Below are positions 1-64,000 of a DNA stretch of 64,000 bases, one piece after another (positions within the stretch are counted from its first letter, which is position 1; the number at the start of each line of letters is the position of its first letter). The position numbers were made by a program, and so were the translations under genes. The notes below the pieces were generated by a model. It did no database searches. It worked only from the letters and a program-made list of their open reading frames with translations, and had not been told where the DNA came from. Source of the stretch: Methylobacterium durans (GTDB lineage Bacteria; Pseudomonadota; Alphaproteobacteria; Rhizobiales; Beijerinckiaceae); NCBI RefSeq assembly GCF_003173715.1, contig NZ_CP029550.1:3891501-3955500 (forward strand), in the 5' to 3' direction.

Positions 1-225
1 GCCGACGATGACCGGCGGCAGCCCCATCGAGGCGTTGAGCAGGCCGACGATGCCCTGTCGTCCGGGAAAGCGGAGCACGGCGACGAGCGCCCCGAGGGGG
101 ATGCCGACCACGCAGCCGATCAGCACGGCGGACAGGCTCACGCGCAGGGACAGCCACGCGATGGCGAAGACCTCGCGGTCGAGGCCCGCAAGGCGCGAGA
201 AGGTGTCGGACAGGGTCTCGGACAT
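1..225 (-). CDS. Tungstate-type ABC transporter permease, partial (3' end off window)
   Basis: The first 75 codons of an inner-membrane permease are visible, running off the left edge. The start is the ATG whose complement ends at 225. The segment reads as a first membrane helix followed by a conserved stretch ending in MGLPPVIVG, which matches the N-terminal part of TupB/WtpB-like tungstate permeases; molybdate permease ModB is the main alternative. It is divergent from a ModE-like regulator 71 bases away and lies next to three moeA genes. This context fits supply of the Mo/W oxyanion for the formate dehydrogenase encoded downstream. The substrate (W rather than Mo) is inferred from family resemblance only. 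Confidence 0.7.
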   Translation of the reverse strand, partial: MSETLSDTFSRLAGLDREVFAIAWLSLRVSLSAVLIGCVVGIPLGALVAVLRFPGRQGIVGLLNASMGLPPVIVG

Positions 226-296
226 CGGCGGTGCTGCACGCTCCCTCACCTCATGCTAAGGGTGCCGGCGCAAATTCAATAGGAAAGCGGTTTCAT

Positions 297-1289
297 ATGA
301 GAGCGGTGCTGCGCCTCTCGGGCTGCCTCGATCTCGGACACGGCACGCACTCCTTCGACGGCGCGCTCGAATTGCTCGCCGCGCTCGCCGACGAGCGATC
401 GGTCCAGGGCGCCGCGCGCCGGCTCGGCATCTCCTACCGGTCGGCCTGGGGACGGATCGCGGCGCTCGAAGCCGCGTGCGGGCGGCCCGTCGCGACGAAG
501 ACGAAGGGTCACGGCACCGTCCTGACCGCGTTCGGCGCGGACCTGCGCGCGGCGCTCTCGGAGGCGCGAGCCGCGACGCAGGGCCCTATCGAACTGGCCA
601 GGGCGCATCTCGATGAACGCGTCGGCGCGCTCCTCGCACCCGCGCGGCTCCGCCTCGCCGTGAGCCACGACACCCTGCTATCGGCCGTGTTCGCCGGCCG
701 CGTCGACGTCGAGGTCACGGTGGCCGGCAGCGCCGAGGCCCTGGCGAAGCTCGCGGCCGGTGCGGTCGACGGGGCGGGCTTCCATTTCGGCGCGCGCGAG
801 CCCCGTCCGGGCTCGCCCTTCGCCGACGTGTTCCGTGACACGGGCCTGTCCGTGGTGCGCCTCTTCCTGCGCGAGCAGGGGCTGATGTTCGCGCGCGGCA
901 ATCCGCACGGGCTGCGGAGCGTGGCCGACATCGCGGCCTCCGGCGCGCGCTACGTCAACCGCCAGCGGGGGGCCGGGACCCGCCTGTGGTTCGAGCGCCT
1001 GTGCGGCGAGGCGGGCCTCGGCCCAGCCGATATCCGGGGATTCGACACGGAGGAGTTCACCCACCAGGCGGTCGCCGCGATCATCTCGTCCGGCGCGGCC
1101 GATGTCGGGATGGGCACACGGGCGGTCGCCGCCCGCTTCGGCCTCGATTTCCTGCCGCTCGGCGAGGAGACCTACTTCCTCGCGACCCGCGCCGGCCCGG
1201 ACCATCCGGCTCTGGCAGGCGTCCGCGCCGCCATCGGCGAGCGGTCGCGGCAGGAGGTCGGCTACGCGCCGGCCGAGCCCGCGCGCTGA
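297..1289 (+). CDS. ModE-like HTH regulator with periplasmic-binding-protein-like sensor domain
   Basis: A 330-residue putative transcriptional regulator. Residues about 15-90 form a LysR/ModE-type winged helix (SVQGAARRLGISYRSAWGRI). Residues about 115-325 form a PBP-like ligand domain of the kind seen in MoeA fusions (PF12727-like), with NRQRGAGTRL at 221-230. An upstream ATG exists in frame at 231, but the start at 297 places the HTH at the usual distance from the N terminus. It is divergent from the tungstate-type permease and convergent with moeA, with 6 bases between stops. It probably senses Mo/W or the cofactor and controls the transporter or the cofactor genes. The ligand and target are inference. 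Confidence 0.8.
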   Translation: MRAVLRLSGCLDLGHGTHSFDGALELLAALADERSVQGAARRLGISYRSAWGRIAALEAACGRPVATKTKGHGTVLTAFGADLRAALSEARAATQGPIELARAHLDERVGALLAPARLRLAVSHDTLLSAVFAGRVDVEVTVAGSAEALAKLAAGAVDGAGFHFGAREPRPGSPFADVFRDTGLSVVRLFLREQGLMFARGNPHGLRSVADIAASGARYVNRQRGAGTRLWFERLCGEAGLGPADIRGFDTEEFTHQAVAAIISSGAADVGMGTRAVAARFGLDFLPLGEETYFLATRAGPDHPALAGVRAAIGERSRQEVGYAPAEPAR

Positions 1290-1295
1290 CCGGCC

Positions 1296-2549
1296 CTACC
1301 AGAGTGCGGCATGCGGGTGGAACAGGATCGTGTCGCCCGCCTGAACGCCCGTCGCGTCGTCGGGAAGTTCCGCGAGGCCGTCGCTGCCGGTGAGCGAGGT
1401 GATGATGCCGGCCCCGTCCTGGGCGAATTTGACGGCCTCGACCGTTCCGTCCTCGGCCCGCTTCAGGCAGACGCGGACGAACTCGCGCCGGCCCGTCTTC
1501 TTCCGGTAGGCGAAGGCCGCCCGCACCGGCACTCCGAGGGGCGGCGTGTAGCGGCCGCCGCCGAGCCGGGCGAGGAGGGGGCGCACGACGAAGAGCAACG
1601 TCACGTAGACGGCGACCGGGTTGCCGGGCAGCCCGACGAAGGGCGTTCCCCCGACGACGCCCATGGCGACGGGGCGGCCGGGCTTGATCGCGAGTCGCCA
1701 GAGCACGAGGCGGCCCGCGGCCTCGACGGCATTCTTGACGTGGTCCTCCTCGCCCGTCGAGACGCCGCCCGAGGTGAGGATGAGATCGTGACTCTCCGCC
1801 GCTCGCGCGATGTGCGCGATCAACGTGCCGGCGTCGTCGCGGAGGATCCCGAGATCATCGACCTCGACCCCGAGGCGCCGCAGCAGGGCCGCCAGCATCA
1901 CCCGGTTCGAATCGTGGATCGCGCCGGGATTCAGGTGGGTGCCCGGCTCGCTCAGCTCGTTCCCGGTCGAGAACAGGGCGACCCGCAGGCGCCGCCGGAC
2001 GCGGATCTCGCGGTGGCCCGTCGCCGCGGCGAGCGCCAGATCCTGCGGCGTCAGGCGCCGGCCCGCCGGGATCGCGAGGCCGCCGCTGGCGAGGTCCTCC
2101 CCGGCCGGGCGGCTGTTCGCGCCCGGCTTCAGTCCCGCGGGCAGCACGACGTGGTCGTGCTCGAGCCGCACGTCCTCCTGCATGAACACGGTGTCGGCGT
2201 CGCCCGGCATTGGCGCGCCGGTGAAGATCCGCACGGCCGCGCCCCGCGCCATGACCGCCTCCGCCGATGCGCCCGCCGCGAGGCGGCCCCGCAGCGGGAG
2301 CCGCGTCTCGCCCTCGGGGGCGAGGTCGGCGTGACGCACCGCGTAGCCGTCGACCGCCGAGTTCCGGAAGGGCGGCAGGTCGACCCGCGCCGTCAGGTCC
2401 TCGGCCGCGATGCGGCCATCGGCGTCAATCAGCGGGATCGTCTCGCAGGCTTCGATCGCCGGCAGGCGCCCGGTGATGAGGGCGACCGCGTCCTCGATCG
2501 TCATGAGCGGGCCGCCGAAGGCGAAGCAATCGTCAGTCAGCTGCGCCAT
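1296..2549 (-). CDS. moeA: Molybdopterin molybdenumtransferase MoeA (canonical copy)
   Basis: A 417-residue MoeA-family protein that inserts Mo (or W) into adenylated molybdopterin. The family signatures are present in order: PPFRNSAVDGYAVR, IFTGAPMPGDAD, FSTGNE, HDSNR, LTSGGVSTGEEDH and GLPGNPVA. The acidic residues considered catalytic in E. coli MoeA (in DGYA, TGNE, DSN and GEED) are all retained, so this is the best candidate for the active ligase. The start MAQLTDDC overlaps the mobB stop by 17 bases, so it is the last gene of a four-gene cofactor operon. An in-frame start further upstream would lie wholly inside mobB and is not preferred. Confidence 0.93.
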   Translation of the reverse strand: MAQLTDDCFAFGGPLMTIEDAVALITGRLPAIEACETIPLIDADGRIAAEDLTARVDLPPFRNSAVDGYAVRHADLAPEGETRLPLRGRLAAGASAEAVMARGAAVRIFTGAPMPGDADTVFMQEDVRLEHDHVVLPAGLKPGANSRPAGEDLASGGLAIPAGRRLTPQDLALAAATGHREIRVRRRLRVALFSTGNELSEPGTHLNPGAIHDSNRVMLAALLRRLGVEVDDLGILRDDAGTLIAHIARAAESHDLILTSGGVSTGEEDHVKNAVEAAGRLVLWRLAIKPGRPVAMGVVGGTPFVGLPGNPVAVYVTLLFVVRPLLARLGGGRYTPPLGVPVRAAFAYRKKTGRREFVRVCLKRAEDGTVEAVKFAQDGAGIITSLTGSDGLAELPDDATGVQAGDTILFHPHAALW

Positions 2550-3087
2550 GACATTCCAGCCTCTCCAGGACCGCGCCGATCGGCTCGGCCAAGCGCAGGA
2601 CGAGATCGGCGATCGCCTCGGCATCGTCGAGCGGGACCACCGGCCGGCCGGCCTCCGGGAAAGAGACATCGCTCGCGACCGCCACGATGCGGGGATCGTG
2701 CGGGTGAAGGGGATCTCGCCCGTTGGCCGCGCGGAAGACTTCGAGCTTCGGGTGGCTCTCGCGCTTGAAGCCTTCCACCAGCACCACGTCGCAGGGGCTC
2801 AGGCGCCGCAGCAGGTCGCCGAGGCTCGCCTCCGGCGCGTCGCCGAGCTCGTGGATCTGCGCCCAGCGCCGGGATGAGGCGATGATCACCTCGCCCGCTC
2901 CGACCTCGCGATGGACGAAGGAATCCTTGCCGGGCCGGTCGATCTCGAAGGCGTGGTGGGCGTGCTTGAGGGTCGCGACCCGAAGCCCCCTCCGGGTGAG
3001 GGCCGGGATCAGCTTCGTGAGCAGCGTCGTCTTCCCGGCCCCGCTCCAGCCGGCGAGGCCGATCACGCGCATGTTTAGCTCCGGCAT
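2533..3087 (-). CDS. mobB: Molybdopterin-guanine dinucleotide biosynthesis adaptor MobB
   Basis: A 184-residue P-loop protein. The Walker A motif GLAGWSGAGKTTL is near residues 9-21, followed by TLKHAHHAFEIDRPGKDS and a Walker-B-like VVLVEGFK, both typical of MobB. MobB assists MobA in forming the bis-MGD cofactor used by formate dehydrogenases. Its ATG overlaps the TGA of the upstream moeA fusion gene (TGATG), and its 3' end overlaps the next moeA. A second Met (MRVIGLAG) lies five codons in. No mobA is visible in the window. Confidence 0.92.
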   Translation of the reverse strand: MPELNMRVIGLAGWSGAGKTTLLTKLIPALTRRGLRVATLKHAHHAFEIDRPGKDSFVHREVGAGEVIIASSRRWAQIHELGDAPEASLGDLLRRLSPCDVVLVEGFKRESHPKLEVFRAANGRDPLHPHDPRIVAVASDVSFPEAGRPVVPLDDAEAIADLVLRLAEPIGAVLERLECHGAAD

Positions 3088-5078
3088 CAGTCGCCTGCCC
3101 CTGTCGCGAAGCCGAGCTCCCGCAGGGCCACCCTCGTCTCGGGCTCGGCGAGCAGGGCGAGGAAGACGGCGAGCCCGGGCTCGTTCGCCCGTTCCGCGCG
3201 GTAGGCCAGGTCGTAGTGCTCCTCCGTGAGCGGCAGGAACCCTAGCCCGTAGGCCCGCGCCACCCCTTCGATCGCCACACCCCAATCGGCCCGCCCCTGC
3301 GCGACCGCGGCGGCCACGGCGTTGTGCGAGCGCGGCTGGTTCCAGTAGCCCGCCGGGCGCCCGCCCTCGAGGAGCCCGTCGATCAGGAGGCGGGTGCCCG
3401 AGCCCGTGTTGCGGTTGACCATCACGGTCTCGGCATCCCCGGCGAGCGCCGCGACGGCCTCTGCCGCCCGGCGCCCGGCGAAGCGAGGATCGCCCGCACG
3501 GAACACCACGCCCTGCATCCGCCGCCAGCCCGGCGCGAGTCTCATCTCGGGCGCGAGGAAGGGCGCATTGTAGCGGCCGCTCTCCGGATCGAGGAGGTGC
3601 ATCGCGGTGAGGTCGCACTCGCCCCGCTTGAGAGCGGCGAGCCCGCCGGCCGAGCCGACCCAGATGGTGCGGGCGCGGTAGCCGCGGTCGGCGAGCAGTC
3701 CGACCACCCGGTCGAGCCCGAGGCAATGGCTGCCGACGATGGTGAGGTCGGGCGGCTTCACGCCCGCGCCGAGGCGGCTCACGGTCACGGCCTCGCCCGC
3801 CTCCAGCCCGGCCCGGTTGGCTGGGACGGGGAAGAAGCCGTCGGCCTGCGAGAAGGCCGTCACCGAGCCCGAGCCCTTCGGCAGGGGGAGCGCGACGAGG
3901 CCGTCCCCGGTCCGCGAAAGCGAGGCCATCACGAACTCCATGCGGCCGAGTTCGGACGGCACGCGCTGCGGCACGCGGGCCTCGACGCTTGCCTCCTCGC
4001 GCGGCGGCAGGCCGGCGAGCGCCCGCACCAGCGGCACCACGAACTCGTGGAAGGTGAACATCGCCGATGTCGGGAATCCCGGCAGCACCACGATCGCCTT
4101 CGTGCCGACCGCGGCGAGGCAGAGCGGCTTGCCGGGTTTCAAGGCGACACCGTGGACGAGGATCCCCGGCTCGCCGAGGCGCGAGAGGATGCGGTGCGAG
4201 ACGTCGCCCGCCCCTTTGGAGGTGCCGCCCGAGAGTACGACGAGATCGGCCGTCTCGAGGCTCTCGCGGATTGCGGTCTCGAGGCTCGCCTCGTCGTCCG
4301 CCACGATCCCGCCGGGCAACGCGACGCCGCCGTTCTCGGCGACGGATGCGGCGACGATGGCGCCGTTCGAATCGTAGATCGCGCCGGGCCTCAGCAGTGC
4401 GCCGGGCGCCATCAGCTCGTCGCCCGTCGAGAGCACGGCGACGCGGGGGCGCCGCACGACCGGCACACGGTCCAGCCCACAGGCGGCGAGCATGCCGATT
4501 TCCCGGGCGGTGAAGCGGACGCCCCGGCGAAGCACCGTCTCGCCGAGCGCCATGTCCGCGCCCGTGTAGCCGACGAACTGGCCGGGATTCGACGCCCGCG
4601 CGACCTCGATGGCGGGGCCGGCCGCGTCGCCCAGGAACTCCGTCGCCTCGACCATCACGACGGCGTCGGCGCCGCGCGGAATGACTCCGCCGGTGGCGAT
4701 CGGCGTGGCGGTGCCGGGCGCGACGGCGAGGTTCGGTGCGGTGCCGCAGGCCAGGATCTCGGCGTTCAGGCCGAGGCGGACGGGGCTGCCCTCGCGCGCG
4801 CTCTCGGTATCGGCGGCCCGCACGGCGAACCCGTCGACCAGCGAGCGGTCGAAGGGCGGCACGTCGATCGGAGAGGCGATGTCCTCGGCGAGCACCCGCC
4901 CGAGAGCCTCGGCAAGCAGCACGGTCTCGGCGGGCAGGGTGGCGTGGGGCACGGCGGCGCGAAAGCGCGCGGCCGCCTCCTCGCGGGAGAGCACGCTGAG
5001 GAACTGCTCCTGGCGGGCGACCTCGGACAGGCGCTCCAGGAACCCGGCCCGGGTTTCGTTCTGCGACGCATCACTCAC
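3087..5078 (-). CDS. MoeA fused to a C-terminal PBP-like domain
   Basis: A 663-residue two-domain protein. Residues about 25-435 are a MoeA domain with the active-site motifs intact (PPFDRSLVDGFAVR, LSTGDE at 217-221, YDSN at 235-238, LSGGTSKGAGD). Residues about 445-660 are a periplasmic-binding-protein-like domain with HCLGLDRVV and NRNTGSGTRL at 555-564. No signal peptide is seen, so the binding domain is cytoplasmic. Such MoeA-LysR-substrate-domain fusions are known in archaea and bacteria, but the ligand is not established. The 5' end overlaps the upstream gene by four bases (ATGA). The C-terminal domain resembles that of the regulator at 297-1289. Confidence 0.9.
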   Translation of the reverse strand: MSDASQNETRAGFLERLSEVARQEQFLSVLSREEAAARFRAAVPHATLPAETVLLAEALGRVLAEDIASPIDVPPFDRSLVDGFAVRAADTESAREGSPVRLGLNAEILACGTAPNLAVAPGTATPIATGGVIPRGADAVVMVEATEFLGDAAGPAIEVARASNPGQFVGYTGADMALGETVLRRGVRFTAREIGMLAACGLDRVPVVRRPRVAVLSTGDELMAPGALLRPGAIYDSNGAIVAASVAENGGVALPGGIVADDEASLETAIRESLETADLVVLSGGTSKGAGDVSHRILSRLGEPGILVHGVALKPGKPLCLAAVGTKAIVVLPGFPTSAMFTFHEFVVPLVRALAGLPPREEASVEARVPQRVPSELGRMEFVMASLSRTGDGLVALPLPKGSGSVTAFSQADGFFPVPANRAGLEAGEAVTVSRLGAGVKPPDLTIVGSHCLGLDRVVGLLADRGYRARTIWVGSAGGLAALKRGECDLTAMHLLDPESGRYNAPFLAPEMRLAPGWRRMQGVVFRAGDPRFAGRRAAEAVAALAGDAETVMVNRNTGSGTRLLIDGLLEGGRPAGYWNQPRSHNAVAAAVAQGRADWGVAIEGVARAYGLGFLPLTEEHYDLAYRAERANEPGLAVFLALLAEPETRVALRELGFATGAGD

Positions 5079-6238
5079 AGCGGCATGATCTCGACGGAGG
5101 TCCCCTCCGGATAGCCCTCCCGCTCGGGCGGGACCAGGATGGCGCCTCGTGCCAGGAGAAGGCGGTGCAGGGCAAGCTCGGCCGAGCCCAGGGGCTCGAC
5201 GCCGTCCCCGGCCTCGGCGACGAAGACGATCTCGGACAGACCGATCACCGAGGACACCTTGCGGCGCAGGGGGGCTGTCCGCGCGGGCGCCGCCGCCTCG
5301 CCGGCGAGCGCCTGCAGGAGCGGGCGCGCCAGCGCCAGGAAGACGGCGAGCATTGCCTCCGGCGCGCCGGGCAGGAGCAGCACCGGGCGGCCTTGCGCGT
5401 CGCCGAATCCCGCGCCTTCGCCGGGACGGAGGGCGATGCCGTGGGCCGCAAGGCTGCCGGCCTGCGCGAGCGCCGCGGCGCTGTGGTCCTCACGACCGAA
5501 GCCGGTGCCGCCGACGACGAGGGTGAGATCGGCCTCGTCCGCAGCGAGCGCGGCCGCGATGGCGTCCCGTCCCTCCGGCGCCGTCGCGACGGCCGACACG
5601 CACCCTCCGGCCTGTCCGACGAGATGACGCAGGACGGACGATCGGGCATCCGACCCTCCCCAGCGCGCCGGACCCGTCAGCAGGATGCCGACGCGCGGCA
5701 GGCATACGGGCACGCGCTCCAGCCCGGCGAGTGCCAGCGCCTGCAACGGGCCGATGCGCGTTCCGGCCGCGACGAGGCGGCCACCGGCAGCGAGATCGCC
5801 GGCGGGTGCCCGAGTGCCGTCTCCGGTGGGCGCATCCGCGACAATCTCAACGAGCGGGCCGGACTTCTCGATCGCCTCCGCGGTCAGGATCGTGTCGGTC
5901 CCCGCGGGCAGGGCGCAGCCGGCCTCGACCCAGACGGGCGGACCGGCAAGCGGCACCGGCGCGTAGGGCGAGGCGCCCACCACCTCCGCCCCGCGCACCG
6001 CCCAGCCGTCCCGCAGGGCGATCCGCGTGACCGGCCGGTCGGCGTCCGCGCGGATGTCCTCGGCGGCCACCCGGCCGATCGCCTCGGCGGGCGGCAGGCC
6101 GGTCGCCGCCACGGGCGCGACACCGCGCAGCAGGAGGGGCAATGCCTCCACGAGCGGCATCAGGGCCGTCGAGGCGGTGCGTCCTGTCATGGTCGGCCCG
6201 AAGGACGCGTCCCGGCCGTCCGGCGGGTTGGCCCGCAT
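5075..6238 (-). CDS. Divergent MoeA-like protein, active-site motifs degenerate
   Basis: A 387-residue MoeA-fold protein and the first gene of the four-gene minus-strand operon. It keeps the overall MoeA layout (EAIGRVAAEDI at 52-62, DGWAVR at 77-82, LLPGAPEAMLA near the C terminus). However, TGNE/TGDE is replaced by TGPA at 188-191, the DSN motif is missing, and SGGxS has become VGGTGFG at 242-248. Loss of the Glu of TGNE argues against normal molybdate ligation. It could be a cofactor-binding or chaperone paralogue. An alternative start, MTGRTAST, lies at 6190. It is divergent from the WD40-cytochrome gene with about 120 bases between starts. Confidence 0.82.
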   Translation of the reverse strand: MRANPPDGRDASFGPTMTGRTASTALMPLVEALPLLLRGVAPVAATGLPPAEAIGRVAAEDIRADADRPVTRIALRDGWAVRGAEVVGASPYAPVPLAGPPVWVEAGCALPAGTDTILTAEAIEKSGPLVEIVADAPTGDGTRAPAGDLAAGGRLVAAGTRIGPLQALALAGLERVPVCLPRVGILLTGPARWGGSDARSSVLRHLVGQAGGCVSAVATAPEGRDAIAAALAADEADLTLVVGGTGFGREDHSAAALAQAGSLAAHGIALRPGEGAGFGDAQGRPVLLLPGAPEAMLAVFLALARPLLQALAGEAAAPARTAPLRRKVSSVIGLSEIVFVAEAGDGVEPLGSAELALHRLLLARGAILVPPEREGYPEGTSVEIMPL

Positions 6239-6358
6239 ATTGGCCCGCGCATGTCGCTGTTCCCGGCTGCGGATGGGCCCCTGACGTCGCCGATCGCGCC
6301 GCCGCGATCAAGGCCCTGCGCCGATCCGGCACGGGAGACAGGCGGGGGAGCGGCGCTT

Positions 6359-7684
6359 ATGGTCGCGCGTCCAGCCGCCAGCCGCCGCGATGAGCCCTTG
6401 AGACGCGCCGCCTCCCTTCTCGCCCTGTCGCTTCTCTCCTGCAGCCTCGCCGGCCCCGCCGACGCGCAGCTGCGCGGTCACGGCGGCCCGGTCCGCGCCC
6501 TCGCGATCGCGCAGGACGGGCGGACGGCGCTGTCCGGGAGCTTCGACCAGTCGGCGATCCTGTGGTCGCTGGACGAGGGCACCGCCCGGCAGGTGCTGCG
6601 CTACCACGAGGGCGCGGTGAACGCCGTCCTGGCGCTCGCGGACGGGCGCCTGGCGACGGGCGGCGAGGACGGGCGGATCGCCCTCTGGCAGCCCGGGCAG
6701 ACTCGTCCCGTCGCGACCTTCACGGAGCACCAGGGCCCCGTCGTCGGGCTCGCGCTCTCCCCGGACGGGGCCGAGCTCGCTTCCGCCTCCTGGGATGGCA
6801 CGGCGCGGCTGCGCCCGCTCGCCGGCGGCGAGGCGCGCGTCTTCGAGGGGCACAAGGGCAACGTGAACGGCGTCGCCTTCACGCCCGACGGCCGGCTCGT
6901 CACGGCGGGCTACGACGCCACCCTGCGCATCTGGCTTCGCGACGGCTCGGATCCGACCCGAATCGTGACGTTGCCGACTCCCCTCAACGCGGTCGCGGCG
7001 GCGCCCGACGGCGAGATCGTGGCGGGCGGGGCCGACAGCATCGTCCGCCTGTTCTCGGCCGAGGGCGTCGAGCGAGCCGCGATCGAGATCGGCCCGAGCC
7101 CGATCATCGCGCTCGCGCTCTCCCCGGACGGGACCCGCGTCGCCGCGGCGACCGTCGCCGGCGCCGTGGCGGTGATCGACCGCCGGGCGGCCAAGCCCCT
7201 GTTCAACCTCGTCGGCCCCGGGCTGCCGGTCTGGTCGCTCGCTTTCCGCTCCGAGGCCGAGCTCGTGACAGGCGGCGGCGACCGGCTGATCCGGCGCTGG
7301 GACATGCGCAGCGGCGAGCCGATCGGCTCGCTGGCGATGAGTCGCCCCCACGACGAACTCGCGGCCTACGCGGGCGACCGGGGCGCGGAGGTGTTCCGGG
7401 CCTGCACCGCCTGCCACAGCCTGACGCCGGACGGGGGCAACCGCGCGGGCCCGACGCTCAGCGGCGTCTTCGGCCGGCGCATCGCCACGGCAGACGGCTA
7501 CAATTTCTCCGAGGCGCTCAGGAAGCTCGACATCGTCTGGAACGCCGAGACCATCGGCAAGCTCTTCGAGGTCGGCCCCGCCCGGTATACGTCGGGCACG
7601 AAGATGCCTGAGCAGATCGTCAGCAGCGCGGCCGACCGCGAGGCGCTGGTGCGCTTTCTGGAGAAGGCGACCCAGGCGCGCTGA
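6359..7684 (+). CDS. Periplasmic WD40-repeat protein fused to class I cytochrome c
   Basis: A 441-residue exported protein. An N-terminal signal segment (LLALSLLSCSLAGPADA, to about residue 36) could also be a poor lipobox at Cys28. Residues about 38-330 carry about seven WD40-like blades (repeated GHxGPV/ALSPDG/LW units). Residues about 335-441 are a class I cytochrome c with the heme motif CTACH at 349-353 and a likely axial Met in GTKMPEQ at 416. The gene is divergent from the moeA operon and convergent with the ferredoxin gene. It could accept electrons from formate oxidation or act as a scaffold for the periplasmic enzyme. The exact role is unknown. Confidence 0.85.
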   Translation: MVARPAASRRDEPLRRAASLLALSLLSCSLAGPADAQLRGHGGPVRALAIAQDGRTALSGSFDQSAILWSLDEGTARQVLRYHEGAVNAVLALADGRLATGGEDGRIALWQPGQTRPVATFTEHQGPVVGLALSPDGAELASASWDGTARLRPLAGGEARVFEGHKGNVNGVAFTPDGRLVTAGYDATLRIWLRDGSDPTRIVTLPTPLNAVAAAPDGEIVAGGADSIVRLFSAEGVERAAIEIGPSPIIALALSPDGTRVAAATVAGAVAVIDRRAAKPLFNLVGPGLPVWSLAFRSEAELVTGGGDRLIRRWDMRSGEPIGSLAMSRPHDELAAYAGDRGAEVFRACTACHSLTPDGGNRAGPTLSGVFGRRIATADGYNFSEALRKLDIVWNAETIGKLFEVGPARYTSGTKMPEQIVSSAADREALVRFLEKATQAR

Positions 7685-7733
7685 GGCCGTCGCCGCTCAG
7701 CGGCGGACCGGCGGGTCCGCGCTTCGGTCCGGC

Positions 7734-9773
7734 CTACACGCTCTGCCCATCCCGCGCCGCGCGCTCACGCAGGTAATCCTCGCTGGTGCGGGTCCTGGCG
7801 CGCTCCGGCGCGGCGTGCGGGTCGAAGCCCTGGTTGAGGGCCGCCTCGACGCGACAATCCTCGCACATCATCAGCGAGCGGATTCGCGCCTCGCCGGCCG
7901 CGCCCGCGAACATCCAGTGGTTGCCGCGCAGCTTCTCGATGACGCGCTCGATGGTGCTGCGCGTGCCGAAGCCCTTGCCGCAGGCGATGCAGTCGAAGGG
8001 CTCCTCCTCCTTCACGATCCGCCGCGGCTCGGCCCAGGCCGCGAAGTCGATCCGGGGCTGGAGCGTGATCACGTTCTCCGGGCAGGTCGCAGCGCAGAGG
8101 CCGCACTGGACGCAGAGGCTTTCCTCGAAGGCCAGGAGCGGCCGGTCCGCGCTGTCCGAGAGCGCGCTCGTCGGGCAGGCGCTGACGCAGGCGAGGCAGA
8201 GCGTGCACGCTTCCGTGCGGAAGGCGAGGCCGCCGAAGGGCGCGCCGGCCGCGAGAGGGACAGTGGAGACCGGGCTCGGCGCCGCGACTTGCAATTCGCG
8301 GACGCTCGTGCGCAGCACGCCGCGCTTGTCGCCTGCCGGCATGAAGCGGGCCGGGGTCGGCGCGGGCGTGCCGCGGGGAGCCGCGCGCAGGGCCTCGCCG
8401 AGGGCGTCCGGGTCATCGGTCTCGACCGTCGCGACGAGACCGGCCCCGGCAGGATCGTAGCCGAGGGCCCCGAGGAGGGTGTTCGTGAGGTCGAGAGTCG
8501 CCTGCAGGCTCGCGAGATCGTGCTTCGGCCGCGCCCTGAGAAGAAGCCGCGCGCCCACCGCGCCGTAGGCGAACAACGACGCGAAGACCTCGGGCCCGAG
8601 TTGCGTGACCTCGTTCACCCGGACGGGCAGGACGTTTGCCGGCAGGCCCTCGCCGTCGCGGGAGAGTGCGTGGATCAGCGGCTCGCCGTGGTCGCCGTCG
8701 TGGAACAGCACGATCCCGTCGAAACCGCCGGCTGCCTGGTAGGCGCCCATCAGGGTGCGCAGGCGCCGCAGCAGAGCATCGGCCGGCGGCAGGGCGTAGG
8801 AGGCGGCTCCCGTGGGGCAGAGGGCGGCGCAGGAGCCGCAGCCCGCGCAGACATAGGGGTCGATGGCGACGTGATCGCCGTTCGGGCTGATGGCGCCGGT
8901 CGGGCAGACGTCGAGGCAGCGGGTGCAGCCGGTGATGCGCGAGCGGGAATGCGCGCAGAGTTCCGCCCTGAAGTCGATGAAGCGCGCCTTGTCGAAGGTG
9001 CCGACGAGGTGCGACGCCTCGAAGAGCAGCGCCTCGACGGCCTTCGGGTCGCGCGGGTCCGCCCGCAGGTAGCCGCTGCGGGTCTCGTGCGCGGGAAACA
9101 GCGGCACGCCGCCGGTGAGGTCGATCACGAGGTCGCAGGTCGAGGTCGCGCCGTTGCGCGCTGGGCCGAACACGAGCGCCGAGCGCGAGGACGGGGCCGG
9201 CAGCGCGTAATCGTCGATACGCAGTTCGAAGGCGCCGAGATGGCCCTTTGCCGTCGTGATCGTCCCCTGCAGCACCGGGAAGTCGGCCCGCAGGGGCGGT
9301 GCCACCGGGCCGGGGCGGGACAGGAGCACGGTGATGTCGAGATGGTCCGCGAGCCGCCGCGCCGCGTCGATCGCGGTCTCGTCCCGCCCGTAGACCAGGG
9401 CGACGCCCGCGCTCTCCATCGTGACGAGGGCCGCCTCCGGCCGCGGCTCGGCCGCTGCGGCGAGAAGCGCGGCCATCTTCGGGCCGGCGGCCGCGCCGTC
9501 GACCGACCATCCGGCCATCTCGCGGATGTTGGCGAAGACGACGCGATCGGCGGCGCCGGCCTCTTCGGCGATCTCCTCGAAGAGCGGCGCCTGGAGGGTG
9601 CAGGCGACGGTCACCGGGCTGCCCGTCTCCAGGGTGCGGCGGTAGCGGTCGAGGTCGCGCCCGCAGAGCTGGTCCGCGGTGGCGAGCGTGCCGCCGCAGC
9701 CCTTGGCGAGGGCGGCCCCGTCGAGCGACATCGTCTTCTCGCAGGAACAGGCGATCACTGAACGGTCGGACAC
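7734..9773 (-). CDS. Multi-cluster 4Fe-4S ferredoxin of formate dehydrogenase clusters (FdhT-like)
   Basis: A 679-residue cytoplasmic iron-sulfur protein without signal or membrane segments. Two pairs of ferredoxin motifs are visible: CTRCLDVCP (283-291) with CAGCGSCAALCP (309-320), and, further on, CTLCLACVSACP with CVQCGLCAATCP. Extra Cys pairs occur at the N terminus (CSC at 9-11) and near the C terminus (CIAC, CEDC). Comparable large ferredoxins are encoded beside DUF3305/DUF3306 and periplasmic formate dehydrogenases in other proteobacteria. It is divergent from the accessory operon, with an 8-bp hairpin in the spacer. A role in enzyme maturation or electron delivery is inference. Confidence 0.85.
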   Translation of the reverse strand: MSDRSVIACSCEKTMSLDGAALAKGCGGTLATADQLCGRDLDRYRRTLETGSPVTVACTLQAPLFEEIAEEAGAADRVVFANIREMAGWSVDGAAAGPKMAALLAAAAEPRPEAALVTMESAGVALVYGRDETAIDAARRLADHLDITVLLSRPGPVAPPLRADFPVLQGTITTAKGHLGAFELRIDDYALPAPSSRSALVFGPARNGATSTCDLVIDLTGGVPLFPAHETRSGYLRADPRDPKAVEALLFEASHLVGTFDKARFIDFRAELCAHSRSRITGCTRCLDVCPTGAISPNGDHVAIDPYVCAGCGSCAALCPTGAASYALPPADALLRRLRTLMGAYQAAGGFDGIVLFHDGDHGEPLIHALSRDGEGLPANVLPVRVNEVTQLGPEVFASLFAYGAVGARLLLRARPKHDLASLQATLDLTNTLLGALGYDPAGAGLVATVETDDPDALGEALRAAPRGTPAPTPARFMPAGDKRGVLRTSVRELQVAAPSPVSTVPLAAGAPFGGLAFRTEACTLCLACVSACPTSALSDSADRPLLAFEESLCVQCGLCAATCPENVITLQPRIDFAAWAEPRRIVKEEEPFDCIACGKGFGTRSTIERVIEKLRGNHWMFAGAAGEARIRSLMMCEDCRVEAALNQGFDPHAAPERARTRTSEDYLRERAARDGQSV

Positions 9774-9790
9774 TGTGTCATCCCCAATTC

Positions 9791-9809
9791 CGGAGGCCCG
9801 TGGCCTCCG
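9791..9809. promoter_or_regulatory. Perfect 8-bp inverted repeat in divergent FDH spacer
   Basis: The arms CGGAGGCC (9791-9798) and GGCCTCCG (9802-9809) are separated by three bases. The repeat sits 17 bases upstream of the ferredoxin start on the minus strand and about 80 bases before the ligase-like gene on the plus strand. It could be an RNA hairpin in the ferredoxin leader, affecting ribosome access, or an operator. Only the symmetry is seen. Confidence 0.4.
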
Positions 9810-9890
9810 CGCGCTTGCAGCGGCTTCTTATACTCGAATAGGTCCAAACTGCGATTGAACAGATGGGCGCGAGGCTTGCGCGACGCCACG

Positions 9891-10646
9891 ATGACGAACC
9901 ACGCCGCGATGTCACAGGGCAGGCCGCTCGACCTGCCGCCGCTGTTCACGGCGATCACCGCCGAGCGGAGCGAGCGCGTCCACGCCGAGGCGTGCGGGAT
10001 GGCGGCACCCGAGGCGGCGGGCACGATCGTGCACGCGTTGTCCGGCGACTGCCCGGCCTTCGCGGTGGTGCTGGCGCCGGACGAACCCCTGGCGACCGCG
10101 CGGCGCGCCTTCATCGCCGCCATGGTGGCGCTTGGCGAGGCGGTCGGCGCACACGCGCCGCCGGAACGGGCGGTGCGGTTCGCCTACCCCGACGCACTCC
10201 TGTTCAACGAGGCGCGAATCGGCGGCGGCCGCCTGTCCTGGCCCTCCGATTGCCCGGAGCACGAGGCGCCGGCCTGGCTCGTCTTCTCGGCCATGCTGAT
10301 CGGCACGAAGCGGGATGCCGGCGATCCCGGCCTGACACCGGAGACGAGTTCGCTGGAGGAGGAGGGCTTCGAGATCGCGGATCGCGGCGTTCTCGTCGAG
10401 AGCTTCGCCCGCTACCTGATGCGGGCGGTCGAGACCTGGAACGGGCTCGGGTTCGAGGCTGTCGCCGCAGCCTTCTCGGACCAGTTGGTCCCGGACCTGT
10501 CCGGCGCCGGCCAGCACGTGGACGCGACGGGCGATCTCCTGACGGAGGATACGGGCGCACCCGGCGGGATCCGCCGCGACAGCCTCGCGGTCACCCTCGG
10601 CGCGGTCTCCTGGCTCGACGCGAAGAACGGGAGGCCCCGATTGTGA
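9891..10646 (+). CDS. Biotin/lipoate-ligase-like protein of the FDH accessory operon
   Basis: A 251-residue protein resembling the biotin/lipoate protein ligase fold, probably with a C-terminal DUF4444-like part. The segment YPDALLFNEARIGGG (about 103-117) aligns with the WPND...K-GGI motif of ligases, but Asn is replaced and the catalytic Lys position is Arg. The GRGRxGR loop is not seen. It is therefore likely a non-catalytic or altered family member. It starts the plus-strand accessory operon and its stop overlaps the next gene (GTGA). A TTG at 9855 could extend it by 12 residues. ATG 9891 is preferred, ATG 9909 is possible, and none has a strong ribosome site. Confidence 0.75.
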   Translation: MTNHAAMSQGRPLDLPPLFTAITAERSERVHAEACGMAAPEAAGTIVHALSGDCPAFAVVLAPDEPLATARRAFIAAMVALGEAVGAHAPPERAVRFAYPDALLFNEARIGGGRLSWPSDCPEHEAPAWLVFSAMLIGTKRDAGDPGLTPETSSLEEEGFEIADRGVLVESFARYLMRAVETWNGLGFEAVAAAFSDQLVPDLSGAGQHVDATGDLLTEDTGAPGGIRRDSLAVTLGAVSWLDAKNGRPRL

Positions 10647-11203
10647 GCGCGACCAAGCTGCCGCGGACGCTTCGCCTCGACCCTTCCGACACCTTCGTGT
10701 TCGCCAACGCCGCCGAGCCCGGCGAGTGGGCGGTGACGGGCTCGTTCCTGTTCTTCGACGTGGATTCGGACGCCCTGTCCCCGAAGGAGCGGGCCGCCTT
10801 CCGCTCGGGATTCCTCGGGACCGCCTCGTTCGGCTTCTCGACGCTCGTCGTCGTCAGCGAGGCGAGCGAGGCGGAGCGCGAGCAGGCGGTCTCGGCGCTG
10901 GCGCGGCACATCCTGGACAAGCTCGGCGCGCCGAGCGCTGAGGTCGCGCTGGCGGCCGCCGAGGAGGAGATCGCGGTGGCGGCCTCCCTCTGCGGCCCCC
11001 CGGTCGGGACGGTGATCGCGCTCACCCGCAGCATCGAAGGCGGAGAGCTGAGAGAGCGATTCCGGACGCTGCAGCGCCGGGAGGGCGTGCCCGGCGCCGA
11101 CCGGCTCCACGCCCATTCTCGCGCCTTCACCTTCGTCGAGACCGATGACGAGCCCGAGGAGAGCGTCGATCTCGTCGGGCTGATGGGGACGAATCCGCGA
11201 TGA
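10643..11203 (+). CDS. DUF6505 family protein
   Basis: A 186-residue cytoplasmic protein with no signal or membrane segment, recognised as the DUF6505 type found in formate dehydrogenase gene clusters. The function is unknown. The start is GTG at 10643, whose last two bases belong to the TGA of the preceding gene. The 3' end overlaps the next ATG by four bases. Visible features are RLDPSDTFVFANAAEPGEW near the N terminus, a GFST...VV strand and an Ala/Glu-rich helix in the middle. Tight coupling on both sides suggests stoichiometric synthesis with its neighbours. The family name is recalled from sequence resemblance. Confidence 0.8.
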   Translation: MSATKLPRTLRLDPSDTFVFANAAEPGEWAVTGSFLFFDVDSDALSPKERAAFRSGFLGTASFGFSTLVVVSEASEAEREQAVSALARHILDKLGAPSAEVALAAAEEEIAVAASLCGPPVGTVIALTRSIEGGELRERFRTLQRREGVPGADRLHAHSRAFTFVETDDEPEESVDLVGLMGTNPR

Positions 11204-12204
11204 CCGAGTTCTGGGTGTCCAGCGGCCATCATCTCGCCGGCCGCACGGAGGCCGGCGGCCTCGCGGTGACGGACGAGCTGCTCCTCGCCTATCTCGCCCG
11301 GCCGGAACTGTTGCCGCCGCCCGAGGCGTGCGACGCCGAGCGGGCGCTCCACGCCGCACTCCTCACCGATCCGCGCCGGCCCGTGCCGCCCGCGCAGGTG
11401 CGCGCGCTCAACGATCCGGACGCGGTCGAGAACTGGCAGGTGATCCTCGCCTTCCGCGACAGGCTCCTGAGCGCACGTTCGATCGAGGCGGCCTATCTCG
11501 ACCTCGTGCGGGGCGGCCTCGCGGGCACGCCCGGCCTCTTCCTCAACCAGCTCGTGCACCTCATCCTGCGCAACGCCCTCGACGGCTGCGAGGACCCCTA
11601 CACCCTGCGCGCCGCCGAACTGTTCTTCCGGCCGCAGCGGGTATCGCTCTCGGGCGGGGCGACACTCCTCGCCGATGCCGAGATCATCGAGGCGCGGGAG
11701 GCCGGCGCCTCGGCCTCGCCGCTGATGGCGATGTTCGGCGCCGAGCCCGCGGCGGAACTCGACGTGATGACGGACGAGAACGCCTGGACCTACTGGAGCC
11801 GGTCCGACGCCTTCACGATGGCGCTCAATCTCTCGGAGAATCCGCGGAGCCGCGACGGCCTCGCCCGCGCGATCGAGGCGTGGCTGCGCCACCTCCTGGC
11901 GCTGGAGACGACGGTCGAGCCGCTCGCGCGAATCGAGGAGCGGGACTGGCGCTGGTTCGTGGGCCTCGACGCGGAGGCGACCCGGATCGGAAACGCGCTC
12001 TGGCGCGGCGACGCGGTCGAGCCGGAAGCCCTGACCCGGGTCGTCGCGTTGTTCCGCATGACGGTAGCCGACGCCGGACGGATCGAGCGGACGATCGCCG
12101 GCCACCCTATCTATCTCTTGCTGGCGATGAGCCCGGACAAGCGCGTGACCCTGAAGCCCCAGAACCTCGTCGCGGGTCTGCCGCTCGTCGGCGCCGCGGC
12201 CTGA
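11200..12204 (+). CDS. DUF6352 family protein
   Basis: A 334-residue cytoplasmic protein of unknown function, recognised as the DUF6352 type that accompanies periplasmic formate dehydrogenases. It begins MTEFWVSSGHHLAGR and is mostly alpha-helical, with DENAWTYWSRSDAFTMAL near residues 190-207 and a C-terminal HPIYLLLAMSPDKR. There is no cofactor motif or membrane segment. The start overlaps the DUF6505 gene by four bases, and the next gene follows after 18 bases behind a strong GGAGGAG ribosome site. Overlapped position between DUF6505 and DUF3305 points to a role in assembly or maturation rather than catalysis. Confidence 0.8.
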   Translation: MTEFWVSSGHHLAGRTEAGGLAVTDELLLAYLARPELLPPPEACDAERALHAALLTDPRRPVPPAQVRALNDPDAVENWQVILAFRDRLLSARSIEAAYLDLVRGGLAGTPGLFLNQLVHLILRNALDGCEDPYTLRAAELFFRPQRVSLSGGATLLADAEIIEAREAGASASPLMAMFGAEPAAELDVMTDENAWTYWSRSDAFTMALNLSENPRSRDGLARAIEAWLRHLLALETTVEPLARIEERDWRWFVGLDAEATRIGNALWRGDAVEPEALTRVVALFRMTVADAGRIERTIAGHPIYLLLAMSPDKRVTLKPQNLVAGLPLVGAAA

Positions 12205-12222
12205 GGCGGAGGAGAAGGTCGA

Positions 12223-12732
12223 ATGCCGAAGGATCGTTTCCCGGTCGGCGTGATCGTGGCCCGGCGCAGGCTTAGGAGCCCCTGGGCGGATCACCAGTGG
12301 CTGCCGGTCGGCGCCCTGCCGGACATTCCCGAGACGGCGCCCTGGACCCTTCTCGCGTCTATTGAAGGCGAGGACCGGTTCTATGCCGGCGCCCATGAGG
12401 TCGGCCTGCACATCAGCGAGACCGGGCATTACCGCGACAACCTCGTCTCGGGACGGCCGTCGCTCTGGGTCGCCCTGCGGCCGGTCGCGGGCGACGCGTA
12501 CGAGGTCGCGACGGTCACGGCCGATCCCTACGAGGGCGAGGCGCTGGCAGAGGGCATCGGCGAGATCGTCGAGGCGGTGCCGATGCCGGAGTCGATCCAG
12601 GCCGCCGTCGCCGCGTTCGTTGACGCCTTCCACGTCGAGCGCACCTTCGAGAAGCGCAAGCGCGACCGCGCCGACCCGGAAGCCCTTGGGCGCCGCAACA
12701 TCGCGGCCGAGCGCGGAGGAGGCTCCGAATGA
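12223..12732 (+). CDS. DUF3305 family protein
   Basis: A 169-residue protein matching DUF3305, a small cytoplasmic family almost always paired with DUF3306 beside formate dehydrogenase genes. Typical features are FPVGVIVARRRLRSPWADHQW at the N terminus (variants of WxxxxWxPV), a central HEVGLHISETGHYRDNLVS and a C-terminal helix rich in Lys/Arg. The function is unestablished; the family pattern suggests an assembly factor. It is preceded by GGCGGAGGAGAAGG, and its stop overlaps the start of the DUF3306 gene by four bases. Confidence 0.88.
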   Translation: MPKDRFPVGVIVARRRLRSPWADHQWLPVGALPDIPETAPWTLLASIEGEDRFYAGAHEVGLHISETGHYRDNLVSGRPSLWVALRPVAGDAYEVATVTADPYEGEALAEGIGEIVEAVPMPESIQAAVAAFVDAFHVERTFEKRKRDRADPEALGRRNIAAERGGGSE

Positions 12733-13397
12733 GCGGCGGCGATTTCCTGGCGCGCTGGTCGCGCCGGAAGCGGGAGACGCAGGCGCCGCCTGCCGAGGCG
12801 AAGGCCGGGATCCTGCCGGACGATGCGGCCGAGGCACCCGAGCCTGGGGCCGAGGCGGCGATCACCGAGGAGGAGATCGCGGCGCTTCCTCCCCTCGATA
12901 CGCTGACCTCCGGTACCGATCTGACGCCCTTCCTGCGCAAGGGCGTCCCCGCCCTGCTGCGCAACGCGGCCCTGCGGCGGATGTGGTCGCTCGATCCGGC
13001 GATCCGGGACTACGTGAGCGAGGCGCGCGAATACGCCTACGACTGGAACGTCGTCGGTGGCGTTCCGGGCACCGGCCCGCTCCTGCCGACCGACGACGTC
13101 CGCGCGATGGTCGGCCGCATCTTCGGAGACGCGCCCGACGATCCACCTGAGATGTCAGGGACGCCGGAGACCGCATCGGACGCTGTCGAGACCGCGTCCA
13201 CTTCCCCCGATTCGGTCCCCGTCGCGGAGCCCGAAGACCTGCCCGCAGCGGAAGTTGCATCTAGCTCCGAAAACCAGCCCGCGTCGCTCGCCGGGCACGC
13301 GCAAGCCCCCGAACCACCCGCGGAAGCCGCTGCCGTGAGACAGAATCCCCAATCTCTCACGCGGGTGCGACGCCATGGGGGTGCGATTCCGATTTGA
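12729..13397 (+). CDS. DUF3306 family protein
   Basis: A 222-residue protein matching DUF3306. The conserved part is the N-terminal 145 residues: GGDFLARWSRRK at the start, then LPPLDTLTSGTDLTPFLRKG, LRRMWSLDPAIRDYV and DWNVVGG. It is followed by a Pro/Ser/Glu-rich tail of about 60 residues and a basic end, RVRRHGGAIPI. The tail looks disordered, the C-terminal RRHGGA motif may be a docking signal, and no enzyme motif is seen. The gene is coupled by overlap to DUF3305 and is the last gene before a 143-base gap holding a possible promoter for the structural genes. Confidence 0.88.
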   Translation: MSGGDFLARWSRRKRETQAPPAEAKAGILPDDAAEAPEPGAEAAITEEEIAALPPLDTLTSGTDLTPFLRKGVPALLRNAALRRMWSLDPAIRDYVSEAREYAYDWNVVGGVPGTGPLLPTDDVRAMVGRIFGDAPDDPPEMSGTPETASDAVETASTSPDSVPVAEPEDLPAAEVASSSENQPASLAGHAQAPEPPAEAAAVRQNPQSLTRVRRHGGAIPI

Positions 13398-13414
13398 ACT
13401 GCTCAAAAGTGAGA

Positions 13415-13449
13415 TTGCGGGCCGCCGGAACGCGTTTATAGTGTGCACA
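13415..13449 (+). promoter_or_regulatory. Possible sigma-70-type promoter with TGTGCACA palindrome, upstream of torD-fdhABC
   Basis: TTGCGG (13415-13420) and TATAGT (13437-13442) are separated by 16 bases, close to a housekeeping promoter. The -10 is immediately followed by the 8-base palindrome TGTGCACA (13442-13449), which could bind a regulator at the start site. It lies in the gap between the DUF3306 gene and the chaperone gene, so the catalytic genes may be transcribed separately from the accessory block. No experimental support. Confidence 0.45.
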
Positions 13450-13540
13450 ATGAATTCGGTCCGCGGGGGGCGCCTGCGGGTTGAGGAGCAAGATGCTGTC
13501 GGGTGCGTTGGGTCAGGGCGTTGCCGAAGGGGGAGTCGGC

Positions 13541-14125
13541 ATGGCTGCAACGGTCGACGAGGTCGATCTGCTGCGTTCGCGCCAGTACGACCTGCTCGCG
13601 ACCCTGCTCGGGCGCGTCCCCTGCGGGCACGTGCTCGCGCAGGTCGCAGGGCTTGAGGGGGACGGAACGCCGCTCGGGCAGGCGCTGGGCAGGCTCGGCA
13701 TCGCCGCGCGGAATGCCGACCCGCTGGCGATCGAGCGCGATCATTTCGAGACCTTCGTCGGGGTCGGGCGCGGCCGTCTCCTTCCTTACGCCTCCTACTA
13801 CCTTACGGGCTTCCTGAACGAGCGGCCGCTCGCCCGGGTGCGGGCGGATTTCGACGCGCTCGGGATCGAGCGTAGCGACGCCGTCAGCGAGCCGGAGGAT
13901 CACGTCGCGATCCTCCTGGAGGTGATGGCAGGGCTCGCCTCTGGCCGGATCGACGCGGAGCCGGGCGCCGAGGCGCGCTTCTTCGCACGGCACCTGCAGC
14001 CCTGGGCGCCGCGGTTCTTCGCGGATCTCGCGGAGCAGGCGGACACGGATTTCTTTCGGGCGGTCGGTGCCCTCGGCCAGGCCTTCCTGGAGATTGAGGT
14101 CGAAGCCTTCGCCCTGGACGCCTGA
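13541..14125 (+). CDS. TorD/DmsD-type chaperone for formate dehydrogenase
   Basis: A 194-residue helical protein of the TorD/DmsD/NarJ chaperone type. It shows the family pattern LRSRQYDLLATLLGR, an acidic YASYYLTGFLNERPLARV segment and EPEDHVAILLEVMAGL. These chaperones bind Tat signal peptides of molybdoenzymes and hold them until the cofactor is inserted. The gene lies directly upstream of the Tat-signal protein and fdhA, its expected client. ATG 13541 is chosen because GGGGGAG precedes it with five bases of spacing. In-frame starts at 13493 and 13481 (TTG) would add an unconserved N terminus. Confidence 0.88.
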   Translation: MAATVDEVDLLRSRQYDLLATLLGRVPCGHVLAQVAGLEGDGTPLGQALGRLGIAARNADPLAIERDHFETFVGVGRGRLLPYASYYLTGFLNERPLARVRADFDALGIERSDAVSEPEDHVAILLEVMAGLASGRIDAEPGAEARFFARHLQPWAPRFFADLAEQADTDFFRAVGALGQAFLEIEVEAFALDA

Positions 14126-14186
14126 CGGACCGGGAACGGGACGTCCGGGCGAGTGAAACGGATTTGACCAGTCGGGAGTGACGAGG

Positions 14187-14405
14187 ATGGCTCAGGAGAA
14201 GAAAGGCGAGATCGGTCGCCGCCAGTTCTTCCGCACGCTCGGCGGCGGCTCGGCGGTCGCGGCGGCGGGCCTGCTGTCGCCGATCTCGACGAACGAGGCC
14301 CAAGCCTACGATCCGGGGTCCGAGGAGACCAAGGCGCGGTATCGGGAGACCGACCATGTCAAGGCCTTCTACCGGACGAACGGCTACGAGACGCTGAAGA
14401 AGTGA
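14187..14405 (+). CDS. Small twin-arginine signal protein of formate dehydrogenase region
   Basis: A 72-residue protein with a Tat motif RRQFFRT at 11-17, a hydrophobic stretch (GGGSAVAAAGLL) and a short mature part (about 35 residues) ending in HVKAFYRTNGYETLKK. This is the recognised formate-dehydrogenase-region Tat protein (TIGR02811-like), regularly encoded just before fdhA. The function is unknown; it may be a small subunit or an export partner. ATG 14187 is preferred over the in-frame GTG at 14178, as GAG-GAGG precedes it closely. fdhA starts seven bases after its stop. Confidence 0.88.
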   Translation: MAQEKKGEIGRRQFFRTLGGGSAVAAAGLLSPISTNEAQAYDPGSEETKARYRETDHVKAFYRTNGYETLKK

Positions 14406-14412
14406 GATCGCG

Positions 14413-17355
14413 ATGCTGATCAAGCGCAAGAGCGGCGAGGCGAGCCGCACGAAACATCAGGCCATCGCCGCCGGTCTCGCCGCCGGCGTCCTCGATCGCC
14501 GCTCCTTCCTGCGGAAATCCGGCCTCGCGGCGGGCGGCCTCGCCGTCGCCGGCTCGATCCAGCTCGGCTCGGTGCGGAAAGCCCAGGCCGCTGGCTCCGC
14601 CGTGAGCGGGTCCGAGGTGACGGTGAGGAAGAACATCTGCACCCACTGCTCGGTCGGCTGCACGGTGACGGCCGAGGTCGTCAACGGCGTCTGGGTCGGG
14701 CAGGAGCCCTCCTACGCGAGCCCGATCAACCGCGGCACGCACTGCGCCAAGGGCGCGGCGATCCGCGAGCTCGTCCACGGCGAGCGGCGGCTCAAATACC
14801 CGATGAAGCTCGTCGGCGGCCAGTGGACCAAGATCTCCTGGGATCAGGCGATCGACGAGATCGGCGACAAGATCACCGCCATCCGTGAGAAGTCGGGCTC
14901 CGATTCCGTCTACTGGCTCGGCTCGGCCAAGTTCACGAACGAGGCCTCGTACCTGTTCCGCAAGCTCGGCGCCTTCTGGGGCACCAACTCGGTCGACCAC
15001 CAGGCACGCATCTGCCACTCGACCACGGTGGCGGGCGTGGCCAACACCTGGGGCTACGGCGCCCAGACCAATTCCTACAACGACATCCGCAACGCCAAGA
15101 CCATGATCATCATGGGCGGCAATCCGGCGGAGGCGCACCCGGTCTCCCTGCAGCACGTGCTGTCGGGCAAGGAGATCAACCGCGCCAACATGATCGTCAT
15201 CGATCCGCGCTTCACCCGCACGGCCGCGCACGCCACCGAGTACGTGCGCATCCGCTCCGGCACCGACATCCCGGTGATCTGGGGCATGCTCTGGCACATC
15301 TTCCAGAACGGCTGGGAGGACAAGGAATTCATCCGCCAGCGCGTCTACGCGATGGACGACGTTCGCAAGGAAGTCGCCAAGTGGACGCCCGACGAGGTCG
15401 AGCGCGTCACCGGCGTGCCGGGCGAGCAACTGAAGCGCGTCGCCGAGATCTTCTCGAAGGAGAAGCCCGCGACCCTGATCTGGTGCATGGGCGCGACCCA
15501 GCACACGGTCGGCACCGCGAACGTGCGCGCCTTCTGCATCCTCTGCCTTGCCACCGGCAACGTCGGCAAGCCGGGCACCGGCGCCAACATCTTCCGCGGC
15601 CACACCAACGTGCAGGGCGCCACCGATCTCGGCCTCGATGTGACGACGCTGCCGCTCTATTACGGCCTCGTCGAGGGCGCCTGGAAGCACTGGGCCCGCG
15701 TCTGGGACGTCGAGTACGAGTGGCTGCAATCGCGCTTCGATGAGATCCCGGCCAAGGGCGGCCGCAAGGCCCGCACCCGCAAGGAGAACATGGAGGCGCC
15801 GGGCATCACCTCGACGCGCTGGTTCGACGCGGTGAACCTGCCCGACGACCAGATCGACCAGAGAAGCCCGATCAAGGCGATGATGGTGTTCGGCCACGGC
15901 GGCAACACCGTCACCCGCCTGCCGGACGCCATCGCCGGCATGAACAAGCTCGAACTCCTCGTGGTCGCCGATCCGCATCCGACCACGTTCGCGGCGCTCG
16001 ATGCCCGGCAGGACAACACCTATCTGCTGCCGATCTGCACGACGCTCGAATGCGACGGCTCGCGCACGGCCTCGAACCGTTCGATCCAGTGGGGCGAGAC
16101 GATCGTCAAGCCGGCCTTCGAGTCGAAGACCGACTACGAGGTCATGTACCGGCTCGCGACGAAGCTCGGCTTCGGCGAGAAGATGTTCAAGGGCATCAAG
16201 GTCGAGAACAGCGTGCCGGTGGCCGAGGACATCCTCCGCGAGATCAACCGCGGCGGCTGGTCGACGGGCTATTGCGGGCAATCGCCCGAGCGCCTCAAGG
16301 CGCACATGAAGAACCAGCACAAGTTCGACCTCGTGACGCTGCGCGCCCCGAAGGACGACCCTGAGGTCGGCGGCGACTATTACGGCCTGCCCTGGCCCTG
16401 CTGGGGCAAGCCGGAGATCCGCCATCCGGGATCCCACATCCTCTACAACACCAACCTGCACGTAAAGGACGGCGGCGGCTGCTTCCGCGCCCGCTTCGGC
16501 GTCGAGCGCAACGGCCAGACGCTGCTGGCGGAGGATTCCTTCAGCAAGGGCTCGGACCTGACCGACGGGTATCCCGAGTTCACGATGGGCGTCTTCAAGA
16601 AGCTCGGCTGGGACAAGGACCTCACGGCCGAGGAGATGGCGGTCATCACGAAGATCGGCGGCAACAACATCGATGCGGTGAGCTGGGCGACCGACCTGTC
16701 GGGCGGCATCCAGCGCGTTTGCCTCGATCACGGGGTCGTGCCCTACGGCAACGGCAAGGCCCGGGCGAATGCCTGGAACCTGCCCGACCCGGTGCCGGTC
16801 CACCGCGAGCCGATCTACACGCCCCGGCCCGACCTCGTGGCGAAGTACCCGACCCGGCCGGACGACCGCCAGTTCCGGATGCCCAATATCGGCTTCTCGG
16901 TGCAGAAGGCGGCTGTCGACCGGGAGGTCGCCAAGAACTTCCCGATCATCCTCACCTCGGGCCGGCTCGTCGAGTACGAGGGCGGCGGCGAGGAGACCCG
17001 CTCGAACCCGTGGCTCGCCGAGCTCCAGCAGGAGATGTTCGTCGAGATCAACACCAAGGACGCGGCAGAACGCGGCATCAAGGACGGCCAGTGGGTCTGG
17101 GTGTCCGGGCCGGAGGACGGCACGCAGACCAAGGTGAAGGCCCTCGTGACGGACCGCGTCGGCAAGGGCGTGGCCTTCATGCCCTTCCACTTCTCCGGCT
17201 GGTACCAGGGCAAGGACATGCGCCAGTACTACCCGGCGGGCACCGATCCCGTGGTCCTCGGCGAGAGCGTGAACACGATCACCACCTACGGTTTCGATCC
17301 TGTGACCGGCATGCAGGAGCCGAAAGCCACCCTCTGTCAGATCCGGGCGGCGTAA
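14413..17355 (+). CDS. fdhA: Periplasmic formate dehydrogenase catalytic subunit alpha
   Basis: A 980-residue molybdopterin oxidoreductase that oxidises formate to CO2. The Tat signal DRRSFLRKSG starts at residue 28. The 4Fe-4S ligands are Cys76, Cys79, Cys83 and Cys111 (CTHCSVGC...HCAKG). The active-site pair is Cys201-His202 in ARICHSTTVAG, so this is a cysteine, not a selenocysteine, enzyme. The length and the following fdhB and fdhC match the Fdh3-type cytochrome-linked enzyme of Methylobacterium. The metal (Mo or W) cannot be read from sequence, although the nearby tungstate-type permease makes W possible. Confidence 0.96.
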   Translation: MLIKRKSGEASRTKHQAIAAGLAAGVLDRRSFLRKSGLAAGGLAVAGSIQLGSVRKAQAAGSAVSGSEVTVRKNICTHCSVGCTVTAEVVNGVWVGQEPSYASPINRGTHCAKGAAIRELVHGERRLKYPMKLVGGQWTKISWDQAIDEIGDKITAIREKSGSDSVYWLGSAKFTNEASYLFRKLGAFWGTNSVDHQARICHSTTVAGVANTWGYGAQTNSYNDIRNAKTMIIMGGNPAEAHPVSLQHVLSGKEINRANMIVIDPRFTRTAAHATEYVRIRSGTDIPVIWGMLWHIFQNGWEDKEFIRQRVYAMDDVRKEVAKWTPDEVERVTGVPGEQLKRVAEIFSKEKPATLIWCMGATQHTVGTANVRAFCILCLATGNVGKPGTGANIFRGHTNVQGATDLGLDVTTLPLYYGLVEGAWKHWARVWDVEYEWLQSRFDEIPAKGGRKARTRKENMEAPGITSTRWFDAVNLPDDQIDQRSPIKAMMVFGHGGNTVTRLPDAIAGMNKLELLVVADPHPTTFAALDARQDNTYLLPICTTLECDGSRTASNRSIQWGETIVKPAFESKTDYEVMYRLATKLGFGEKMFKGIKVENSVPVAEDILREINRGGWSTGYCGQSPERLKAHMKNQHKFDLVTLRAPKDDPEVGGDYYGLPWPCWGKPEIRHPGSHILYNTNLHVKDGGGCFRARFGVERNGQTLLAEDSFSKGSDLTDGYPEFTMGVFKKLGWDKDLTAEEMAVITKIGGNNIDAVSWATDLSGGIQRVCLDHGVVPYGNGKARANAWNLPDPVPVHREPIYTPRPDLVAKYPTRPDDRQFRMPNIGFSVQKAAVDREVAKNFPIILTSGRLVEYEGGGEETRSNPWLAELQQEMFVEINTKDAAERGIKDGQWVWVSGPEDGTQTKVKALVTDRVGKGVAFMPFHFSGWYQGKDMRQYYPAGTDPVVLGESVNTITTYGFDPVTGMQEPKATLCQIRAA

Positions 17356-17370
17356 GAGGACGACATCGCC

Positions 17371-17967
17371 ATGGCACGCATGAAGTTTCTCTGCGACGCG
17401 GACCGCTGCATCGAGTGCAACGCCTGCGTCACCGCCTGCAAGAACGAGCACGAGGTGCCGTGGGGCATCAACCGCCGCCGCGTGGTCACGCTCAACGACG
17501 GCAAACCGGGCGAGCGCTCGGTCTCGATGGCCTGCATGCACTGCACGGACGCGCCCTGCGCCTCCGTCTGCCCGGTCAACTGCTTCTACACCACGGCGGA
17601 TGCCGTGGTGCTGCATTCCAAGGACCTCTGCATCGGCTGCGGCTACTGCTTCTACGCCTGCCCGTTCGGAGCGCCGCAATATCCGCGGGTCGGGAATTTC
17701 GGCTCGCGCGGCAAGATGGACAAGTGCACCTACTGCGCGGGAGGGCCCGAGCCCGACCTCTCGACCATCGAGTACGAGAAGTACGGTTCGAACCGCCTCG
17801 CCGAGGGCAAGCTGCCGCTCTGCGCCGAGATGTGCTCGACCAAGGCGCTGCTCGCCGGCGACGGCGAGATGATCGCCCAGATCTACAAGGAGCGCGTGAT
17901 CAAGCGCGGCTACGGCTCGGGTGCGTGGGGCTGGAAGACGGCCTACCGCGAGACCGTGGCGATCTGA
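17371..17967 (+). CDS. fdhB: Formate dehydrogenase iron-sulfur subunit beta
   Basis: A 198-residue electron-transfer subunit predicted to carry four 4Fe-4S clusters. The Cys groups are CIECNACVTACK (13-24), CMHCTDAPCASVCPVNC, CIGCGYCFYACPFG and CTYC with a later CAEMC. It passes electrons from the alpha subunit to the membrane cytochrome b. It has no Tat signal of its own, so it is presumably exported bound to FdhA. It lies 15 bases after fdhA and 53 bases before fdhC in one operon. Confidence 0.95.
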   Translation: MARMKFLCDADRCIECNACVTACKNEHEVPWGINRRRVVTLNDGKPGERSVSMACMHCTDAPCASVCPVNCFYTTADAVVLHSKDLCIGCGYCFYACPFGAPQYPRVGNFGSRGKMDKCTYCAGGPEPDLSTIEYEKYGSNRLAEGKLPLCAEMCSTKALLAGDGEMIAQIYKERVIKRGYGSGAWGWKTAYRETVAI

Positions 17968-18020
17968 CCGGGCACGCCCGGTCGGCTTCACAGCGCGAGG
18001 ACGAGGAAAGGGAACGCATC

Positions 18021-19058
18021 ATGCGGCGGGGAACGACGCGGATCAGGACATTCGTCGCGGCGGCGATGCTCGCGGGCCTCGCGGGCACGGCCGCTCTGCC
18101 GGCGCTCGCGCAGACGGCCCCGCCGACCACCGCACCGACGACGGCCCCGAACCCGACCGCGGATTCGGTCAACGAGGATCTGCTGTTCAAGCAGGGCTCG
18201 ACGATCGGCGGCCGCATCTCGATCCCCGATCGGAAGGCCGCCAATCTGATCCAGCCGCAGGGCCGGGAATGGCGCGGCTTCCACGAGACCTGGATGCCCT
18301 GGATCGGCGCCGCCGCGATCCTCGGCATGGTGGTGCTGCTCGGGCTGTTCTACTTCAGCCGCGGCCGCATCCGTATGGAGCACAGCGAGGAATCGGGCCG
18401 CAAGATCCTGCGCTTCAACGGCTTCGAGCGCTTCACGCACTGGATGACGGCGACCTGCTTCATCATCCTGGCGCTGTCGGGCCTCAACTACATCTTCGGC
18501 AAGCGCCTCCTGATGCCGGTGATCGGGCCGGACGCCTTCGCGACGCTCTCGCAATGGGCGAAATACGCCCACGTCTACCTCGCGTGGCCGTTCATGCTCG
18601 GCATCGTCTTCATGTTCGTGGTCTGGCTGCGCGACAACATCCCGAACCGGATCGACCTGCAGTGGATCAAGGCCGGCGGCGGCTTCATCGGCAAGGGCCA
18701 CCCCCATGCCGAGCGCTTCAACGCGGGCCAGAAGGTCGTCTTCTGGATGGTCGCGGGCTTCGGCACGGCTATGGGCGTCACCGGCCTGATGATGCTGTTC
18801 CCCTTCGCTGCGACCGACATCAACGGGATGCAGTGGATGCAGGGGATCCACTCGCTGATCGGCGTCGCGTTCATCGCCGCGATCCTGGCGCACATCTACA
18901 TCGGCTCGCTCGGCATGGAGGGCGCTTACGACGCGATGGGCAGCGGCAAGGTCGATCTCGCCTGGGCGCGCGCGCACCACGACCTCTGGGTCGAGAAGGA
19001 GCAAGCCCGCACTGCGAGCGGGCCGCAATTGCGGGCGCATCAGGCGCCGGCCGAGTGA
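18021..19058 (+). CDS. fdhC: Formate dehydrogenase cytochrome b556 subunit gamma
   Basis: A 345-residue membrane subunit. An N-terminal signal peptide ends near AQTAPP. A Thr/Pro-rich linker and one extra membrane helix (about 85-107) precede the conserved four-helix cytochrome b part. Candidate heme ligands are the His in ERFTHW, KYAHVYLAW, GIHSLIG and LAHIYIG. It takes electrons from FdhB to quinone at the inner membrane. The start ATG at 18021 follows GGAAAGGGAA. The N-terminal extension before the b-type core is longer than in E. coli FdnI but is common in the alpha/gamma/epsilon Fdh-gamma family. Confidence 0.93.
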   Translation: MRRGTTRIRTFVAAAMLAGLAGTAALPALAQTAPPTTAPTTAPNPTADSVNEDLLFKQGSTIGGRISIPDRKAANLIQPQGREWRGFHETWMPWIGAAAILGMVVLLGLFYFSRGRIRMEHSEESGRKILRFNGFERFTHWMTATCFIILALSGLNYIFGKRLLMPVIGPDAFATLSQWAKYAHVYLAWPFMLGIVFMFVVWLRDNIPNRIDLQWIKAGGGFIGKGHPHAERFNAGQKVVFWMVAGFGTAMGVTGLMMLFPFAATDINGMQWMQGIHSLIGVAFIAAILAHIYIGSLGMEGAYDAMGSGKVDLAWARAHHDLWVEKEQARTASGPQLRAHQAPAE

Positions 19059-19110
19059 CCGAGACCGCGCATTCGCATGCCGGCCTCGAGGCCGGGACCG
19101 GGAGGAAACC

Positions 19111-19332
19111 ATGAAAGCGTTCGCTGTCGCCGTCATCTGCGCCGTGGCGATCGGCATCGCCGCCGCGTACATCCTGTCGGGCAGCCAGCGCTTCGCGTGG
19201 CAGGCCTTCTCGACCTCGTCGACCCGGGTCTCGCAGCCGGGCACGAACCTCGTCGGCCCCCGCTGGACCGGCGACGTGAAGGGTCCGCACGACGAGGTGG
19301 CGGGCGAGCACCCGGCGCCGAAGCGCTCCTGA
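19111..19332 (+). CDS. Small membrane-anchored protein after fdhC
   Basis: A 73-residue protein with one N-terminal helix (AVAVICAVAIGIAAAYIL) and a hydrophilic tail rich in Ser, Pro and Gly, probably facing the periplasm. It follows fdhC by 52 bases with a GGGAGGAAACC ribosome site, and its stop overlaps the next ATG (TGATG). The operon position suggests a small accessory subunit of the formate dehydrogenase, but no family was recognised with certainty. Confidence 0.7.
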   Translation: MKAFAVAVICAVAIGIAAAYILSGSQRFAWQAFSTSSTRVSQPGTNLVGPRWTGDVKGPHDEVAGEHPAPKRS

Positions 19333-19982
19333 TGTCGCGCCGCATGACGAGAGCCAGAAGGGACGCGAAGACCATGAAGGGCCTGCCCATCGCCGCGCTC
19401 GCGGCCGCTGCGATCCTCGTGCCCGGCGCCGCCTCGGCGCAGGCCGGGTCCGGCAAGCCGGCGAATCTCTGCAAGGAACTCGTCGCCTACGTTCATCCGC
19501 CCGCACCGCCGCCGGCCGCGGCTGCGCCGGCCGGTCAGCCGGCCGCTCCGGGCGGTCAGCCTGCTGCGGCGTCCGGTCAGTCTGCTGCGCCAGGCGGTCA
19601 GCCGGCCCCTGCGGTGCAGGCGCCGCAGCCCGGTCAGCCGTCTGCCGGTGCCTCGCCGGCCGCCGGCGAGACGCAGCAGAAATCCGGGCTCAGCGGGCCG
19701 GTCCCGCAATCCGGACCCGGCGCGGCCGGTCCCCAGGGCACCGCCCAGGCCGAGGCGAAGCCCGCCGCTCCGCCCCCCGCCGCGCCCGCGACGCCCGCGC
19801 CGCCGCCGCCCCTGAAGCCGACGCCGGAGATGATCGAGCGCGTCGACGCGGCGGCCCGCGACAACAATATCGCCGCCTGCCGCGACGCCGCCCGCCAGAT
19901 GCGGGTGGCCGGCATCCCGATGCCCGCGCCCCTTCTCGCCCTCTCGGCGCTCGACCTGAAATTTTTCGAGGGCGTCCAGTAG
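19332..19982 (+). CDS. Pro/Ala/Gln-rich secreted protein of the fdh operon
   Basis: A 216-residue protein (202 if it starts at the second candidate, ATG 19374). Its signal peptide is LPIAALAAAAILVPGAASA. A short domain NLCKELVAYVHPP is followed by a low-complexity linker with imperfect repeats GQPAAPG/GQPAAAS/GQSAAPG (DNA about 19550-19640). A C-terminal helical part (PEMIERVDAAARDNNIAACRDAARQMRVAG, with one Cys) completes it. Two Cys in the mature part could form a disulfide. It is coupled by TGATG to the small membrane protein. The role is unknown; location at the end of the fdh operon suggests a periplasmic partner. Confidence 0.75.
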   Translation: MSRRMTRARRDAKTMKGLPIAALAAAAILVPGAASAQAGSGKPANLCKELVAYVHPPAPPPAAAAPAGQPAAPGGQPAAASGQSAAPGGQPAPAVQAPQPGQPSAGASPAAGETQQKSGLSGPVPQSGPGAAGPQGTAQAEAKPAAPPPAAPATPAPPPPLKPTPEMIERVDAAARDNNIAACRDAARQMRVAGIPMPAPLLALSALDLKFFEGVQ

Positions 19983-19988
19983 GCTCCG

Positions 19989-20029
19989 CGCGAGGATGGC
20001 CGCACGAAGTGCGCGGTCCTGGCCTCGCG
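19989..20029. terminator. Imperfect hairpin between convergent fdh and EPS genes
   Basis: CGCGAGG (19989-19995) pairs with CCTCGCG (20023-20029), and the interior can continue with an imperfect GGCCGCAC/GTGCGCGG stem. It lies between the convergent ends of the fdh operon and the next gene, so it could terminate both. No clear T-run is present. Confidence 0.4.
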
Positions 20030-20058
20030 ATCGGACGCCCGCACGAGCGCGGTGATCG

Positions 20059-21630
20059 TCACATCACCACGTCGATCACTTCGCAGCCCTGACCGAAGTT
20101 CAGCGTGTGCAGGCCGAGCCCGGGGAGCGGCGTCCGCGGCTCGATCGTCGTGACCCGCGTCTGGCCGTACGCCTCGGCCGAGAGTCGGTCGACCGTGCAG
20201 AGCGACAGCGCGCCCCCGTAGCTCCGGGAGCAATCCTGCGCCGGGCGCCAGAGCTTGCCGTCCATCCGGAACAGGTTGCCCGCCGGGCGCGCCGAGGTGG
20301 CATCGACGAGCGCCGGTTCGCGTGGCGCGGGCGTCCAGGGACCGCGGAGTTCAGGCGCGGTGAACAGGCGGAGCGTGTCGTTCCGCGAGCCCTGCCGCTC
20401 CCGGATTGCGGCGAACATCCACCACGTCCCGTCCTGCCGATGCAGGGTCGCGTCGGAGGCGTCGAGCCCGTCCACGAGAACCGCCACCTTCTCCCAGATG
20501 TCGGGCAGCCGCACCGCCCGGTAGAGGCAGATCTGGCCGCTGTTGCAGCTCTCCGGGATCATCCAGGCGGTGCCGTCATGCTCGACGATGTGCGGGTAGG
20601 AGAGGTGGTGCGCCTCCTCCAGCACGGGTCGCAATCGCGAGATGCGGCCCGCTTCGTCGAGCGTCCCCACCGAGATGATGCCCTTCTGCGTGTCGAAGGG
20701 AAATTCCTCGACGAAGACGTAGGTCGTGCCCTCGGCGTGGAGGAGGAAGGGATCGGCGTAGAAGCGGCGCCCGTCGTCGGGCAGGAGATGGTAGCCGTCC
20801 GCCGGAAATTTTAGGGTGCGCGCGAGCAGATCCTCGCTCCGGGCGCGGCGCGATCCGACGCGCCAGCGCGGTGCGTCCCGCGTGATCTTGGTCAGCCAGC
20901 GCGTGACCTTCGCCTGCGCCGCCCGCGCCGCGAAGGCGGTGAGCTCGCTGTTGCCGAGGGCACGAAGGCTCGGAGCGGTGCCGCCCGCTTCCGGCGCGGG
21001 CCCGTCGCGCAGAGCCCTCAGGCAGAGGCCGAGGAGCGTGCAGAAGGCGTTGTTCAGCCGCTCCGTGAGCACCGGCCGGCCCGCGATCTCAGGCCGCGCC
21101 ACCTCCGCTCGGGCGGACCCGTCGATCGTCAGGGTGAGGAGGGCGGGTTCCATCACGCGTTCCAGCAGGACATTCTCCGAGGCCGCGCCGTCGAAGAGCG
21201 GGCGCAGGACCGCGCCGCCCACCTGCGAGGCCGATCCGGACAGATCCAGCACGAGATCGGAGGGATCGGATGCGCGCGCGAGCGGGACGGCATGGCGGAT
21301 CGCCGCGGCTGCGAGCGGCTCCGCCGCCTGCTCGCCGCGCAGGCGGAACACGAGGCGTTCGAGGTCGAGGAGCAGGCGCAGGCCCGCGGGCAGGGGAGGG
21401 CCCGCCGGGGAGAGATCGACGGCGACGTGGTAGCGGCCGGTCGCGTCGATCTCCGCGAGCAGCCACAGGTGCCAGCGCCAAATCCGGTTCGGATCGAGGC
21501 GCACGACGAGCCGACCGCGCGGAGGGCTTCCGTTCGCAGGCGCGGCGCCGACGCTCTCGCCCGGCTCAGCCGCCCGTCCGGCCGTGCCGTTCCCGCCATC
21601 CTCCCCGAACAACTCCTCTCGCGACATCAT
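20059..21630 (-). CDS. Glycan-related beta-propeller protein (glucosamine inositolphosphorylceramide transferase-like domain)
   Basis: A 523-residue protein. The first 230 residues include RLVVRLDPNRIWRWHLWLL. Residues about 260-515 form a GH43-like beta-propeller with FYADPFLL, YVFVEEFPFDTQKG, SYPHIVEHDGTAWMIPES and TWWMFAA. This repeat set resembles the N-terminal domain named after plant glucosamine inositolphosphorylceramide transferase, which in bacteria occurs in polysaccharide clusters, sometimes fused to formyltransferase-like domains. No transferase domain is visible here, so enzymatic activity is uncertain. It is the last gene of the minus-strand run 25482-20059, and ATG 21630 is the first of two adjacent Met codons. 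Confidence 0.7.
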   Translation of the reverse strand: MMSREELFGEDGGNGTAGRAAEPGESVGAAPANGSPPRGRLVVRLDPNRIWRWHLWLLAEIDATGRYHVAVDLSPAGPPLPAGLRLLLDLERLVFRLRGEQAAEPLAAAAIRHAVPLARASDPSDLVLDLSGSASQVGGAVLRPLFDGAASENVLLERVMEPALLTLTIDGSARAEVARPEIAGRPVLTERLNNAFCTLLGLCLRALRDGPAPEAGGTAPSLRALGNSELTAFAARAAQAKVTRWLTKITRDAPRWRVGSRRARSEDLLARTLKFPADGYHLLPDDGRRFYADPFLLHAEGTTYVFVEEFPFDTQKGIISVGTLDEAGRISRLRPVLEEAHHLSYPHIVEHDGTAWMIPESCNSGQICLYRAVRLPDIWEKVAVLVDGLDASDATLHRQDGTWWMFAAIRERQGSRNDTLRLFTAPELRGPWTPAPREPALVDATSARPAGNLFRMDGKLWRPAQDCSRSYGGALSLCTVDRLSAEAYGQTRVTTIEPRTPLPGLGLHTLNFGQGCEVIDVVM

Positions 21631-21728
21631 CCATCCCCTCGGGCGTCGATGGCCCCGGTCTGTCGCCGCTTCTTCATCGAGCCCTTGTCCAAGTTCAGCC
21701 CCTCCGTGGCCGCGGCCGAGACGTGTCC

Positions 21729-22892
21729 TCACACCGCGCCTCGGTTCAGGACCGGTTCGGAAGCCGGATCCGCGCCACGATCCTCCTGCGCGGTCACGTG
21801 CGAGCCGAACCGCCGCCGCAGGGCGAAGAACGGCCGCTCGACGAAGCGATACGACAGTTCGGCGAAGCCGAAGGAGAGAAGCCAGCCGACGCTCATCGCG
21901 GCCGCGAAATGCCAACCGTGCCCCGGGACGAGCGCTTCCCCGGCCGTCAGCCCCGCGAGGTGCCAGAGGTAGAGCGCGTAGGAGAGCCGTCCGATGCAAA
22001 GGGCGACGGGACTTTCGAGCAGTGCCTTGAGGCCGTTCCAGCCGGGCGAGACGCTGCCCGCGAGCACCAGTGGCACGAGGGCGATCTCCTGGATCGTGTA
22101 GCGCAGCGTGTTCCGGAACAGCTCGTCGCGGATCAGGAGGCTCGCCAGGATCGCGCAGAGGGCGGCCACGACGATAGCGGGCCGCGTCGCGGCCGCGACG
22201 AGGCGCGCGCCCTGGGGCGAGCGCCAGGCGAGCGCGGTGACGGCACCGAACAGGATGGCGTCGATCCGGCACTCGGTTGCCATGCCGGTATAGGCGGTGG
22301 CGATCTCGGGATAGGCCAGGCAGACGACGATGCGTACGACGAGCGAGAGCGCGCAGAGCGCGAGCAGGGCCGGCACCGCGAGGGCGCGGCGGGCGAGGAG
22401 GAGCGGCAGCAGCAGCGGGTAGACGAGGTAGAAATGCTCCTCGACGGCGAGCGACCAGAGCTGCCCGCCGAGGCCCGCCATCAACTCCCTGTGGAAGATC
22501 GACAGGTAGTTCGCGAGGTAGGCGAGCGCGCCGAGCACCCCGAGGGGATGCAGCGCGTTGCCCGCGGCGAGCCAGACGCCCCCCGAGATGGCGATGAACA
22601 CGACGAGGGGTGGATAGAGCCTCAGGAAGCGCCGCATGTAGAACGGCCAGATCGCGATGCCGCCGGTGCGCGCCCGCTCCTCGAGGAGCAAACTCGTGAT
22701 CAGGAAGCCGCTGACGAAGAAGAAGATCGTCACCCCGAAGACGCCCGGGATCACGCCCTGAAGCCCGGAATGCGAGGCCATGACGAGGAGGATGCTGACG
22801 GCGCGGAAGCCGTCGAGCCCCGGGATGCGCAGGCTCGTCTCGCGGCCCGCGAGCGGAATGGCGCGCCGGTCCGGTATGCGGGTCGCGATCAT
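21729..22892 (-). CDS. Acyltransferase 3 family membrane protein
   Basis: A 387-residue multi-helix protein of the acyltransferase 3 (OafA/NodX-like) type. It shows IPGLDGFRAVSILLVMASHSG with the conserved His near the N terminus, FYMRRFLRLYPPL, and SLAVEEHFYLVYPL. These enzymes O-acylate sugars of surface polysaccharides at the inner membrane. The start overlaps the stop of the GH5 gene (ATGA), so the two are coupled. It probably decorates the exopolysaccharide made by this locus. Confidence 0.88.
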   Translation of the reverse strand: MIATRIPDRRAIPLAGRETSLRIPGLDGFRAVSILLVMASHSGLQGVIPGVFGVTIFFFVSGFLITSLLLEERARTGGIAIWPFYMRRFLRLYPPLVVFIAISGGVWLAAGNALHPLGVLGALAYLANYLSIFHRELMAGLGGQLWSLAVEEHFYLVYPLLLPLLLARRALAVPALLALCALSLVVRIVVCLAYPEIATAYTGMATECRIDAILFGAVTALAWRSPQGARLVAAATRPAIVVAALCAILASLLIRDELFRNTLRYTIQEIALVPLVLAGSVSPGWNGLKALLESPVALCIGRLSYALYLWHLAGLTAGEALVPGHGWHFAAAMSVGWLLSFGFAELSYRFVERPFFALRRRFGSHVTAQEDRGADPASEPVLNRGAV

Positions 22893-24163
22893 TGCGGCGC
22901 TCCTGCCCTGGTCTCGGGATCGGCCTTGAGCCCGAGCGCCCGCAAGGTCGTGCGGTCGAGGATGCTGCCGCCGTCCTCGGCGACGAGCGACATCCCGCCA
23001 TAGCCGCCGAGCGCCCACAGCGCCCAGCCGAACGAGCGCTGTTCGGCAAGCTCGCGGATGTCGCGCAGCCACGTCTCGTAGGAGAGCGGGTCGGAGGCGC
23101 GATAGCGCCCGTAGGTCCGGGTCGCGCCGAACTCGCCGAGGAAGATCCTGTCCGCCGGGACGGCGTTGCGCCGAGCCCAATCCGCGACCTGATCGAAGGC
23201 CTGCACGATGCTGGCGCGGCCGAACCCTTCGGCGATGTAGGCTCGCGCCTGCGCCTGCGCCTCCCGCAGCGCCGCGCGGCGCCGGCCCGGGCCGAGGCTC
23301 GCGTCGCCCTCGACGTTGGCGCGCACCACGTCGAGGACGAGCGGGGCCGGCACGCTCGCGGCGGGGTAGGGCATCTCGGACAGGTAGCGCCACATCTCGG
23401 ACCCCTTCGAATCCGAGACAACGCCCTGATGGGTGAAGGGGTAGGGCTCGTAATAGTGGAACGAGTAGAGCACGCGGCTGCCGCGGAACGGCGTGGTATC
23501 GAGCGCCATCAGCCCGAAGCGGTCGCCGCCATGGGCGCCCGTCAGGACGACGAGGAGGTCGGGCGCGACCGCGCGGACGGTGGCGTGCAGGCGCTCGCAC
23601 ATCGTCTGCCAGCGCCGGATCGAGGTCTGGTCGTAACCGTAGGGCGGCTCGTTCATCAGCTCGAAGGCGACCGACGCGCTCCCGAGCCCGCCGAGGAGGC
23701 GCGCCGTGCGCCGCACGAGCTCGACGTAGCGCAGGAAGACCGGGTCCTCCGTCGAGCGCAGCCAGTTGACGGGGTCGTAGCGCGGCACCTGGGTGTTGGG
23801 GTGGAGATCGACGACGACGGCGAGACCGGCCGCGAGGAAGCGCCGCACGGTGTCCGAGAGGCGCGCGTCGAGCGCGTCCCGGGCCGGTCCCTCCAGTTGC
23901 AGGAAGGGCCCGGGATCGAGCGTGAGGCGGACGAAGTCGAAACCCGCGGCCGCGACGTTGCGGATCACCGCCTCCGGCAGCTCGTAGGTCGGGCCCGAGA
24001 AGGGGTCGGCGGCGTAGCGGGCACGGTCCGCGGGATCGAGCCGGCCCCAGTTCAGCATCGTATGGACGCCGACCCCACGCCGGAACGCCTGCTCGGGGGA
24101 CGCGGATTGCGCCGCCGGAATCACGCCCGCGAGGAGGAGGAGGACGAGCAGCAGCGCCCTCAT
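22889..24163 (-). CDS. Secreted glycoside hydrolase family 5 (cellulase-like)
   Basis: A 424-residue exported hydrolase with signal peptide MRALLLVLLLLAGVIPAAQSA. The GH5 fold is shown by FDFVRLTLDP, VVVDLHPN, the proton-donor motif FELMNEPP and the nucleophile motif FLGEFGATR. GH5 enzymes cut beta-glycans; within an exopolysaccharide operon they usually trim or process the polymer in the periplasm. The start overlaps the stop of the VpsF-like gene by four bases and its stop overlaps the acyltransferase start. Confidence 0.9.
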   Translation of the reverse strand: MRALLLVLLLLAGVIPAAQSASPEQAFRRGVGVHTMLNWGRLDPADRARYAADPFSGPTYELPEAVIRNVAAAGFDFVRLTLDPGPFLQLEGPARDALDARLSDTVRRFLAAGLAVVVDLHPNTQVPRYDPVNWLRSTEDPVFLRYVELVRRTARLLGGLGSASVAFELMNEPPYGYDQTSIRRWQTMCERLHATVRAVAPDLLVVLTGAHGGDRFGLMALDTTPFRGSRVLYSFHYYEPYPFTHQGVVSDSKGSEMWRYLSEMPYPAASVPAPLVLDVVRANVEGDASLGPGRRRAALREAQAQARAYIAEGFGRASIVQAFDQVADWARRNAVPADRIFLGEFGATRTYGRYRASDPLSYETWLRDIRELAEQRSFGWALWALGGYGGMSLVAEDGGSILDRTTLRALGLKADPETRAGAPQ

Positions 24164-25482
24164 GGCCGGGACCTCGCCGTGCGGCGGACCGGGCCCGGCT
24201 CCGGGCCGGAATGGAACGCGATCGCGAGGGACAGGAGCAGGAACACCGAGGCCGTCTTGCTCGACAGCCCGTTGTTGCTGAGCGCCGCCGCGAAGAAGAT
24301 CACCGTTCCGAGTACGACGCCGCCCAGCCCGCCGCCGCGCAGGATCGTCATCACGAGGCGGCCGAGCATCAGCGCGAAGACGGCCGCGCCGATCAACCCG
24401 AACTGGACGACGAGGACGACGACCGAGCTCTCGATGTAGGGCAGCTTGAACTTCTCCCAGGCGAGCTTGCGCACCGCGCCGATGTCGCCGCCGAGGAGCA
24501 ACTCGTTCCAGGACAGATACGAGAGCACGCCGTAGACGTCGACGCGGGCCCTGGCATTGCCGTCCGCCATCCCTTCCGAGAAGCGGTCGAGGGCGCCGGC
24601 CGCGACGAGCCCGCCGAGGAGGAGTGGCCCGAGAAGCAGGACGCCGAGCACGACGAGGATCCGCCGTTCTCCGCGGCGCTGCGCCGGTGTCCCGGCGCCG
24701 ACGCCCGCGACGAGCAGGATGACCGCGCTGACGCTCGCGAGCAGCGTCGCGGTGCGCGCGCCCGACGCGACGCAGCCGACGAGCAGCAGGGCGCAGGCCG
24801 CGACGCGCCGCCGGCCGGGCCAGGGGGCAGCGGCGGCGAAGCCGATGCCGGCCGCGCACCACATGCCGAGTTCCAGCGGGTGTGCGGAGAGGCCGGTCGG
24901 CCGGAACACCGCCTCGCTCTCGACGAAGGGCATCGTGCGGAAGCGGAGCAGGAACTCGACGATGCCGAGTGCCGCCGAGGCGAGAAGGTAGCTGACCAGG
25001 GCCTGCCCGAGGGCGCGCCGCCAGGGGGCCGGGAAGGCGAACATCAGCGCCAGGGTCGCCAGGGTCACGTAGGTGTCGAGGACGTAGCCGACCGACGCGC
25101 TCCGGCCCGTCGCCGCCGCGAAGACGAGGAGCCCGATGCAGGCGGCGCAGAAGGCGAGCAGCGCCCGCACCACCCGCACCTCCCAGGCCGTGAGGTAGAT
25201 CCGCTGCGTGACGAGGACGATCGCTCCGACCGCCAGGAACCCCCAGAAGGTCGGGTGGATCTTCTCGACGATCGAGCCGCCTTCCTCGGTGTAGTTCATC
25301 ACGAGGTCGAGGAGCAGTGGATTGAGCACCACGCGGGCCAGGACGAGGGCCGCGAATGCCAGGAACAGGGCCGACAGAAGCGGCGTCGCCCGCGTCCGGT
25401 ACGGTACAAGGCCAGCCGAACTGATGGCGCTCACCGCTTCGCCCTCACCCTCACTCCGCATCGTGTTCCTGCCCGGTAACAC
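24160..25482 (-). CDS. VpsF/O-antigen-ligase-like polysaccharide polymerase
   Basis: A 440-residue integral membrane protein with about ten predicted helices and a large loop containing FRPTGLSAHPLELGMW and MADGNARARVDVYGVL. It resembles VpsF and the Wzy/O-antigen ligase superfamily, which joins lipid-linked repeat units at the periplasmic face. It is the first gene of the minus-strand unit, overlapping the GH5 gene by four bases. An alternative start, MRSEGEGEA, is at 25461. It is the best candidate for the Wzy polymerase of the locus. Confidence 0.75.
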   Translation of the reverse strand: MLPGRNTMRSEGEGEAVSAISSAGLVPYRTRATPLLSALFLAFAALVLARVVLNPLLLDLVMNYTEEGGSIVEKIHPTFWGFLAVGAIVLVTQRIYLTAWEVRVVRALLAFCAACIGLLVFAAATGRSASVGYVLDTYVTLATLALMFAFPAPWRRALGQALVSYLLASAALGIVEFLLRFRTMPFVESEAVFRPTGLSAHPLELGMWCAAGIGFAAAAPWPGRRRVAACALLLVGCVASGARTATLLASVSAVILLVAGVGAGTPAQRRGERRILVVLGVLLLGPLLLGGLVAAGALDRFSEGMADGNARARVDVYGVLSYLSWNELLLGGDIGAVRKLAWEKFKLPYIESSVVVLVVQFGLIGAAVFALMLGRLVMTILRGGGLGGVVLGTVIFFAAALSNNGLSSKTASVFLLLSLAIAFHSGPEPGPVRRTARSRP

Positions 25483-25660
25483 GACAGAAACAGGGAGAGG
25501 TTAAGACTTCCCGCTTATCCACAGTTCAGAACCCTCCTCCGCGAAAAGCGATTATTATGCTTCCATATCTTTAGATTGAAGGCGCACGATCCGCGAGCAT
25601 ACTCATTCCGGTGAACGAAAACATTTCTTTGCCCGAACGCCGCATAATCTTAGGACGGAG

Positions 25661-25735
25661 ATGAACGTCGTGCTGCCCATCGAATCGATCCGACAGGTCG
25701 CGACCCTTGCGCCGTCCGGGGAGGCGCGCGCATGA
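25661..25735 (+). CDS. 24-residue upstream ORF coupled to glycosyltransferase gene
   Basis: A short frame (MNVVLPIESI...EARA) preceded directly by AGGACGGAG. It ends in TGA at 25733-25735, overlapping the ATG of the next gene at 25732. The ribosome site and ATGA overlap suggest a translated leader that couples expression of the glycosyltransferase. Conservation is unknown and the product may have no function of its own. Confidence 0.4.
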   Translation: MNVVLPIESIRQVATLAPSGEARA

Positions 25736-26874
25736 GCCGGCGCCTGCGCGTCCTCTGCGTGACGCCGACCGGCCCGGCAGGGCGCGGCGGCATCGACCGT
25801 CTCTACAGCTACCTGCGGGTCGGCGGGGCGCCGTGCTGGAACGGCATCGACCTGCGCTTCGTGGCCTCGCGCGGGCGGATTGAGGGCGCCCTTTGGCCGC
25901 TCGCCTTTCCCCTGCATGTGGCGGCGATCGCCTGGCTCCTCGTCCGCTTCCGGCCGGACATCGTGCATATCAACTTCGCCAACCGCGGCAGCGGCTGGCG
26001 CAAATACGCGATCCTGCGGCTCGCCAAGCTCGCGGGCGCGCGCGTGGCAGCCCATCTTCACGACAGCGTGCCGGAGGAGAGCATCCGAGACCGGACGCTC
26101 GAAGGGCGCCTGTTCCTGGCGATCTGCCAGCGCGTCGACCGGCTGATCGTGCTCGGGCGCGCCACCGCCGACCGCGTCGCCCGCCACGGCGTGAGGCCGG
26201 AGCGGATCCGCGTCCTTCTCAACGGCAGCCCGGATTTCGCCGGGCAGGTCGTGCTGCCGAAGCGGCGGGCTCCCGGGGCGCCGGTCGAGATCCTGCTCGC
26301 AGGCCGGGTCGGCCAGCGCAAGGGTGCCGACATCCTGATCGAATCCCTCGCCCACCTCGCGCGCAGAGGGATCACCGGCTGGCGCTGCACCGTCGCGGGG
26401 GACGGCGACGTCGAGACCTACGCGGCGCTCGCGCGCGACAGGGGCCTCGGCGATCGGATCCGCTTCACCGGCTGGCTCGGCTCGGAGGCCGTGCAGGCGC
26501 TGATGGTCGAGGCCGACATCGTAGTGCTGCCGTCAATGACGGAGGCGCTGCCCCTCAGCCTGATCGAGGGCGCCTGCGCGGGGACGGCGCTGCTTGCAAC
26601 CGATGTGAGCAACACGCCCGAGATCGTCCTCGACGGCGTGAACGGGCAACTCCTGCCCCGCGAGCCGGCCGCTTTCGCCGACGCCATCGCCGATCTGATC
26701 GCCGACGTGGACGGGTTGGCCGCGATGCAGTTGGCCTCACGCCGCCATTTCCTCGATGGCTTCACCATCGCTGCCTTCGAGGCGGGCCTGTGCCAGATCT
26801 ACACGGATCTGGCCGCCGATGCCGGCACGCGAACTGCACCGTCGACGCAACTTATGTTAGGCGATCGCGCGTAG
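25732..26874 (+). CDS. Family 4 glycosyltransferase
   Basis: A 380-residue GT-B fold enzyme. The N-terminal domain has VLCVTPTGPAGRGGIDR. The C-terminal GT4 domain begins near VEILLAGRVGQRKGADILIESL and carries the EX7E motif in TEALPLSLIEGACAG. Such enzymes transfer sugars from nucleotide donors to lipid-linked intermediates at the cytoplasmic face of the membrane. It is the first gene of a plus-strand trio with the asparagine-synthase-like gene and another GT4. The sugar specificity cannot be read from sequence. Confidence 0.9.
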   Translation: MSRRLRVLCVTPTGPAGRGGIDRLYSYLRVGGAPCWNGIDLRFVASRGRIEGALWPLAFPLHVAAIAWLLVRFRPDIVHINFANRGSGWRKYAILRLAKLAGARVAAHLHDSVPEESIRDRTLEGRLFLAICQRVDRLIVLGRATADRVARHGVRPERIRVLLNGSPDFAGQVVLPKRRAPGAPVEILLAGRVGQRKGADILIESLAHLARRGITGWRCTVAGDGDVETYAALARDRGLGDRIRFTGWLGSEAVQALMVEADIVVLPSMTEALPLSLIEGACAGTALLATDVSNTPEIVLDGVNGQLLPREPAAFADAIADLIADVDGLAAMQLASRRHFLDGFTIAAFEAGLCQIYTDLAADAGTRTAPSTQLMLGDRA

Positions 26875-26908
26875 CCACGCGCGCTGACCAGAAGCGGGAC
26901 GGAACGGC

Positions 26909-28812
26909 ATGTGCGGCATCGTGGGCTGGATGGTCGAAGCGTCGCGGGCGCCCGGCGAGGCGGCGCTCGCCGCCCTCGCCGACGACATCCGGCACCGCGG
27001 CCCGGACGGCTCCGGGCTCTGGCGGATACTGACGGCCAGCGGGCGCCACGAGATCGCCTTCGGCCACCGCCGCCTTTCGATCATCGATCTCGGCGGCGGC
27101 CATCAGCCGATGGTGTCGGGCGACGGCACCGTCACGGTCACCTTCAACGGCGAGATCTACAATTACGTGGAGCTGCGGGACGAGCTGCGTGCCCGCGGAC
27201 ACACGTTCCGGACCGAATCCGACACTGAGGTGCTGATCGAGGCCTACCGCGCCTGGGGTGAGGATTGCGTGCCCCGCTTTCGCGGCATGTTCGCCTTCGC
27301 CCTGTTCGACCGGGCGCGCCAGAGCGTGCTGATCGCCCGCGACGCCTTCGGCAAGAAGCCGCTCTTCCTCGCGGAGACGCCCGGGGGATCGCCTTCGGCT
27401 CGGAGATCCCGGCGCTTCTGAGCCTCCCCGGCACGGACCGGCGGCTCGACTGGGACGCGCTCGACGCCTACCTCGTCGACCGCTACGTGCCGGGCCCCTC
27501 GACCTTCTTCGCCGGCATCCGCAAAGTGCCGCCGGGCTGCCTCGGAATCTGGCGCGAGGGGCAGCTCGAGCTCCGCCGCTACTTCACCCCGCCCTTCGCT
27601 GAGACCGCGCCGGACGTCACCGATTTCGGCGAGGCGGTGCGCCTGTTCGAGGCCGGCTTCGACGAGGCGGTGCGCATCCGCATGCGCAGCGACGCGCCCT
27701 TCGGCGCCTTCCTGTCGGGCGGCCTCGATTCCTCGGCCGTCGTTGCCGCGATGGCCCGCCACGCCCGCGGCCGCCTGAAGACCTTCTCGGTCGGATTCGC
27801 GGAGGCCGCCTATTCCGAGCTCGACCACGCCCGCACGGTCGCGGAACTCTTCGACACGGATCACGCCGAATGCGTGATCACGCCCGAGGATTTCCTGGCG
27901 GCCTGGCCCGACGCGCTGGCGCATCGCGGCGCGCCGGTCACCGAGACCTCGGACATCCCGATCCTGCTCCTCGCTCGTGCGGCGAGCGCCAGCGTGAAGA
28001 TGGTGCTGACCGGCGAGGGCTCGGACGAGCTGCTCGCCGGCTACCCGAAGCACCGGGCGGAGCGCTGGCTCGCCCTCTACCAATCCCTGGTTCCGGGCGT
28101 CGTGCACGACCGCGTAGTCCATCCGGCGGTGGGCGCGATGCCCTACGGCGCCCGGAGGGTGAAGGTGCTCGCCAACGCGCTCGGCGAGCGCGACCGGACG
28201 GCGCGGATGCGGCGCTGGTTCGGCGGCGTCTCCTCGGCCGAGCGCGCGGCGCTGACGGGCCGGGCCGTCGCCGCCCAGATCGACGCCTTCCCGTTCTCGA
28301 TCGCGACGGGCTCGGGCGTGCGGCGCACGCAGTTCTACGATCAGACCTCCTATCTGCCCGACAACCTTTTGGAGCGCGGCGACCGCATGATGATGGCCGC
28401 CGGCATCGAGGGACGCATGCCGTTCATGGATGTCGAACTCGCCCGCCTCGTCGCGCGCTTCCCGGACCGCTTTCTCGTCGGCCACCCGAAGGGCAAGGCG
28501 GTCCTGCGGGCCGCCACCGCCCGGATGCTGCCGGCCTCGATCCTGAACCGGAAGAAGGTGGGCTTCACCGTGCCGACCGGCCTGTGGTTCCGCGGCCCGA
28601 TGCGCGAGCGCCTCTCCGATCTCCTCCTGTCCGGTGCGTCCGAGACCCGGCGAATCCTGCGCGCACCGGAGATCGACCGCCTCGTCGCCGAGCATCTCGA
28701 CGGCCGCCGCGATCACCAGAAGGTGCTGTGGTCGCTGGCCAACCTCGAACTCTTCCTGCGCACCTTCCGGCCCGACCTCGGCGCCGGCCTGCCCGAGACG
28801 CGAGTCGCCTGA
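26909..28812 (+). pseudogene. Asparagine-synthase-like amidotransferase, broken by -1 frameshift in a G run
   Basis: Two adjoining frames together make a full glutamine-dependent asparagine synthase homologue of about 634 residues. The first frame (26909 to the stop at 27421) has the N-terminal nucleophile Cys2 (MCGIVGW), RHRGPDG and FNGEIYNY. The second frame resumes as GIAFGSEIPALLSL and contains the ATP motif FLSGGLDSSAV, ending at 28812. Frames meet at the G5 run at 27383-27387, where one extra G would restore the protein. Everything else is intact, so it may be a base-call error or a very recent mutation. In such clusters, AsnB-like enzymes may amidate uronic acids. Confidence 0.85.
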
Positions 28813-28813
28813 G

Positions 28814-29887
28814 GTGGCGCAGGTCCGCTCCGTCGCGATCTACGTCCCCTGCCTCCAGGCGGGCGGCGCGGAGCGCGTCGCCGCCGTGCTGGCGACCGGG
28901 CTCCACAGGGCGGGCGTCGCCACGACGCTGATCGTCGATGCGGAGCGGCCGGAGAACCGCGGCTTCGTCGCAGCCGGCGTTACGATGGTGGTGCTCGGCG
29001 GCGGCCACGCGGACAACACGCGCCGGCTCGCCCGCTGGCTGCGCGCCAACGGGCCGGACATCGCGATGGCGATCGACGCGCCGGCGAGCGTGAAGCTCGC
29101 CGCCGCGAAGATGCTCGCCCGCGGACGCACCCGGATCGTGCTCTCCTATCACGGGCACGCGGGCATCGTGCGCGGGCGGCTCGGCAACGCGGCCTTCCGG
29201 CTCGCCTTCCTGCTCACCCGCTTCGCGGACCGCACCGTCTGCGTCTCGGAGGGGCTGGCGCGGCGCCTCGTCGAGGATTGGCGCGCGAGCGCCGCGCGGA
29301 TCGAGAGCATCCCGAATCCGATCCCGGTGGAGCACGCCCACGCGGCGGCCGACGCGGCCGACCTCGCCACGCGCCCGCCCACGATCGTCGCCGTCGGCCG
29401 TCTCGTGCCCGAGAAGGGCTATGACAGCCTCATCCGCGCCCTGACGCTCCTGCCCGGCGACGTGCGCCTCACCATCCTCGGCGACGGGCCCGAGCGGCCC
29501 GCCCTGCAGCGCGCCGCGGACGAGGCGGGCGTGGCGGGTCAGGTTAGCCTGCCCGGCTTCGCCGAGCCCTGGCCCGCCTACGGCGCGGCGCGGGTCTTCG
29601 CCCTGTCCTCGATCAGCGAATCGTTCGGCAACGTCGTGGTCGAGGCGCTGGCCTCCGGGCTCCCCGTCGTCGCGACCGATTGCGGCGGCCCCGGCGAGAT
29701 CCTCGACCGCGGGCGCTACGGCACGCTGGTGCCGGTCGGCGATTCCGCGGCGCTGGCTGCCGGCCTCGGCGCGGCGCTCGCCGACCCGGGCGATCCGGCC
29801 TTTCGCGTGGCGCGCGCCGCGAGCTACGCCGTGCCGCAGATCGTGGAGCGCTACCTCGACCTGTTCGAGCGCGTGATCGCCGGCTAG
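28814..29887 (+). CDS. Family 4 glycosyltransferase
   Basis: A 357-residue GT-B enzyme beginning at GTG 28814, one base after the stop of the amidotransferase. The N-terminal domain has YVPCLQAGGAERVAAVLA and LSYHGHAG. The C-terminal GT4 domain has VAVGRLVPEKGYDSLI and the EX7E motif in SESFGNVVVEALASG, followed by ATDCGGPGEIL. It likely adds one sugar to the repeat unit. A bidirectional-looking terminator hairpin overlaps its stop and separates it from the convergent flippase gene. Confidence 0.9.
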   Translation: MAQVRSVAIYVPCLQAGGAERVAAVLATGLHRAGVATTLIVDAERPENRGFVAAGVTMVVLGGGHADNTRRLARWLRANGPDIAMAIDAPASVKLAAAKMLARGRTRIVLSYHGHAGIVRGRLGNAAFRLAFLLTRFADRTVCVSEGLARRLVEDWRASAARIESIPNPIPVEHAHAAADAADLATRPPTIVAVGRLVPEKGYDSLIRALTLLPGDVRLTILGDGPERPALQRAADEAGVAGQVSLPGFAEPWPAYGAARVFALSSISESFGNVVVEALASGLPVVATDCGGPGEILDRGRYGTLVPVGDSAALAAGLGAALADPGDPAFRVARAASYAVPQIVERYLDLFERVIAG

Positions 29888-29906
29888 GGACGGCCTGAGC
29901 CGTCCC
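29887..29906. terminator. Hairpin between convergent GT4 and flippase genes
   Basis: GGGACGGC (29887-29894) and GCCGTCCC (29899-29906) form a perfect 8-bp stem with loop CTGA. It lies at the end of the glycosyltransferase gene and 28 bases from the end of the convergent flippase gene, so it could stop both transcripts. The T-tract is weak on both sides. Confidence 0.5.
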
Positions 29907-29933
29907 CCAACCCTCGTCGGGCGCGTCGGCGGC

Positions 29934-31412
29934 TCAGGGCTTCTGCAGCGCCGGTTCCAGCACCATCGGCCGCGGCTGCGGCGCGACAGCGGCCCACGGC
30001 GTCTCGATGGTCCGGCGGATCGACACGCCGATCAGGCTGAGCGCGGCCGCGTAGACCGCGACGAAGGCGAGCGTGCTGGCGAGGAGCTCGATCAGCGGCC
30101 CGGCGGGCTCGACGTAGCCCCGCACCGTGACGAGGGCGAGGCTCGCGCAGGCGTTCGCGAGGGCGATCTTGCCGAGCATCCCCCAGGGCAGGCGCACGGG
30201 CAGGATGCGCGCTGTGACGACGGCCGTCGTCAGGGCCGCGATCCCCGAGCCGACCGCGAAGGAGATGCCGGCCCCAACGATGCCGAGGCGCGGCACGAGC
30301 AGGAAGCAGGCGCAGAGGCCGAAGATCGCGGGCGGCAGCATCGCAACGGGCTGCAGCCAGGTCCGCTTGGCGAGGTGGAAGGCGTTGTCGAAGATGAAGT
30401 ACTTGACGAACAGCGCCAGCGAGCCGAACGCGATCCAGGGCAGGAGCAGCGCGGCCTCGGCGTGATAATCCGCCGGCAGCGCGATCGTCAGCAGCGGCTC
30501 GGTGAGCAGGATCAGCCCCATCGCGATCGCGCTGCCGACCGTGATCAGCGTCGCCAGCAATCCCGCCTGCGCGGTCCCGGCGGCCTCCGGCCCCTCGTGC
30601 TCGTAGATCTTCACGAGGTGCGGGAAGGCGTAGTTGTTCAGGGGGCCGATGAACAGCTCGATCGGCTGGCGCCCCAGCGAGTAGGCGGCGGCGAGGACGG
30701 CGACCGCGTGCGGCCCGAGCAGGAAATCCACGATGTAGCGGTCGAAGTAGCCGAGCGCGTAGACGAGGATCTGCGCCACCATGATCGGCAGGCCGAAGGC
30801 CAGGGCAGCGCCGTACCCGGCCCGCGCCCGGCGCGGCCGCGAGACCTTGCCGAGCGCCTGCCAGATCCCGACGAGGCCAGCCAGCGCGGTCGCCGCCGAG
30901 AGGGCGAGGGCGGCGTTGAGGAAGGTCGGCTCGAGGAGCAGCATTGCCCCGCTCGTGGCCGCGAAGGTTCCGCCCGCGCGCAGCGCCTCGACGGCGGCGT
31001 AGGCCGAGTGCTTGCGCTGCACCTGCAGCAGCATCAACGAGAGGCGCAAGGGCGCGAAGGCCAGGATCATCGCCGCGACCGCAACCGCGAAGGCGAGCGA
31101 CTGGTCCTGGCGCAGCAGGCCGCTCGCGGCCGCGAGCAGGAAGGCGAGGGTAGTGGTGACGACCGTCAGCAGGAGCAGCCGCCCGAGGCGGTGCGGCCGC
31201 ATCGTCGCGCTCGCGCCCTCGCTGCGCAGGGCGAAGATCCGCACCCAGTTGCAGAGCGCCATGTCGAAGATCTCGCCGGTCGTGACGACGAGAACGAAGA
31301 GGCCGTACTCGCCCATCGGCATCAGCCTGGTGAGCACGAGCAGCAGCAGGAACATCAGCGCCCGCGGCGCGAGATTCGCCAGGAAGTAGAGGGCGTAGGC
31401 CGAGCGGCTCAT
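29934..31412 (-). CDS. Wzx-type polysaccharide flippase
   Basis: A 492-residue membrane protein with about 12-14 helices of the polysaccharide transporter (MOP/Wzx) type. It includes LYFLANLAPRALMFLLLLVLTRLM at the N terminus, FGLPIMVAQI and YFDRYIVDFLLGPHAVAVLAAAYS. It would move the lipid-linked repeat unit across the inner membrane. The start ATG overlaps the stop of the wecG-like gene by four bases. It is the last gene of the wecB-wecC-wecG-wzx unit. Confidence 0.87.
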   Translation of the reverse strand: MSRSAYALYFLANLAPRALMFLLLLVLTRLMPMGEYGLFVLVVTTGEIFDMALCNWVRIFALRSEGASATMRPHRLGRLLLLTVVTTTLAFLLAAASGLLRQDQSLAFAVAVAAMILAFAPLRLSLMLLQVQRKHSAYAAVEALRAGGTFAATSGAMLLLEPTFLNAALALSAATALAGLVGIWQALGKVSRPRRARAGYGAALAFGLPIMVAQILVYALGYFDRYIVDFLLGPHAVAVLAAAYSLGRQPIELFIGPLNNYAFPHLVKIYEHEGPEAAGTAQAGLLATLITVGSAIAMGLILLTEPLLTIALPADYHAEAALLLPWIAFGSLALFVKYFIFDNAFHLAKRTWLQPVAMLPPAIFGLCACFLLVPRLGIVGAGISFAVGSGIAALTTAVVTARILPVRLPWGMLGKIALANACASLALVTVRGYVEPAGPLIELLASTLAFVAVYAAALSLIGVSIRRTIETPWAAVAPQPRPMVLEPALQKP

Positions 31413-32191
31413 CGCCCGCGCCCCCGCCCGACGGGGCCCGCCGTCTGCGGCGCCACGAGGCGACGGGCGGCCTCGCCGAGGAGGAGCCCGGCGAAGACGG
31501 CGTTGGTCTTGAGGTAGCGGCCGGCGAGCCGGCGGGGCTCCTGAGCGAGGCGGTAGAACCATTCCGCGCCGAGCGCCTGGACGCGCCGCGGCGCCCGCTG
31601 CACGCGGCCCGACACGACGTCGAAGGAGCCGCCGACGCCCATCAGGAAGGGCACGTTCAGCGCGTCGCGGTGCCGGCGCATGAAGCGCTCCTTGTGGGGG
31701 GTCGGCAGCGCGATGAACAGGCAATGGGCGCCGCTCATCTCGATCTGGCGGCAGATCTCGGCCTCCTGCTCCGGCCGGAAATAGCCGTGGTGGTAGCCGG
31801 CAAGCTGGAGGCCCGGATGCCGCTGCGTGAGGGCGCGCGCCGTGTCGGCGACGACGTCGGGCCGTGCCCCGAGGAGATAAGGGCGCAGGCCCTCCTCGGC
31901 GCAGGCCGCGATCAGGCTCTCGAACAGGTCGATGCCCGCGACCCGCGCGACATCCCGCTGGCCGAGGAGGCGCAGCGCCAGCACGATGCCGGCTCCGTCG
32001 ATCCCGATGAGGTCGCTGTCGCGGATGTCGCGGTCGAGCTCGGGGTCGCGCCGGGCGTTGACGAGCTTGGCGACGTTCAGCGCCACGTGCTGGCAGCGCG
32101 GGGCCTCGCCGCGCATGGCGGCGAGCGCCCGCCCGAGGGTGGCCTCATAGCTGAGGATGTCGACGGGGAGTCCGAGAAGTTCGACGCGCAT
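31409..32191 (-). CDS. WecG/TagA/CpsF family glycosyltransferase
   Basis: A 260-residue GT26 enzyme. Family features include HVALNVAKLVNARRDP, LIGIDGAGIVLALRLLG, RVAGIDLFESLI, PYLLGARPDVV, IALPTPHKERFM and GVGGSFDVVSGRV. WecG transfers N-acetylmannosaminuronic acid to a lipid-linked GlcNAc acceptor. That donor is what the two neighbouring upstream genes would make, so the assignment as a ManNAcA transferase is well supported by context. The spacing to the dehydrogenase stop is 24 bases. Confidence 0.9.
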   Translation of the reverse strand: MRVELLGLPVDILSYEATLGRALAAMRGEAPRCQHVALNVAKLVNARRDPELDRDIRDSDLIGIDGAGIVLALRLLGQRDVARVAGIDLFESLIAACAEEGLRPYLLGARPDVVADTARALTQRHPGLQLAGYHHGYFRPEQEAEICRQIEMSGAHCLFIALPTPHKERFMRRHRDALNVPFLMGVGGSFDVVSGRVQRAPRRVQALGAEWFYRLAQEPRRLAGRYLKTNAVFAGLLLGEAARRLVAPQTAGPVGRGRGR

Positions 32192-32215
32192 CGGCTCAAG
32201 CCTTCGATCGGGGTC

Positions 32216-33484
32216 TCAGGCCGCTTCGAGCGGCTGGGCGAGGAGGCCGACGGCGTCGACCACGATCTTCGCGCTGACCGCCCCGCGGTTGAGATTGCGG
32301 AAGCGGTCGTGCGCGACGAGCACGGCGACCACGTCGGCGGCGGCGACCGCATCGTTCAACGTCATCAGCTCGACGTTGGTCCGGTCGGACAGACCCTCCG
32401 GCAATTCGGGCACGTGCGGTTCGACGATCATCAGCTGGCCGAGGCGCCGGTCGGCGAGGTCGCAGGCGATGTGCAACGCCGGGCTCTCGCGCAGGTCGTC
32501 GACGTTCGGCTTGTAGGTGAGGCCGAGCAGCGCGATCTTCGGCTCGCGGAAGCGCGAGGCGATGCCGGCGATCTTGTCGGCGAGGAAGCGCGGCTTGCCG
32601 TCGTTGACCTCGCGCGAGGCGCGGATCAGCGGCGTCTGCTGCGGCAGCGCCTCGTGGATGAACCAGGGATCGACCGGGATGCAATGCCCGCCGACGCCGG
32701 CGCCCGGGGCCAGGATGTTCACGCGCGGGTGGAGGTTGGCGAGCCGGATCACCGACCAGACATCGAGGCCGAGGGCGTCGCAGACCAGCGACAGCTCGTT
32801 GGCGAAGGCGACATTGACGTCGCGGTAGGCATTCTCGACGAGCTTCGACAACTCGGCGGTCGGCGCCGTGGTGAGCCGCTGCGGACCCGTCGCGAAGGCG
32901 CCATAGAGCTCGCGGGCGGCGAGGGCGCTGCGGTGGTCGAGGCCGCCGTAGGTGCGCGGATTCTCGATCAGCTCGCGCAGGGTGTGGCCGGGCAGGATCC
33001 GCTCCGGGCTGTAGGCGAGGAGGATGTCGGAACTCTCCGGGTCCGTGTCCGGGAAGGTCAGGTCCGGGCGCAGGCCGCGCAGCTGCTCGGCCGCACCCTG
33101 CGTGGTTCCGACCGGGCAGGTCGACTCGATGATGATGAGGTCGCCCCGCTTCAGCACCGGCGCGATCGAGGCCAGCGCCGAGCGCACGGCCCGGAGATCG
33201 GCGGTCTTGTCGTCGAGGATCGGAGTAGGCACCGCGATCAGGAAGGCGTCGGCGGCCTCCGGCGTCGTCGTCGCCCGGAGGTTGCCGGCGGTGACGACCG
33301 CCCGCAGCACGATGTCGAGATCGGGCTCGATGAAATGGGCCTGGCCCGTGCGGATGCGCTCGACGGCATGCTCGCGGATGTCGACGCCGATCACGGAGAG
33401 GCCGCGGGAGGCGAAGGTGGCGGCCGTGGGCAGGCCGACATAGCCGAGGCCGATCACCGAGATGGTCTGGCGGGTACGGGACAT
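32216..33484 (-). CDS. wecC: UDP-N-acetyl-D-mannosamine dehydrogenase
   Basis: A 422-residue enzyme of the UDP-glucose/GDP-mannose dehydrogenase family. The NAD-binding loop is VIGLGYVGLPTA at the N terminus, and the catalytic Cys is in GAGVGGHCIPVDPWF. The C-terminal UDP-binding domain has LLGLTYKPNVDDLRESPAL. It oxidises UDP-ManNAc to UDP-ManNAcA in the cytoplasm. Placement directly after the 2-epimerase gene (46 bases) supports ManNAc rather than glucose as substrate. ATG 33484 gives the expected N terminus one turn before the Rossmann motif. Confidence 0.92.
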   Translation of the reverse strand: MSRTRQTISVIGLGYVGLPTAATFASRGLSVIGVDIREHAVERIRTGQAHFIEPDLDIVLRAVVTAGNLRATTTPEAADAFLIAVPTPILDDKTADLRAVRSALASIAPVLKRGDLIIIESTCPVGTTQGAAEQLRGLRPDLTFPDTDPESSDILLAYSPERILPGHTLRELIENPRTYGGLDHRSALAARELYGAFATGPQRLTTAPTAELSKLVENAYRDVNVAFANELSLVCDALGLDVWSVIRLANLHPRVNILAPGAGVGGHCIPVDPWFIHEALPQQTPLIRASREVNDGKPRFLADKIAGIASRFREPKIALLGLTYKPNVDDLRESPALHIACDLADRRLGQLMIVEPHVPELPEGLSDRTNVELMTLNDAVAAADVVAVLVAHDRFRNLNRGAVSAKIVVDAVGLLAQPLEAA

Positions 33485-33530
33485 GGAAGATCGGCTCCGG
33501 ATGGTCTGGAGATGCGTTGCGGGCGGGATG

Positions 33531-34742
33531 TCAGGCGATGCGCTGGATGCGCGGGCTCGCGGCGGCGAACTCCCGGGAGACCCGAAGGTTCGGCCGGATC
33601 GCGGGGGCGGTTTCCGACTGGTTGACGAGATCGGCGACGATGCGGGCGCTGGCATGCCCGTCGCCGAAGGGGCTCGCGCCCGAGGCCATGGTCGCGTAGG
33701 CGGAGGCGTCGTCGAAGAGGCGCGTGACGTTCGCCACGATGGTGCGGGGATCGGTGCCGACGAGGCGGGCGACGCCGGCGTCGATCGCCTCCGCGCGCTC
33801 GCTCGTGTCGCGCATTACCAGGACCGGCTTGCGCAGCACCGGCGCCTCCTCCTGCACCCCGCCGGAATCCGTCAGGATCAGCGCGGCGCGGGTCATCAGG
33901 TAGACGAAGTCGGGGTAGTCGAGGGGCTCGATCAGCCGGATCCCGGGATTGTCGCCGAGATGCTCGAAGACCGGCCCGCGCACGTTCGGGTTGAGATGGA
34001 CGGGGTAGACGACCTGGATGCCGGGCTTGCGCGCGAGTTCCCCGAGCGCCTTGCAGATGTTGAGGAAGCCCTCGCCGAAGCTCTCGCGGCGATGTCCCGT
34101 CACGAGGACGAGACGCGCATTCGGGTCGATCCAGCCGAACCGCTCGTCGAGGCGCGCCCGGATCTCGCCGGGGCGCTGCACGATCTCGGACATGCGCAGC
34201 AGGGCGTCGATGCCGGTGTTGCCGGTGACGAGGATGCGGTCGGCGGGGTAGCCCTCCTGCAGGAGCGCGGCGCGGGCCCGGCTCGTCGGCGCGTAGTGGC
34301 GGTCGGCGACGACGGCGGTGACGCGGCGGTTCGCCTCTTCCGGCCAGGGGCTCAGGACGTTGCCGGTGCGCAGGCCCGCCTCCACATGGCCGACCGCGAC
34401 GCGCCGGAAGAAGGCCGCCATGCCGGCGGCCGTGCTCGTCGCGGTGTCGCCCTGAACGAGGACGTAGTCCGGCTTCCAGTCGGCGAGGATGCGGTCGAGC
34501 CCGGTCATCACGCGGGCGAACACGTCGGTGAGGCTCTGGTCGGCCCGCATCACGTCGAGGTCGTCGTCGGGCCGGATGTCGAAGGTCGAGAGGACGCTGT
34601 CGAGCATGCTGCGGTGCTGGCCCGTCGAGCACACGCGCGACGCGATGCCCGGCGTCTGCTGCAGCATCGCGACGACGGGGGCCATCTTGATCGCCTCGGG
34701 CCGGGTGCCGAACACCGACAGAATCTTCATCGACTTGCTCAT
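33531..34742 (-). CDS. wecB: UDP-N-acetylglucosamine 2-epimerase (non-hydrolysing)
   Basis: A 403-residue enzyme with the family start VFGTRPEAIKMAPV, STGQHRSML, QGDTATSTAAGMAAF, GHVEAGLRTG, VTGHRRESFG and TDSGGVQEEAPVL. It interconverts UDP-GlcNAc and UDP-ManNAc, the first step of UDP-ManNAcA supply. It is the first gene of the minus-strand unit and divergent from the heparinase gene across about 157 bases. A second Met (MKILS) four codons in is an equally plausible start. Confidence 0.94.
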   Translation of the reverse strand: MSKSMKILSVFGTRPEAIKMAPVVAMLQQTPGIASRVCSTGQHRSMLDSVLSTFDIRPDDDLDVMRADQSLTDVFARVMTGLDRILADWKPDYVLVQGDTATSTAAGMAAFFRRVAVGHVEAGLRTGNVLSPWPEEANRRVTAVVADRHYAPTSRARAALLQEGYPADRILVTGNTGIDALLRMSEIVQRPGEIRARLDERFGWIDPNARLVLVTGHRRESFGEGFLNICKALGELARKPGIQVVYPVHLNPNVRGPVFEHLGDNPGIRLIEPLDYPDFVYLMTRAALILTDSGGVQEEAPVLRKPVLVMRDTSERAEAIDAGVARLVGTDPRTIVANVTRLFDDASAYATMASGASPFGDGHASARIVADLVNQSETAPAIRPNLRVSREFAAASPRIQRIA

Positions 34743-34899
34743 TCCCGACTCAGGACGAAAATGGATCGTTCATCTTTGCGGTTGTGACGTCAGCAAGATA
34801 GAAACCAGCGGTTCGACCTGTCCGATTGTTGTGTTTTGACACTCTTACGATCCCGTTCACGGGATCTGCGCACTTGGAAGGCTCAAATCGGGACTCGGC

Positions 34900-36966
34900 A
34901 TGCAGCATTCGGATACCGGTGTGGGTGAGTTCGGTACGCGCGCCTTCGCACAACAGCAACCGACGGTCGTATCCACGCGACAAGGGGGCGCGCGCGCCGC
35001 GCGGCTCGCCTGGTATCTCGGCCGCCTCCGCTCAATGGGGCCGGCCGAGATCGTCCACCGGCTCGGGGAGGCGGCGCGCAAGCGCGCCTGGACCCGGCGC
35101 CCGATCGGCTGGGACGCGCTGCCGCCCGGCGATCCGTCCCCGCTGCCGGATTTCCTCGACCTTCGGCGGGCGCTCGCCGCCGGCGCCGAGCTGCCCGGCG
35201 TGCGCCGCAGCCTCGCCGAGATCGGGGCCGCGCGGTTCCACTATTTCGGCCGGGACTGGCCGGTCCCGGATTTCGCGGATCCGGACGCGGGCGCATCGTT
35301 CTGGCTGCACGATCCGATCACCGGCGGCTCCTGGCCGGGCGCCGGGACGGCCGCCCTCAAGGTCGACGTGCGCTCGACCGCCGAGGCGCCGGACGGCACC
35401 GGCCGCTTCGGGGACGTGAAGTTCGTCTGGGAGCCCGGCCGCCTGCAGATGCTGCACCCGCTCGCCGCCGCCTGGGCGGCGGGGAATGCGTGCGCCGCAC
35501 GGGACGCGCGCGCGATCCTGGCGAGCTTCATGGCAACGAACCCGCCCTATGGCGGCGTGCACTGGTTCTCCGGCATCGAGATGGCCCTGCGCCTCGTCGG
35601 CCTCCTCCTCGTCGCCGCGGCGGCGGGCCCCGAGGGCCTGCCGCCCGGCGAGCGGGCGGCCTTCCGCCGCCTCGTCGCGGCCCATGCCCGCGCCATCGCG
35701 GCCTTCCCGTCCCTGCATTCCTCGGCCAACAACCACCGCATCGCGGAAGGGCTCGGCCTCCTCGTCGCGGGCCTCGTCATGGCGGGTCCGGAGGCGGAAG
35801 GATGGGAAGGGGAGGGCCGCGCGATCCTGGAAGGAGAGGCCGAGCGCCAGATCCTGGCCGACGGCGTCGGTGCCGAGCAGTCACTGTCCTACCAAGCCTG
35901 GACCATGGAGATGCTGGGCCTCGGCGTTGTCCTGGCGCGCGAGGCCGGGCGGCCGCTCGGCCCCGCCGTCAGCGGGCGCCTCGCCCGCGGGGCCGGCTTC
36001 CTGCGGGCGATGCTCGACGGGACCGGCCGCTGCCCCGCCATCGGTGACGACGACGAGGGCCGGATCCTGAGCGACGGGCTCGGGCCCGAGCCGCGCTACG
36101 TGGCCTCGGTCACCGCCGCGATCGCCGGCCTCGTGAACCGGCCGGACCTCGCCCCGCCGGCCCGGGACCCGCACCTGCGCGACGCGATCTTCGCTGCCCC
36201 CGCCGAGCCGCGCCCGGTCGAGGCGGGTCGCCGGACCTTCCGGGATGGCGGCTACACGATCTGGCACGGGCGCGTCTCGGGCCGGGCCGTGCATCTCGTC
36301 TTCGACCATGGGCCGATCGGCTATCTCGGCCTCGCGGCGCACGGCCACGCCGACGCGCTCGCGGTCTGGCTGTCGGTCGAGGGACGGCCGGTGCTGATCG
36401 ATGCCGGCACCTACCTCTACCATGCCGGCGCCCGCCGCCGGGTCGCGATGCGCGAGAGCCTCGCCCACAACACCCTGAGCGTCGCCGGCGCCTCGCACAG
36501 CCTCGCCTCCGCCGGATTCCACTGGGCGAGCCGGGCCGATGCCCGCCTCGTCGCGGAGACGGACGAGGCCGTCACCGGGGCGCACGAGGGCTATCGCCGC
36601 CGCTTCGGCGTCACGCATCGCCGCCGCGTCGGCCGCACGCCGGACGGGTTCGTGCTGGCCGACGCCCTTTCGGGGGGCGAGCGCGCCCACGCCGTCGAGA
36701 TCCGCTTCCTGATCCATCCCGGCCTCGCGGTCCGCGCAACGGACGAGGGCGTCGCGATCGGCGACGCCTCGGGCCTCCTGTGCCGTTTCGTGGCACCGTC
36801 CGGCTTTGAGACGCGTCTCGTGCCCGCCGGGCGAGCGGATCGCGATGGCGGGGCGGTCTACGCCCCCCGCTTCGGACACCTCGCCGCGGCCCACGAGCTC
36901 GTCCTGTGCGGTACACTCGGCGGGAGCGAGGCCGAGACGCGCATCAGCATTGGTTCGGTCGCCTGA
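34900..36966 (+). CDS. Heparinase II/III family protein
   Basis: A 688-residue protein. Residues about 40-420 form the alpha-helical toroid of heparinase II/III-like lyases (FHYFGRDWP, HWFSGIEMALRLVG, SSANNHRIAEGLGLL, DGVGAEQSLSYQAW). Residues about 440-685 are the beta-sandwich domain with AAHGHADALAVWL and LIDAGTYLYH. Members cleave uronic-acid-containing polysaccharides by beta-elimination. No clear signal peptide is visible, as in many members of EPS clusters. A ManNAcA-containing polymer made by this locus would be a fitting substrate. Confidence 0.87.
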   Translation: MQHSDTGVGEFGTRAFAQQQPTVVSTRQGGARAARLAWYLGRLRSMGPAEIVHRLGEAARKRAWTRRPIGWDALPPGDPSPLPDFLDLRRALAAGAELPGVRRSLAEIGAARFHYFGRDWPVPDFADPDAGASFWLHDPITGGSWPGAGTAALKVDVRSTAEAPDGTGRFGDVKFVWEPGRLQMLHPLAAAWAAGNACAARDARAILASFMATNPPYGGVHWFSGIEMALRLVGLLLVAAAAGPEGLPPGERAAFRRLVAAHARAIAAFPSLHSSANNHRIAEGLGLLVAGLVMAGPEAEGWEGEGRAILEGEAERQILADGVGAEQSLSYQAWTMEMLGLGVVLAREAGRPLGPAVSGRLARGAGFLRAMLDGTGRCPAIGDDDEGRILSDGLGPEPRYVASVTAAIAGLVNRPDLAPPARDPHLRDAIFAAPAEPRPVEAGRRTFRDGGYTIWHGRVSGRAVHLVFDHGPIGYLGLAAHGHADALAVWLSVEGRPVLIDAGTYLYHAGARRRVAMRESLAHNTLSVAGASHSLASAGFHWASRADARLVAETDEAVTGAHEGYRRRFGVTHRRRVGRTPDGFVLADALSGGERAHAVEIRFLIHPGLAVRATDEGVAIGDASGLLCRFVAPSGFETRLVPAGRADRDGGAVYAPRFGHLAAAHELVLCGTLGGSEAETRISIGSVA

Positions 36967-37230
36967 GCGCATCGGCGGATCCATCGCGCGGTCGGGAAAC
37001 ATGATGAACAATGTTCGACCGTGTTCCTGTGGACAGCGTGCGGCAATTCATCGGCGGGAAACCGGATGAGCCTTAACCCTGTCCGCGCTTAGACACGGAC
37101 ATTTGCCGCCGCACCTCTGTTCGATGGTCCCTCCCTTGCAAATCTCTCTGTCAGCAGCGCGGGCTTGCCCGGTCCGTCCCGAGCCGGGACAGATCGCGGC
37201 GTGGCAACAGCCCTGCGCAGCGAGGGCGCG

Positions 37231-38733
37231 ATGGTTCGACTGGAGAGATTCGCGGTGAACGACCCGCACTTCGCCTTTCAGCCCGTATCCACACCCGCGG
37301 CCGTGATCGACTTCCGGGGCATCCTCACGACGTTCCGGCGCCGCTGGCGCTGGATCGCGGGGTCCGTCGCGGCCCTGACCTTCGTGGCTCTCGGCGCGGC
37401 GCTGACCATGCCGGCCCGCTACGACGCCACGGCCAAGATCCTGCTCGACCCGCGCAACCTCCAGGTCTTCCAGAACGACATCAACCCGACCGCCGGCAAC
37501 GGCGAGGAGGCGACCCTCATCAGCGAGAGCCAGCTTCAGGTCGTCCGTTCCACCAGCGTGCTGACGAGCGTCGTCCAGTCCGAGCACCTCGCGACCGACC
37601 CGGAGTTCGGGGCGCCGCGCCCCGGTCTGCTCGCCGCCTTCAAGACCTCGCTGCTCGGGCCGCCCCAGACGGACAAGGCGACGGAGCCGGAGACGCCCGA
37701 GGCGCGGGCGCTGCGGGCGCTCGACCGGGCGGTGGCGGTCCGGCGGCCCGACAAGACATTCGTGATCGAGATCGGCCTCTCGACGGAATCGGCCGAGAAA
37801 TCGGCCCGCATCGCCAACGCCGTCGGGGACGCCTTCCTGAAGGAACTCGCCCGCGTGCGCACCGACGAGGTCGAGCGGGCGAGCGGCGCGCTGGAAGCGC
37901 GCCTCGGCGAGCTGCGCGAGCGGCTCCAGACGAGCGAGGCCGCGGTCGAGCGCTACCGGCGCAGCCACGATCTCGTCGGCGCCTCGGGGCGCCTCGTCGG
38001 CGAGCAGCAGCTCACCGACCTGACGAACCAGCTCGCCCGCTCGCGGACCCGGACCGCCGAGACGGCCGCGCGCGTCGAGCAGATCCAGAAGGTGCGCCGC
38101 TCGGGCGACCTGCAGGATTCCACCTCCGAGGCGGTCCAGTCCCCGGCGGTGACGGCGCTCCGCGCGACGCTCGCCGAGGCGAAGCGCGCCGAGGCCGACG
38201 CGGCGCTCGTCTATGGTCCCCGCCACCCGGCCAATGCCGGCATGGCGCAGCGGGTGCGCGCGGCCCGGCAGCAGCTCGACGACGAGCTCGGCCGCATTGC
38301 CCGCACGGCGACCACCGAGTACGAGCGCGCCCGCTCGGCGGAAGCGAATCTCGACCAGCGCATCGCCGCCCTCAAAAAGGACGCCGCGAAGGCGAACGAG
38401 GCGCAGGTGCAATTGCGCGAGCTGGAGCGCGAGGCCGCCTCGAACCGGGGCGTTTACGAGGCGTTCCTGAACCGCGCCAAGGACTTGCAGCAGCGCTACT
38501 ACCTCGACACCACGAACGCGCGCACGATCAAGCTCGCGACCGCCCCCGTCGCGAAGGCCGGCATCTCGAAGCTCGCCATCATCGCGGGCGGCCTCGTCGT
38601 CGGGCTCCTGCTCGGCCTCGCACTCGCCCTGCTGCGCGAGCAGTTCGATACGCCCGTCCAGCAGAATGCCGCGCTCGGGGTCTGGCGCGAGCCGGAGCCG
38701 CGCTACCTGCCGTCCTCGCGGGCGCGGTGGTGA
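37231..38733 (+). CDS. Wzz/GumC-type polysaccharide chain-length protein without kinase domain
   Basis: A 500-residue co-polymerase. It has an N-terminal membrane helix (about 40-60, WIAGSVAALTFVALGAALTM), a Wzz domain with ARYDATAKILLDPR, a long coiled coil (about 190-420), and a second helix near residues 455-480 (LAIIAGGLVVGLLLGLALALL). The C-terminal cytoplasmic tail is short and lacks Walker motifs, so any tyrosine-kinase partner is encoded elsewhere. It controls polymer length with Wzy and the exporter. In-frame starts exist upstream to 37165. ATG 37231 is preferred because GAGGG precedes it and the extra N terminus is not Wzz-like. Confidence 0.85.
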   Translation: MVRLERFAVNDPHFAFQPVSTPAAVIDFRGILTTFRRRWRWIAGSVAALTFVALGAALTMPARYDATAKILLDPRNLQVFQNDINPTAGNGEEATLISESQLQVVRSTSVLTSVVQSEHLATDPEFGAPRPGLLAAFKTSLLGPPQTDKATEPETPEARALRALDRAVAVRRPDKTFVIEIGLSTESAEKSARIANAVGDAFLKELARVRTDEVERASGALEARLGELRERLQTSEAAVERYRRSHDLVGASGRLVGEQQLTDLTNQLARSRTRTAETAARVEQIQKVRRSGDLQDSTSEAVQSPAVTALRATLAEAKRAEADAALVYGPRHPANAGMAQRVRAARQQLDDELGRIARTATTEYERARSAEANLDQRIAALKKDAAKANEAQVQLRELEREAASNRGVYEAFLNRAKDLQQRYYLDTTNARTIKLATAPVAKAGISKLAIIAGGLVVGLLLGLALALLREQFDTPVQQNAALGVWREPEPRYLPSSRARW

Positions 38734-38750
38734 GGCGGGCGGACCGCCTC
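38732..38750. terminator. Hairpin between convergent genes
   Basis: GAGGCGG (38732-38738) pairs with CCGCCTC (38744-38750) around a five-base loop. It spans the stop of the chain-length gene and the end of the convergent GNAT-like gene. No T-run is present, so termination is plausible rather than certain. Confidence 0.35.
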
Positions 38751-39645
38751 AATCCCGCTTGAGCCAGAACGCCTCGCCGAGCACGGCGGCCTCCGTGAAG
38801 GCGAGGTCGCCGAGATGCGGCGCCTGCGGCCCCTTGGCGTGTTTCGGCATCCGCCCGGGCAGATAGGGACCGACGAGACCGGCCACGGGAGCGGGGGCGT
38901 CCACCATCGCGAGCAGCAGTCCCCGGCGCAGGAGAAACCAGCCGAGCGCGCGGCCGAAGCGGGCGAGGTCGCCCTCCGCCGAGCAGTAGAGCAGGTAGGC
39001 GACGGTGATCCGGTGCCCGGCAATGCGGCGGCGCTGGAAGACGAAGGCGTGCGCCCGCCCGCCCGCGACGCACCAGACGGTCAGGCAGCCCATCCGCGCG
39101 TGCGCGCGCATCACCGCGCGATCCGCGGCGTCGGCCTCGACATCCGCCGGGGGCTCGCCCGCGACGAGGCGCATGCCGGGCTCGGAGCCCCGCGTCAGCA
39201 GCGGCACGGCCACCTGCAAGCCCGCCACGTAGCGCCGGAAGCCCTGCGCCTCGATCGTCGTGCGGGTCGTGGGAGCGGGCGAGATGTTGATGTAGGTGAC
39301 GGCCTTGTCCCGCGTCGCCGAGGCGACGAGGAGCGAGGCGTATCCGCGGAACCGGTCGTCGACGAACCAACTCGACAGGTTGCAGCGCGTCGGACGGCCG
39401 GGGACGATCCCGAACACCATCAGGAGCACGCCGACGAGCTCGCCGCCGGCGTCGAGGACGAGGCCCGCATGCGGTGCGCCGGTCTCGACGGCGTGGGCGA
39501 GGAGGCGCCCGAGGGCGTCGTCCCATTCCGCCACGCTGCGCGCGGGAAAGCCGCGGGCGAGGAGCGCGGCGAGCGCCGGCCGGTCGTCCGCGACGATGCG
39601 GCGGCAGCGCAGCCGGGCCGCGCTCTGGGGAATCGCGCTCGACAT
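38749..39645 (-). CDS. GNAT-like acyl-CoA N-acyltransferase
   Basis: A 298-residue protein of the acyl-CoA N-acyltransferase superfamily. The first half has RRIVADDRPALAALLARGFP, VGVLLMVFG and a strand-turn region SSWFVDDRFRGYASLLV typical of GNAT acetyl-CoA binding. The second half is a partial repeat of the fold with AYLLYCSAEGDLARFGRALGW. Its role may be modification of a sugar in the polysaccharide, given location, but the substrate is unknown. Confidence 0.7.
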   Translation of the reverse strand: MSSAIPQSAARLRCRRIVADDRPALAALLARGFPARSVAEWDDALGRLLAHAVETGAPHAGLVLDAGGELVGVLLMVFGIVPGRPTRCNLSSWFVDDRFRGYASLLVASATRDKAVTYINISPAPTTRTTIEAQGFRRYVAGLQVAVPLLTRGSEPGMRLVAGEPPADVEADAADRAVMRAHARMGCLTVWCVAGGRAHAFVFQRRRIAGHRITVAYLLYCSAEGDLARFGRALGWFLLRRGLLLAMVDAPAPVAGLVGPYLPGRMPKHAKGPQAPHLGDLAFTEAAVLGEAFWLKRD

Positions 39646-39680
39646 GGGCTCCGGGTCCGTCGCGGGGCGGGTGCCGGCCG

Positions 39681-39950
39681 TCAGGCGGCGCGGCTGAGGA
39701 GCGGCAGGAGCGCGCCGCGCAGCGCCTCCATCTGCGCCTCGGTCTCGGCCCGGGCGCGACTGGCATCGGGCGCGAGGAGGGCGCGCAGCCGCGCGATCTC
39801 GGTCTCCAGGCGCTCGTTCTCGCCCACCATGAGGGCGAGCTTCTCCTCGGCGAGGCGGGCGCGGGCCAGGGCCTCGTTGCGCTCCTGCTCGCGCACCTGA
39901 ACCCGGTCGCGCCAGAGACGCGTCGCGACGCTCTCGGTTTCCTCGTTCAT
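39681..39950 (-). CDS. Small coiled-coil protein
   Basis: An 89-residue, highly charged protein predicted to form a continuous coiled coil (EEKLALMVGENERLETEIARLRALL). It has no signal peptide or membrane helix. It lies 35 bases upstream of the GNAT-like gene on the same strand and may be co-transcribed. The family was not recognised. Codon use is like its neighbours and the start is preceded by GGAGCGTGGC. Confidence 0.6.
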   Translation of the reverse strand: MNEETESVATRLWRDRVQVREQERNEALARARLAEEKLALMVGENERLETEIARLRALLAPDASRARAETEAQMEALRGALLPLLSRAA

Positions 39951-40014
39951 GCCACGCTCCGGACGCCGACGAATCGAGCCCCGACCATCGCACGGCAGGG
40001 TTCACGAAACGTAA

Positions 40015-40047
40015 GAGGCCGGCCTCGCGCGTGGCGGGGCCGGCCTC
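40015..40047 (-). terminator. Hairpin downstream of OFA antiporter gene (distal)
   Basis: GAGGCCGGC (40015-40023) and GCCGGCCTC (40039-40047) form a 9-bp stem. On the minus strand it is followed by TTACGTTTC. Together with the hairpin at 40106-40132 it separates the antiporter transcript from the coiled-coil gene. Confidence 0.45.
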
Positions 40048-40105
40048 GGTTTCGCGGATCCCGACCGCGCTCCGACGAGGCGGGGCGGGCGGTCCGATGT
40101 CGAGA

Positions 40106-40132
40106 CCTGCCCCGCGTTTTGGGCGGGGCAGG
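40106..40132 (-). terminator. Terminator-like hairpin directly after OFA antiporter gene
   Basis: CCTGCCCCGC (40106-40115) and GCGGGGCAGG (40123-40132) form a perfect 10-bp stem with a 7-base loop, 19 bases beyond the antiporter stop on the minus strand. There is no strong T-tract after it, so it may also protect the mRNA 3' end. Confidence 0.55.
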
Positions 40133-40151
40133 CTTAGGCTCAGGCTTTGTG

Positions 40152-41450
40152 TCAGGCGTGCGCGAGGGCGGGGGCCTGGGCGACGACGCCGTTTGCGGCG
40201 TGGTGGCGCTTGAGCATGGGGCGCAGAACCGCGACGGCGAGGGCTGCGGCGATCAGGTCCATGGTGGCGACCGTGTAGAGCACCGTCGACCAGGTGCCGG
40301 TGGCCTGCATGATCAGGTTGCCCACCGGCACGAACAGGGCGGCAAAGCCCTTGGCGCAGTAGAGCACGCCGTAGATCTTGCCGATGTGCTTGGAGCCGAA
40401 GGTGTCGGCCGCGGTGGCGGAGAACAGCGAGTAGACCTCGCCCCAGGCCAGGAACACGATGCCCGACAGGATCACGAAGGCCCACGGGTTCGAGCCGAAA
40501 TAGCCCAGCGCCACGATGCCGATGCCCTCCATGGCGAAGGCGATGAACATCGTCTTCTCGCGCCCGATCCGGTCCGAGACCCAGCCGAACAGGGGCCGCG
40601 AGATGCCGTTCATGATGCGGTCGAGCATCAGCGCGAAGGGCAGGGCCGCCATCGCGAAGAAGTACAGGTTCACCTGGAAGTTCTTCACGCCGAGATCCTG
40701 GGCGATCACGCCGAGCTGGGCCACGGCCATCAGGCCGCCGGTCACCGTGCAGGTGAACATCAGGAGCATGACGTAGAAGACCGGGGTGCGCAGGGCCTCA
40801 CCGAGGGTGTAGTCGCGGCGCGACTGCAGGACCTTGGTGGAGAACTTGACCTCGTCCTTGGCCGGGGCGCGCATGAAGGCGGCGGCCAGCATGATGATGG
40901 CACCCTGGATCAGGCCGAAGGTGAAGAAGGCCTGGGCGTAGCTGCCGGCGTCGATCATCTTGGCGATGGGCAGGATGGTGAGCGCCGAGCCGGCGCCGTA
41001 GCCGCCGGCGGTGAGGCCGACCGCGAGGCCGCGCTTGTCGGGGAACCACTTGAGGGCGTTGTTGACGCAGGTGGCGTAGACGCAGCCGACGCCGATGCCG
41101 CCGACGACCGCCCCGGCGTAGAAGCCGGTCAGCGAGGTGGCGTAGGAGTTGATGACCCAGGCCAGGCCGGTCATCAGGCCGCCGAACATGACGACCCGGC
41201 TGGGGCCGTACTTGTCGATGAAGTAGCCCTCGATCGGGGTGAGCCAGGTCTGGACGATGACGAAGATGGTGAAGGCGACCTGGATGGCGGCGCGGTCCCA
41301 GCCGAAGGTCTTCTGGATCTCGGGAACGAACAGGGTCCAGGCGTACTGAATGTTGGCGGCCGCCACCATGCAGGCCACACCCAATACTATCTGAAGCCAG
41401 CGGTTGGGGGCAGGCTTCGCCCCCTCACTGGCAGTGGCGTATGATGTCAT
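40152..41450 (-). CDS. OFA-family MFS transporter (oxalate/formate antiporter type)
   Basis: A 432-residue, 12-helix major facilitator protein. It matches the OFA family with WTLFVPEIQKTFGWDRAAIQVAF, GYFIDKYGPSRVVMFGG, GIGVGCVYATCVNNALKWFPDKRGLAVG and RPLFGWVSDRIGREKTM. Members exchange oxalate for formate or carry monocarboxylates across the inner membrane. In an organism with formate dehydrogenase, oxalate uptake and formate handling are plausible, but the substrate is not proven. A long upstream region contains a TGTATACA operator-like site. Confidence 0.9.
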   Translation of the reverse strand: MTSYATASEGAKPAPNRWLQIVLGVACMVAAANIQYAWTLFVPEIQKTFGWDRAAIQVAFTIFVIVQTWLTPIEGYFIDKYGPSRVVMFGGLMTGLAWVINSYATSLTGFYAGAVVGGIGVGCVYATCVNNALKWFPDKRGLAVGLTAGGYGAGSALTILPIAKMIDAGSYAQAFFTFGLIQGAIIMLAAAFMRAPAKDEVKFSTKVLQSRRDYTLGEALRTPVFYVMLLMFTCTVTGGLMAVAQLGVIAQDLGVKNFQVNLYFFAMAALPFALMLDRIMNGISRPLFGWVSDRIGREKTMFIAFAMEGIGIVALGYFGSNPWAFVILSGIVFLAWGEVYSLFSATAADTFGSKHIGKIYGVLYCAKGFAALFVPVGNLIMQATGTWSTVLYTVATMDLIAAALAVAVLRPMLKRHHAANGVVAQAPALAHA

Positions 41451-41918
41451 GCGTCGTCTCCTCTACCGACTGCACAGCCCGCCGACACCAGTCTCGATTC
41501 ATCGCTTGGACTGGGCGCACGTGCGCCGTGGCGCCGCAACCGCCCACTTCGTTTCCCGAGTGCGCTGATCACAACGGTGTATACATTATTATTCTAGATC
41601 AAGCTTTGGCAATCGCAATGTTCTGTGATGGCAGGAAAATTTTATGGGATTAAACATGCCCGATAGACGTGCAGGCATTTACCCGCGGAGAGCGAGGTGG
41701 GCATCGGCCGTCTGAACTTGATCTATACTTGATTGCGGCGCGCCGGACGCGCCGATGCGCCCTCGACTCTCTCGCCAAGTCCTCAACGGCCTTCGCACGC
41801 GTGATCCATGTCGGGCTATGCCGCGCCGTTCGCCGTGGGCTTACGCGAAGGCGCCCGCATCCGAATCGCGCGGACCGCATTGTCAGGCGTGACGGTGCGG
41901 GAGGGCGACGACCCGGCG
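41451..41918. other. 468-base region without a gene, upstream of OFA antiporter
   Basis: No convincing gene is seen. The part 41565-41660 is clearly AT-rich compared with surroundings and probably holds promoters for the antiporter (minus) and perhaps the phosphoesterase (plus). Short frames on both strands here have Arg-rich compositions typical of non-coding GC-rich DNA. An in-frame ATG at 41808 could extend the phosphoesterase, but the added 37 residues look unconserved. Confidence 0.5.
41578..41585. promoter_or_regulatory. TGTATACA palindrome, possible GntR/FadR-type operator
   Basis: An 8-base perfect palindrome lies in the AT-rich stretch 128 bases upstream of the antiporter start. FadR-subfamily GntR regulators recognise sites with a TGTATACA-like core and often control organic-acid genes. 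No gntR gene is visible in the window, so a regulator would act in trans. Confidence 0.35.
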
Positions 41919-42473
41919 ATGGCGATATATTTCACGAGCGACACGCATTTTGGCGACCCCCGCATCCTCCGGCTCGATCGCCGCCCGTTTCCGGACCTCG
42001 CGAGCCACGACGCGGCCCTGATCACCAACTGGAACGCGGTCGTCTCGGCCGACGACACGGTCTGGCACCTCGGCGATTTCGCGCTCGGCCCCTCCGACGT
42101 GCGGGTCGCCGAGATCCTCGGCGGCCTCGCGGGCATCAAGCACCTGATCCGCGGCAACAACGATGGGCCGGGCACCCTGGCAGCCCCCGGATGGGCCTCG
42201 GTCGCGCATTACGCGGAGGTCACGGTGGAGGAGCGCCGCCTCGTCCTCTGCCACTACGCATTCCGCACGTGGAACGGGATCGGGCGGGGTGCACTCAACC
42301 TGCACGGGCATAGCCACGGGCAGCTTCGGCCGATGCCGAAGCAGTACGACGTGGGCGTGGACGCGCAAGGGTTCGCCCCCGTGACACTCCCCGCGATCCT
42401 GGCCTCGCGGCGGCGTTCGAAGAGCGCGCCGGACGCGGAACCTTCGCCGCAGCGTCGCCGTTTGAGCACCTGA
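41919..42473 (+). CDS. Calcineurin-like metallophosphoesterase
   Basis: A 184-residue phosphoesterase with the metal motifs FTSDTHFGD (near residue 5), WHLGDFAL, IRGNND, CHYAF and LHGHSHG in the expected order. It belongs to a small group of bacterial single-domain hydrolases whose substrates are mostly unknown. ATG 41919 (MAIYFTSDTHFG) is chosen because the fold starts at the first strand, as in homologues. It stands alone between the antiporter and a secreted protein gene. Confidence 0.87.
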   Translation: MAIYFTSDTHFGDPRILRLDRRPFPDLASHDAALITNWNAVVSADDTVWHLGDFALGPSDVRVAEILGGLAGIKHLIRGNNDGPGTLAAPGWASVAHYAEVTVEERRLVLCHYAFRTWNGIGRGALNLHGHSHGQLRPMPKQYDVGVDAQGFAPVTLPAILASRRRSKSAPDAEPSPQRRRLST

Positions 42474-42550
42474 ACGGGCGATGACCGAGCGAAGCTGAAC
42501 TTCCGATCGAGCACGCGAGCCGTGCTCCCGTCACAACCCACGGTGTCCCA

Positions 42551-42862
42551 ATGCGTAACCTGACTCTCTCCGCGCTGGCCGGATCGATCCTGCTTGCCTT
42601 TTGCGTGCCGGCGGCCGCGCTTCCGCGCTGTCTCGAGGCGCAACGGAAAGTGGACGAGGCGAACGCCCTGCGTTTCCAGGCGCGCCAGGAGGCCCGCCTC
42701 GGCGACCGCGGCCGCGTCTGCGACACCCTCGACGAGGTGGGCGACCGCTACAACGACGCCCGCGACGCGTTCGAGGATTGCGGCGCGGGCGTCGTCGCCA
42801 TCGATCTGCGCAGCGAGTTGCGCGCGCTGCGCGTCGCCAAGCGCGTCAACCGCTGCGACTGA
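42551..42862 (+). CDS. Small secreted hypothetical protein
   Basis: A 103-residue protein with a signal peptide (LTLSALAGSILLAFCVPAAA) and a mature helical domain of about 77 residues. The mature domain has four Cys (CLEAQ, VCDTL, DCGAG, NRCD), suggesting two disulfides in the periplasm. The family is not recognised. The frame has typical high GC3 coding bias and ends shortly before a tiny membrane protein gene. Confidence 0.65.
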   Translation: MRNLTLSALAGSILLAFCVPAAALPRCLEAQRKVDEANALRFQARQEARLGDRGRVCDTLDEVGDRYNDARDAFEDCGAGVVAIDLRSELRALRVAKRVNRCD

Positions 42863-42949
42863 GCTTGTGCGGGCACGCAAACCCTTTCGAACGCCTGAAC
42901 GGCAACGTCACTCCAGCCACTGCGCCTGAGTCGCGCGAGGAAGAAGACC

Positions 42950-43081
42950 ATGAACACCGAGACCTCCACCCGCTCCGACGCCTTCCCCGCCACCGGCCCC
43001 TCCTTCGCGGCGGCCCTCTGCGGCTTCCTCAGCACCACGGTCGCGACCACGATGGTGATGTTCCTGCTCAGCAGCGTCTGA
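42950..43081 (+). CDS. 43-residue single-helix membrane protein
   Basis: A short frame with a Shine-Dalgarno-like GAGGAAGAAG eight bases before the ATG. The product has a hydrophilic first third and one hydrophobic helix (FAAALCGFLSTTVATTMVMFLLSSV) ending at the C terminus, compatible with a tail-anchored inner-membrane peptide. No homologue is recognised. The ribosome site and clean hydrophobic segment are the only support. Confidence 0.45.
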   Translation: MNTETSTRSDAFPATGPSFAAALCGFLSTTVATTMVMFLLSSV

Positions 43082-43172
43082 CGGCAGCAGGGTCCGACGG
43101 CGCCGGGTCCCCGCGCCCGCATCCGGCGCGGCTGGGACTGGACCGGCATCCGCTCTCGGGGCGCCACGTTCC

Positions 43173-43421
43173 TCAGGGCGCCACGTTCCAGAATCGCCGC
43201 TTCGACAGAAGCATCTCGGGATCTCCCACCTTCGGCGGCGCCGTTCCGGCCTGGGGCCGGCACGGCACCTCCGCCCGGGTCATCGCCGCCGGCGTGAGCG
43301 CCGTGCTCGCCGGGGGCCGCAGGCCGAGGCGGGTCTGGACCTCCGGGTGACGGGCGGCGGCGATGGTGGCGATGCAGGCGATGAGCGCGCCCGCGACGGT
43401 CCCCAAGAGAAAGTTCATCAT
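43173..43421 (-). CDS. Small membrane-anchored hypothetical protein
   Basis: An 82-residue frame with an N-terminal helix (FLLGTVAGALIACIATIAAA) and a Pro/Ala-rich tail with one Cys (EVPCRPQAG). It is preceded by GTCGGGATG on the minus strand. The family is unknown; possibly a small envelope protein. The alternative is that it is non-coding, since the tail has low complexity. Confidence 0.45.
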   Translation of the reverse strand: MMNFLLGTVAGALIACIATIAAARHPEVQTRLGLRPPASTALTPAAMTRAEVPCRPQAGTAPPKVGDPEMLLSKRRFWNVAP

Positions 43422-43601
43422 CCCGACGGATTCTCGCGCCTGTTTCCCGCCGCTCCGGCGAGCCGCCCTCGGGCGACGTGCTTGCCCCGCATCCGGGCGT
43501 CAATGGGGCGGGCGCCGCGCACACCTTGTCTTAAGCTCGGCATGCGACACCGTCAGCCTGCCGCCGCGCGGGTCGCGGCCCGGACAGGGGGACGCCATCC
43601 G

Positions 43602-43973
43602 ATGATGCATGCCGCCAACGCCTACGCCAAGACCGCCCGCAGCGTGCTCTCCCCGCGCGAGGCGGAGGCCGCCGTCCTGATCAAGGCGGCCAACCGCCTG
43701 CAGAACGTGCGCGCGGGCTGGCCCGAGCAGGAAGCGCAGCTCAACGACGCGCTGACGTTCAACCGCAAGGTCTGGACCGTGATCGCGGGCGACGCCACGG
43801 AGCCCTCGAACCCGCTCCCGGAGGCCGTGAAGCAGAATGTCGGCAAGCTCGCCGTCTTCGTCTTCCGCTCCACCCTCGACATGATGATCACGCCGAAGGC
43901 CGAGACCCTCGACGCCCTCATCTCGATCAACCACAACATCGCCGCGGGCTTGCAGGGCGATTCCGGCAACTGA
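43602..43973 (+). CDS. flaF: Flagellin biosynthesis regulator FlaF
   Basis: A 123-residue protein matching FlaF: ANAYAKTARSVLSPREAEAAVL at the start, ALTFNRKVWTVI in the middle and NHNIAAGL near the end. In alphaproteobacteria, FlaF is required for flagellin synthesis or secretion and works with FlbT. It faces flbT convergently and is next to two flagellin genes. The start is one of two adjacent ATG codons (43602 or 43605). Confidence 0.92.
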   Translation: MMHAANAYAKTARSVLSPREAEAAVLIKAANRLQNVRAGWPEQEAQLNDALTFNRKVWTVIAGDATEPSNPLPEAVKQNVGKLAVFVFRSTLDMMITPKAETLDALISINHNIAAGLQGDSGN

Positions 43974-43988
43974 GCCTCGTCGGCTCAG
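43970..43988. terminator. Short hairpin between convergent flaF and flbT
   Basis: CTGAGCC (43970-43976) and GGCTCAG (43982-43988) form a 7-bp stem covering the flaF stop. It may serve both convergent genes; no T-tract. Confidence 0.35.
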
Positions 43989-44002
43989 GCGGGAGCCCTT
44001 CG

Positions 44003-44410
44003 TCAGGCGGTGACCGGCGCGTCCGCCTCTGCGAGCGCCAGGAGGCGGGCCTCGTGCGCCACGAGGTCGCGCGCGGCCTTCAACGCCCGGTAATGGTCGC
44101 CCGCCACCAGCTTCTCGTAGATCGCGGCGATGAAGGGCTTGCTGCTCGGCGCCGCCCGCATTACGGCGTTGGCGAGGTCCATGAACTGCGTCTCGGCGTC
44201 GAACGGATCGTCGAGGAGATAGGCCCGCTGCAGGGCGACGCAGATCTGCTTGGCCGGGGTGTCGGCCTCCGATTCGCGCACGATCTCCGATTCGCGCAGG
44301 ACCTTGTGCCCCGTCTCGACGAGGAAGGCCGAGCGTCGCGGCCCGTTCCGGATCGCGCAATCGCCGATGATGACCCGCTCTCCGGGCTTGAGCTCGATCC
44401 GCAGCGGCAT
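44003..44410 (-). CDS. flbT: Flagellin mRNA regulator FlbT
   Basis: A 135-residue protein matching FlbT: MPLRIELKPGERVIIGDCAI at the start, VETGHKVLRE, ADTPAKQICVALQRAYL and YEKLVAGDHYRALK. In Caulobacter, FlbT binds the 5' leader of flagellin mRNA and limits translation until the hook is built. The start at 44410 gives the conserved N terminus; a longer in-frame start at 44530 would run through the flagellin terminator. It is downstream of, and on the same strand as, both flagellin genes. Confidence 0.92.
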   Translation of the reverse strand: MPLRIELKPGERVIIGDCAIRNGPRRSAFLVETGHKVLRESEIVRESEADTPAKQICVALQRAYLLDDPFDAETQFMDLANAVMRAAPSSKPFIAAIYEKLVAGDHYRALKAARDLVAHEARLLALAEADAPVTA

Positions 44411-44488
44411 CCTGGCCTCCCGTTCCGATCGCGCGGGCGCCGGCGCGCCCGTTCCCGAACGACCTTCGCGGGCAACGGTTAACCAAAC

Positions 44489-44520
44489 GGAAACGGCGGG
44501 GCCAGGGCCCCGCCGTTTCC
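44489..44520 (-). terminator. Rho-independent-type terminator after flagellin A
   Basis: GGAAACGGCGGGGC (44489-44502) and GCCCCGCCGTTTCC (44507-44520) form a perfect 14-bp stem with a 4-base loop. On the minus strand it follows the flagellin stop by 26 bases and is followed by GTTTGGTTAACC. Confidence 0.75.
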
Positions 44521-44546
44521 GGTCCGTCACGGAGGCTGCGTACGCT

Positions 44547-45869
44547 TCAGCGCAGGAGCTGGAGGACGCCCTGGTTGGCTTGGTTGGCCAGACCCAGCGT
44601 CTGCTGGGCGATCGACTGGCGGGTCTGCAGCGCCGTGTAGTTCGCCGCCTCGAAGTTCAGGTCGGCGTTCGTCAGGTTGTCCGCACCGGTGGTCAGCACG
44701 TTGGCGATCTGCTTGGTGAAATCCTGGCGGGTCTGCACGGTCGAGAGGCTGGAGCCGAAGGTCGAGGCCAGCGAGCGCAGCGAGGTCAGCGCGTTCGTCA
44801 GCGTGTCCTTGGCGGTGGTGAGCGCGGTGTCGTCCTGGATGTTGAACGAGCCGGCCGGTCCGCCCGTGCCGTTGAACGCCTGTGTGATGCCGAGCGACGC
44901 GGAGCTCAGCGTCGTGCCCTGCACGTCGAGCTTGGTCTGGTTGCTGCCGGTCTTCTCGTTGAAGACAATGGTCAGGAGATCGCCGCCGAGGAGGTTCTTG
45001 CCGTTGTAGCCGGAATCGCGGGCGAGCTGGTCGAGCTGCGTGGTCAGGTCGTTGAACTGCTTGACCAGGTTCGAGCGCACCGTCGAGTTGCCCGACGAGG
45101 TGACGCCGGTCGTGTAGTCCGTCGCCGCAAGGCCGAGCTTGGCGTTCAGTGTGCCCGACTGCGAGTCGGTCGTGGCCGCCGCGGCGGTCGCGCCCGAGCC
45201 GAAGCCGATCTTGAGCGTGTTCGAGCCCGTGCCCGTGACCGTCAGCTTGCCGCTGTCGTCCACGCTCGCGGTCGCGATGCCCGAGGCGTTGATGCCGTTG
45301 ACGAGGTCCTGCACCGTCTGCGTGCCGGTGAAGGTGGCCGTGTACGTGGTCGAGCCGGCGTTGATGGTGAAGGCCAGCGCCGTGTTGGTCGAGGTGTCGA
45401 TGCCGATGTCGCCGGAGGCCGAGGCGGTCGCCGCGTCCGCGGTGGTGTCGGCGCCGCCGAGCTTCTTGGCCAGCGTCGTGTCCTTCAGGCCCTTGCCGGT
45501 GGCGGTGGCCTCGGCCGCGACGGACAGGGCCGTGCCGGTCTTGGTGGGACGGTTGGCGGCGGCGTCGTTCTGGGCCTGCGTGATGGTCGACTGGAGCGAC
45601 TGCACGAGCTTGGTGATGCCGTCGATGCCCTTGGAGGCGGCCTGGATGGTCTGGATGCCGTTCGAGATGCCGTCGAGCAGGCCCGAGAGGGCGTTCGAGC
45701 GGTCGTTCAGCGAGGCCGCGGTGAAGAAGTTGATCGGGTTGTCGAGGGCGCTCGCGACCTTCTTGCCGGTCGAGAGGTGGTTCTGCGTCGTCGCCTGAAG
45801 CGAGGCCGTGTCCTGAAGGGACAGAAGGCTCGAACGGATCGAGGAACTTAAGGTAATGTCGTTCGCCAT
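44547..45869 (-). CDS. Flagellin (copy A)
   Basis: A 440-residue flagellin. The N-terminal D0/D1 helices (SSLLSLQDTASLQATTQNHLSTG) and the C-terminal helix (QQTLGLANQANQGVLQLLR) are intact. A central hook-IN-like motif lies around YTATFTGTQTVQDLVNGINAS. It is nearly identical to copy B, differing mainly in the first 10 residues and in residues about 297-340 (for example LLTIVFNEKTGSNQTKLDVQG). It has its own 188-base upstream region and downstream terminator, so it is probably transcribed separately. Confidence 0.95.
   Translation of the reverse strand: MANDITLSSSIRSSLLSLQDTASLQATTQNHLSTGKKVASALDNPINFFTAASLNDRSNALSGLLDGISNGIQTIQAASKGIDGITKLVQSLQSTITQAQNDAAANRPTKTGTALSVAAEATATGKGLKDTTLAKKLGGADTTADAATASASGDIGIDTSTNTALAFTINAGSTTYTATFTGTQTVQDLVNGINASGIATASVDDSGKLTVTGTGSNTLKIGFGSGATAAAATTDSQSGTLNAKLGLAATDYTTGVTSSGNSTVRSNLVKQFNDLTTQLDQLARDSGYNGKNLLGGDLLTIVFNEKTGSNQTKLDVQGTTLSSASLGITQAFNGTGGPAGSFNIQDDTALTTAKDTLTNALTSLRSLASTFGSSLSTVQTRQDFTKQIANVLTTGADNLTNADLNFEAANYTALQTRQSIAQQTLGLANQANQGVLQLLR
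44979..45837 (-). repeat. 859-bp flagellin duplication, copy A
   Basis: This block matches 46490-47348 at a constant offset of 1511 bases with only two substitutions seen (near 45555 and 45655). Similarity drops sharply at both ends, within the coding regions, which is the pattern left by gene conversion or very recent duplication. Confidence 0.9.
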
Positions 45870-46000
45870 CTCGGGCCTCCAAACCGCCAGCGCGAGGACG
45901 ACGGATCGTTAACTCCGCGCCCGCTTGGATCACATGATCGGGAAGATCACGCGGAGGTGGTTAAGGCCCGGTTATTGTTGGCGCCTCGCGAATAACCAAA

Positions 46001-46033
46001 ACAGAAAAAAGGCCGGGACTTTCGTCCCGGCCT
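46001..46033 (-). terminator. Rho-independent terminator after flagellin B
   Basis: AGGCCGGGAC (46010-46019) and GTCCCGGCCT (46024-46033) form a perfect 10-bp stem with loop TTTC. On the minus strand it is followed directly by TTTTTTCTG. It lies 24 bases after the flagellin B stop. Confidence 0.85.
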
Positions 46034-46057
46034 CTCGATGTTCGGCAGTCCGAAAGC

Positions 46058-47380
46058 TCAGCGCAGGAGCTGGAGGACGCCCTGGTTGGCCTGGTTGGCC
46101 AGACCCAGCGTCTGCTGGGCGATCGACTGGCGGGTCTGCAGCGCCGTGTAGTTCGCCGCCTCGAAGTTCAGGTCGGCGTTCGTCAGGTTGTCCGCACCGG
46201 TGGTCAGCACGTTGGAGAGCTGCTTGGTGAAGTCCTGGCGGGTCTGCACGGTCGAGAGGCTGGAGCCGAAGGTCGAGGCCAGCGAGCGCAGCGAGGTCAG
46301 CGCGTTCGTCAGCGTGTCCTTGGCCGTCGAGAGCGCGGTGTCGTCCTGGATGTTGAACGAGCCGGCCGGTCCGCCCGTGCCGTTGGCAGCCTGCCCGATG
46401 CCGAGCGACGCGGAGCTCAGGGTGGTGCCCTGGACGCTCAGCGACGATTGCGCGCTTCCGGTCTTCTCGTTGAACACCACGGACAGCGTATCGCCGCCGA
46501 GGAGGTTCTTGCCGTTGTAGCCGGAATCGCGGGCGAGCTGGTCGAGCTGCGTGGTCAGGTCGTTGAACTGCTTGACCAGGTTCGAGCGCACCGTCGAGTT
46601 GCCCGACGAGGTGACGCCGGTCGTGTAGTCCGTCGCCGCAAGGCCGAGCTTGGCGTTCAGTGTGCCCGACTGCGAGTCGGTCGTGGCCGCCGCGGCGGTC
46701 GCGCCCGAGCCGAAGCCGATCTTGAGCGTGTTCGAGCCCGTGCCCGTGACCGTCAGCTTGCCGCTGTCGTCCACGCTCGCGGTCGCGATGCCCGAGGCGT
46801 TGATGCCGTTGACGAGGTCCTGCACCGTCTGCGTGCCGGTGAAGGTGGCCGTGTACGTGGTCGAGCCGGCGTTGATGGTGAAGGCCAGCGCCGTGTTGGT
46901 CGAGGTGTCGATGCCGATGTCGCCGGAGGCCGAGGCGGTCGCCGCGTCCGCGGTGGTGTCGGCGCCGCCGAGCTTCTTGGCCAGCGTCGTGTCCTTCAGG
47001 CCCTTGCCGGTGGCGGTGGCCTCGGCCGCGACGGACAGGGCCGTGCCGGTCTTGGTGGGACGGTTAGCGGCGGCGTCGTTCTGGGCCTGCGTGATGGTCG
47101 ACTGGAGCGACTGCACGAGCTTGGTGATGCCGTCGATGCCCTTGGAGGCGGCCTGGATGGTCTGGACGCCGTTCGAGATGCCGTCGAGCAGGCCCGAGAG
47201 GGCGTTCGAGCGGTCGTTCAGCGAGGCCGCGGTGAAGAAGTTGATCGGGTTGTCGAGGGCGCTCGCGACCTTCTTGCCGGTCGAGAGGTGGTTCTGCGTC
47301 GTCGCCTGAAGCGAGGCCGTGTCCTGAAGGGACAGAAGGCTCGAACGAACCGACGAGTTGAGAGAGATACCAGCGGCCAT
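46058..47380 (-). CDS. Flagellin (copy B)
   Basis: A 440-residue flagellin, the same length and organisation as copy A. The N terminus is MAAGISLNSSVRSS and the variable stretch reads TLSVVFNEKTGSAQSSLSVQG. ATG 47380 is preferred because CAGGAAGC precedes it and copy A aligns from there. An in-frame ATG 45 bases upstream would add a non-flagellin sequence overlapping a leader hairpin. It is the first of the two flagellin genes in transcription order. Confidence 0.95.
   Translation of the reverse strand: MAAGISLNSSVRSSLLSLQDTASLQATTQNHLSTGKKVASALDNPINFFTAASLNDRSNALSGLLDGISNGVQTIQAASKGIDGITKLVQSLQSTITQAQNDAAANRPTKTGTALSVAAEATATGKGLKDTTLAKKLGGADTTADAATASASGDIGIDTSTNTALAFTINAGSTTYTATFTGTQTVQDLVNGINASGIATASVDDSGKLTVTGTGSNTLKIGFGSGATAAAATTDSQSGTLNAKLGLAATDYTTGVTSSGNSTVRSNLVKQFNDLTTQLDQLARDSGYNGKNLLGGDTLSVVFNEKTGSAQSSLSVQGTTLSSASLGIGQAANGTGGPAGSFNIQDDTALSTAKDTLTNALTSLRSLASTFGSSLSTVQTRQDFTKQLSNVLTTGADNLTNADLNFEAANYTALQTRQSIAQQTLGLANQANQGVLQLLR
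46490..47348 (-). repeat. 859-bp flagellin duplication, copy B
   Basis: Partner of 44979-45837, with two substitutions over 859 bases, one of them silent and one changing Ile to Val. The flanking parts of the two genes are clearly more diverged. Confidence 0.9.
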
Positions 47381-47404
47381 GATTGATGCTTCCTGTGCGG
47401 TTCT

Positions 47405-47423
47405 GTTCTCCTTCATGGAGAAC
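47405..47423 (-). promoter_or_regulatory. Hairpin in the 5' leader of flagellin B
   Basis: GTTCTCC and GGAGAAC form a perfect 7-bp stem with a 5-base loop, 24 bases before the flagellin B ATG. It encloses an alternative in-frame ATG and a GGAG. The position in the leader suits a translational control element such as an FlbT target. No equivalent stem is seen before flagellin A. Confidence 0.4.
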
Positions 47424-47515
47424 ATCGTCTTTGTGGACCGGGGCCTCTTGCGGCCGCGTTAAGTGAGACAGTTAAATTTGTACGATCATCGACTTTTCTC
47501 CGATCGCGGTCGGGA

Positions 47516-47881
47516 TCAGGCCCGGCGCTCGACCGCGGCTCCGGGCTTCTGCACCGTCGCCTCGCTCGCCTCGCGGGCGTAGACGCGGGCGCGCAGCACC
47601 ACCTCGTCCGGAATCTGGATGACGATGTCGCCGCTCGCCGGATCGACCACCTGATAGACCAGCGTCTGGCTCTCGGCGTCGCGGGTGTAGGCGCCACGGC
47701 CCGCGCCCTGCTGCGCGGCCTCGGATCCGGCGCGCGCCTCGGCGGCCTCGCCGATCGAGAGCGAGACGGCGGGTGCGAGCGGCGTCTGCGGCTCAGCGCG
47801 CGCGTCCGGCCGCGGCGGCGTCGCCGTCACGGGCGTCGCCGCGGCGACCGGCGGAGATGTTGCGACGGCTCTGATGTCCAT
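47516..47881 (-). CDS. FlaG-like flagellar protein
   Basis: A 121-residue protein with a low-complexity Ala/Pro-rich first half and a conserved C-terminal segment LVYQVVDPASGDIVIQIPDEVVLRARVY. This segment resembles the FlaG signature (VVD-tGevI-qIP-eevl). FlaG proteins influence filament length or capping. It is encoded upstream of the two flagellin genes on the same strand, which supports a flagellar role. ATG 47881 follows GGGAGCAGGGCC. The assignment rests on the short motif and context. Confidence 0.65.
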   Translation of the reverse strand: MDIRAVATSPPVAAATPVTATPPRPDARAEPQTPLAPAVSLSIGEAAEARAGSEAAQQGAGRGAYTRDAESQTLVYQVVDPASGDIVIQIPDEVVLRARVYAREASEATVQKPGAAVERRA

Positions 47882-48385
47882 GGCCCTGCTCCCATCTGGA
47901 CGCAAACGAGCCCCATCAAGTCGCGAACACCGTTAGCGCGCTGTAAAATTCGGCCGCTCCGCTCCGCCGAACTCGAAAAAGAGTAAAAGAATGCTGAACG
48001 CAAACGGCGAAAAAAAGAAAATATGCGGCAGGTCGAAGGATAGATATTCAACTTTTGGCAACAGGCAATCCGGATTCGCCGGAGATCGATGATCCCATTT
48101 GGTTCATTTGCGTGGTCGGCTCGCCAGCACCAAGCAATGATCGCGATCAACGTTTCCTGCGTCGCCGGATGATCGCTCGGGATGCGCGCTCATCTCTTCG
48201 GTCGAGCCGAAGATTCGGGCCGATGCAGGCAATGCGCGCCGGATTCGGCCCGGCACATCTTCTGATTTCAATTTCGCGGATACTCGCGCCGCCAGCGAAA
48301 GGCGGCGCCGGAACGGAAACGGCCGGCCCGGGGCCCGAGGGCTCCCGGCCGGCCGCTGGCCGATGTCATCGATCGTCGGAGGCGA
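47882..48385. other. 504-base region without a gene, between flaG-like and thiC
   Basis: No convincing gene is seen. 47940-48070 is unusually AT-rich with several A-runs, probably the promoter region for the flagellar genes on the minus strand. The part nearest thiC contains two GC-rich hairpins (48286-48308 and about 48321-48354). Frames in between lack ribosome sites and conserved sequence. Confidence 0.5.
48286..48308 (-). terminator. Hairpin downstream of thiC
   Basis: GCGCCGCC (48286-48293) and GGCGGCGC (48301-48308) form a perfect 8-bp stem, about 80 bases beyond the thiC stop on the minus strand. A second GC-rich stem (GGCCGGC/GCCGGCC) lies closer to the gene at about 48321-48354. No long T-run follows either. 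Confidence 0.45.
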
Positions 48386-50454
<2,069 letters not shown>

Positions 50455-50460
50455 GGTTCA

Positions 50461-50489
50461 AATCTTTACGGGCCGCGGCCCTTTGTCAA
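50461..50489 (-). promoter_or_regulatory. Possible promoter of the riboswitch-thiC transcript
   Basis: On the minus strand TTGACA (50484-50489) is a consensus -35. A TAAAGATT stretch about 15 bases downstream could act as -10, just upstream of the riboswitch P1 stem. The spacing is short of the optimum by two bases, and the spacer contains a GGGCCGCGGCCC palindrome. Confidence 0.5.
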
Positions 50490-50548
50490 TGCGCGGATGT
50501 TTCGGCTTGGCTCGGAGAGCCGGCCGCGCCACCGTGCGGCCGATCCGC

Positions 50549-51382
50549 ATGCGCATCCTCAGCCTGATCCTCGCCGCGGCCGCCGGCCTCTACGTTCTGG
50601 CCATTGGCCTGCTCGCATTCTTCCAGCGCACCCTCATCTATCCGGGCGCCTTCACCGCGCCCCGTGCCCTCGCGAGTGTGGAACCGCCCGCCGGAGCCCA
50701 GACGGTGAGGGTGGCAACTGCGGACGGCGAGACGCTGCACGGGCTCTGGCGTCCGCCTAGGCCTGGTTGCGGCGTCGTGCTCACCTTTCACGGCAACGGA
50801 TCGCGCCCGGAGCCGCATGCGGAGCGCTTCTCGGCCGATGCTTGGGCACGGAACGGCTGGGGCGTCCTCGCCATCGCCTACCGGGGCTACCCGGGCTCGA
50901 CGGGAAGCCCCAGCGAGGATGGCCTCATCGCGGACGGGGAGGCGGCGTACCGGGAGATCAGCCGTCGTGCGCCCGGGGCGCCGGTGCTGCTCCACGGCCA
51001 CTCCCTCGGGACGGCGATCGTCGCGGCGCTCGCCCGCACCCACACGGCAATCGGCCTCTATCTCGAGGCGCCCTTCGATTCGATGAGCGCGATGGTGCGG
51101 CTGCGCTTTCCCTTGGCCCCGCCCTGGCTTCTCCGGGACACTTACCCGAACGACGAGCGCCTCGCGGGGGCGACGATGCCGGTCTTCATCGTCCACGGCC
51201 TGTCGGACCCCGTGATCCCGATCGCCAATGGGCGCTCGCTCGCGACAGCCATCGGGCCGGCGGTCCGGTTCGAGGCCGTGCCCGGCGACCACGTCTCGAT
51301 CCTCGGGAGCCGGGACGCGGAGGCCGAAGCCCTCTTCCGCGATCGCATCGGTGCCGCGTGCCGGTCCGTCCCGGCGGAATGA
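50549..51382 (+). CDS. Alpha/beta hydrolase, membrane-anchored
   Basis: A 277-residue hydrolase of the BEM46/ABHD13-like group. An N-terminal membrane helix (LSLILAAAAGLYVLAIGLLAFF) precedes LIYPG. The catalytic parts are LTFHGNGSRPEPHAE (oxyanion region), HGHSLGTAIVAAL with the nucleophile Ser, HGLSDPVIP with the acid Asp, and PGDHVSIL with the His. The substrate is unknown. ATG 50549 is preferred; an in-frame ATG at 50483 would overlap the divergent thiC promoter region. Confidence 0.85.
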   Translation: MRILSLILAAAAGLYVLAIGLLAFFQRTLIYPGAFTAPRALASVEPPAGAQTVRVATADGETLHGLWRPPRPGCGVVLTFHGNGSRPEPHAERFSADAWARNGWGVLAIAYRGYPGSTGSPSEDGLIADGEAAYREISRRAPGAPVLLHGHSLGTAIVAALARTHTAIGLYLEAPFDSMSAMVRLRFPLAPPWLLRDTYPNDERLAGATMPVFIVHGLSDPVIPIANGRSLATAIGPAVRFEAVPGDHVSILGSRDAEAEALFRDRIGAACRSVPAE

Positions 51383-51448
51383 CGCGGCGCCTCCCGATCG
51401 GCTCGCGGCGCCTCATATGACGGGGGAGAAGCGAGGAGGGGCTGACAG

Positions 51449-51820
51449 GTGGGACGACGAGCCGGGCGCTGGCGCGACGACGATCCGACGACGCACGGCC
51501 CCCGCTCGCCCGACCCGGTCACCTGTCCCCTGTGCGAGCGCACGATCCCGGCCCGGGCCCGATCGAGCCTGCATCACCTCACCCCGAAGCTGAAGGGCGG
51601 GACCCACAAGGGCACGGTGCGGCTGCACCAGATCTGCCACTCGGCCATCCACGCCCGCTACAGCGAGGCCGAGATCGCGCGCCGCCTCGCGGATGTCGAC
51701 GCGCTCCGCCAGGATCCCGAGATCGGCCGTTTCGTCGAATGGGTGCGCAGCAAACCCGACGATTTCCACGCGGCTACCCGGATGACCCGCGATCGTCGCG
51801 GCGCGAAGCGCGACCGCTAG
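51449..51820 (+). CDS. HNH endonuclease-like protein
   Basis: A 123-residue protein with a zinc-type CPLCERTIP and an HNH core HHLTPKLKGGTHKGTVRLHQICHSAIH. The GTG start at 51449 has a strong GAGGAGGGG site upstream. Small stand-alone HNH proteins of this kind are common in alphaproteobacteria with unknown targets. The second Cys pair is replaced by Cys-His, still compatible with metal binding. It is not linked to a restriction or phage gene here. Confidence 0.8.
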   Translation: MGRRAGRWRDDDPTTHGPRSPDPVTCPLCERTIPARARSSLHHLTPKLKGGTHKGTVRLHQICHSAIHARYSEAEIARRLADVDALRQDPEIGRFVEWVRSKPDDFHAATRMTRDRRGAKRDR

Positions 51821-51929
51821 CGCCGTTTACCCCGCGTTTCGCATGTGGCTGGACGGCCCCGGCGCGTGGCAGCCTCCATTAAGGCTCCTGCGCACAGGCT
51901 CCGAGACTTGCGAGCGACGGAGCGGCGAG

Positions 51930-53018
51930 ATGGGGTGGCAGGGTACGGCGAAGGGGCGGCCCGACGAGGCGATGCGGCTCGCCTGGGTCGACGTCGCCAA
52001 GGGCCTCTGCATCGTGCTCGTCGTGATGATGCACGCCACGATCGGCACCGGCGAGGCGATGGGCAGCGAGGGTTTCCTGCACCCGGTCGTCGCCTTCGCG
52101 AAGCCGTTCCGGATCCCGGATTTCTTCCTGCTCTCGGGGCTGTTCCTCGGCCGCGTCATCGACCGCGATTGGCGCCTCTTCGCCGACCGCCGTCTCGTCC
52201 ATTTCGCCTATTTCTACGGGCTCTGGGTCCTGATCCAGTCGGCGGCCAAGTACGGGCAGATCACGGACGGGGCCGGTCCGTCCGCCTTCCTCGCCCATCT
52301 CGCCCACGCGCTCGTCGAGCCCTACTCGACGCTGTGGTTCATCTATCTCCTGGCCGTCTTCTCCGTCCTCACGAAGCTCCTCAGGCGCGTGCCCGCGCCC
52401 GTGCTCCTCGGCTTCGCGGCCTTGCTCCAGATCGTGCCGATCGCGACCCATTCGTACCTCGTCGAGGAATTCTGCGCGCGCTACGTTTACTTCCTCGCGG
52501 GTTACCTGCTGGCCGGGCGGATCTTCGCCTTCGCCGACGCCGTGCGTGCGCATCCCCGGCGCGCGCTCGCGGCACTCGGCCTCTGGGCCTGCGCCAACGC
52601 CTATCTCGCTTTCGCGCCGTCGCCGCTGCCCGGCTTTCCGACCCTCGCGAGCCTGCCGTTCGTCAGCCTCGTCCTCGGCAGCGCTGGCGCGCTCGCCATC
52701 GTGGCGGGCGCCGCGCTGCTCACGCAGGCGGGCGGCCGACTGACCGCGGCCCTGCGCGCCTGCGGACGCCGCTCGATCGTCATCTACCTCGCCTTCTTCC
52801 TGCCGATGGCCGCGACGCGCACCCTCCTCGTCAAGACCGGATTCGTGACCGACGCGGGTCTCGCGAGCGTGATCGTGACGGCGGTAGCCATCATCCTTCC
52901 CCTCTTGTTTGAGCGGTTGATCCGCGGAACGGCGCTCGATGTCCTGTTCCGCCGGCCAAGCGCCTTCCACATCGTTCCGGAGCAACGCCGCGTGACGCCC
53001 GCGTTGCGCGCGGCCTAA
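51930..53018 (+). CDS. Acyltransferase 3 family membrane protein
   Basis: A 362-residue protein with about ten membrane helices of the acyltransferase 3 type. It begins RLAWVDVAKGLCIVLVVMMHAT with the conserved His and continues FRIPDFFLLSGLFLG and PYSTLWFIYLLAVFS. The members acylate extracellular glycans or lipids. It stands apart from the main polysaccharide locus. ATG 51930 follows GCGGCGAG; in-frame alternatives are 51843 and 51972. Confidence 0.83.
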   Translation: MGWQGTAKGRPDEAMRLAWVDVAKGLCIVLVVMMHATIGTGEAMGSEGFLHPVVAFAKPFRIPDFFLLSGLFLGRVIDRDWRLFADRRLVHFAYFYGLWVLIQSAAKYGQITDGAGPSAFLAHLAHALVEPYSTLWFIYLLAVFSVLTKLLRRVPAPVLLGFAALLQIVPIATHSYLVEEFCARYVYFLAGYLLAGRIFAFADAVRAHPRRALAALGLWACANAYLAFAPSPLPGFPTLASLPFVSLVLGSAGALAIVAGAALLTQAGGRLTAALRACGRRSIVIYLAFFLPMAATRTLLVKTGFVTDAGLASVIVTAVAIILPLLFERLIRGTALDVLFRRPSAFHIVPEQRRVTPALRAA

Positions 53019-53020
53019 GA

Positions 53021-53872
53021 TCAGCGGCGCGCCCGCGGACGAACGAGATGGTCGAGGAAATTCGCGATCTCTCGGCGGCGGCTCAACGCGTCGAGGACCT
53101 CCGATCCGATGCCGTGACGCCAGGCGAGGTCGGTCCGCTCGCGCGGTCCCCGGTGCAGGTCGTCCAGATCAGCCGCGAAAGCCTCGACATCCGCCCGGTT
53201 GCGGCAGAACCGGGCCTCGATCACGTCCTCGGCCTGGAGGCGCAGCATCGCGCCGAGCTCGTCGAGATCGAGTTCCGGATGATACTGCGTGCCCCAGAAC
53301 ACGCCTGCTCCGCGCCGGATCTCGATGGCCTGCACATCGAGGAGCGCATTCGAGGCGAGAACGTCCGAGTTCGGCGGCGGCGCGATCACCGCGTCGAGAT
53401 GCATCGCCGGTGCGTCGTAGGCGGCGGGGCGGCCCGAGACCAGCGGATGCCGCCGGCCCGAAAGCGTCGGCATGATCGCGCGTGCAAAGCCGTATTCCGG
53501 TCCGCGCGGATTTCGGCCGGCGTCGCCCCCCGCCACGGTCGCCGCCACCTGCACGCCCCAACACGAGCCGAAGACGGGAAGCCCGGCGTCGAGAGCCGCG
53601 CGCATGAGTTCGCGTTGACGGCCCACTTCGGGCCGAGCCTCGGTCACGTGCAGCGCGGAGCCGGTGAAGATCAACGCATCGAACCCCGCGAGATCCAAAC
53701 CACTCGGCAGCGCAACGTCCGCATCGGCCGGATTGATGAGTGTGCAGGCGAGGTCGGTGGCGAGCGTCTTGAGCAGGGCCGCGTACGCCTGCGCCGAGGT
53801 CTTCCCCGTCGCGCGGACGTGATTCTCGCGGCCGTCGCGGGCGTTCCCGTCCGCGACGAGACAATGCAGCAT
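53021..53872 (-). CDS. Class I glutamine amidotransferase-like protein
   Basis: A 283-residue stand-alone GATase domain with the triad visible: nucleophile Cys in FGSCWGVQVAA, and His and Glu in GTQYHPELDLDE. It resembles the GuaA-type GATase group involved in hydrolysis of gamma-glutamyl or other amide compounds. The start MLHCLVADGNARDGREN is chosen at 53872; a 15-residue longer frame starts at 53917. It is convergent with the acyltransferase, with two bases between stops. The substrate is unknown. Confidence 0.85.
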   Translation of the reverse strand: MLHCLVADGNARDGRENHVRATGKTSAQAYAALLKTLATDLACTLINPADADVALPSGLDLAGFDALIFTGSALHVTEARPEVGRQRELMRAALDAGLPVFGSCWGVQVAATVAGGDAGRNPRGPEYGFARAIMPTLSGRRHPLVSGRPAAYDAPAMHLDAVIAPPPNSDVLASNALLDVQAIEIRRGAGVFWGTQYHPELDLDELGAMLRLQAEDVIEARFCRNRADVEAFAADLDDLHRGPRERTDLAWRHGIGSEVLDALSRRREIANFLDHLVRPRARR

Positions 53873-54132
53873 CGGCTTCGTTTCCGGTTCAAAGAAGACC
53901 GCCCGGCGCGGGCGCATCGAGCTTCCGGGAACGGCCTGGCTTGGTTCCCGTTCCGGTAGCTCGGCACGACGTGACGCCGCAGATGCGGCCGCTCCGCGGT
54001 TAACGGAATCCGAATCCGACCGGTTAAGGACCCTTAAACCCGCCGTATTTAGCGTGCGGAACCGGGGCCGCTCGGGCCGGGGCCGCTGATGCGCGGCGCC
54101 GTCCGAGGTCAGCCCAGGACAAGACGGGACGC

Positions 54133-56340
54133 ATGGCGAGAGGACGTGGACGGACCGGCCGGGATGAGCCGAACTTCGACGTGCCGGAAGGGCGGGTCGC
54201 GAGTCCGGGCTCCCTCGACCTCCGCCTCTCGCGGGACGACCGGGCAGGGGGCGGCGTGGCGGCGAAGCGCGGGACGGACGGGCAGGCTCAGCGCGGGCGG
54301 GGCGGAGCGGTACCTCCGGGCCGTCGGTCTGCTCCGGCGCCGCGGAAGGCGACCAAGCGGCGCGGCTCGTTCCTGGCGCGTCTGACCTATGCCTGCGTCG
54401 TCCTCGGTCTCTGGGCGGTGATCGGACTTGCCGGGCTCGTCGCCTATCACGCCTCGCAGCTTCCGCCGATCGATCAGCTCGCCGTGCCGAAGCGGCCGCC
54501 CAATATCGCGATTCTCGCGAGCGACGGCTCCCTGCTGGCCAACCGCGGCGAGACGGGCGGCCGGGTCGTCGGCATCAAGGAATTGCCGCCCTACCTGCCC
54601 CGCGCCTTCGTCGCCATCGAGGATCGACGCTTCTACAGCCATCTAGGCGTCGACCCGGTGGGCATCGCCCGCGCCGTCGCGCAGAACCTGACCCGTCGCG
54701 GCGTCGCGCAGGGCGGCTCGACCCTGACGCAGCAGCTCGCGAAGAACCTGTTCCTGACACCCGAGCGCTCCGCCTCGCGCAAGATCCAGGAGGCGATCCT
54801 CGCCCTCTGGCTGGAGCACAAGTACAGCAAGGATGAGATCCTCGAGCTCTATCTCAACCGCGTCTATTTCGGCGCCGGCGCCTACGGCGTGGAGGCGGCG
54901 GCGCAGCGCTATTTCGGGAAGCCTGCGAAGAGCGTGAGCCTCGCCGAGGCTGCGATGCTCGGCGGCCTCGTCCAGGCGCCCTCCCGGCTCGCGCCGAACC
55001 GCAACCTGCCGGCGGCGCAGGCCCGCGCGGCGCAGGTGCTCGCCGCGATGCAGGATCTCGGCTTCGCCAAGCCGCAGGACGTCAAGGTCGCGCTCGCGCA
55101 GCCGGCGCGGCCGGCGAGCAGCCGCGGCGGCGGCTCGGCGAACTACGTCGCCGACCTCGTGATGGACGTCCTCGACGATTACGTGCCGAAGTTCGACACG
55201 GACATCGTCGTGCAAACGACGGTCGACACCGGCCTTCAGGCCGCGGCCGAGAAGGCGCTCGTCGATGAACTGAACGCCAAGGGCGGCCGCTACAATGTCG
55301 GCCAGGGCGCCCTCGTCTCGATGCGCCCGGACGGCGCCATCCGGGCGCTGATCGGCGGTCGCGACTACGCGCAGAGCCAATTCAACCGGGCGACGACGGC
55401 CAAGCGCCAGCCGGGCTCCTCGTTCAAGCCCTTCGTCTACCTCGCCGCCGTCGAGCGGGGCGCCACGCCCGACACGGTCCGCGAGGACGCGCCGATCCGC
55501 ATCGGCAACTGGCAGCCGGAGAATTACTCCCACCAGTACGAGGGCGCGGTCACCCTGCGCAATGCGCTGGCTCTCTCGCTCAACACCGTGGCGGTGCGGC
55601 TCGGGCAGGAAGTCGGGCCGAAGGCGGTGGTTCAGACGGCCCAGCGCCTCGGCATCACCTCGCCGCTTCAGGCCAACGGCTCGATCGCTCTCGGCACCTC
55701 GGAGGTAACGCCGCTGGAGATGGTCGGCGCCTATGGCGCCTTCGCCAACGGCGGCACGGGCGTCATTCCCTACGTCGTCACGAGCGTGAAGAGCACGGAC
55801 GGCAAGCCGCTCTACAAGCGCGGCGAGGGCGGCCTCGGGCGCGTCATCGAACCGAACGCGGCCGGCATGATGAACGCCATGATGCACGAGACCTTCGTCA
55901 TCGGCACTGCAAAGAAGGGCGATATCCCGGGCTGGGATCTCGCCGGCAAGACCGGCACCAGCCAGGATTTCCGCGACGCATGGTTCATCGGCTACTCCGG
56001 CAACCTCGTCACGGGCGTCTGGCTCGGCAACGACGACGGCGAGCCGACCAAGAAGGCGTCCGGCGGCAACCTGCCCGTGGAGATCTGGAAGACCTACATG
56101 ATGGTCGCTCTAAAGGGTCAACCGCCGGTCCCGCTCCCCGGCATGAACCGCTGGCGGAAGGGACCCGAGCCCACGGCGACGGTTGCTGCCGCCGGCGGCC
56201 CGGTGGGCGGTATTCTCGGCACCATCCTGGGGGAGACACAACCTGCGCCGCCGCCGCGCCAGCAGACGAGCCAGCGCCAGCGCGGCCCGAGCCAGGACGA
56301 TCGCAACTTCCTGGAAAAACTGTTCGGCCTCGGCGAATAG
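54133..56340 (+). CDS. Penicillin-binding protein 1A (bifunctional)
   Basis: A 735-residue peptidoglycan synthase. A basic cytoplasmic N terminus of about 80 residues precedes one membrane helix (about 82-105). A GT51 transglycosylase domain (about 130-310) carries EDRRFYSHLGVD and QGGSTLTQQLAKNLFL. A transpeptidase domain (about 360-660) has the Ser motif PGSSFKPF, SLN in ALSLNTVAV and KTGT in LAGKTGTSQDF. It is a class A PBP, so it both polymerises and crosslinks glycan strands. The Gln/Arg-rich C-terminal tail looks disordered. Symbols such as mrcA or pbpC are not assigned. Confidence 0.95.
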   Translation: MARGRGRTGRDEPNFDVPEGRVASPGSLDLRLSRDDRAGGGVAAKRGTDGQAQRGRGGAVPPGRRSAPAPRKATKRRGSFLARLTYACVVLGLWAVIGLAGLVAYHASQLPPIDQLAVPKRPPNIAILASDGSLLANRGETGGRVVGIKELPPYLPRAFVAIEDRRFYSHLGVDPVGIARAVAQNLTRRGVAQGGSTLTQQLAKNLFLTPERSASRKIQEAILALWLEHKYSKDEILELYLNRVYFGAGAYGVEAAAQRYFGKPAKSVSLAEAAMLGGLVQAPSRLAPNRNLPAAQARAAQVLAAMQDLGFAKPQDVKVALAQPARPASSRGGGSANYVADLVMDVLDDYVPKFDTDIVVQTTVDTGLQAAAEKALVDELNAKGGRYNVGQGALVSMRPDGAIRALIGGRDYAQSQFNRATTAKRQPGSSFKPFVYLAAVERGATPDTVREDAPIRIGNWQPENYSHQYEGAVTLRNALALSLNTVAVRLGQEVGPKAVVQTAQRLGITSPLQANGSIALGTSEVTPLEMVGAYGAFANGGTGVIPYVVTSVKSTDGKPLYKRGEGGLGRVIEPNAAGMMNAMMHETFVIGTAKKGDIPGWDLAGKTGTSQDFRDAWFIGYSGNLVTGVWLGNDDGEPTKKASGGNLPVEIWKTYMMVALKGQPPVPLPGMNRWRKGPEPTATVAAAGGPVGGILGTILGETQPAPPPRQQTSQRQRGPSQDDRNFLEKLFGLGE

Positions 56341-56478
56341 TGTCCGCCTCGTCTCGGGCGTTCAGATCTCGTTGAGCATAGGCGCGGCTTTTCCGACACG
56401 CATCGGAACCCGGTAGGTCTTCGCTCACTGGTTGTTGTTTGAATGGCGCCAGCAGCGGGGAGGGGTGGGGCAGGCTCC

Positions 56479-58032
56479 ATGCGAGTGCGTTGGGTCTACG
56501 CCGCCAGGGCGCATCTGGAAGACCGGGCCTCGCGGCTCATCGCGATCCTGGGCGTCAGCGTCACCGCCGGGCTCTGCGCCCTCGGCTTCTACCTGATCTG
56601 CGATTTGCGCGACGGCGCCTGGCACCAAGCCCAGCAGAATGCCCAGAACCTGCTGAGCCTGATCGAGCAGAGCATCTCGCGCAACGTCGAGATGTACGAC
56701 CTCTCCCTGCGGGCGGTCGCCGAGGGTGCAACGCATCCGCGGATCACGGAACTCGATCCGGAGTTGCGCCGCCTCACGCTGTTCGACCGCTCCGCGACGG
56801 CGTCCGGGCTCGGCATGATGATCGTGGCCGACGAGACCGGTCGCATCCTCATCGCGTCCGATCCCTCGGCCTCGCTGCAGGCCAATCTCTCCGAGAACCC
56901 GGATTTCAAGGCCCTGAAGGCGGATCCGGCCCTCACCCTCGCGGTCAGCGGCCCGCGCATCTCGCGGGTGAGCGGCACGCCGATCATGGCGCTGAGCCGG
57001 CGCATCACCAAGCCGGACGGTTCCTTCGGCGGCGTCGTCAGCGGCGCCATTCATCTCTCGTATTTCCGGGCCCTGTTCGAGCGGCTGCATATCGGCCGGG
57101 GCAGCGCCATCAACCTGTTCCAGGCGGACGGAACGCTCATCGTCCGGCACCCGTACCAGCCTCAGAACGTCGGGCGCAGCATCGCGGGGGGCGCCACGTA
57201 CAGGCAGTTCAAGCAGGCGGAGCGGGGCGTCATCGTCGAGCGTTCGGCGATCGACCGCCAGATGCGCCTCTACGCCTTCGCCCACCTCGCCAACCTGCCG
57301 CTCCTCGTCGACGTGGCGGTCAGCGCCGAGAGCATCCGGGCCACGTGGTGGCCGCGGGCGCAGATGGTCATCGCCCTGACGCTCGGCCTCAGCGCCGCGA
57401 CCCTGAGCCTCACGCTGCTCCTGCAGCGCGAGATCGTCCGGCGCGCGGCGGCCGAGGCCTCCTCGCGCGCCGCGACGGAGGAACTGGCGACGCTTGCACT
57501 GACGGATAGCCTGACCGGCTTGGCCAATCGGCGCCGCTACGACGATTTTCTCGCCAAGGAGATGCGTCGGTCAGGACGCACCCGAACGCCGCTCTCGCTG
57601 ATCCTGATCGATGCCGATCGCTTCAAGCTCTACAATGACCAGTTCGGCCACCAGCGTGGCGACGCCGTGCTGAAAGCGGTGGCGGCCTGCCTGATGCAGC
57701 ACGTGGATCCGCTCGAAGCGCTCGCCTGCCGGGTCGGCGGCGAGGAGTTCGCGGTCATCATGCCGGGCGCGGGCGCTGCCGAAGCACGCGCCATCGCCGA
57801 GCGAATCCGCCGGGAGATGGTGGTCCGCCAGATCCCGCACGCGGACGAGGTCGGCGGCGCGGTGACGCTCAGCATCGGCGGAGCCACCCGGGTGCCGGCC
57901 CTGAGCGACAATCCGGAGACGCTTTTTCGCGAGGCTGACGCGGCGCTCTACGAGGCGAAGCGCAGCGGCCGCAACCGAGTGCGCTTTTCCGAGGCGCTGG
58001 CCGATCCGAGGCCCCTGACGCGCAGCGCCTGA
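56479..58032 (+). CDS. Membrane diguanylate cyclase with dCache-type sensor
   Basis: A 517-residue protein. A membrane helix (about 20-45) is followed by a periplasmic double Cache/PDC sensor (about 48-290) and a second helix (about 300-325). The C-terminal GGEEF domain (about 345-510) has DSLTGLANRRRYD and the active motif RVGGEEFAVIMPG. It makes cyclic di-GMP. No RxxD inhibitory site is found five residues before the GGEEF motif. An in-frame ATG at 56443 is possible; 56479 has a purine-rich site upstream. The ligand of the sensor is unknown. Confidence 0.92.
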   Translation: MRVRWVYAARAHLEDRASRLIAILGVSVTAGLCALGFYLICDLRDGAWHQAQQNAQNLLSLIEQSISRNVEMYDLSLRAVAEGATHPRITELDPELRRLTLFDRSATASGLGMMIVADETGRILIASDPSASLQANLSENPDFKALKADPALTLAVSGPRISRVSGTPIMALSRRITKPDGSFGGVVSGAIHLSYFRALFERLHIGRGSAINLFQADGTLIVRHPYQPQNVGRSIAGGATYRQFKQAERGVIVERSAIDRQMRLYAFAHLANLPLLVDVAVSAESIRATWWPRAQMVIALTLGLSAATLSLTLLLQREIVRRAAAEASSRAATEELATLALTDSLTGLANRRRYDDFLAKEMRRSGRTRTPLSLILIDADRFKLYNDQFGHQRGDAVLKAVAACLMQHVDPLEALACRVGGEEFAVIMPGAGAAEARAIAERIRREMVVRQIPHADEVGGAVTLSIGGATRVPALSDNPETLFREADAALYEAKRSGRNRVRFSEALADPRPLTRSA

Positions 58033-58038
58033 CGCTCC

Positions 58039-58878
58039 TCACAGCATCGGCAACGTCCGAGGTCGCCGCCCCCGCGGAAATTGCGCCTCGAGGGTCGCGA
58101 TCTCGGCCTCCGTAAGCTTGAGATCGCGCGCCGCCGCATTCTCGACCGCGCGCTCGGCGCGGCCCGTCTTCGGGATCGAGAAGGTGTTGTCGAGGCGGGT
58201 GAGGAAGGCGAGCGCCACCGCGTGCGGCGTGGTCTCATGCGCCTGCGCGATGCCGCCGAGCACCCGCCCGTCGGTGCTCGCCGGATCCGGAAAATCGCCG
58301 CTGCCGAAGGGTGAGTAGCCGACCATCGCGACGCCGTTCGCCGCGCACCAGGGGATCACCGCGTGCTCGATCGAGCGCTCCCGCAGGTGATACAGCACCT
58401 GATTGCAGGCGATCCGATACGGGCCGGCGATGCGCAGAGCCTCGTCGAGATCGTCGACGTCGAAGTTGCTGACGCCCCAGGCGAGGATCTTTCCGTCCCG
58501 CCTCAGATCCTCGAACCCCGCGATCGTCTCCTCCAGAGGGTGGCTGCCGGGCCAATGCAGCAGGTAGCAGTCGAGCCGGTCGGTGCGCATCCGCCGGAGC
58601 GATTGCTCGCAGGCTCTCACGACCCCGCGGCGCGTGGCATTCCCGGGAACGACCTTGGAGACGAGGAACACCTCCTCCCGCAATCCGTCGATCGCCTCGC
58701 CGACGATCGCCTCGCCGTCGCCGTACATTTCGGCTGTGTCGATGTGCGTGAGCCCGGCATCGACGCCTGCGCGGAGCGCGGCGACCGCCTCCGACCAGGC
58801 GGTGCCGTCGATGCGCCACGTGCCCTGGCCGATCACCGACACCTGCCGTCCCGTCGAGCCGAAGCCGCGTGTGTCCAT
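58039..58878 (-). CDS. Aldo/keto reductase
   Basis: A 279-residue NADPH-dependent oxidoreductase of the aldo/keto reductase family. The catalytic tetrad is visible: Asp and Tyr in IDTAEMYGDGE, Lys in FLVSKVVPGN and His in YLLHWPGSHP. The NADP-binding end has SIPKTGRAERAVENA. It reduces aldehydes or ketones; the exact substrate cannot be read. It is convergent with the diguanylate cyclase with six bases between stops. Confidence 0.92.
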   Translation of the reverse strand: MDTRGFGSTGRQVSVIGQGTWRIDGTAWSEAVAALRAGVDAGLTHIDTAEMYGDGEAIVGEAIDGLREEVFLVSKVVPGNATRRGVVRACEQSLRRMRTDRLDCYLLHWPGSHPLEETIAGFEDLRRDGKILAWGVSNFDVDDLDEALRIAGPYRIACNQVLYHLRERSIEHAVIPWCAANGVAMVGYSPFGSGDFPDPASTDGRVLGGIAQAHETTPHAVALAFLTRLDNTFSIPKTGRAERAVENAAARDLKLTEAEIATLEAQFPRGRRPRTLPML

Positions 58879-59145
58879 GCCTGCCTCCTCGCGCGCCGAT
58901 CTCGGGATCCGCCGGAAGGGCCGGTACGGCCGCCGACAGGCTGGCGCGCCGCGTCCTTCCTGCCGCCCCGCGCTTCATCCCGCGCCTTATTCGCGCCATC
59001 ATGCGGGAATGAGCAATGGGCATCGGCGCGCGGCGGCGATAACTTTAGGCCAAGGACGTACCGTGTTCCCCGCCGTCTCCCCCGCACGCCAGATCGATCC
59101 CTGCGCGGTCCGGCCGGCCCGCGGCGCGCGGTGGAGGGCCTGCTG

Positions 59146-60240
59146 ATGCTGCCGCAGCACCGCTGGTTCTGGGTCCTGATGCTCCTCGCCTGCGGCGGGG
59201 CGGGCCTTCTCTACAACATCCTGTTCGCGGGCGGCGCGACTCCGCTCGCGGGCCTCACCTACGGGCTCTGCGTCGGCGCGGCTGGCCTCGCTTTCGACCG
59301 CGGCCTGATCCTCGCCGGTCTCCAGGCCCGGATGCGGCGCCTGCCCGCGATGCTCTACGTGCCCGCAGCTGAACTCGCCTACGTGCTGATGATCGCGCTC
59401 GGCATCGCGTTCGGCGGATTCGTGGTCTGGAGCTTCGGGCTCACCGACGATTCGCTGCAGACGGCGGTGAAGATCACGCCCCGCGTGCTCGCCTACTCGC
59501 TCGCGGTCTCGGCGCTTCTCGTCTTCGTGGTGCGGATGCGCGACCTGATCGGCGGCGAGGTCTTCGTGAACTTCCTGGTCGGGCGCTATCACAAGCCCGT
59601 GCGGGAGGAGCGCATCTTCCTGTTCCTGGACGTGGTGGGCTCGACGGCCTTCGCGGAGACGCACGGCGATCTGCGCGCCCAGGCCTATCTCAGCGCGGTC
59701 TTCGCGGCGCTTGCCGAGCCGGTACGCCGCAACGCGGGCTCGACCGACGACTATATCGGCGATCTTGCCATGATCACGTGGCCCATGGCGCGCGGCCTCA
59801 AGGACGCGCGCTGCGTCACCTGTGTTTTCGACGTGCGCGACCGCATCGAGGCCGAGGCTGAGGCCTGGAAGGCTCGGTTCGGCACGGTGCCGCGCCTGCG
59901 GGCAGCTCTGCACGGCGGCTCCGTAGTGACGGCCGAAGTCGGTGTCGACCGGCACAAGATCGCGTATTTCGGCGACGCGGTGAACGTGACGTCCCGCATC
60001 GAGTCTCTCTGCCGACCGCTCGGCGCCGAGATCCTGATCTCGGAGGATCTGCTGGCCCGCCTCGGCTCGCTGCCGGCCGGCATCGTGGCGCGCTCGCTCG
60101 GCGCCCACACCGTGCGCGGGCGCGGTCAACCGCTCTCGGTCGCGACGCTGGAGCGCTCGGCGCCAGCGGTCGCGCGTGAGGCGGTCGCACCGCTGGCAAA
60201 ACCGGATTCTCCGCAGCGTGTTGCATCGAGCGCGAGATGA
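59146..60240 (+). CDS. Membrane-anchored class III nucleotide cyclase
   Basis: A 364-residue protein with four to six N-terminal membrane helices (to about residue 135) and a C-terminal class III cyclase domain (about 155-335). The metal-binding Asp residues are in [12 protein letters not shown] and [10 protein letters not shown]. The purine and transition-state region is [13 protein letters not shown], with Asn and Arg. The usual adenine-selecting Lys before IGD is replaced by Asp (DDYIGD), so nucleotide preference is uncertain. ATG 59146 follows GTGGAGGG. The stop overlaps the next small gene. Confidence 0.88.
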
Positions 60241-60437
60241 TGGTCGACCCGGCCGGGATGACCTGGCGCACGCCGCTGCGCCTTGCGATCCGCTTCGGAT
60301 TGCCGATCGTCGGGATCGTGATCGTGGGCCGCGCCATCGTCGCTTCGATTGGCGGCGCCATCGAGCGCGGGCATTTCGCCCTCGGTATTCTGCTGATCAC
60401 TCTCGGCTTCGCCTCTCGGATAGTACGGGGACGATAG
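60237..60437 (+). CDS. Small membrane protein coupled to the cyclase gene
   Basis: A 66-residue protein with two hydrophobic stretches ([21 protein letters not shown] and [17 protein letters not shown]). Its ATG overlaps the cyclase TGA (ATGA), so it is likely co-translated. The family is unknown; it may sit with the cyclase in the membrane. Length and hydrophobic pattern fit a two-helix hairpin. Confidence 0.65.
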
Positions 60438-60439
60438 GA

Positions 60440-60907
60440 ATGGCCGCCGAGATCGCGATCTATATCGACGCCGATGCCTGCCCGGTGAAGGACGAGACCT
60501 ACCGGGTCGCGGGCCGCTACGGGCTGCGTGTCTACGTGGTGGCGAACAGTTTCTTGAACTTGCCGCGCGAGCCCTGGATCGAGCGGGTCGTCGTCGGGGA
60601 TGGCTTCGACGCCGCGGACGACTGGATCGCCTCCCGCGCCGGCCCCGGCGCGATCGTGATTACGGCCGACGTCCCTCTCGCCAGCCGCTGCGTGCGGGAC
60701 GGCGCCACGGTGCTCGCCCCGACGGGCAAGCCCTTCACCGACGCCTCGATCGGTCTCGCGCTCGCGACGCGCAACCTGATGCAAGACCTTCGCGAGAGCG
60801 GCCTCGTCACAGGCGGGCCGAAGCCCTTCTCCGCACGCGATCGCTCGGCCTATCTCGGTGCTCTCGACCAGGCGGTGAACCGACTACGGCGGGCCGCTGC
60901 CCGCTGA
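60440..60907 (+). CDS. YaiI/YqxD family (UPF0178) protein
   Basis: A 155-residue protein matching UPF0178: [18 protein letters not shown] at the start, [25 protein letters not shown] and a C-terminal [14 protein letters not shown]. The fold is PIN/NYN-like with conserved acidic residues, suggesting a metal-dependent nuclease, but no function is established. It starts three bases after the small membrane protein gene. Confidence 0.92.
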
Positions 60908-60931
60908 GACGCTGCCGGCGGCCATCCTGGC

Positions 60932-61177
60932 TCAGACCCCCGCGAGCTTCTTCAGGGCGTCATTGATCCGGTCCTGCCAACCGGGACCGTCCTTCTGGAA
61001 GTGCTGCAGCACTGCGCTGTCGACGCGCAGCGTCACGCTCTCCCGCGCTCCCGGCACGGCGGGCCGCGAGGGCGGCGCGGCCGGCTCCGATGCGGCCGGC
61101 TTCGTCGTCACGGATCGGAAGGCGGCCTCGGCGGCCTTGCGCGGATCGCTGGTCCGGCGGCTGCGGTCCATCGCCAT
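60932..61177 (-). CDS. BrnA-like antitoxin, orphan
   Basis: An 81-residue protein whose C-terminal part, VTLRVDSAVLQHFQKDGPGWQDRINDALKK, matches the BrnA antitoxin ribbon-helix-helix-type region. The N-terminal half is Pro/Ala-rich. No BrnT toxin gene is next to it; the upstream gene encodes an unrelated helical protein. It may be a solitary DNA-binding regulator. The start is at 61177 or, two codons later, 61171. Confidence 0.7.
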   Translation of the reverse strand: MAMDRSRRTSDPRKAAEAAFRSVTTKPAASEPAAPPSRPAVPGARESVTLRVDSAVLQHFQKDGPGWQDRINDALKKLAGV

Positions 61178-61181
61178 CGCC

Positions 61182-61406
61182 TCACTTGCCCTTGCGCTTC
61201 TTCGGCGCGGGCGGCGCCGCTGCCCGAGCCTCGGCATCGGCCGCCTCCTTGGCGAGGCGCAGGGCGCGGAGCTTCACGGTCCGCTCATCCACGGCCTTGA
61301 TCGCCGCAACGTGCTCGGCCATCGCCTGCGCGCCCTCCTTGGCCATGCGCTGGGCGCGCTCGGCGCGCTCCTCGGCCTTGGTGCGGACTTCGCTGTCCTG
61401 GCTCAT
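61182..61406 (-). CDS. Small charged alpha-helical protein
   Basis: A 74-residue protein rich in Ala, Glu, Lys and Arg, predicted to be one long helix with a basic tail (APPAPKKRKGK). ATG 61406 is preceded by AAAGGAC with good spacing. It lies four bases upstream of the BrnA-like gene and is likely co-transcribed. The function is unknown; the basic end suggests nucleic-acid contact. Longer in-frame starts lack ribosome sites. Confidence 0.6.
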   Translation of the reverse strand: MSQDSEVRTKAEERAERAQRMAKEGAQAMAEHVAAIKAVDERTVKLRALRLAKEAADAEARAAAPPAPKKRKGK

Positions 61407-61645
61407 CGATGTCCTTTCCGATGCCTCGTCGAGGGAGACGGCCATGCGCATGCACGCGGCGCGGCCGAGGGGACGAGGCTTCGATCGCGCCGGCCTGGAG
61501 GGGAGGGATGGGGCGGCCGGCGGTGCTGTCCTCACACCCGTCACGCGGATGCATGCAGGCGGGATGGGCCTGTGTAGCACGGACGCAGCGGGCAAGGCGA
61601 ATTGTGGTGCAATCCGTTCACCACGAAATATGACGCCGCCTTTCC

Positions 61646-62965
61646 CTATGCCGTGGCGGGCGTCGGCATGATCGGTCCGGCGTCGCCGTCCGTGCGCGCC
61701 CTCTCATCGAAGCCGCGGCTCTCCGGCATCAGGAATAGATAGCCGACGAAGCCGAGCGCGGCGATGCCAGCGAGGGACAGGAAGGCCGTCGAGAACCCGG
61801 CCGCGACGATGATCACCCCGGCCAGCGTGGCGCTGAAGGAGGCGCCGAGTCCCTGTGCGGTGGCTACGGCGCCCTGCGCGACGTTGAACCGCCCGGTCCC
61901 GCGGGTGAGGTCGGCGACGACGATCGGGAAGAGCGCGCCGTAGATGCCGGCCCCGATCCCGTCGAGGCATTGCACGGCGACGAGCCAGAACGGGTTGTCC
62001 GACATGGTGTAGAGCACGCCGCGCACCGCCAGAACGCCGAAGGCCACGAGGAAGATCGGCTTTCGGCCGATCGTATCGGCCTTGGCGCCGACGAAGACCG
62101 CGACAGGGACCATCACGCACTGGGCGGCCACGATACAGACCGCGATCAGGGAGGTCGCGTGGTCCTTGCCAGAGATCTTGGTGAGGAGTTGGCCCACGGA
62201 CGGCAGCATCGCCGCGTTGGCGAGATGGAAGGCCGTGCACAGAACCGCGAAGACAAGGAGATACTTGTTCTGGAGAAGGGCTGTGAGCCCCGAGGGTTGC
62301 TCGCAAGTCTCGTGCTGCGCGCAGTCGAGTCCGCGTGCGAGGTCGTCGTCGATCGCCTTGGCCGGAATCATCAGCATGGCGACGATCGAGGCCGCGGCGA
62401 GGATCGCCATCAGCCAGAACACGACGATCGGGCCGAAGAAATAGGCGGTCGAGCCAGCGATGGCGGCCGAGGTGGCATTGCCGGCGTGGTTGAAGCCCTC
62501 GTTCCGGCCGATCCGCTTAGAGAACATCTTCGGCCCGACGACGCCGAGCGTGATCGCGGCGAGCGCCGGCGGGAAGACGGCGCCGGCGATGCCGGCAAGC
62601 GACTGGGTGGCCGCCACGAGGTAGAAATTCGAGACGAACGGCAGGATCAGGCAGCTGAGGGTCACCGCCACGGCTGCGGCGATCACGATCGCACGTTTGT
62701 GATGGGTGCGATCGATCAGCGCGCCCGCCGGGGTCTGCGCGATCAGACCGGCGATGCCGGCGATCGTCATGACGATGCCGATCGTCGCCTCGTTCCAACC
62801 CTGTTCGGGCCCGCGCACCGCGAGGAGATAGATCGCAAGGTACGGACCCAGGCCGTCACGGACGTCGGCGAGGAAGAAGTTGAGCGCGTCGAGGCCACGA
62901 AGGACCCGTGCGGAGGGCTCGCGCACGGAATCGGTCGCCGCAGCGACACCACCAATATCCGACAT
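61646..62965 (-). CDS. MFS transporter
   Basis: A 439-residue 12-helix major facilitator protein. It has LAVRGPEQGWNEATIGIVMTIAGI, the loop motif GALIDRTHHKR after helix 2, RNEGFNHAGNA, and KADTIGRKP between helices 8 and 9. A Cys-containing cytoplasmic loop (GLDCAQHETCEQP) lies in the middle. It resembles drug/proton or sugar-type antiporters; the substrate is unknown. ATG 62965 follows AGGGGAAA with good spacing. Confidence 0.9.
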   Translation of the reverse strand: MSDIGGVAAATDSVREPSARVLRGLDALNFFLADVRDGLGPYLAIYLLAVRGPEQGWNEATIGIVMTIAGIAGLIAQTPAGALIDRTHHKRAIVIAAAVAVTLSCLILPFVSNFYLVAATQSLAGIAGAVFPPALAAITLGVVGPKMFSKRIGRNEGFNHAGNATSAAIAGSTAYFFGPIVVFWLMAILAAASIVAMLMIPAKAIDDDLARGLDCAQHETCEQPSGLTALLQNKYLLVFAVLCTAFHLANAAMLPSVGQLLTKISGKDHATSLIAVCIVAAQCVMVPVAVFVGAKADTIGRKPIFLVAFGVLAVRGVLYTMSDNPFWLVAVQCLDGIGAGIYGALFPIVVADLTRGTGRFNVAQGAVATAQGLGASFSATLAGVIIVAAGFSTAFLSLAGIAALGFVGYLFLMPESRGFDERARTDGDAGPIMPTPATA

Positions 62966-63292
62966 GGCCGTTTCCCCTATCGCGCGGAAAAAGGCGGCCC
63001 AATCGCGGACGCGCACCTCCGATCGCTGCAATCACAACGCCGGCGATGGCGTTCCGCGACGTGGATTAAACTCTTTGTGAAGACGTAGATTTCGGGCGCG
63101 AAGGTCGGACTTGGCCTCGGATTGAGCAAGAGAGCCTCGATTGGACGAGGCGGCGGGATACCGAGAAGAGCCCGATCTCGGATCTTCGGGGTACTGTACC
63201 CAACTCACGCCGAGCCGCTGAAGATGGATGCTCGCCCATCCGCGACGAGGCCGCCTCCGAAGATGAGGCGACCTCCACGCGTCATCGGCGCC
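62966..63292. other. 327-base region without a gene
   Basis: The region lies between the TonB-type gene end and the MFS transporter start, both on the minus strand, so it should contain the transporter promoter. No coding frame with a ribosome site, no tRNA and no clear repeat is seen. GC is somewhat lower between 63060 and 63200. Confidence 0.5.
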
Positions 63293-64000
63293 TTACCGGC
63301 CTGGGCTGAAACGCAACGGCACCGTGACGGAGAGCGATGACACCGTCACACCCGCCGGAGCCGCCGGCAGCGAGCCCCGCACGGCAGAGAGCGCCGCGCT
63401 GTCGATCGGCCCAATCCCGCTGCTGCTGGCGAGCCCCGCGCTGGTCACCTGACCCGAGCGCGTGACGGTGAACCGCACGACGGCGAGGCCGCCGCCGGTG
63501 CCGGCCGCCGCATTGCGATTCATGCGGCCGTGGATGGCCGAGCTCAGCATGCCCTGCCACTGGCGCAGCGCGTTCGGATCGTTGCCCTGCGCGGCTCGGC
63601 CGGCCGCATTCTGGGCCGAGGAGGAGGCAGAGCTGCGCTCGGCGCGACCGGCGCTGGCCTGGGCGGCCCGCGCCTTCGCGTCCCGTGCGGCCTTCTCGCG
63701 CGCCTCGCGCACGGCCTCACGGCGCTGCTCTTCGAGCTCCGCCCGGCGCTTGGCGTCGCGGATCGCCTTCAGCTTGGCCTCGCGCTCGGCCGCGATCTTG
63801 GCCAAGTCGGGTTTGGGCTTGGCCTGCTCGACGGGCTTCGGCGGCTCCGGCGACTGCGCCAGCAAGGGCGGCGGTGGCGCCAGCGGCTCGGCCTGAGGAG
63901 CCGTCGAGGTGATGACCTGGCTCTCGGGCTCCATGGGCATCGCGTCCGGCGGCGGCTCGGTCTGGGCCGTGACCGGCGGCTGCTCGGCGACCTCCGGCGG
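63293..64000 (-). CDS. Energy-transducing TonB-family protein, partial (5' end off window)
   Basis: The C-terminal 235 residues of a TonB-like protein, open to the right edge. A Pro-rich stretch, then a Lys/Arg/Glu/Ala-rich helix (AAEREAKLKAIRDAKRRAELEEQRREAV, beginning near residue 69 of the visible part), is followed by a Ser/Ala linker. The TonB C-terminal domain is shown by MLSSAIHGRMNRN, VVRFTVTRSGQVTSAGL and VPLRFSP. It would couple the inner-membrane proton gradient to outer-membrane receptors. The membrane anchor lies outside the window. Confidence 0.85.
   Translation of the reverse strand, partial: PPEVAEQPPVTAQTEPPPDAMPMEPESQVITSTAPQAEPLAPPPPLLAQSPEPPKPVEQAKPKPDLAKIAAEREAKLKAIRDAKRRAELEEQRREAVREAREKAARDAKARAAQASAGRAERSSASSSAQNAAGRAAQGNDPNALRQWQGMLSSAIHGRMNRNAAAGTGGGLAVVRFTVTRSGQVTSAGLASSSGIGPIDSAALSAVRGSLPAAPAGVTVSSLSVTVPLRFSPGR

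Follow-up and report, generated by a model that had tools for sequence, protein, structure and literature searches.

The genes preceding the formate dehydrogenase (FDH) genes in the window, that is, the whole stretch of 64,000 nucleotides of Methylobacterium durans DNA analysed here, may encode a biogenesis system in two tiers, specific to this enzyme, which loads the Tat-exported FDH in the cytoplasm before export; we give this reading a probability of about one half. By computation, we established the identities of the families in this block, their near-exclusive co-occurrence with the enzyme, and a conserved gene order.

Five genes on the forward strand form one tight run, as the earlier note had described. 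They encode a protein of the BPL_LplA_LipB_2 family (hereafter BPL-like; ATG start, 9891 to 10646; Pfam PF16917, E 1e-53), a DUF6505 protein (GTG start, 10643 to 11203; E 4e-56), a DUF6352 protein (11200 to 12204; E 6e-59), a DUF3305 protein (12223 to 12732; E 6e-39) and a DUF3306 protein (12729 to 13397; E 3e-17), and all of these Pfam matches are above the cut-offs. Adjacent genes overlap by 4 bases in three cases and are separated by 18 bases in the fourth, between DUF6352 and DUF3305. After a gap of 143 bases, the run leads into genes for a TorD/NarJ-family chaperone (13541 to 14125; PF02613, E 1e-29, with TorD models below cut-off) and a small Tat-signal protein, "formate dehydrogenase region TAT target" (14187 to 14405; TIGR02811, 56.3 bits, cut-off 48.45), and 7 bases further into fdhA (14413 to 17355), followed by fdhB (iron-sulfur subunit, profile match; 17371 to 17967) and fdhC (cytochrome b subunit; about 18021 to 19058 with the start placed by eye; TIGR01583, 151.6 bits, cut-off 115.85), all on the forward strand. 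A GTG at 14178 is also a possible start of the small Tat-signal protein. FdhA is the Mo/W-bis-MGD catalytic subunit of the cysteine type (match to 9vap_A, 1243 bits) and carries the twin-arginine signal RRSFLRK.

On the other side, 117 bases from the BPL-like gene, the run faces a divergent gene for a multi-cluster ferredoxin of 679 amino acids (7734 to 9773, reverse strand). The members and families listed in the earlier note were confirmed, but the position at which it started the block, 9734, falls inside this ferredoxin gene, and it left the left flank uncounted: a gene for a protein with WD40 repeats and a cytochrome c domain (about 6359 to 7684, forward strand, start and apparent signal peptide by eye; WD40 and Cytochrom_C Pfam matches at 6434 to 7684), three moeA-like genes, mobB, and a LysR-N/PBP-like regulator. 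The molybdenum cofactor genes there (moeA, mobB, a moeA-PBP fusion and a moeA-like gene) lie at 1296 to 6238 on the reverse strand; genes for ApbC, FdhD and MobA were not found within the window. Because the gene order of the block is kept across many genera, its arrangement is not due to chance. Among the named loci, those of Methylorubrum rhodesianum (L233), M. aminovorans (L268) and M. rhodinum (L269) also contain the block.

The two families next to the chaperone gene follow the enzyme strictly. In a phylum sample of 200 Pseudomonadota genomes (109 genera), DUF3305, DUF3306 and FdhA were each found in the identical 22 genomes (14 genera), and DUF3305 was absent from all 178 genomes without FdhA. 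In a class sample of 240 genomes, 36 with and 204 without FdhA, DUF3305 was present in 36/36 FdhA-positive genomes and in none of the 21 FdhA-negative genomes tested, so that the co-occurrence with fdhA which the earlier note had proposed to survey was borne out. DUF3306, searched genome-wide in the phylum sample and in the fetched loci of the class sample, was present in the fetched loci of 53/53 FdhA-positive genomes, and 53 neighbour pairs had DUF3305 directly followed by DUF3306. Even where DUF3305 lies about 40 kb from fdhA (genome G264), it is present. In these surveys, DUF3305 and DUF3306 are thus FDH-dedicated accessory families, which occur wherever FdhA does and nowhere else. A connection with MobA is seen in a curated NCBIfam family of MobA-DUF3305 fusions (NF011058), which the DUF3305 protein of the window matches at NF011058 positions 221 to 368 (E 1e-21), and in four loci with MobA directly 5' of DUF3305; FdhD is 5' of MobA in 13. 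Searches of PDB sequences with the single DUF3305 protein and with a profile gave no convincing relative. A C-terminal RRHGGAxP tail, considered as a feature of DUF3306, was present in only part of the set and was discarded.

The remaining three families of the run are optional, yet nearly confined to genomes with FdhA, even when unlinked from fdhA. At least one of BPL-like, DUF6505 and DUF6352 was present in 44 of the 53 FdhA-positive genomes; in the other nine, none of the three was found (for G264, G377 and G412, BPL was looked for in the fetched loci only). Since the FDH is kept without this module in these nine genomes, including one (G111) that differs in this from both of its sampled congeners, the second tier is dispensable somewhere. 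The earlier note had proposed that the five families form a maturation machine. Dedication to this FDH and the company of maturation genes (TorD and, in relatives, also FdhD, MobA, MobB, MoeA and ApbC) support that part of the proposal, but a single obligatory machine of five families does not agree with the nine genomes.

All carriers in the phylum sample had FdhA (9/9 for DUF6352, 15/15 for DUF6505 and 14/14 for FDH-type BPL, whose genome-wide search covered this sample alone). In the class sample, against a background of FdhA in 36/240 genomes, 30 of 31 carriers of DUF6352 and 22 of 24 carriers of DUF6505 over the cut-off were FdhA-positive; the exceptions were one fragmented, one 80% complete and one stop-bearing case. 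Frequent occurrence of the families in genomes lacking this enzyme, which the earlier note had named as evidence against its proposal, was therefore not found (1/204 for DUF6352 and 2/204 for DUF6505 over the cut-off). Among the 36 FdhA-positive genomes with DUF6352, 15 have it solely outside the fdhA-bearing stretch; six of these may reflect contig breaks, but in nine the gene is clearly far away or on another long contig, and thus the co-occurrence is more than hitch-hiking.

BPL-like and DUF6505 genes formed 26 same-strand neighbour pairs in this order, and detached units of ApbC, BPL-like, DUF6505 and DUF6352 genes were found in two loci (L104 and L105). Incomplete sets also occur in the fetched loci of the 53 genomes (BPL without DUF6505 in four, DUF6505 without BPL in three, DUF6352 alone in eight). 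In DUF6352, a KPQN motif near the C-terminus is invariant among 35 aligned sequences. Profile comparison detected no homology of DUF6352 to TorD, or of DUF6505 to DUF3305 or BPL (one row of one alignment had been set to a single codon in error, which should make no difference), and single-protein and profile searches gave no convincing relative of either in the PDB.

Biotin and lipoate ligases of the BirA/LplA type have an ATP/biotin-binding loop, G[RK]GRxGR, a catalytic lysine in GxKxxG, and a KWPND motif. The loop was found in none of 34 survey rows (33 distinct proteins) and none of 78 named rows of the BPL-like family (15/16 BirA-type controls). The catalytic lysine was likewise absent from both sets (0/34 and 0/78; controls 16/16), i.e. 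from 110/110 distinct proteins in 112 rows, and the KWPND lysine was found in 0/34 and 1/78 rows (controls 16/16). The BPL profile nevertheless finds BirA chains in the PDB (E 4e-8), and the FDH-type profile finds PDB 3BFM, a protein of unknown function, with a match that spans almost all of it (E 1.5e-85). The protein that the earlier note called ligase-like is thus homologous to the ligases in sequence and fold, but has lost the ligase residues; we predict that it is a pseudo-ligase, without the GRGRxGR loop and the catalytic lysine. One PF16917 match (in G016) proved to be an ordinary BirA with ligase motifs and was left out of the FDH-type set.

Judged from the sequences, an ApbC/NUBPL iron-sulfur carrier has joined the block repeatedly, which is new here. 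ApbC is 5' of the pseudo-ligase in nine neighbour pairs and beside the ferredoxin in 19/80 named loci; a second ApbC was found in 7/22 genomes, every time in the FDH cluster, and the ApbC tree requires five changes of location (four to six in bootstraps). The clustered proteins keep the P-loop, and CxxC is present in all 11 clustered copies compared. ApbC was counted in 11 survey genomes, leaving out a 44-bit match (G383), a copy cut at the locus end (G249) and a sole copy about 19 kb from fdhA (G019); G323, G419 and G335 may possess no ApbC besides the clustered one. Clustered ApbC from a genus outside the class nests among alphaproteobacterial clustered copies. Mutual replacement of ApbC and DUF6352, suggested by their 7 versus 7 distribution among the 14 phylum-sample genomes with an FDH-type BPL, did not hold up in a larger set of loci: both are present in L104 and L105 and in 19 ApbC-bearing named loci.

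Of the 53 FdhA-positive genomes, 47 have the ferredoxin in their fetched loci, and it accompanies FdhA with or without the module. It has four Fer4 stretches, and 19 of its cysteines are invariant in 43 relatives, a 20th being conserved in 38. By alignment, an N-terminal domain with C9, C11, C37 and C58 is present in 41/47 survey proteins and 75/76 named relatives. It is missing in 0/38 genomes with the module and in 6/9 without (Fisher test, 7.8e-6, uncorrected for kinship); an earlier count of 43 ferredoxins gave 0/34 and 6/9 (p 1.4e-5). The six ferredoxins without the domain may represent only one or two events, because the FdhA proteins of these genomes are close together. The one exception among the named loci is that of Aurantimonas manganoxydans (L254), where the ferredoxin lacks this domain and DUF6505 and DUF6352 are present, with no BPL in the locus. 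A WD40-cytochrome c gene belongs to the neighbourhood, following fdhC by no more than 150 bases in 13 loci, and probably encodes a periplasmic partner of the enzyme.

In the two-tier system that we propose, the obligate DUF3305 and DUF3306 would, together with TorD, hold apo-FdhA, which would receive bis-MGD from MobA, with sulfuration by FdhD, before Tat export. In the optional tier, the BPL-like protein, DUF6505 and DUF6352 would, together with the ferredoxin and an ApbC/NUBPL carrier (a housekeeping protein in this organism, block-encoded in some relatives), support [4Fe-4S] loading of FdhA and FdhB; the BPL-like protein would be a ligase fold repurposed for binding or docking, and not a biotin or lipoate ligase. 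We infer this assignment of tiers to the molybdenum cofactor and iron-sulfur steps by guilt by association; speaking against it, the Afipia transcript with ApbC and the ferredoxin carries FdhD and MobA too. A more specific version, possible though tentative, is that there is a hitherto unrecognised iron-sulfur delivery branch specific to this enzyme, in which the catalysis-less ligase fold, DUF6505 and DUF6352 dock ApbC/NUBPL and the N-terminal cysteine domain of the ferredoxin onto apo-FDH, while DUF3305, DUF3306 and TorD form a parallel station at which bis-MGD from MobA is handed on.

One alternative is a maturation system in which every component serves the molybdenum cofactor, in bis-MGD transfer, sulfuration and quality control, with the ferredoxin and ApbC giving electrons or energy for this and not Fe-S clusters. 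The moeA, mobB, mobA and fdhD neighbours in many loci, the MobA-DUF3305 fusion family and a MobA-BPL overlap in one locus (L122) point in this direction, whereas the repeated recruitment of ApbC, an iron-transfer NTPase according to Pfam, with its CxxC retained, and the four Fer4 stretches of the ferredoxin make such a cofactor-only system rather unlikely. Alternatively, the ferredoxin and its associates could be a cytoplasmic electron branch or redox sensor of the enzyme, the DUF proteins stabilising the complex. Its presence in most FdhA-positive loci would fit, and ferredoxins beside FDHs can be partners, as in E. coli, where the ferredoxins HydN and YsaA are interaction partners of FDH-H that increase its dye-linked activity (PMC6004506). 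However, given the Tat signal of FdhA, the mature enzyme and the ferredoxin, which has no evident signal, should sit on opposite sides of the membrane, and fdhC supplies a membrane route; we therefore regard an electron branch as improbable.

We see just as little chance of a catalytically active BPL-like protein, a transferase that places another cofactor or acyl group on DUF6505 or DUF6352 in a new post-translational modification needed for FDH. Its profile still finds BirA structures and it is frequently paired with DUF6505, but loop and lysine are absent from all 112 rows, and the alignment of 23 BPL sequences has no lysine or cysteine in invariant or nearly invariant columns. Mere co-inheritance of functionally unrelated DUF genes on a mobile island is the least probable explanation, and a very improbable one: the nesting of the ApbC copy from outside the class suggests that the island probably moves between lineages, but the families stay with FdhA though unlinked on long contigs, as does the distant DUF3305 of G264.

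Metal-dependent FDHs are wanted for CO2 reduction. For a different enzyme, Me-FDH1, heterologous production is described as sometimes limited by how stable the alpha subunit is or how well it matures (PMC13396061). The constant helpers (DUF3305, DUF3306), the optional helpers (pseudo-ligase, DUF6505, DUF6352, ApbC) and the ferredoxin form a directly testable list, which also suggests what four uncharacterised Pfam families and the orphan structure 3BFM may do. Transposon data for C. necator are silent on the helper genes, because the fdh operon itself is reported there to have no fitness effect on formate (PMC11540253); the portion of PMC12445348 considered gives fdh3 transcript levels only. 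Titles and abstract openings of the open-access literature on Shewanella fdhT/fdhX, Methylobacterium fdh3/fdh4, accessory genes of periplasmic FDHs, ApbC/NUBPL with FDH, and 3BFM/PF16917 gave no function for the block families.

Among known systems, the operons of the NarJ subfamily or REMPs (TorD, DmsD, NarJ) share with the present block a TorD chaperone, a Tat-exported bis-MGD enzyme and helper genes. DUF3305 and DUF3306 have been described as a putative membrane protein pair in 60% of dmsD-fdhGHI-linked operons (PMC4464133), in the text of which DUF6352 and DUF6505 are not mentioned; in contrast to that description, the two proteins of the window have no strongly hydrophobic segment, and their families occur one-to-one with FdhA. 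With ApbC/Mrp/NUBPL carriers, the clustered copies share the P-loop and CxxC, but here extra copies lie in an FDH island beside a pseudo-ligase in relatives, with none in the window. The cofactor hand-over by FdsC/FdhD and MobA has its counterpart in the FdhD and MobA genes of many relatives' loci, again with none in the window; DUF3305/DUF3306 have no known counterpart in the Fds system. Among proteins of the BirA/LplA fold, 3BFM is of the same type as the FDH-type BPL by profile match; the FDH-type proteins lack the ligase active-site residues. NapF-type ferredoxins of the periplasmic nitrate reductase likewise have several clusters and accompany a bis-MGD enzyme that is exported by Tat; the ferredoxin here, of 679 amino acids, scores 45.5 bits against the NapF model (cut-off 102.2) and has an extra N-terminal CxC/C/C domain and a C-terminal CxxC...CxxC.

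All the genes and families claimed for this locus were present, with strong family matches, in a host genome that is a single contig of 6.79 Mb. The genes for the BPL-like protein (BPL_LplA_LipB_2, PF16917), DUF6505, DUF6352, DUF3305 and DUF3306 form a tight run in which three junctions overlap by 4 bases each and the fourth, between DUF6352 and DUF3305, is an 18-base gap; the run leads into TorD (143 bases on), then the Tat peptide and then fdhABC, and the gene for the 679-aa multi-cluster ferredoxin is divergent from it. The DUF6352 protein shows 92% identity to a protein of Methylobacterium sp. BE186, and the named matches of DUF6505 likewise indicate a Methylobacterium. The leader of FdhA is of the twin-arginine type, and the ARICHSTT stretch of the protein contains a cysteine that we take to be the Sec/Cys site. 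Since the FdhA matches of the phylum and class samples were all free of in-frame stops, the surveyed proteins are taken as cysteine-type enzymes. In the ferredoxin, BPL-like, DUF and TorD proteins, the pattern used found no twin-arginine motif, and no strongly hydrophobic segment was found (maximum mean hydropathy, 0.5-1.7 over 19 residues). Because the same measure is just 1.2 for the leader of FdhA itself, this is weak evidence that these proteins are cytoplasmic.

The earlier note proposed that the five families form a formate dehydrogenase maturation machine, and our co-occurrence surveys give good support to a dedicated maturation system. These used 200 Pseudomonadota genomes (109 genera; phylum sample) and 240 alphaproteobacterial genomes (203 genera; class sample), both uneven in kinship, with a default threshold of E 0.001 and a chosen threshold of E at most 1e-100 for FdhA. 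In the phylum sample, FdhA, DUF3305 and DUF3306 were each found in 22 of 200 genomes (14 of the 109 genera), and the three lists were identical (hypergeometric chance about 9e-30, kinship ignored). FdhA was found in 36 of the 240 class-sample genomes (32 of the 203 genera). DUF3305 was searched for in these 36 and in 21 genomes lacking FdhA, five of them picked for their DUF6352 or DUF6505 matches; it was present in 36/36 and 0/21, respectively. With five genomes common to both samples, the union comprises 53 FdhA-positive genomes, all of which have DUF3305 and DUF3306 in the fetched loci, where the two families are adjacent in 53 neighbour pairs; the fetched loci also yielded TorD for 52 of the 53 genomes, the Tat peptide for 51 and the ferredoxin for 47. 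Dedication of the pair to FdhA goes beyond linkage alone, because in one genome (G264) the pair, with TorD, the ferredoxin, mobB and moeA, lies about 40 kb from fdhA. G368 and G345 each encode a further FdhA that is more divergent (47% and 56% identity, respectively), and the one in G368 has its own FdhD-MobA-Tat genes; DUF3305, DUF3306, TorD and the ferredoxin were not found in the fetched loci of these copies. The occurrence of DUF3305/DUF3306 beside fdh operons was already noted in a 2015 paper (PMC4464133). Searches of the open-access literature by family name and topic (titles and abstract starts) found no functional study of these families.

The other three families are distributed differently, and the five are not one obligatory set: the BPL-like protein, DUF6505 and DUF6352 were all not found in 9 of the 53 FdhA-positive genomes (for three of the nine, the BPL-like protein was judged by fetched loci only). 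One of the nine (G111) has congeners, G035 and G159, that carry all three, and the presence or absence of this module requires four changes on the FdhA tree (quick method). In addition, the BPL-like protein occurs without DUF6505 in four genomes, DUF6505 without the BPL-like protein in three, and DUF6352 alone in eight, judged from the fetched loci. Given these absences and separations, we regard the module as an optional and loose association, yet one specific to this formate dehydrogenase. In the phylum sample, DUF6505 (15 genomes) and DUF6352 (9 genomes) were confined to FdhA-positive genomes, and PF16917, matched in 120 of 200 genomes, exceeded 160 bits in only 14, all FdhA-positive. The next PF16917 score (96 bits, G016) was rejected as an ordinary BirA. 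In the class sample, 30 of 31 genomes with DUF6352 have FdhA; in the exception (G206, 810 contigs), DUF6352 adjoins pieces of a WD40-cytochrome c gene. DUF6505 was found in 26 genomes, 24 over the cut-off, 22 of those with FdhA; the other two are a match with an in-frame stop (G307) and an 80% complete genome (G411). The genome with the stop-bearing match measures 1.9 Mb and lacks FdhA, and the match resembles the remains of a gene in decay. In 15 of the 36 FdhA-positive genomes with DUF6352, this gene was found only away from the stretch that bears fdhA. Six of these cases may be due to contig breaks; in the other nine (G016, G019, G243, G294, G316, G323, G345, G416 and G419) the two genes are separated by a long distance or sit on distinct long contigs.

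A DUF6505 profile scan of named GTDB species genomes gave 491 confirmed places, of which the best 80 were used; these are best-scoring relatives rather than a random draw (Methylobacterium, Methylorubrum, Bradyrhizobium, Afipia, Bosea, Aurantimonas and others). Among these best 80, fdhA was found in 67, many loci being cut by contig ends, and all 49 loci of at least 20 kb contained fdhA, fdhB, fdhC, DUF3305, DUF3306, TorD, the ferredoxin and DUF6352, with the BPL-like protein in 48.

The ferredoxin keeps 19 cysteines in 43/43 relatives. Its N-terminal domain (C9, C11, C37, C58) is missing from 6 of 47 survey ferredoxins: none of 38 in genomes with the module versus six of nine in genomes without it. 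The six genomes lie close on the FdhA tree, so one or two events may account for them. Among 76 named ferredoxins, all in DUF6505 loci of the best 80 of 491, one lacks the domain, an exception to its loss only without the module. This locus (L254, Aurantimonas manganoxydans) is also the sole full-length named locus of that set without the BPL-like protein, which fits a link between the domain and the putative pseudo-ligase itself. L254 is rearranged, with DUF6505 and DUF6352 present, the BPL-like gene not found and the ferredoxin short. In the alignment, the ferredoxin of G019 (L094) has two additional cysteine-rich motifs, inserted as a pair after the N-terminal part and before the middle part.

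A second ApbC/NUBPL carrier was found in 7 of 22 genomes, each time within the formate dehydrogenase cluster between the ferredoxin and the BPL-like gene, which it overlaps by 4 bases in 6/7 as read. Detached ApbC-BPL-DUF6505-DUF6352 units occur in G323 and G419; in these two genomes and in G335 the clustered ApbC may be the only copy. ApbC adjoins the ferredoxin in 19 of the best 80 of 491 named loci (Bradyrhizobium, Afipia, Beijerinckiaceae and a few other Hyphomicrobiales). A tree was built from 21 clustered and 18 housekeeping copies after two long branches had been dropped; 10 of the 19 named copies were among the clustered set. On this tree location changed five times (4-6 in bootstraps; three in a smaller tree), and thus repeated recruitment of ApbC to the cluster is likely. 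Clustered copies from one genus outside Alphaproteobacteria (L085-L087) fall among the clustered copies of Alphaproteobacteria, suggesting that the island was transferred as a whole.

DUF3305 has links to the molybdenum cofactor. The window protein matches positions 221-368 of 382 (E 1e-21) of the NCBI family model NF011058, MobA with a DUF3305 domain. MobA lies directly 5' of DUF3305 in four loci and overlaps the BPL-like gene in one, and in 13 it is preceded by FdhD; neither FdhD nor MobA was found within the 64 kb window. That the block is a dedicated formate dehydrogenase maturation system we regard as very probable. Within it, DUF3305, DUF3306 and TorD would constitute a bis-MGD station, and the BPL-like protein, DUF6505 and DUF6352, with ApbC and the ferredoxin, an Fe-S station. 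Because this split is inferred, we give the whole reading a probability of about 0.5.

The left flank of the block carries mobB, genes for a LysR-N/PBP-like regulator and a WD40-cytochrome c protein, and three genes resembling moeA, one of which has a fused PBP domain. The WD40-propeller and cytochrome c gene (window 6359-7684) recurs beside fdhC in many relatives, at most 150 bases after it in 13 loci of other genomes, and in 49 of the best 80 of 491 named loci; its product probably works with the enzyme in the periplasm, possibly as its electron partner. The MoeA-PBP fusion (3087-5078) and the regulator (231-1289) both bear PF12727 and are perhaps involved in molybdate or tungstate sensing. 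After fdhC (19111-19982), a pair of small proteins, one short and hydrophobic and the other Pro/Ala-rich and putatively secreted, recurs in many named loci, mostly of Methylobacterium and Methylorubrum.

By profile comparison, the BPL-like protein belongs to the BirA/LplA family, and the orphan structure PDB 3BFM is of the same type as the proteins found with this formate dehydrogenase (E 1.5e-85). The GRGRxGR loop and the GxKxxG and KWPND lysines are presumably the functional residues of the ligases. The loop is absent from, and the GxKxxG lysine replaced in, all 34 survey and 78 named sequences of this type (110 distinct proteins), and the KWPND lysine is missing from every one but one. In the BirA-type controls, the best PF16917 matches below this type, both lysines are kept in 16/16 and the loop in 15/16; because of this loss beside retention in the controls, the protein is read, from its residues, as a pseudo-ligase of the BirA/LplA family.
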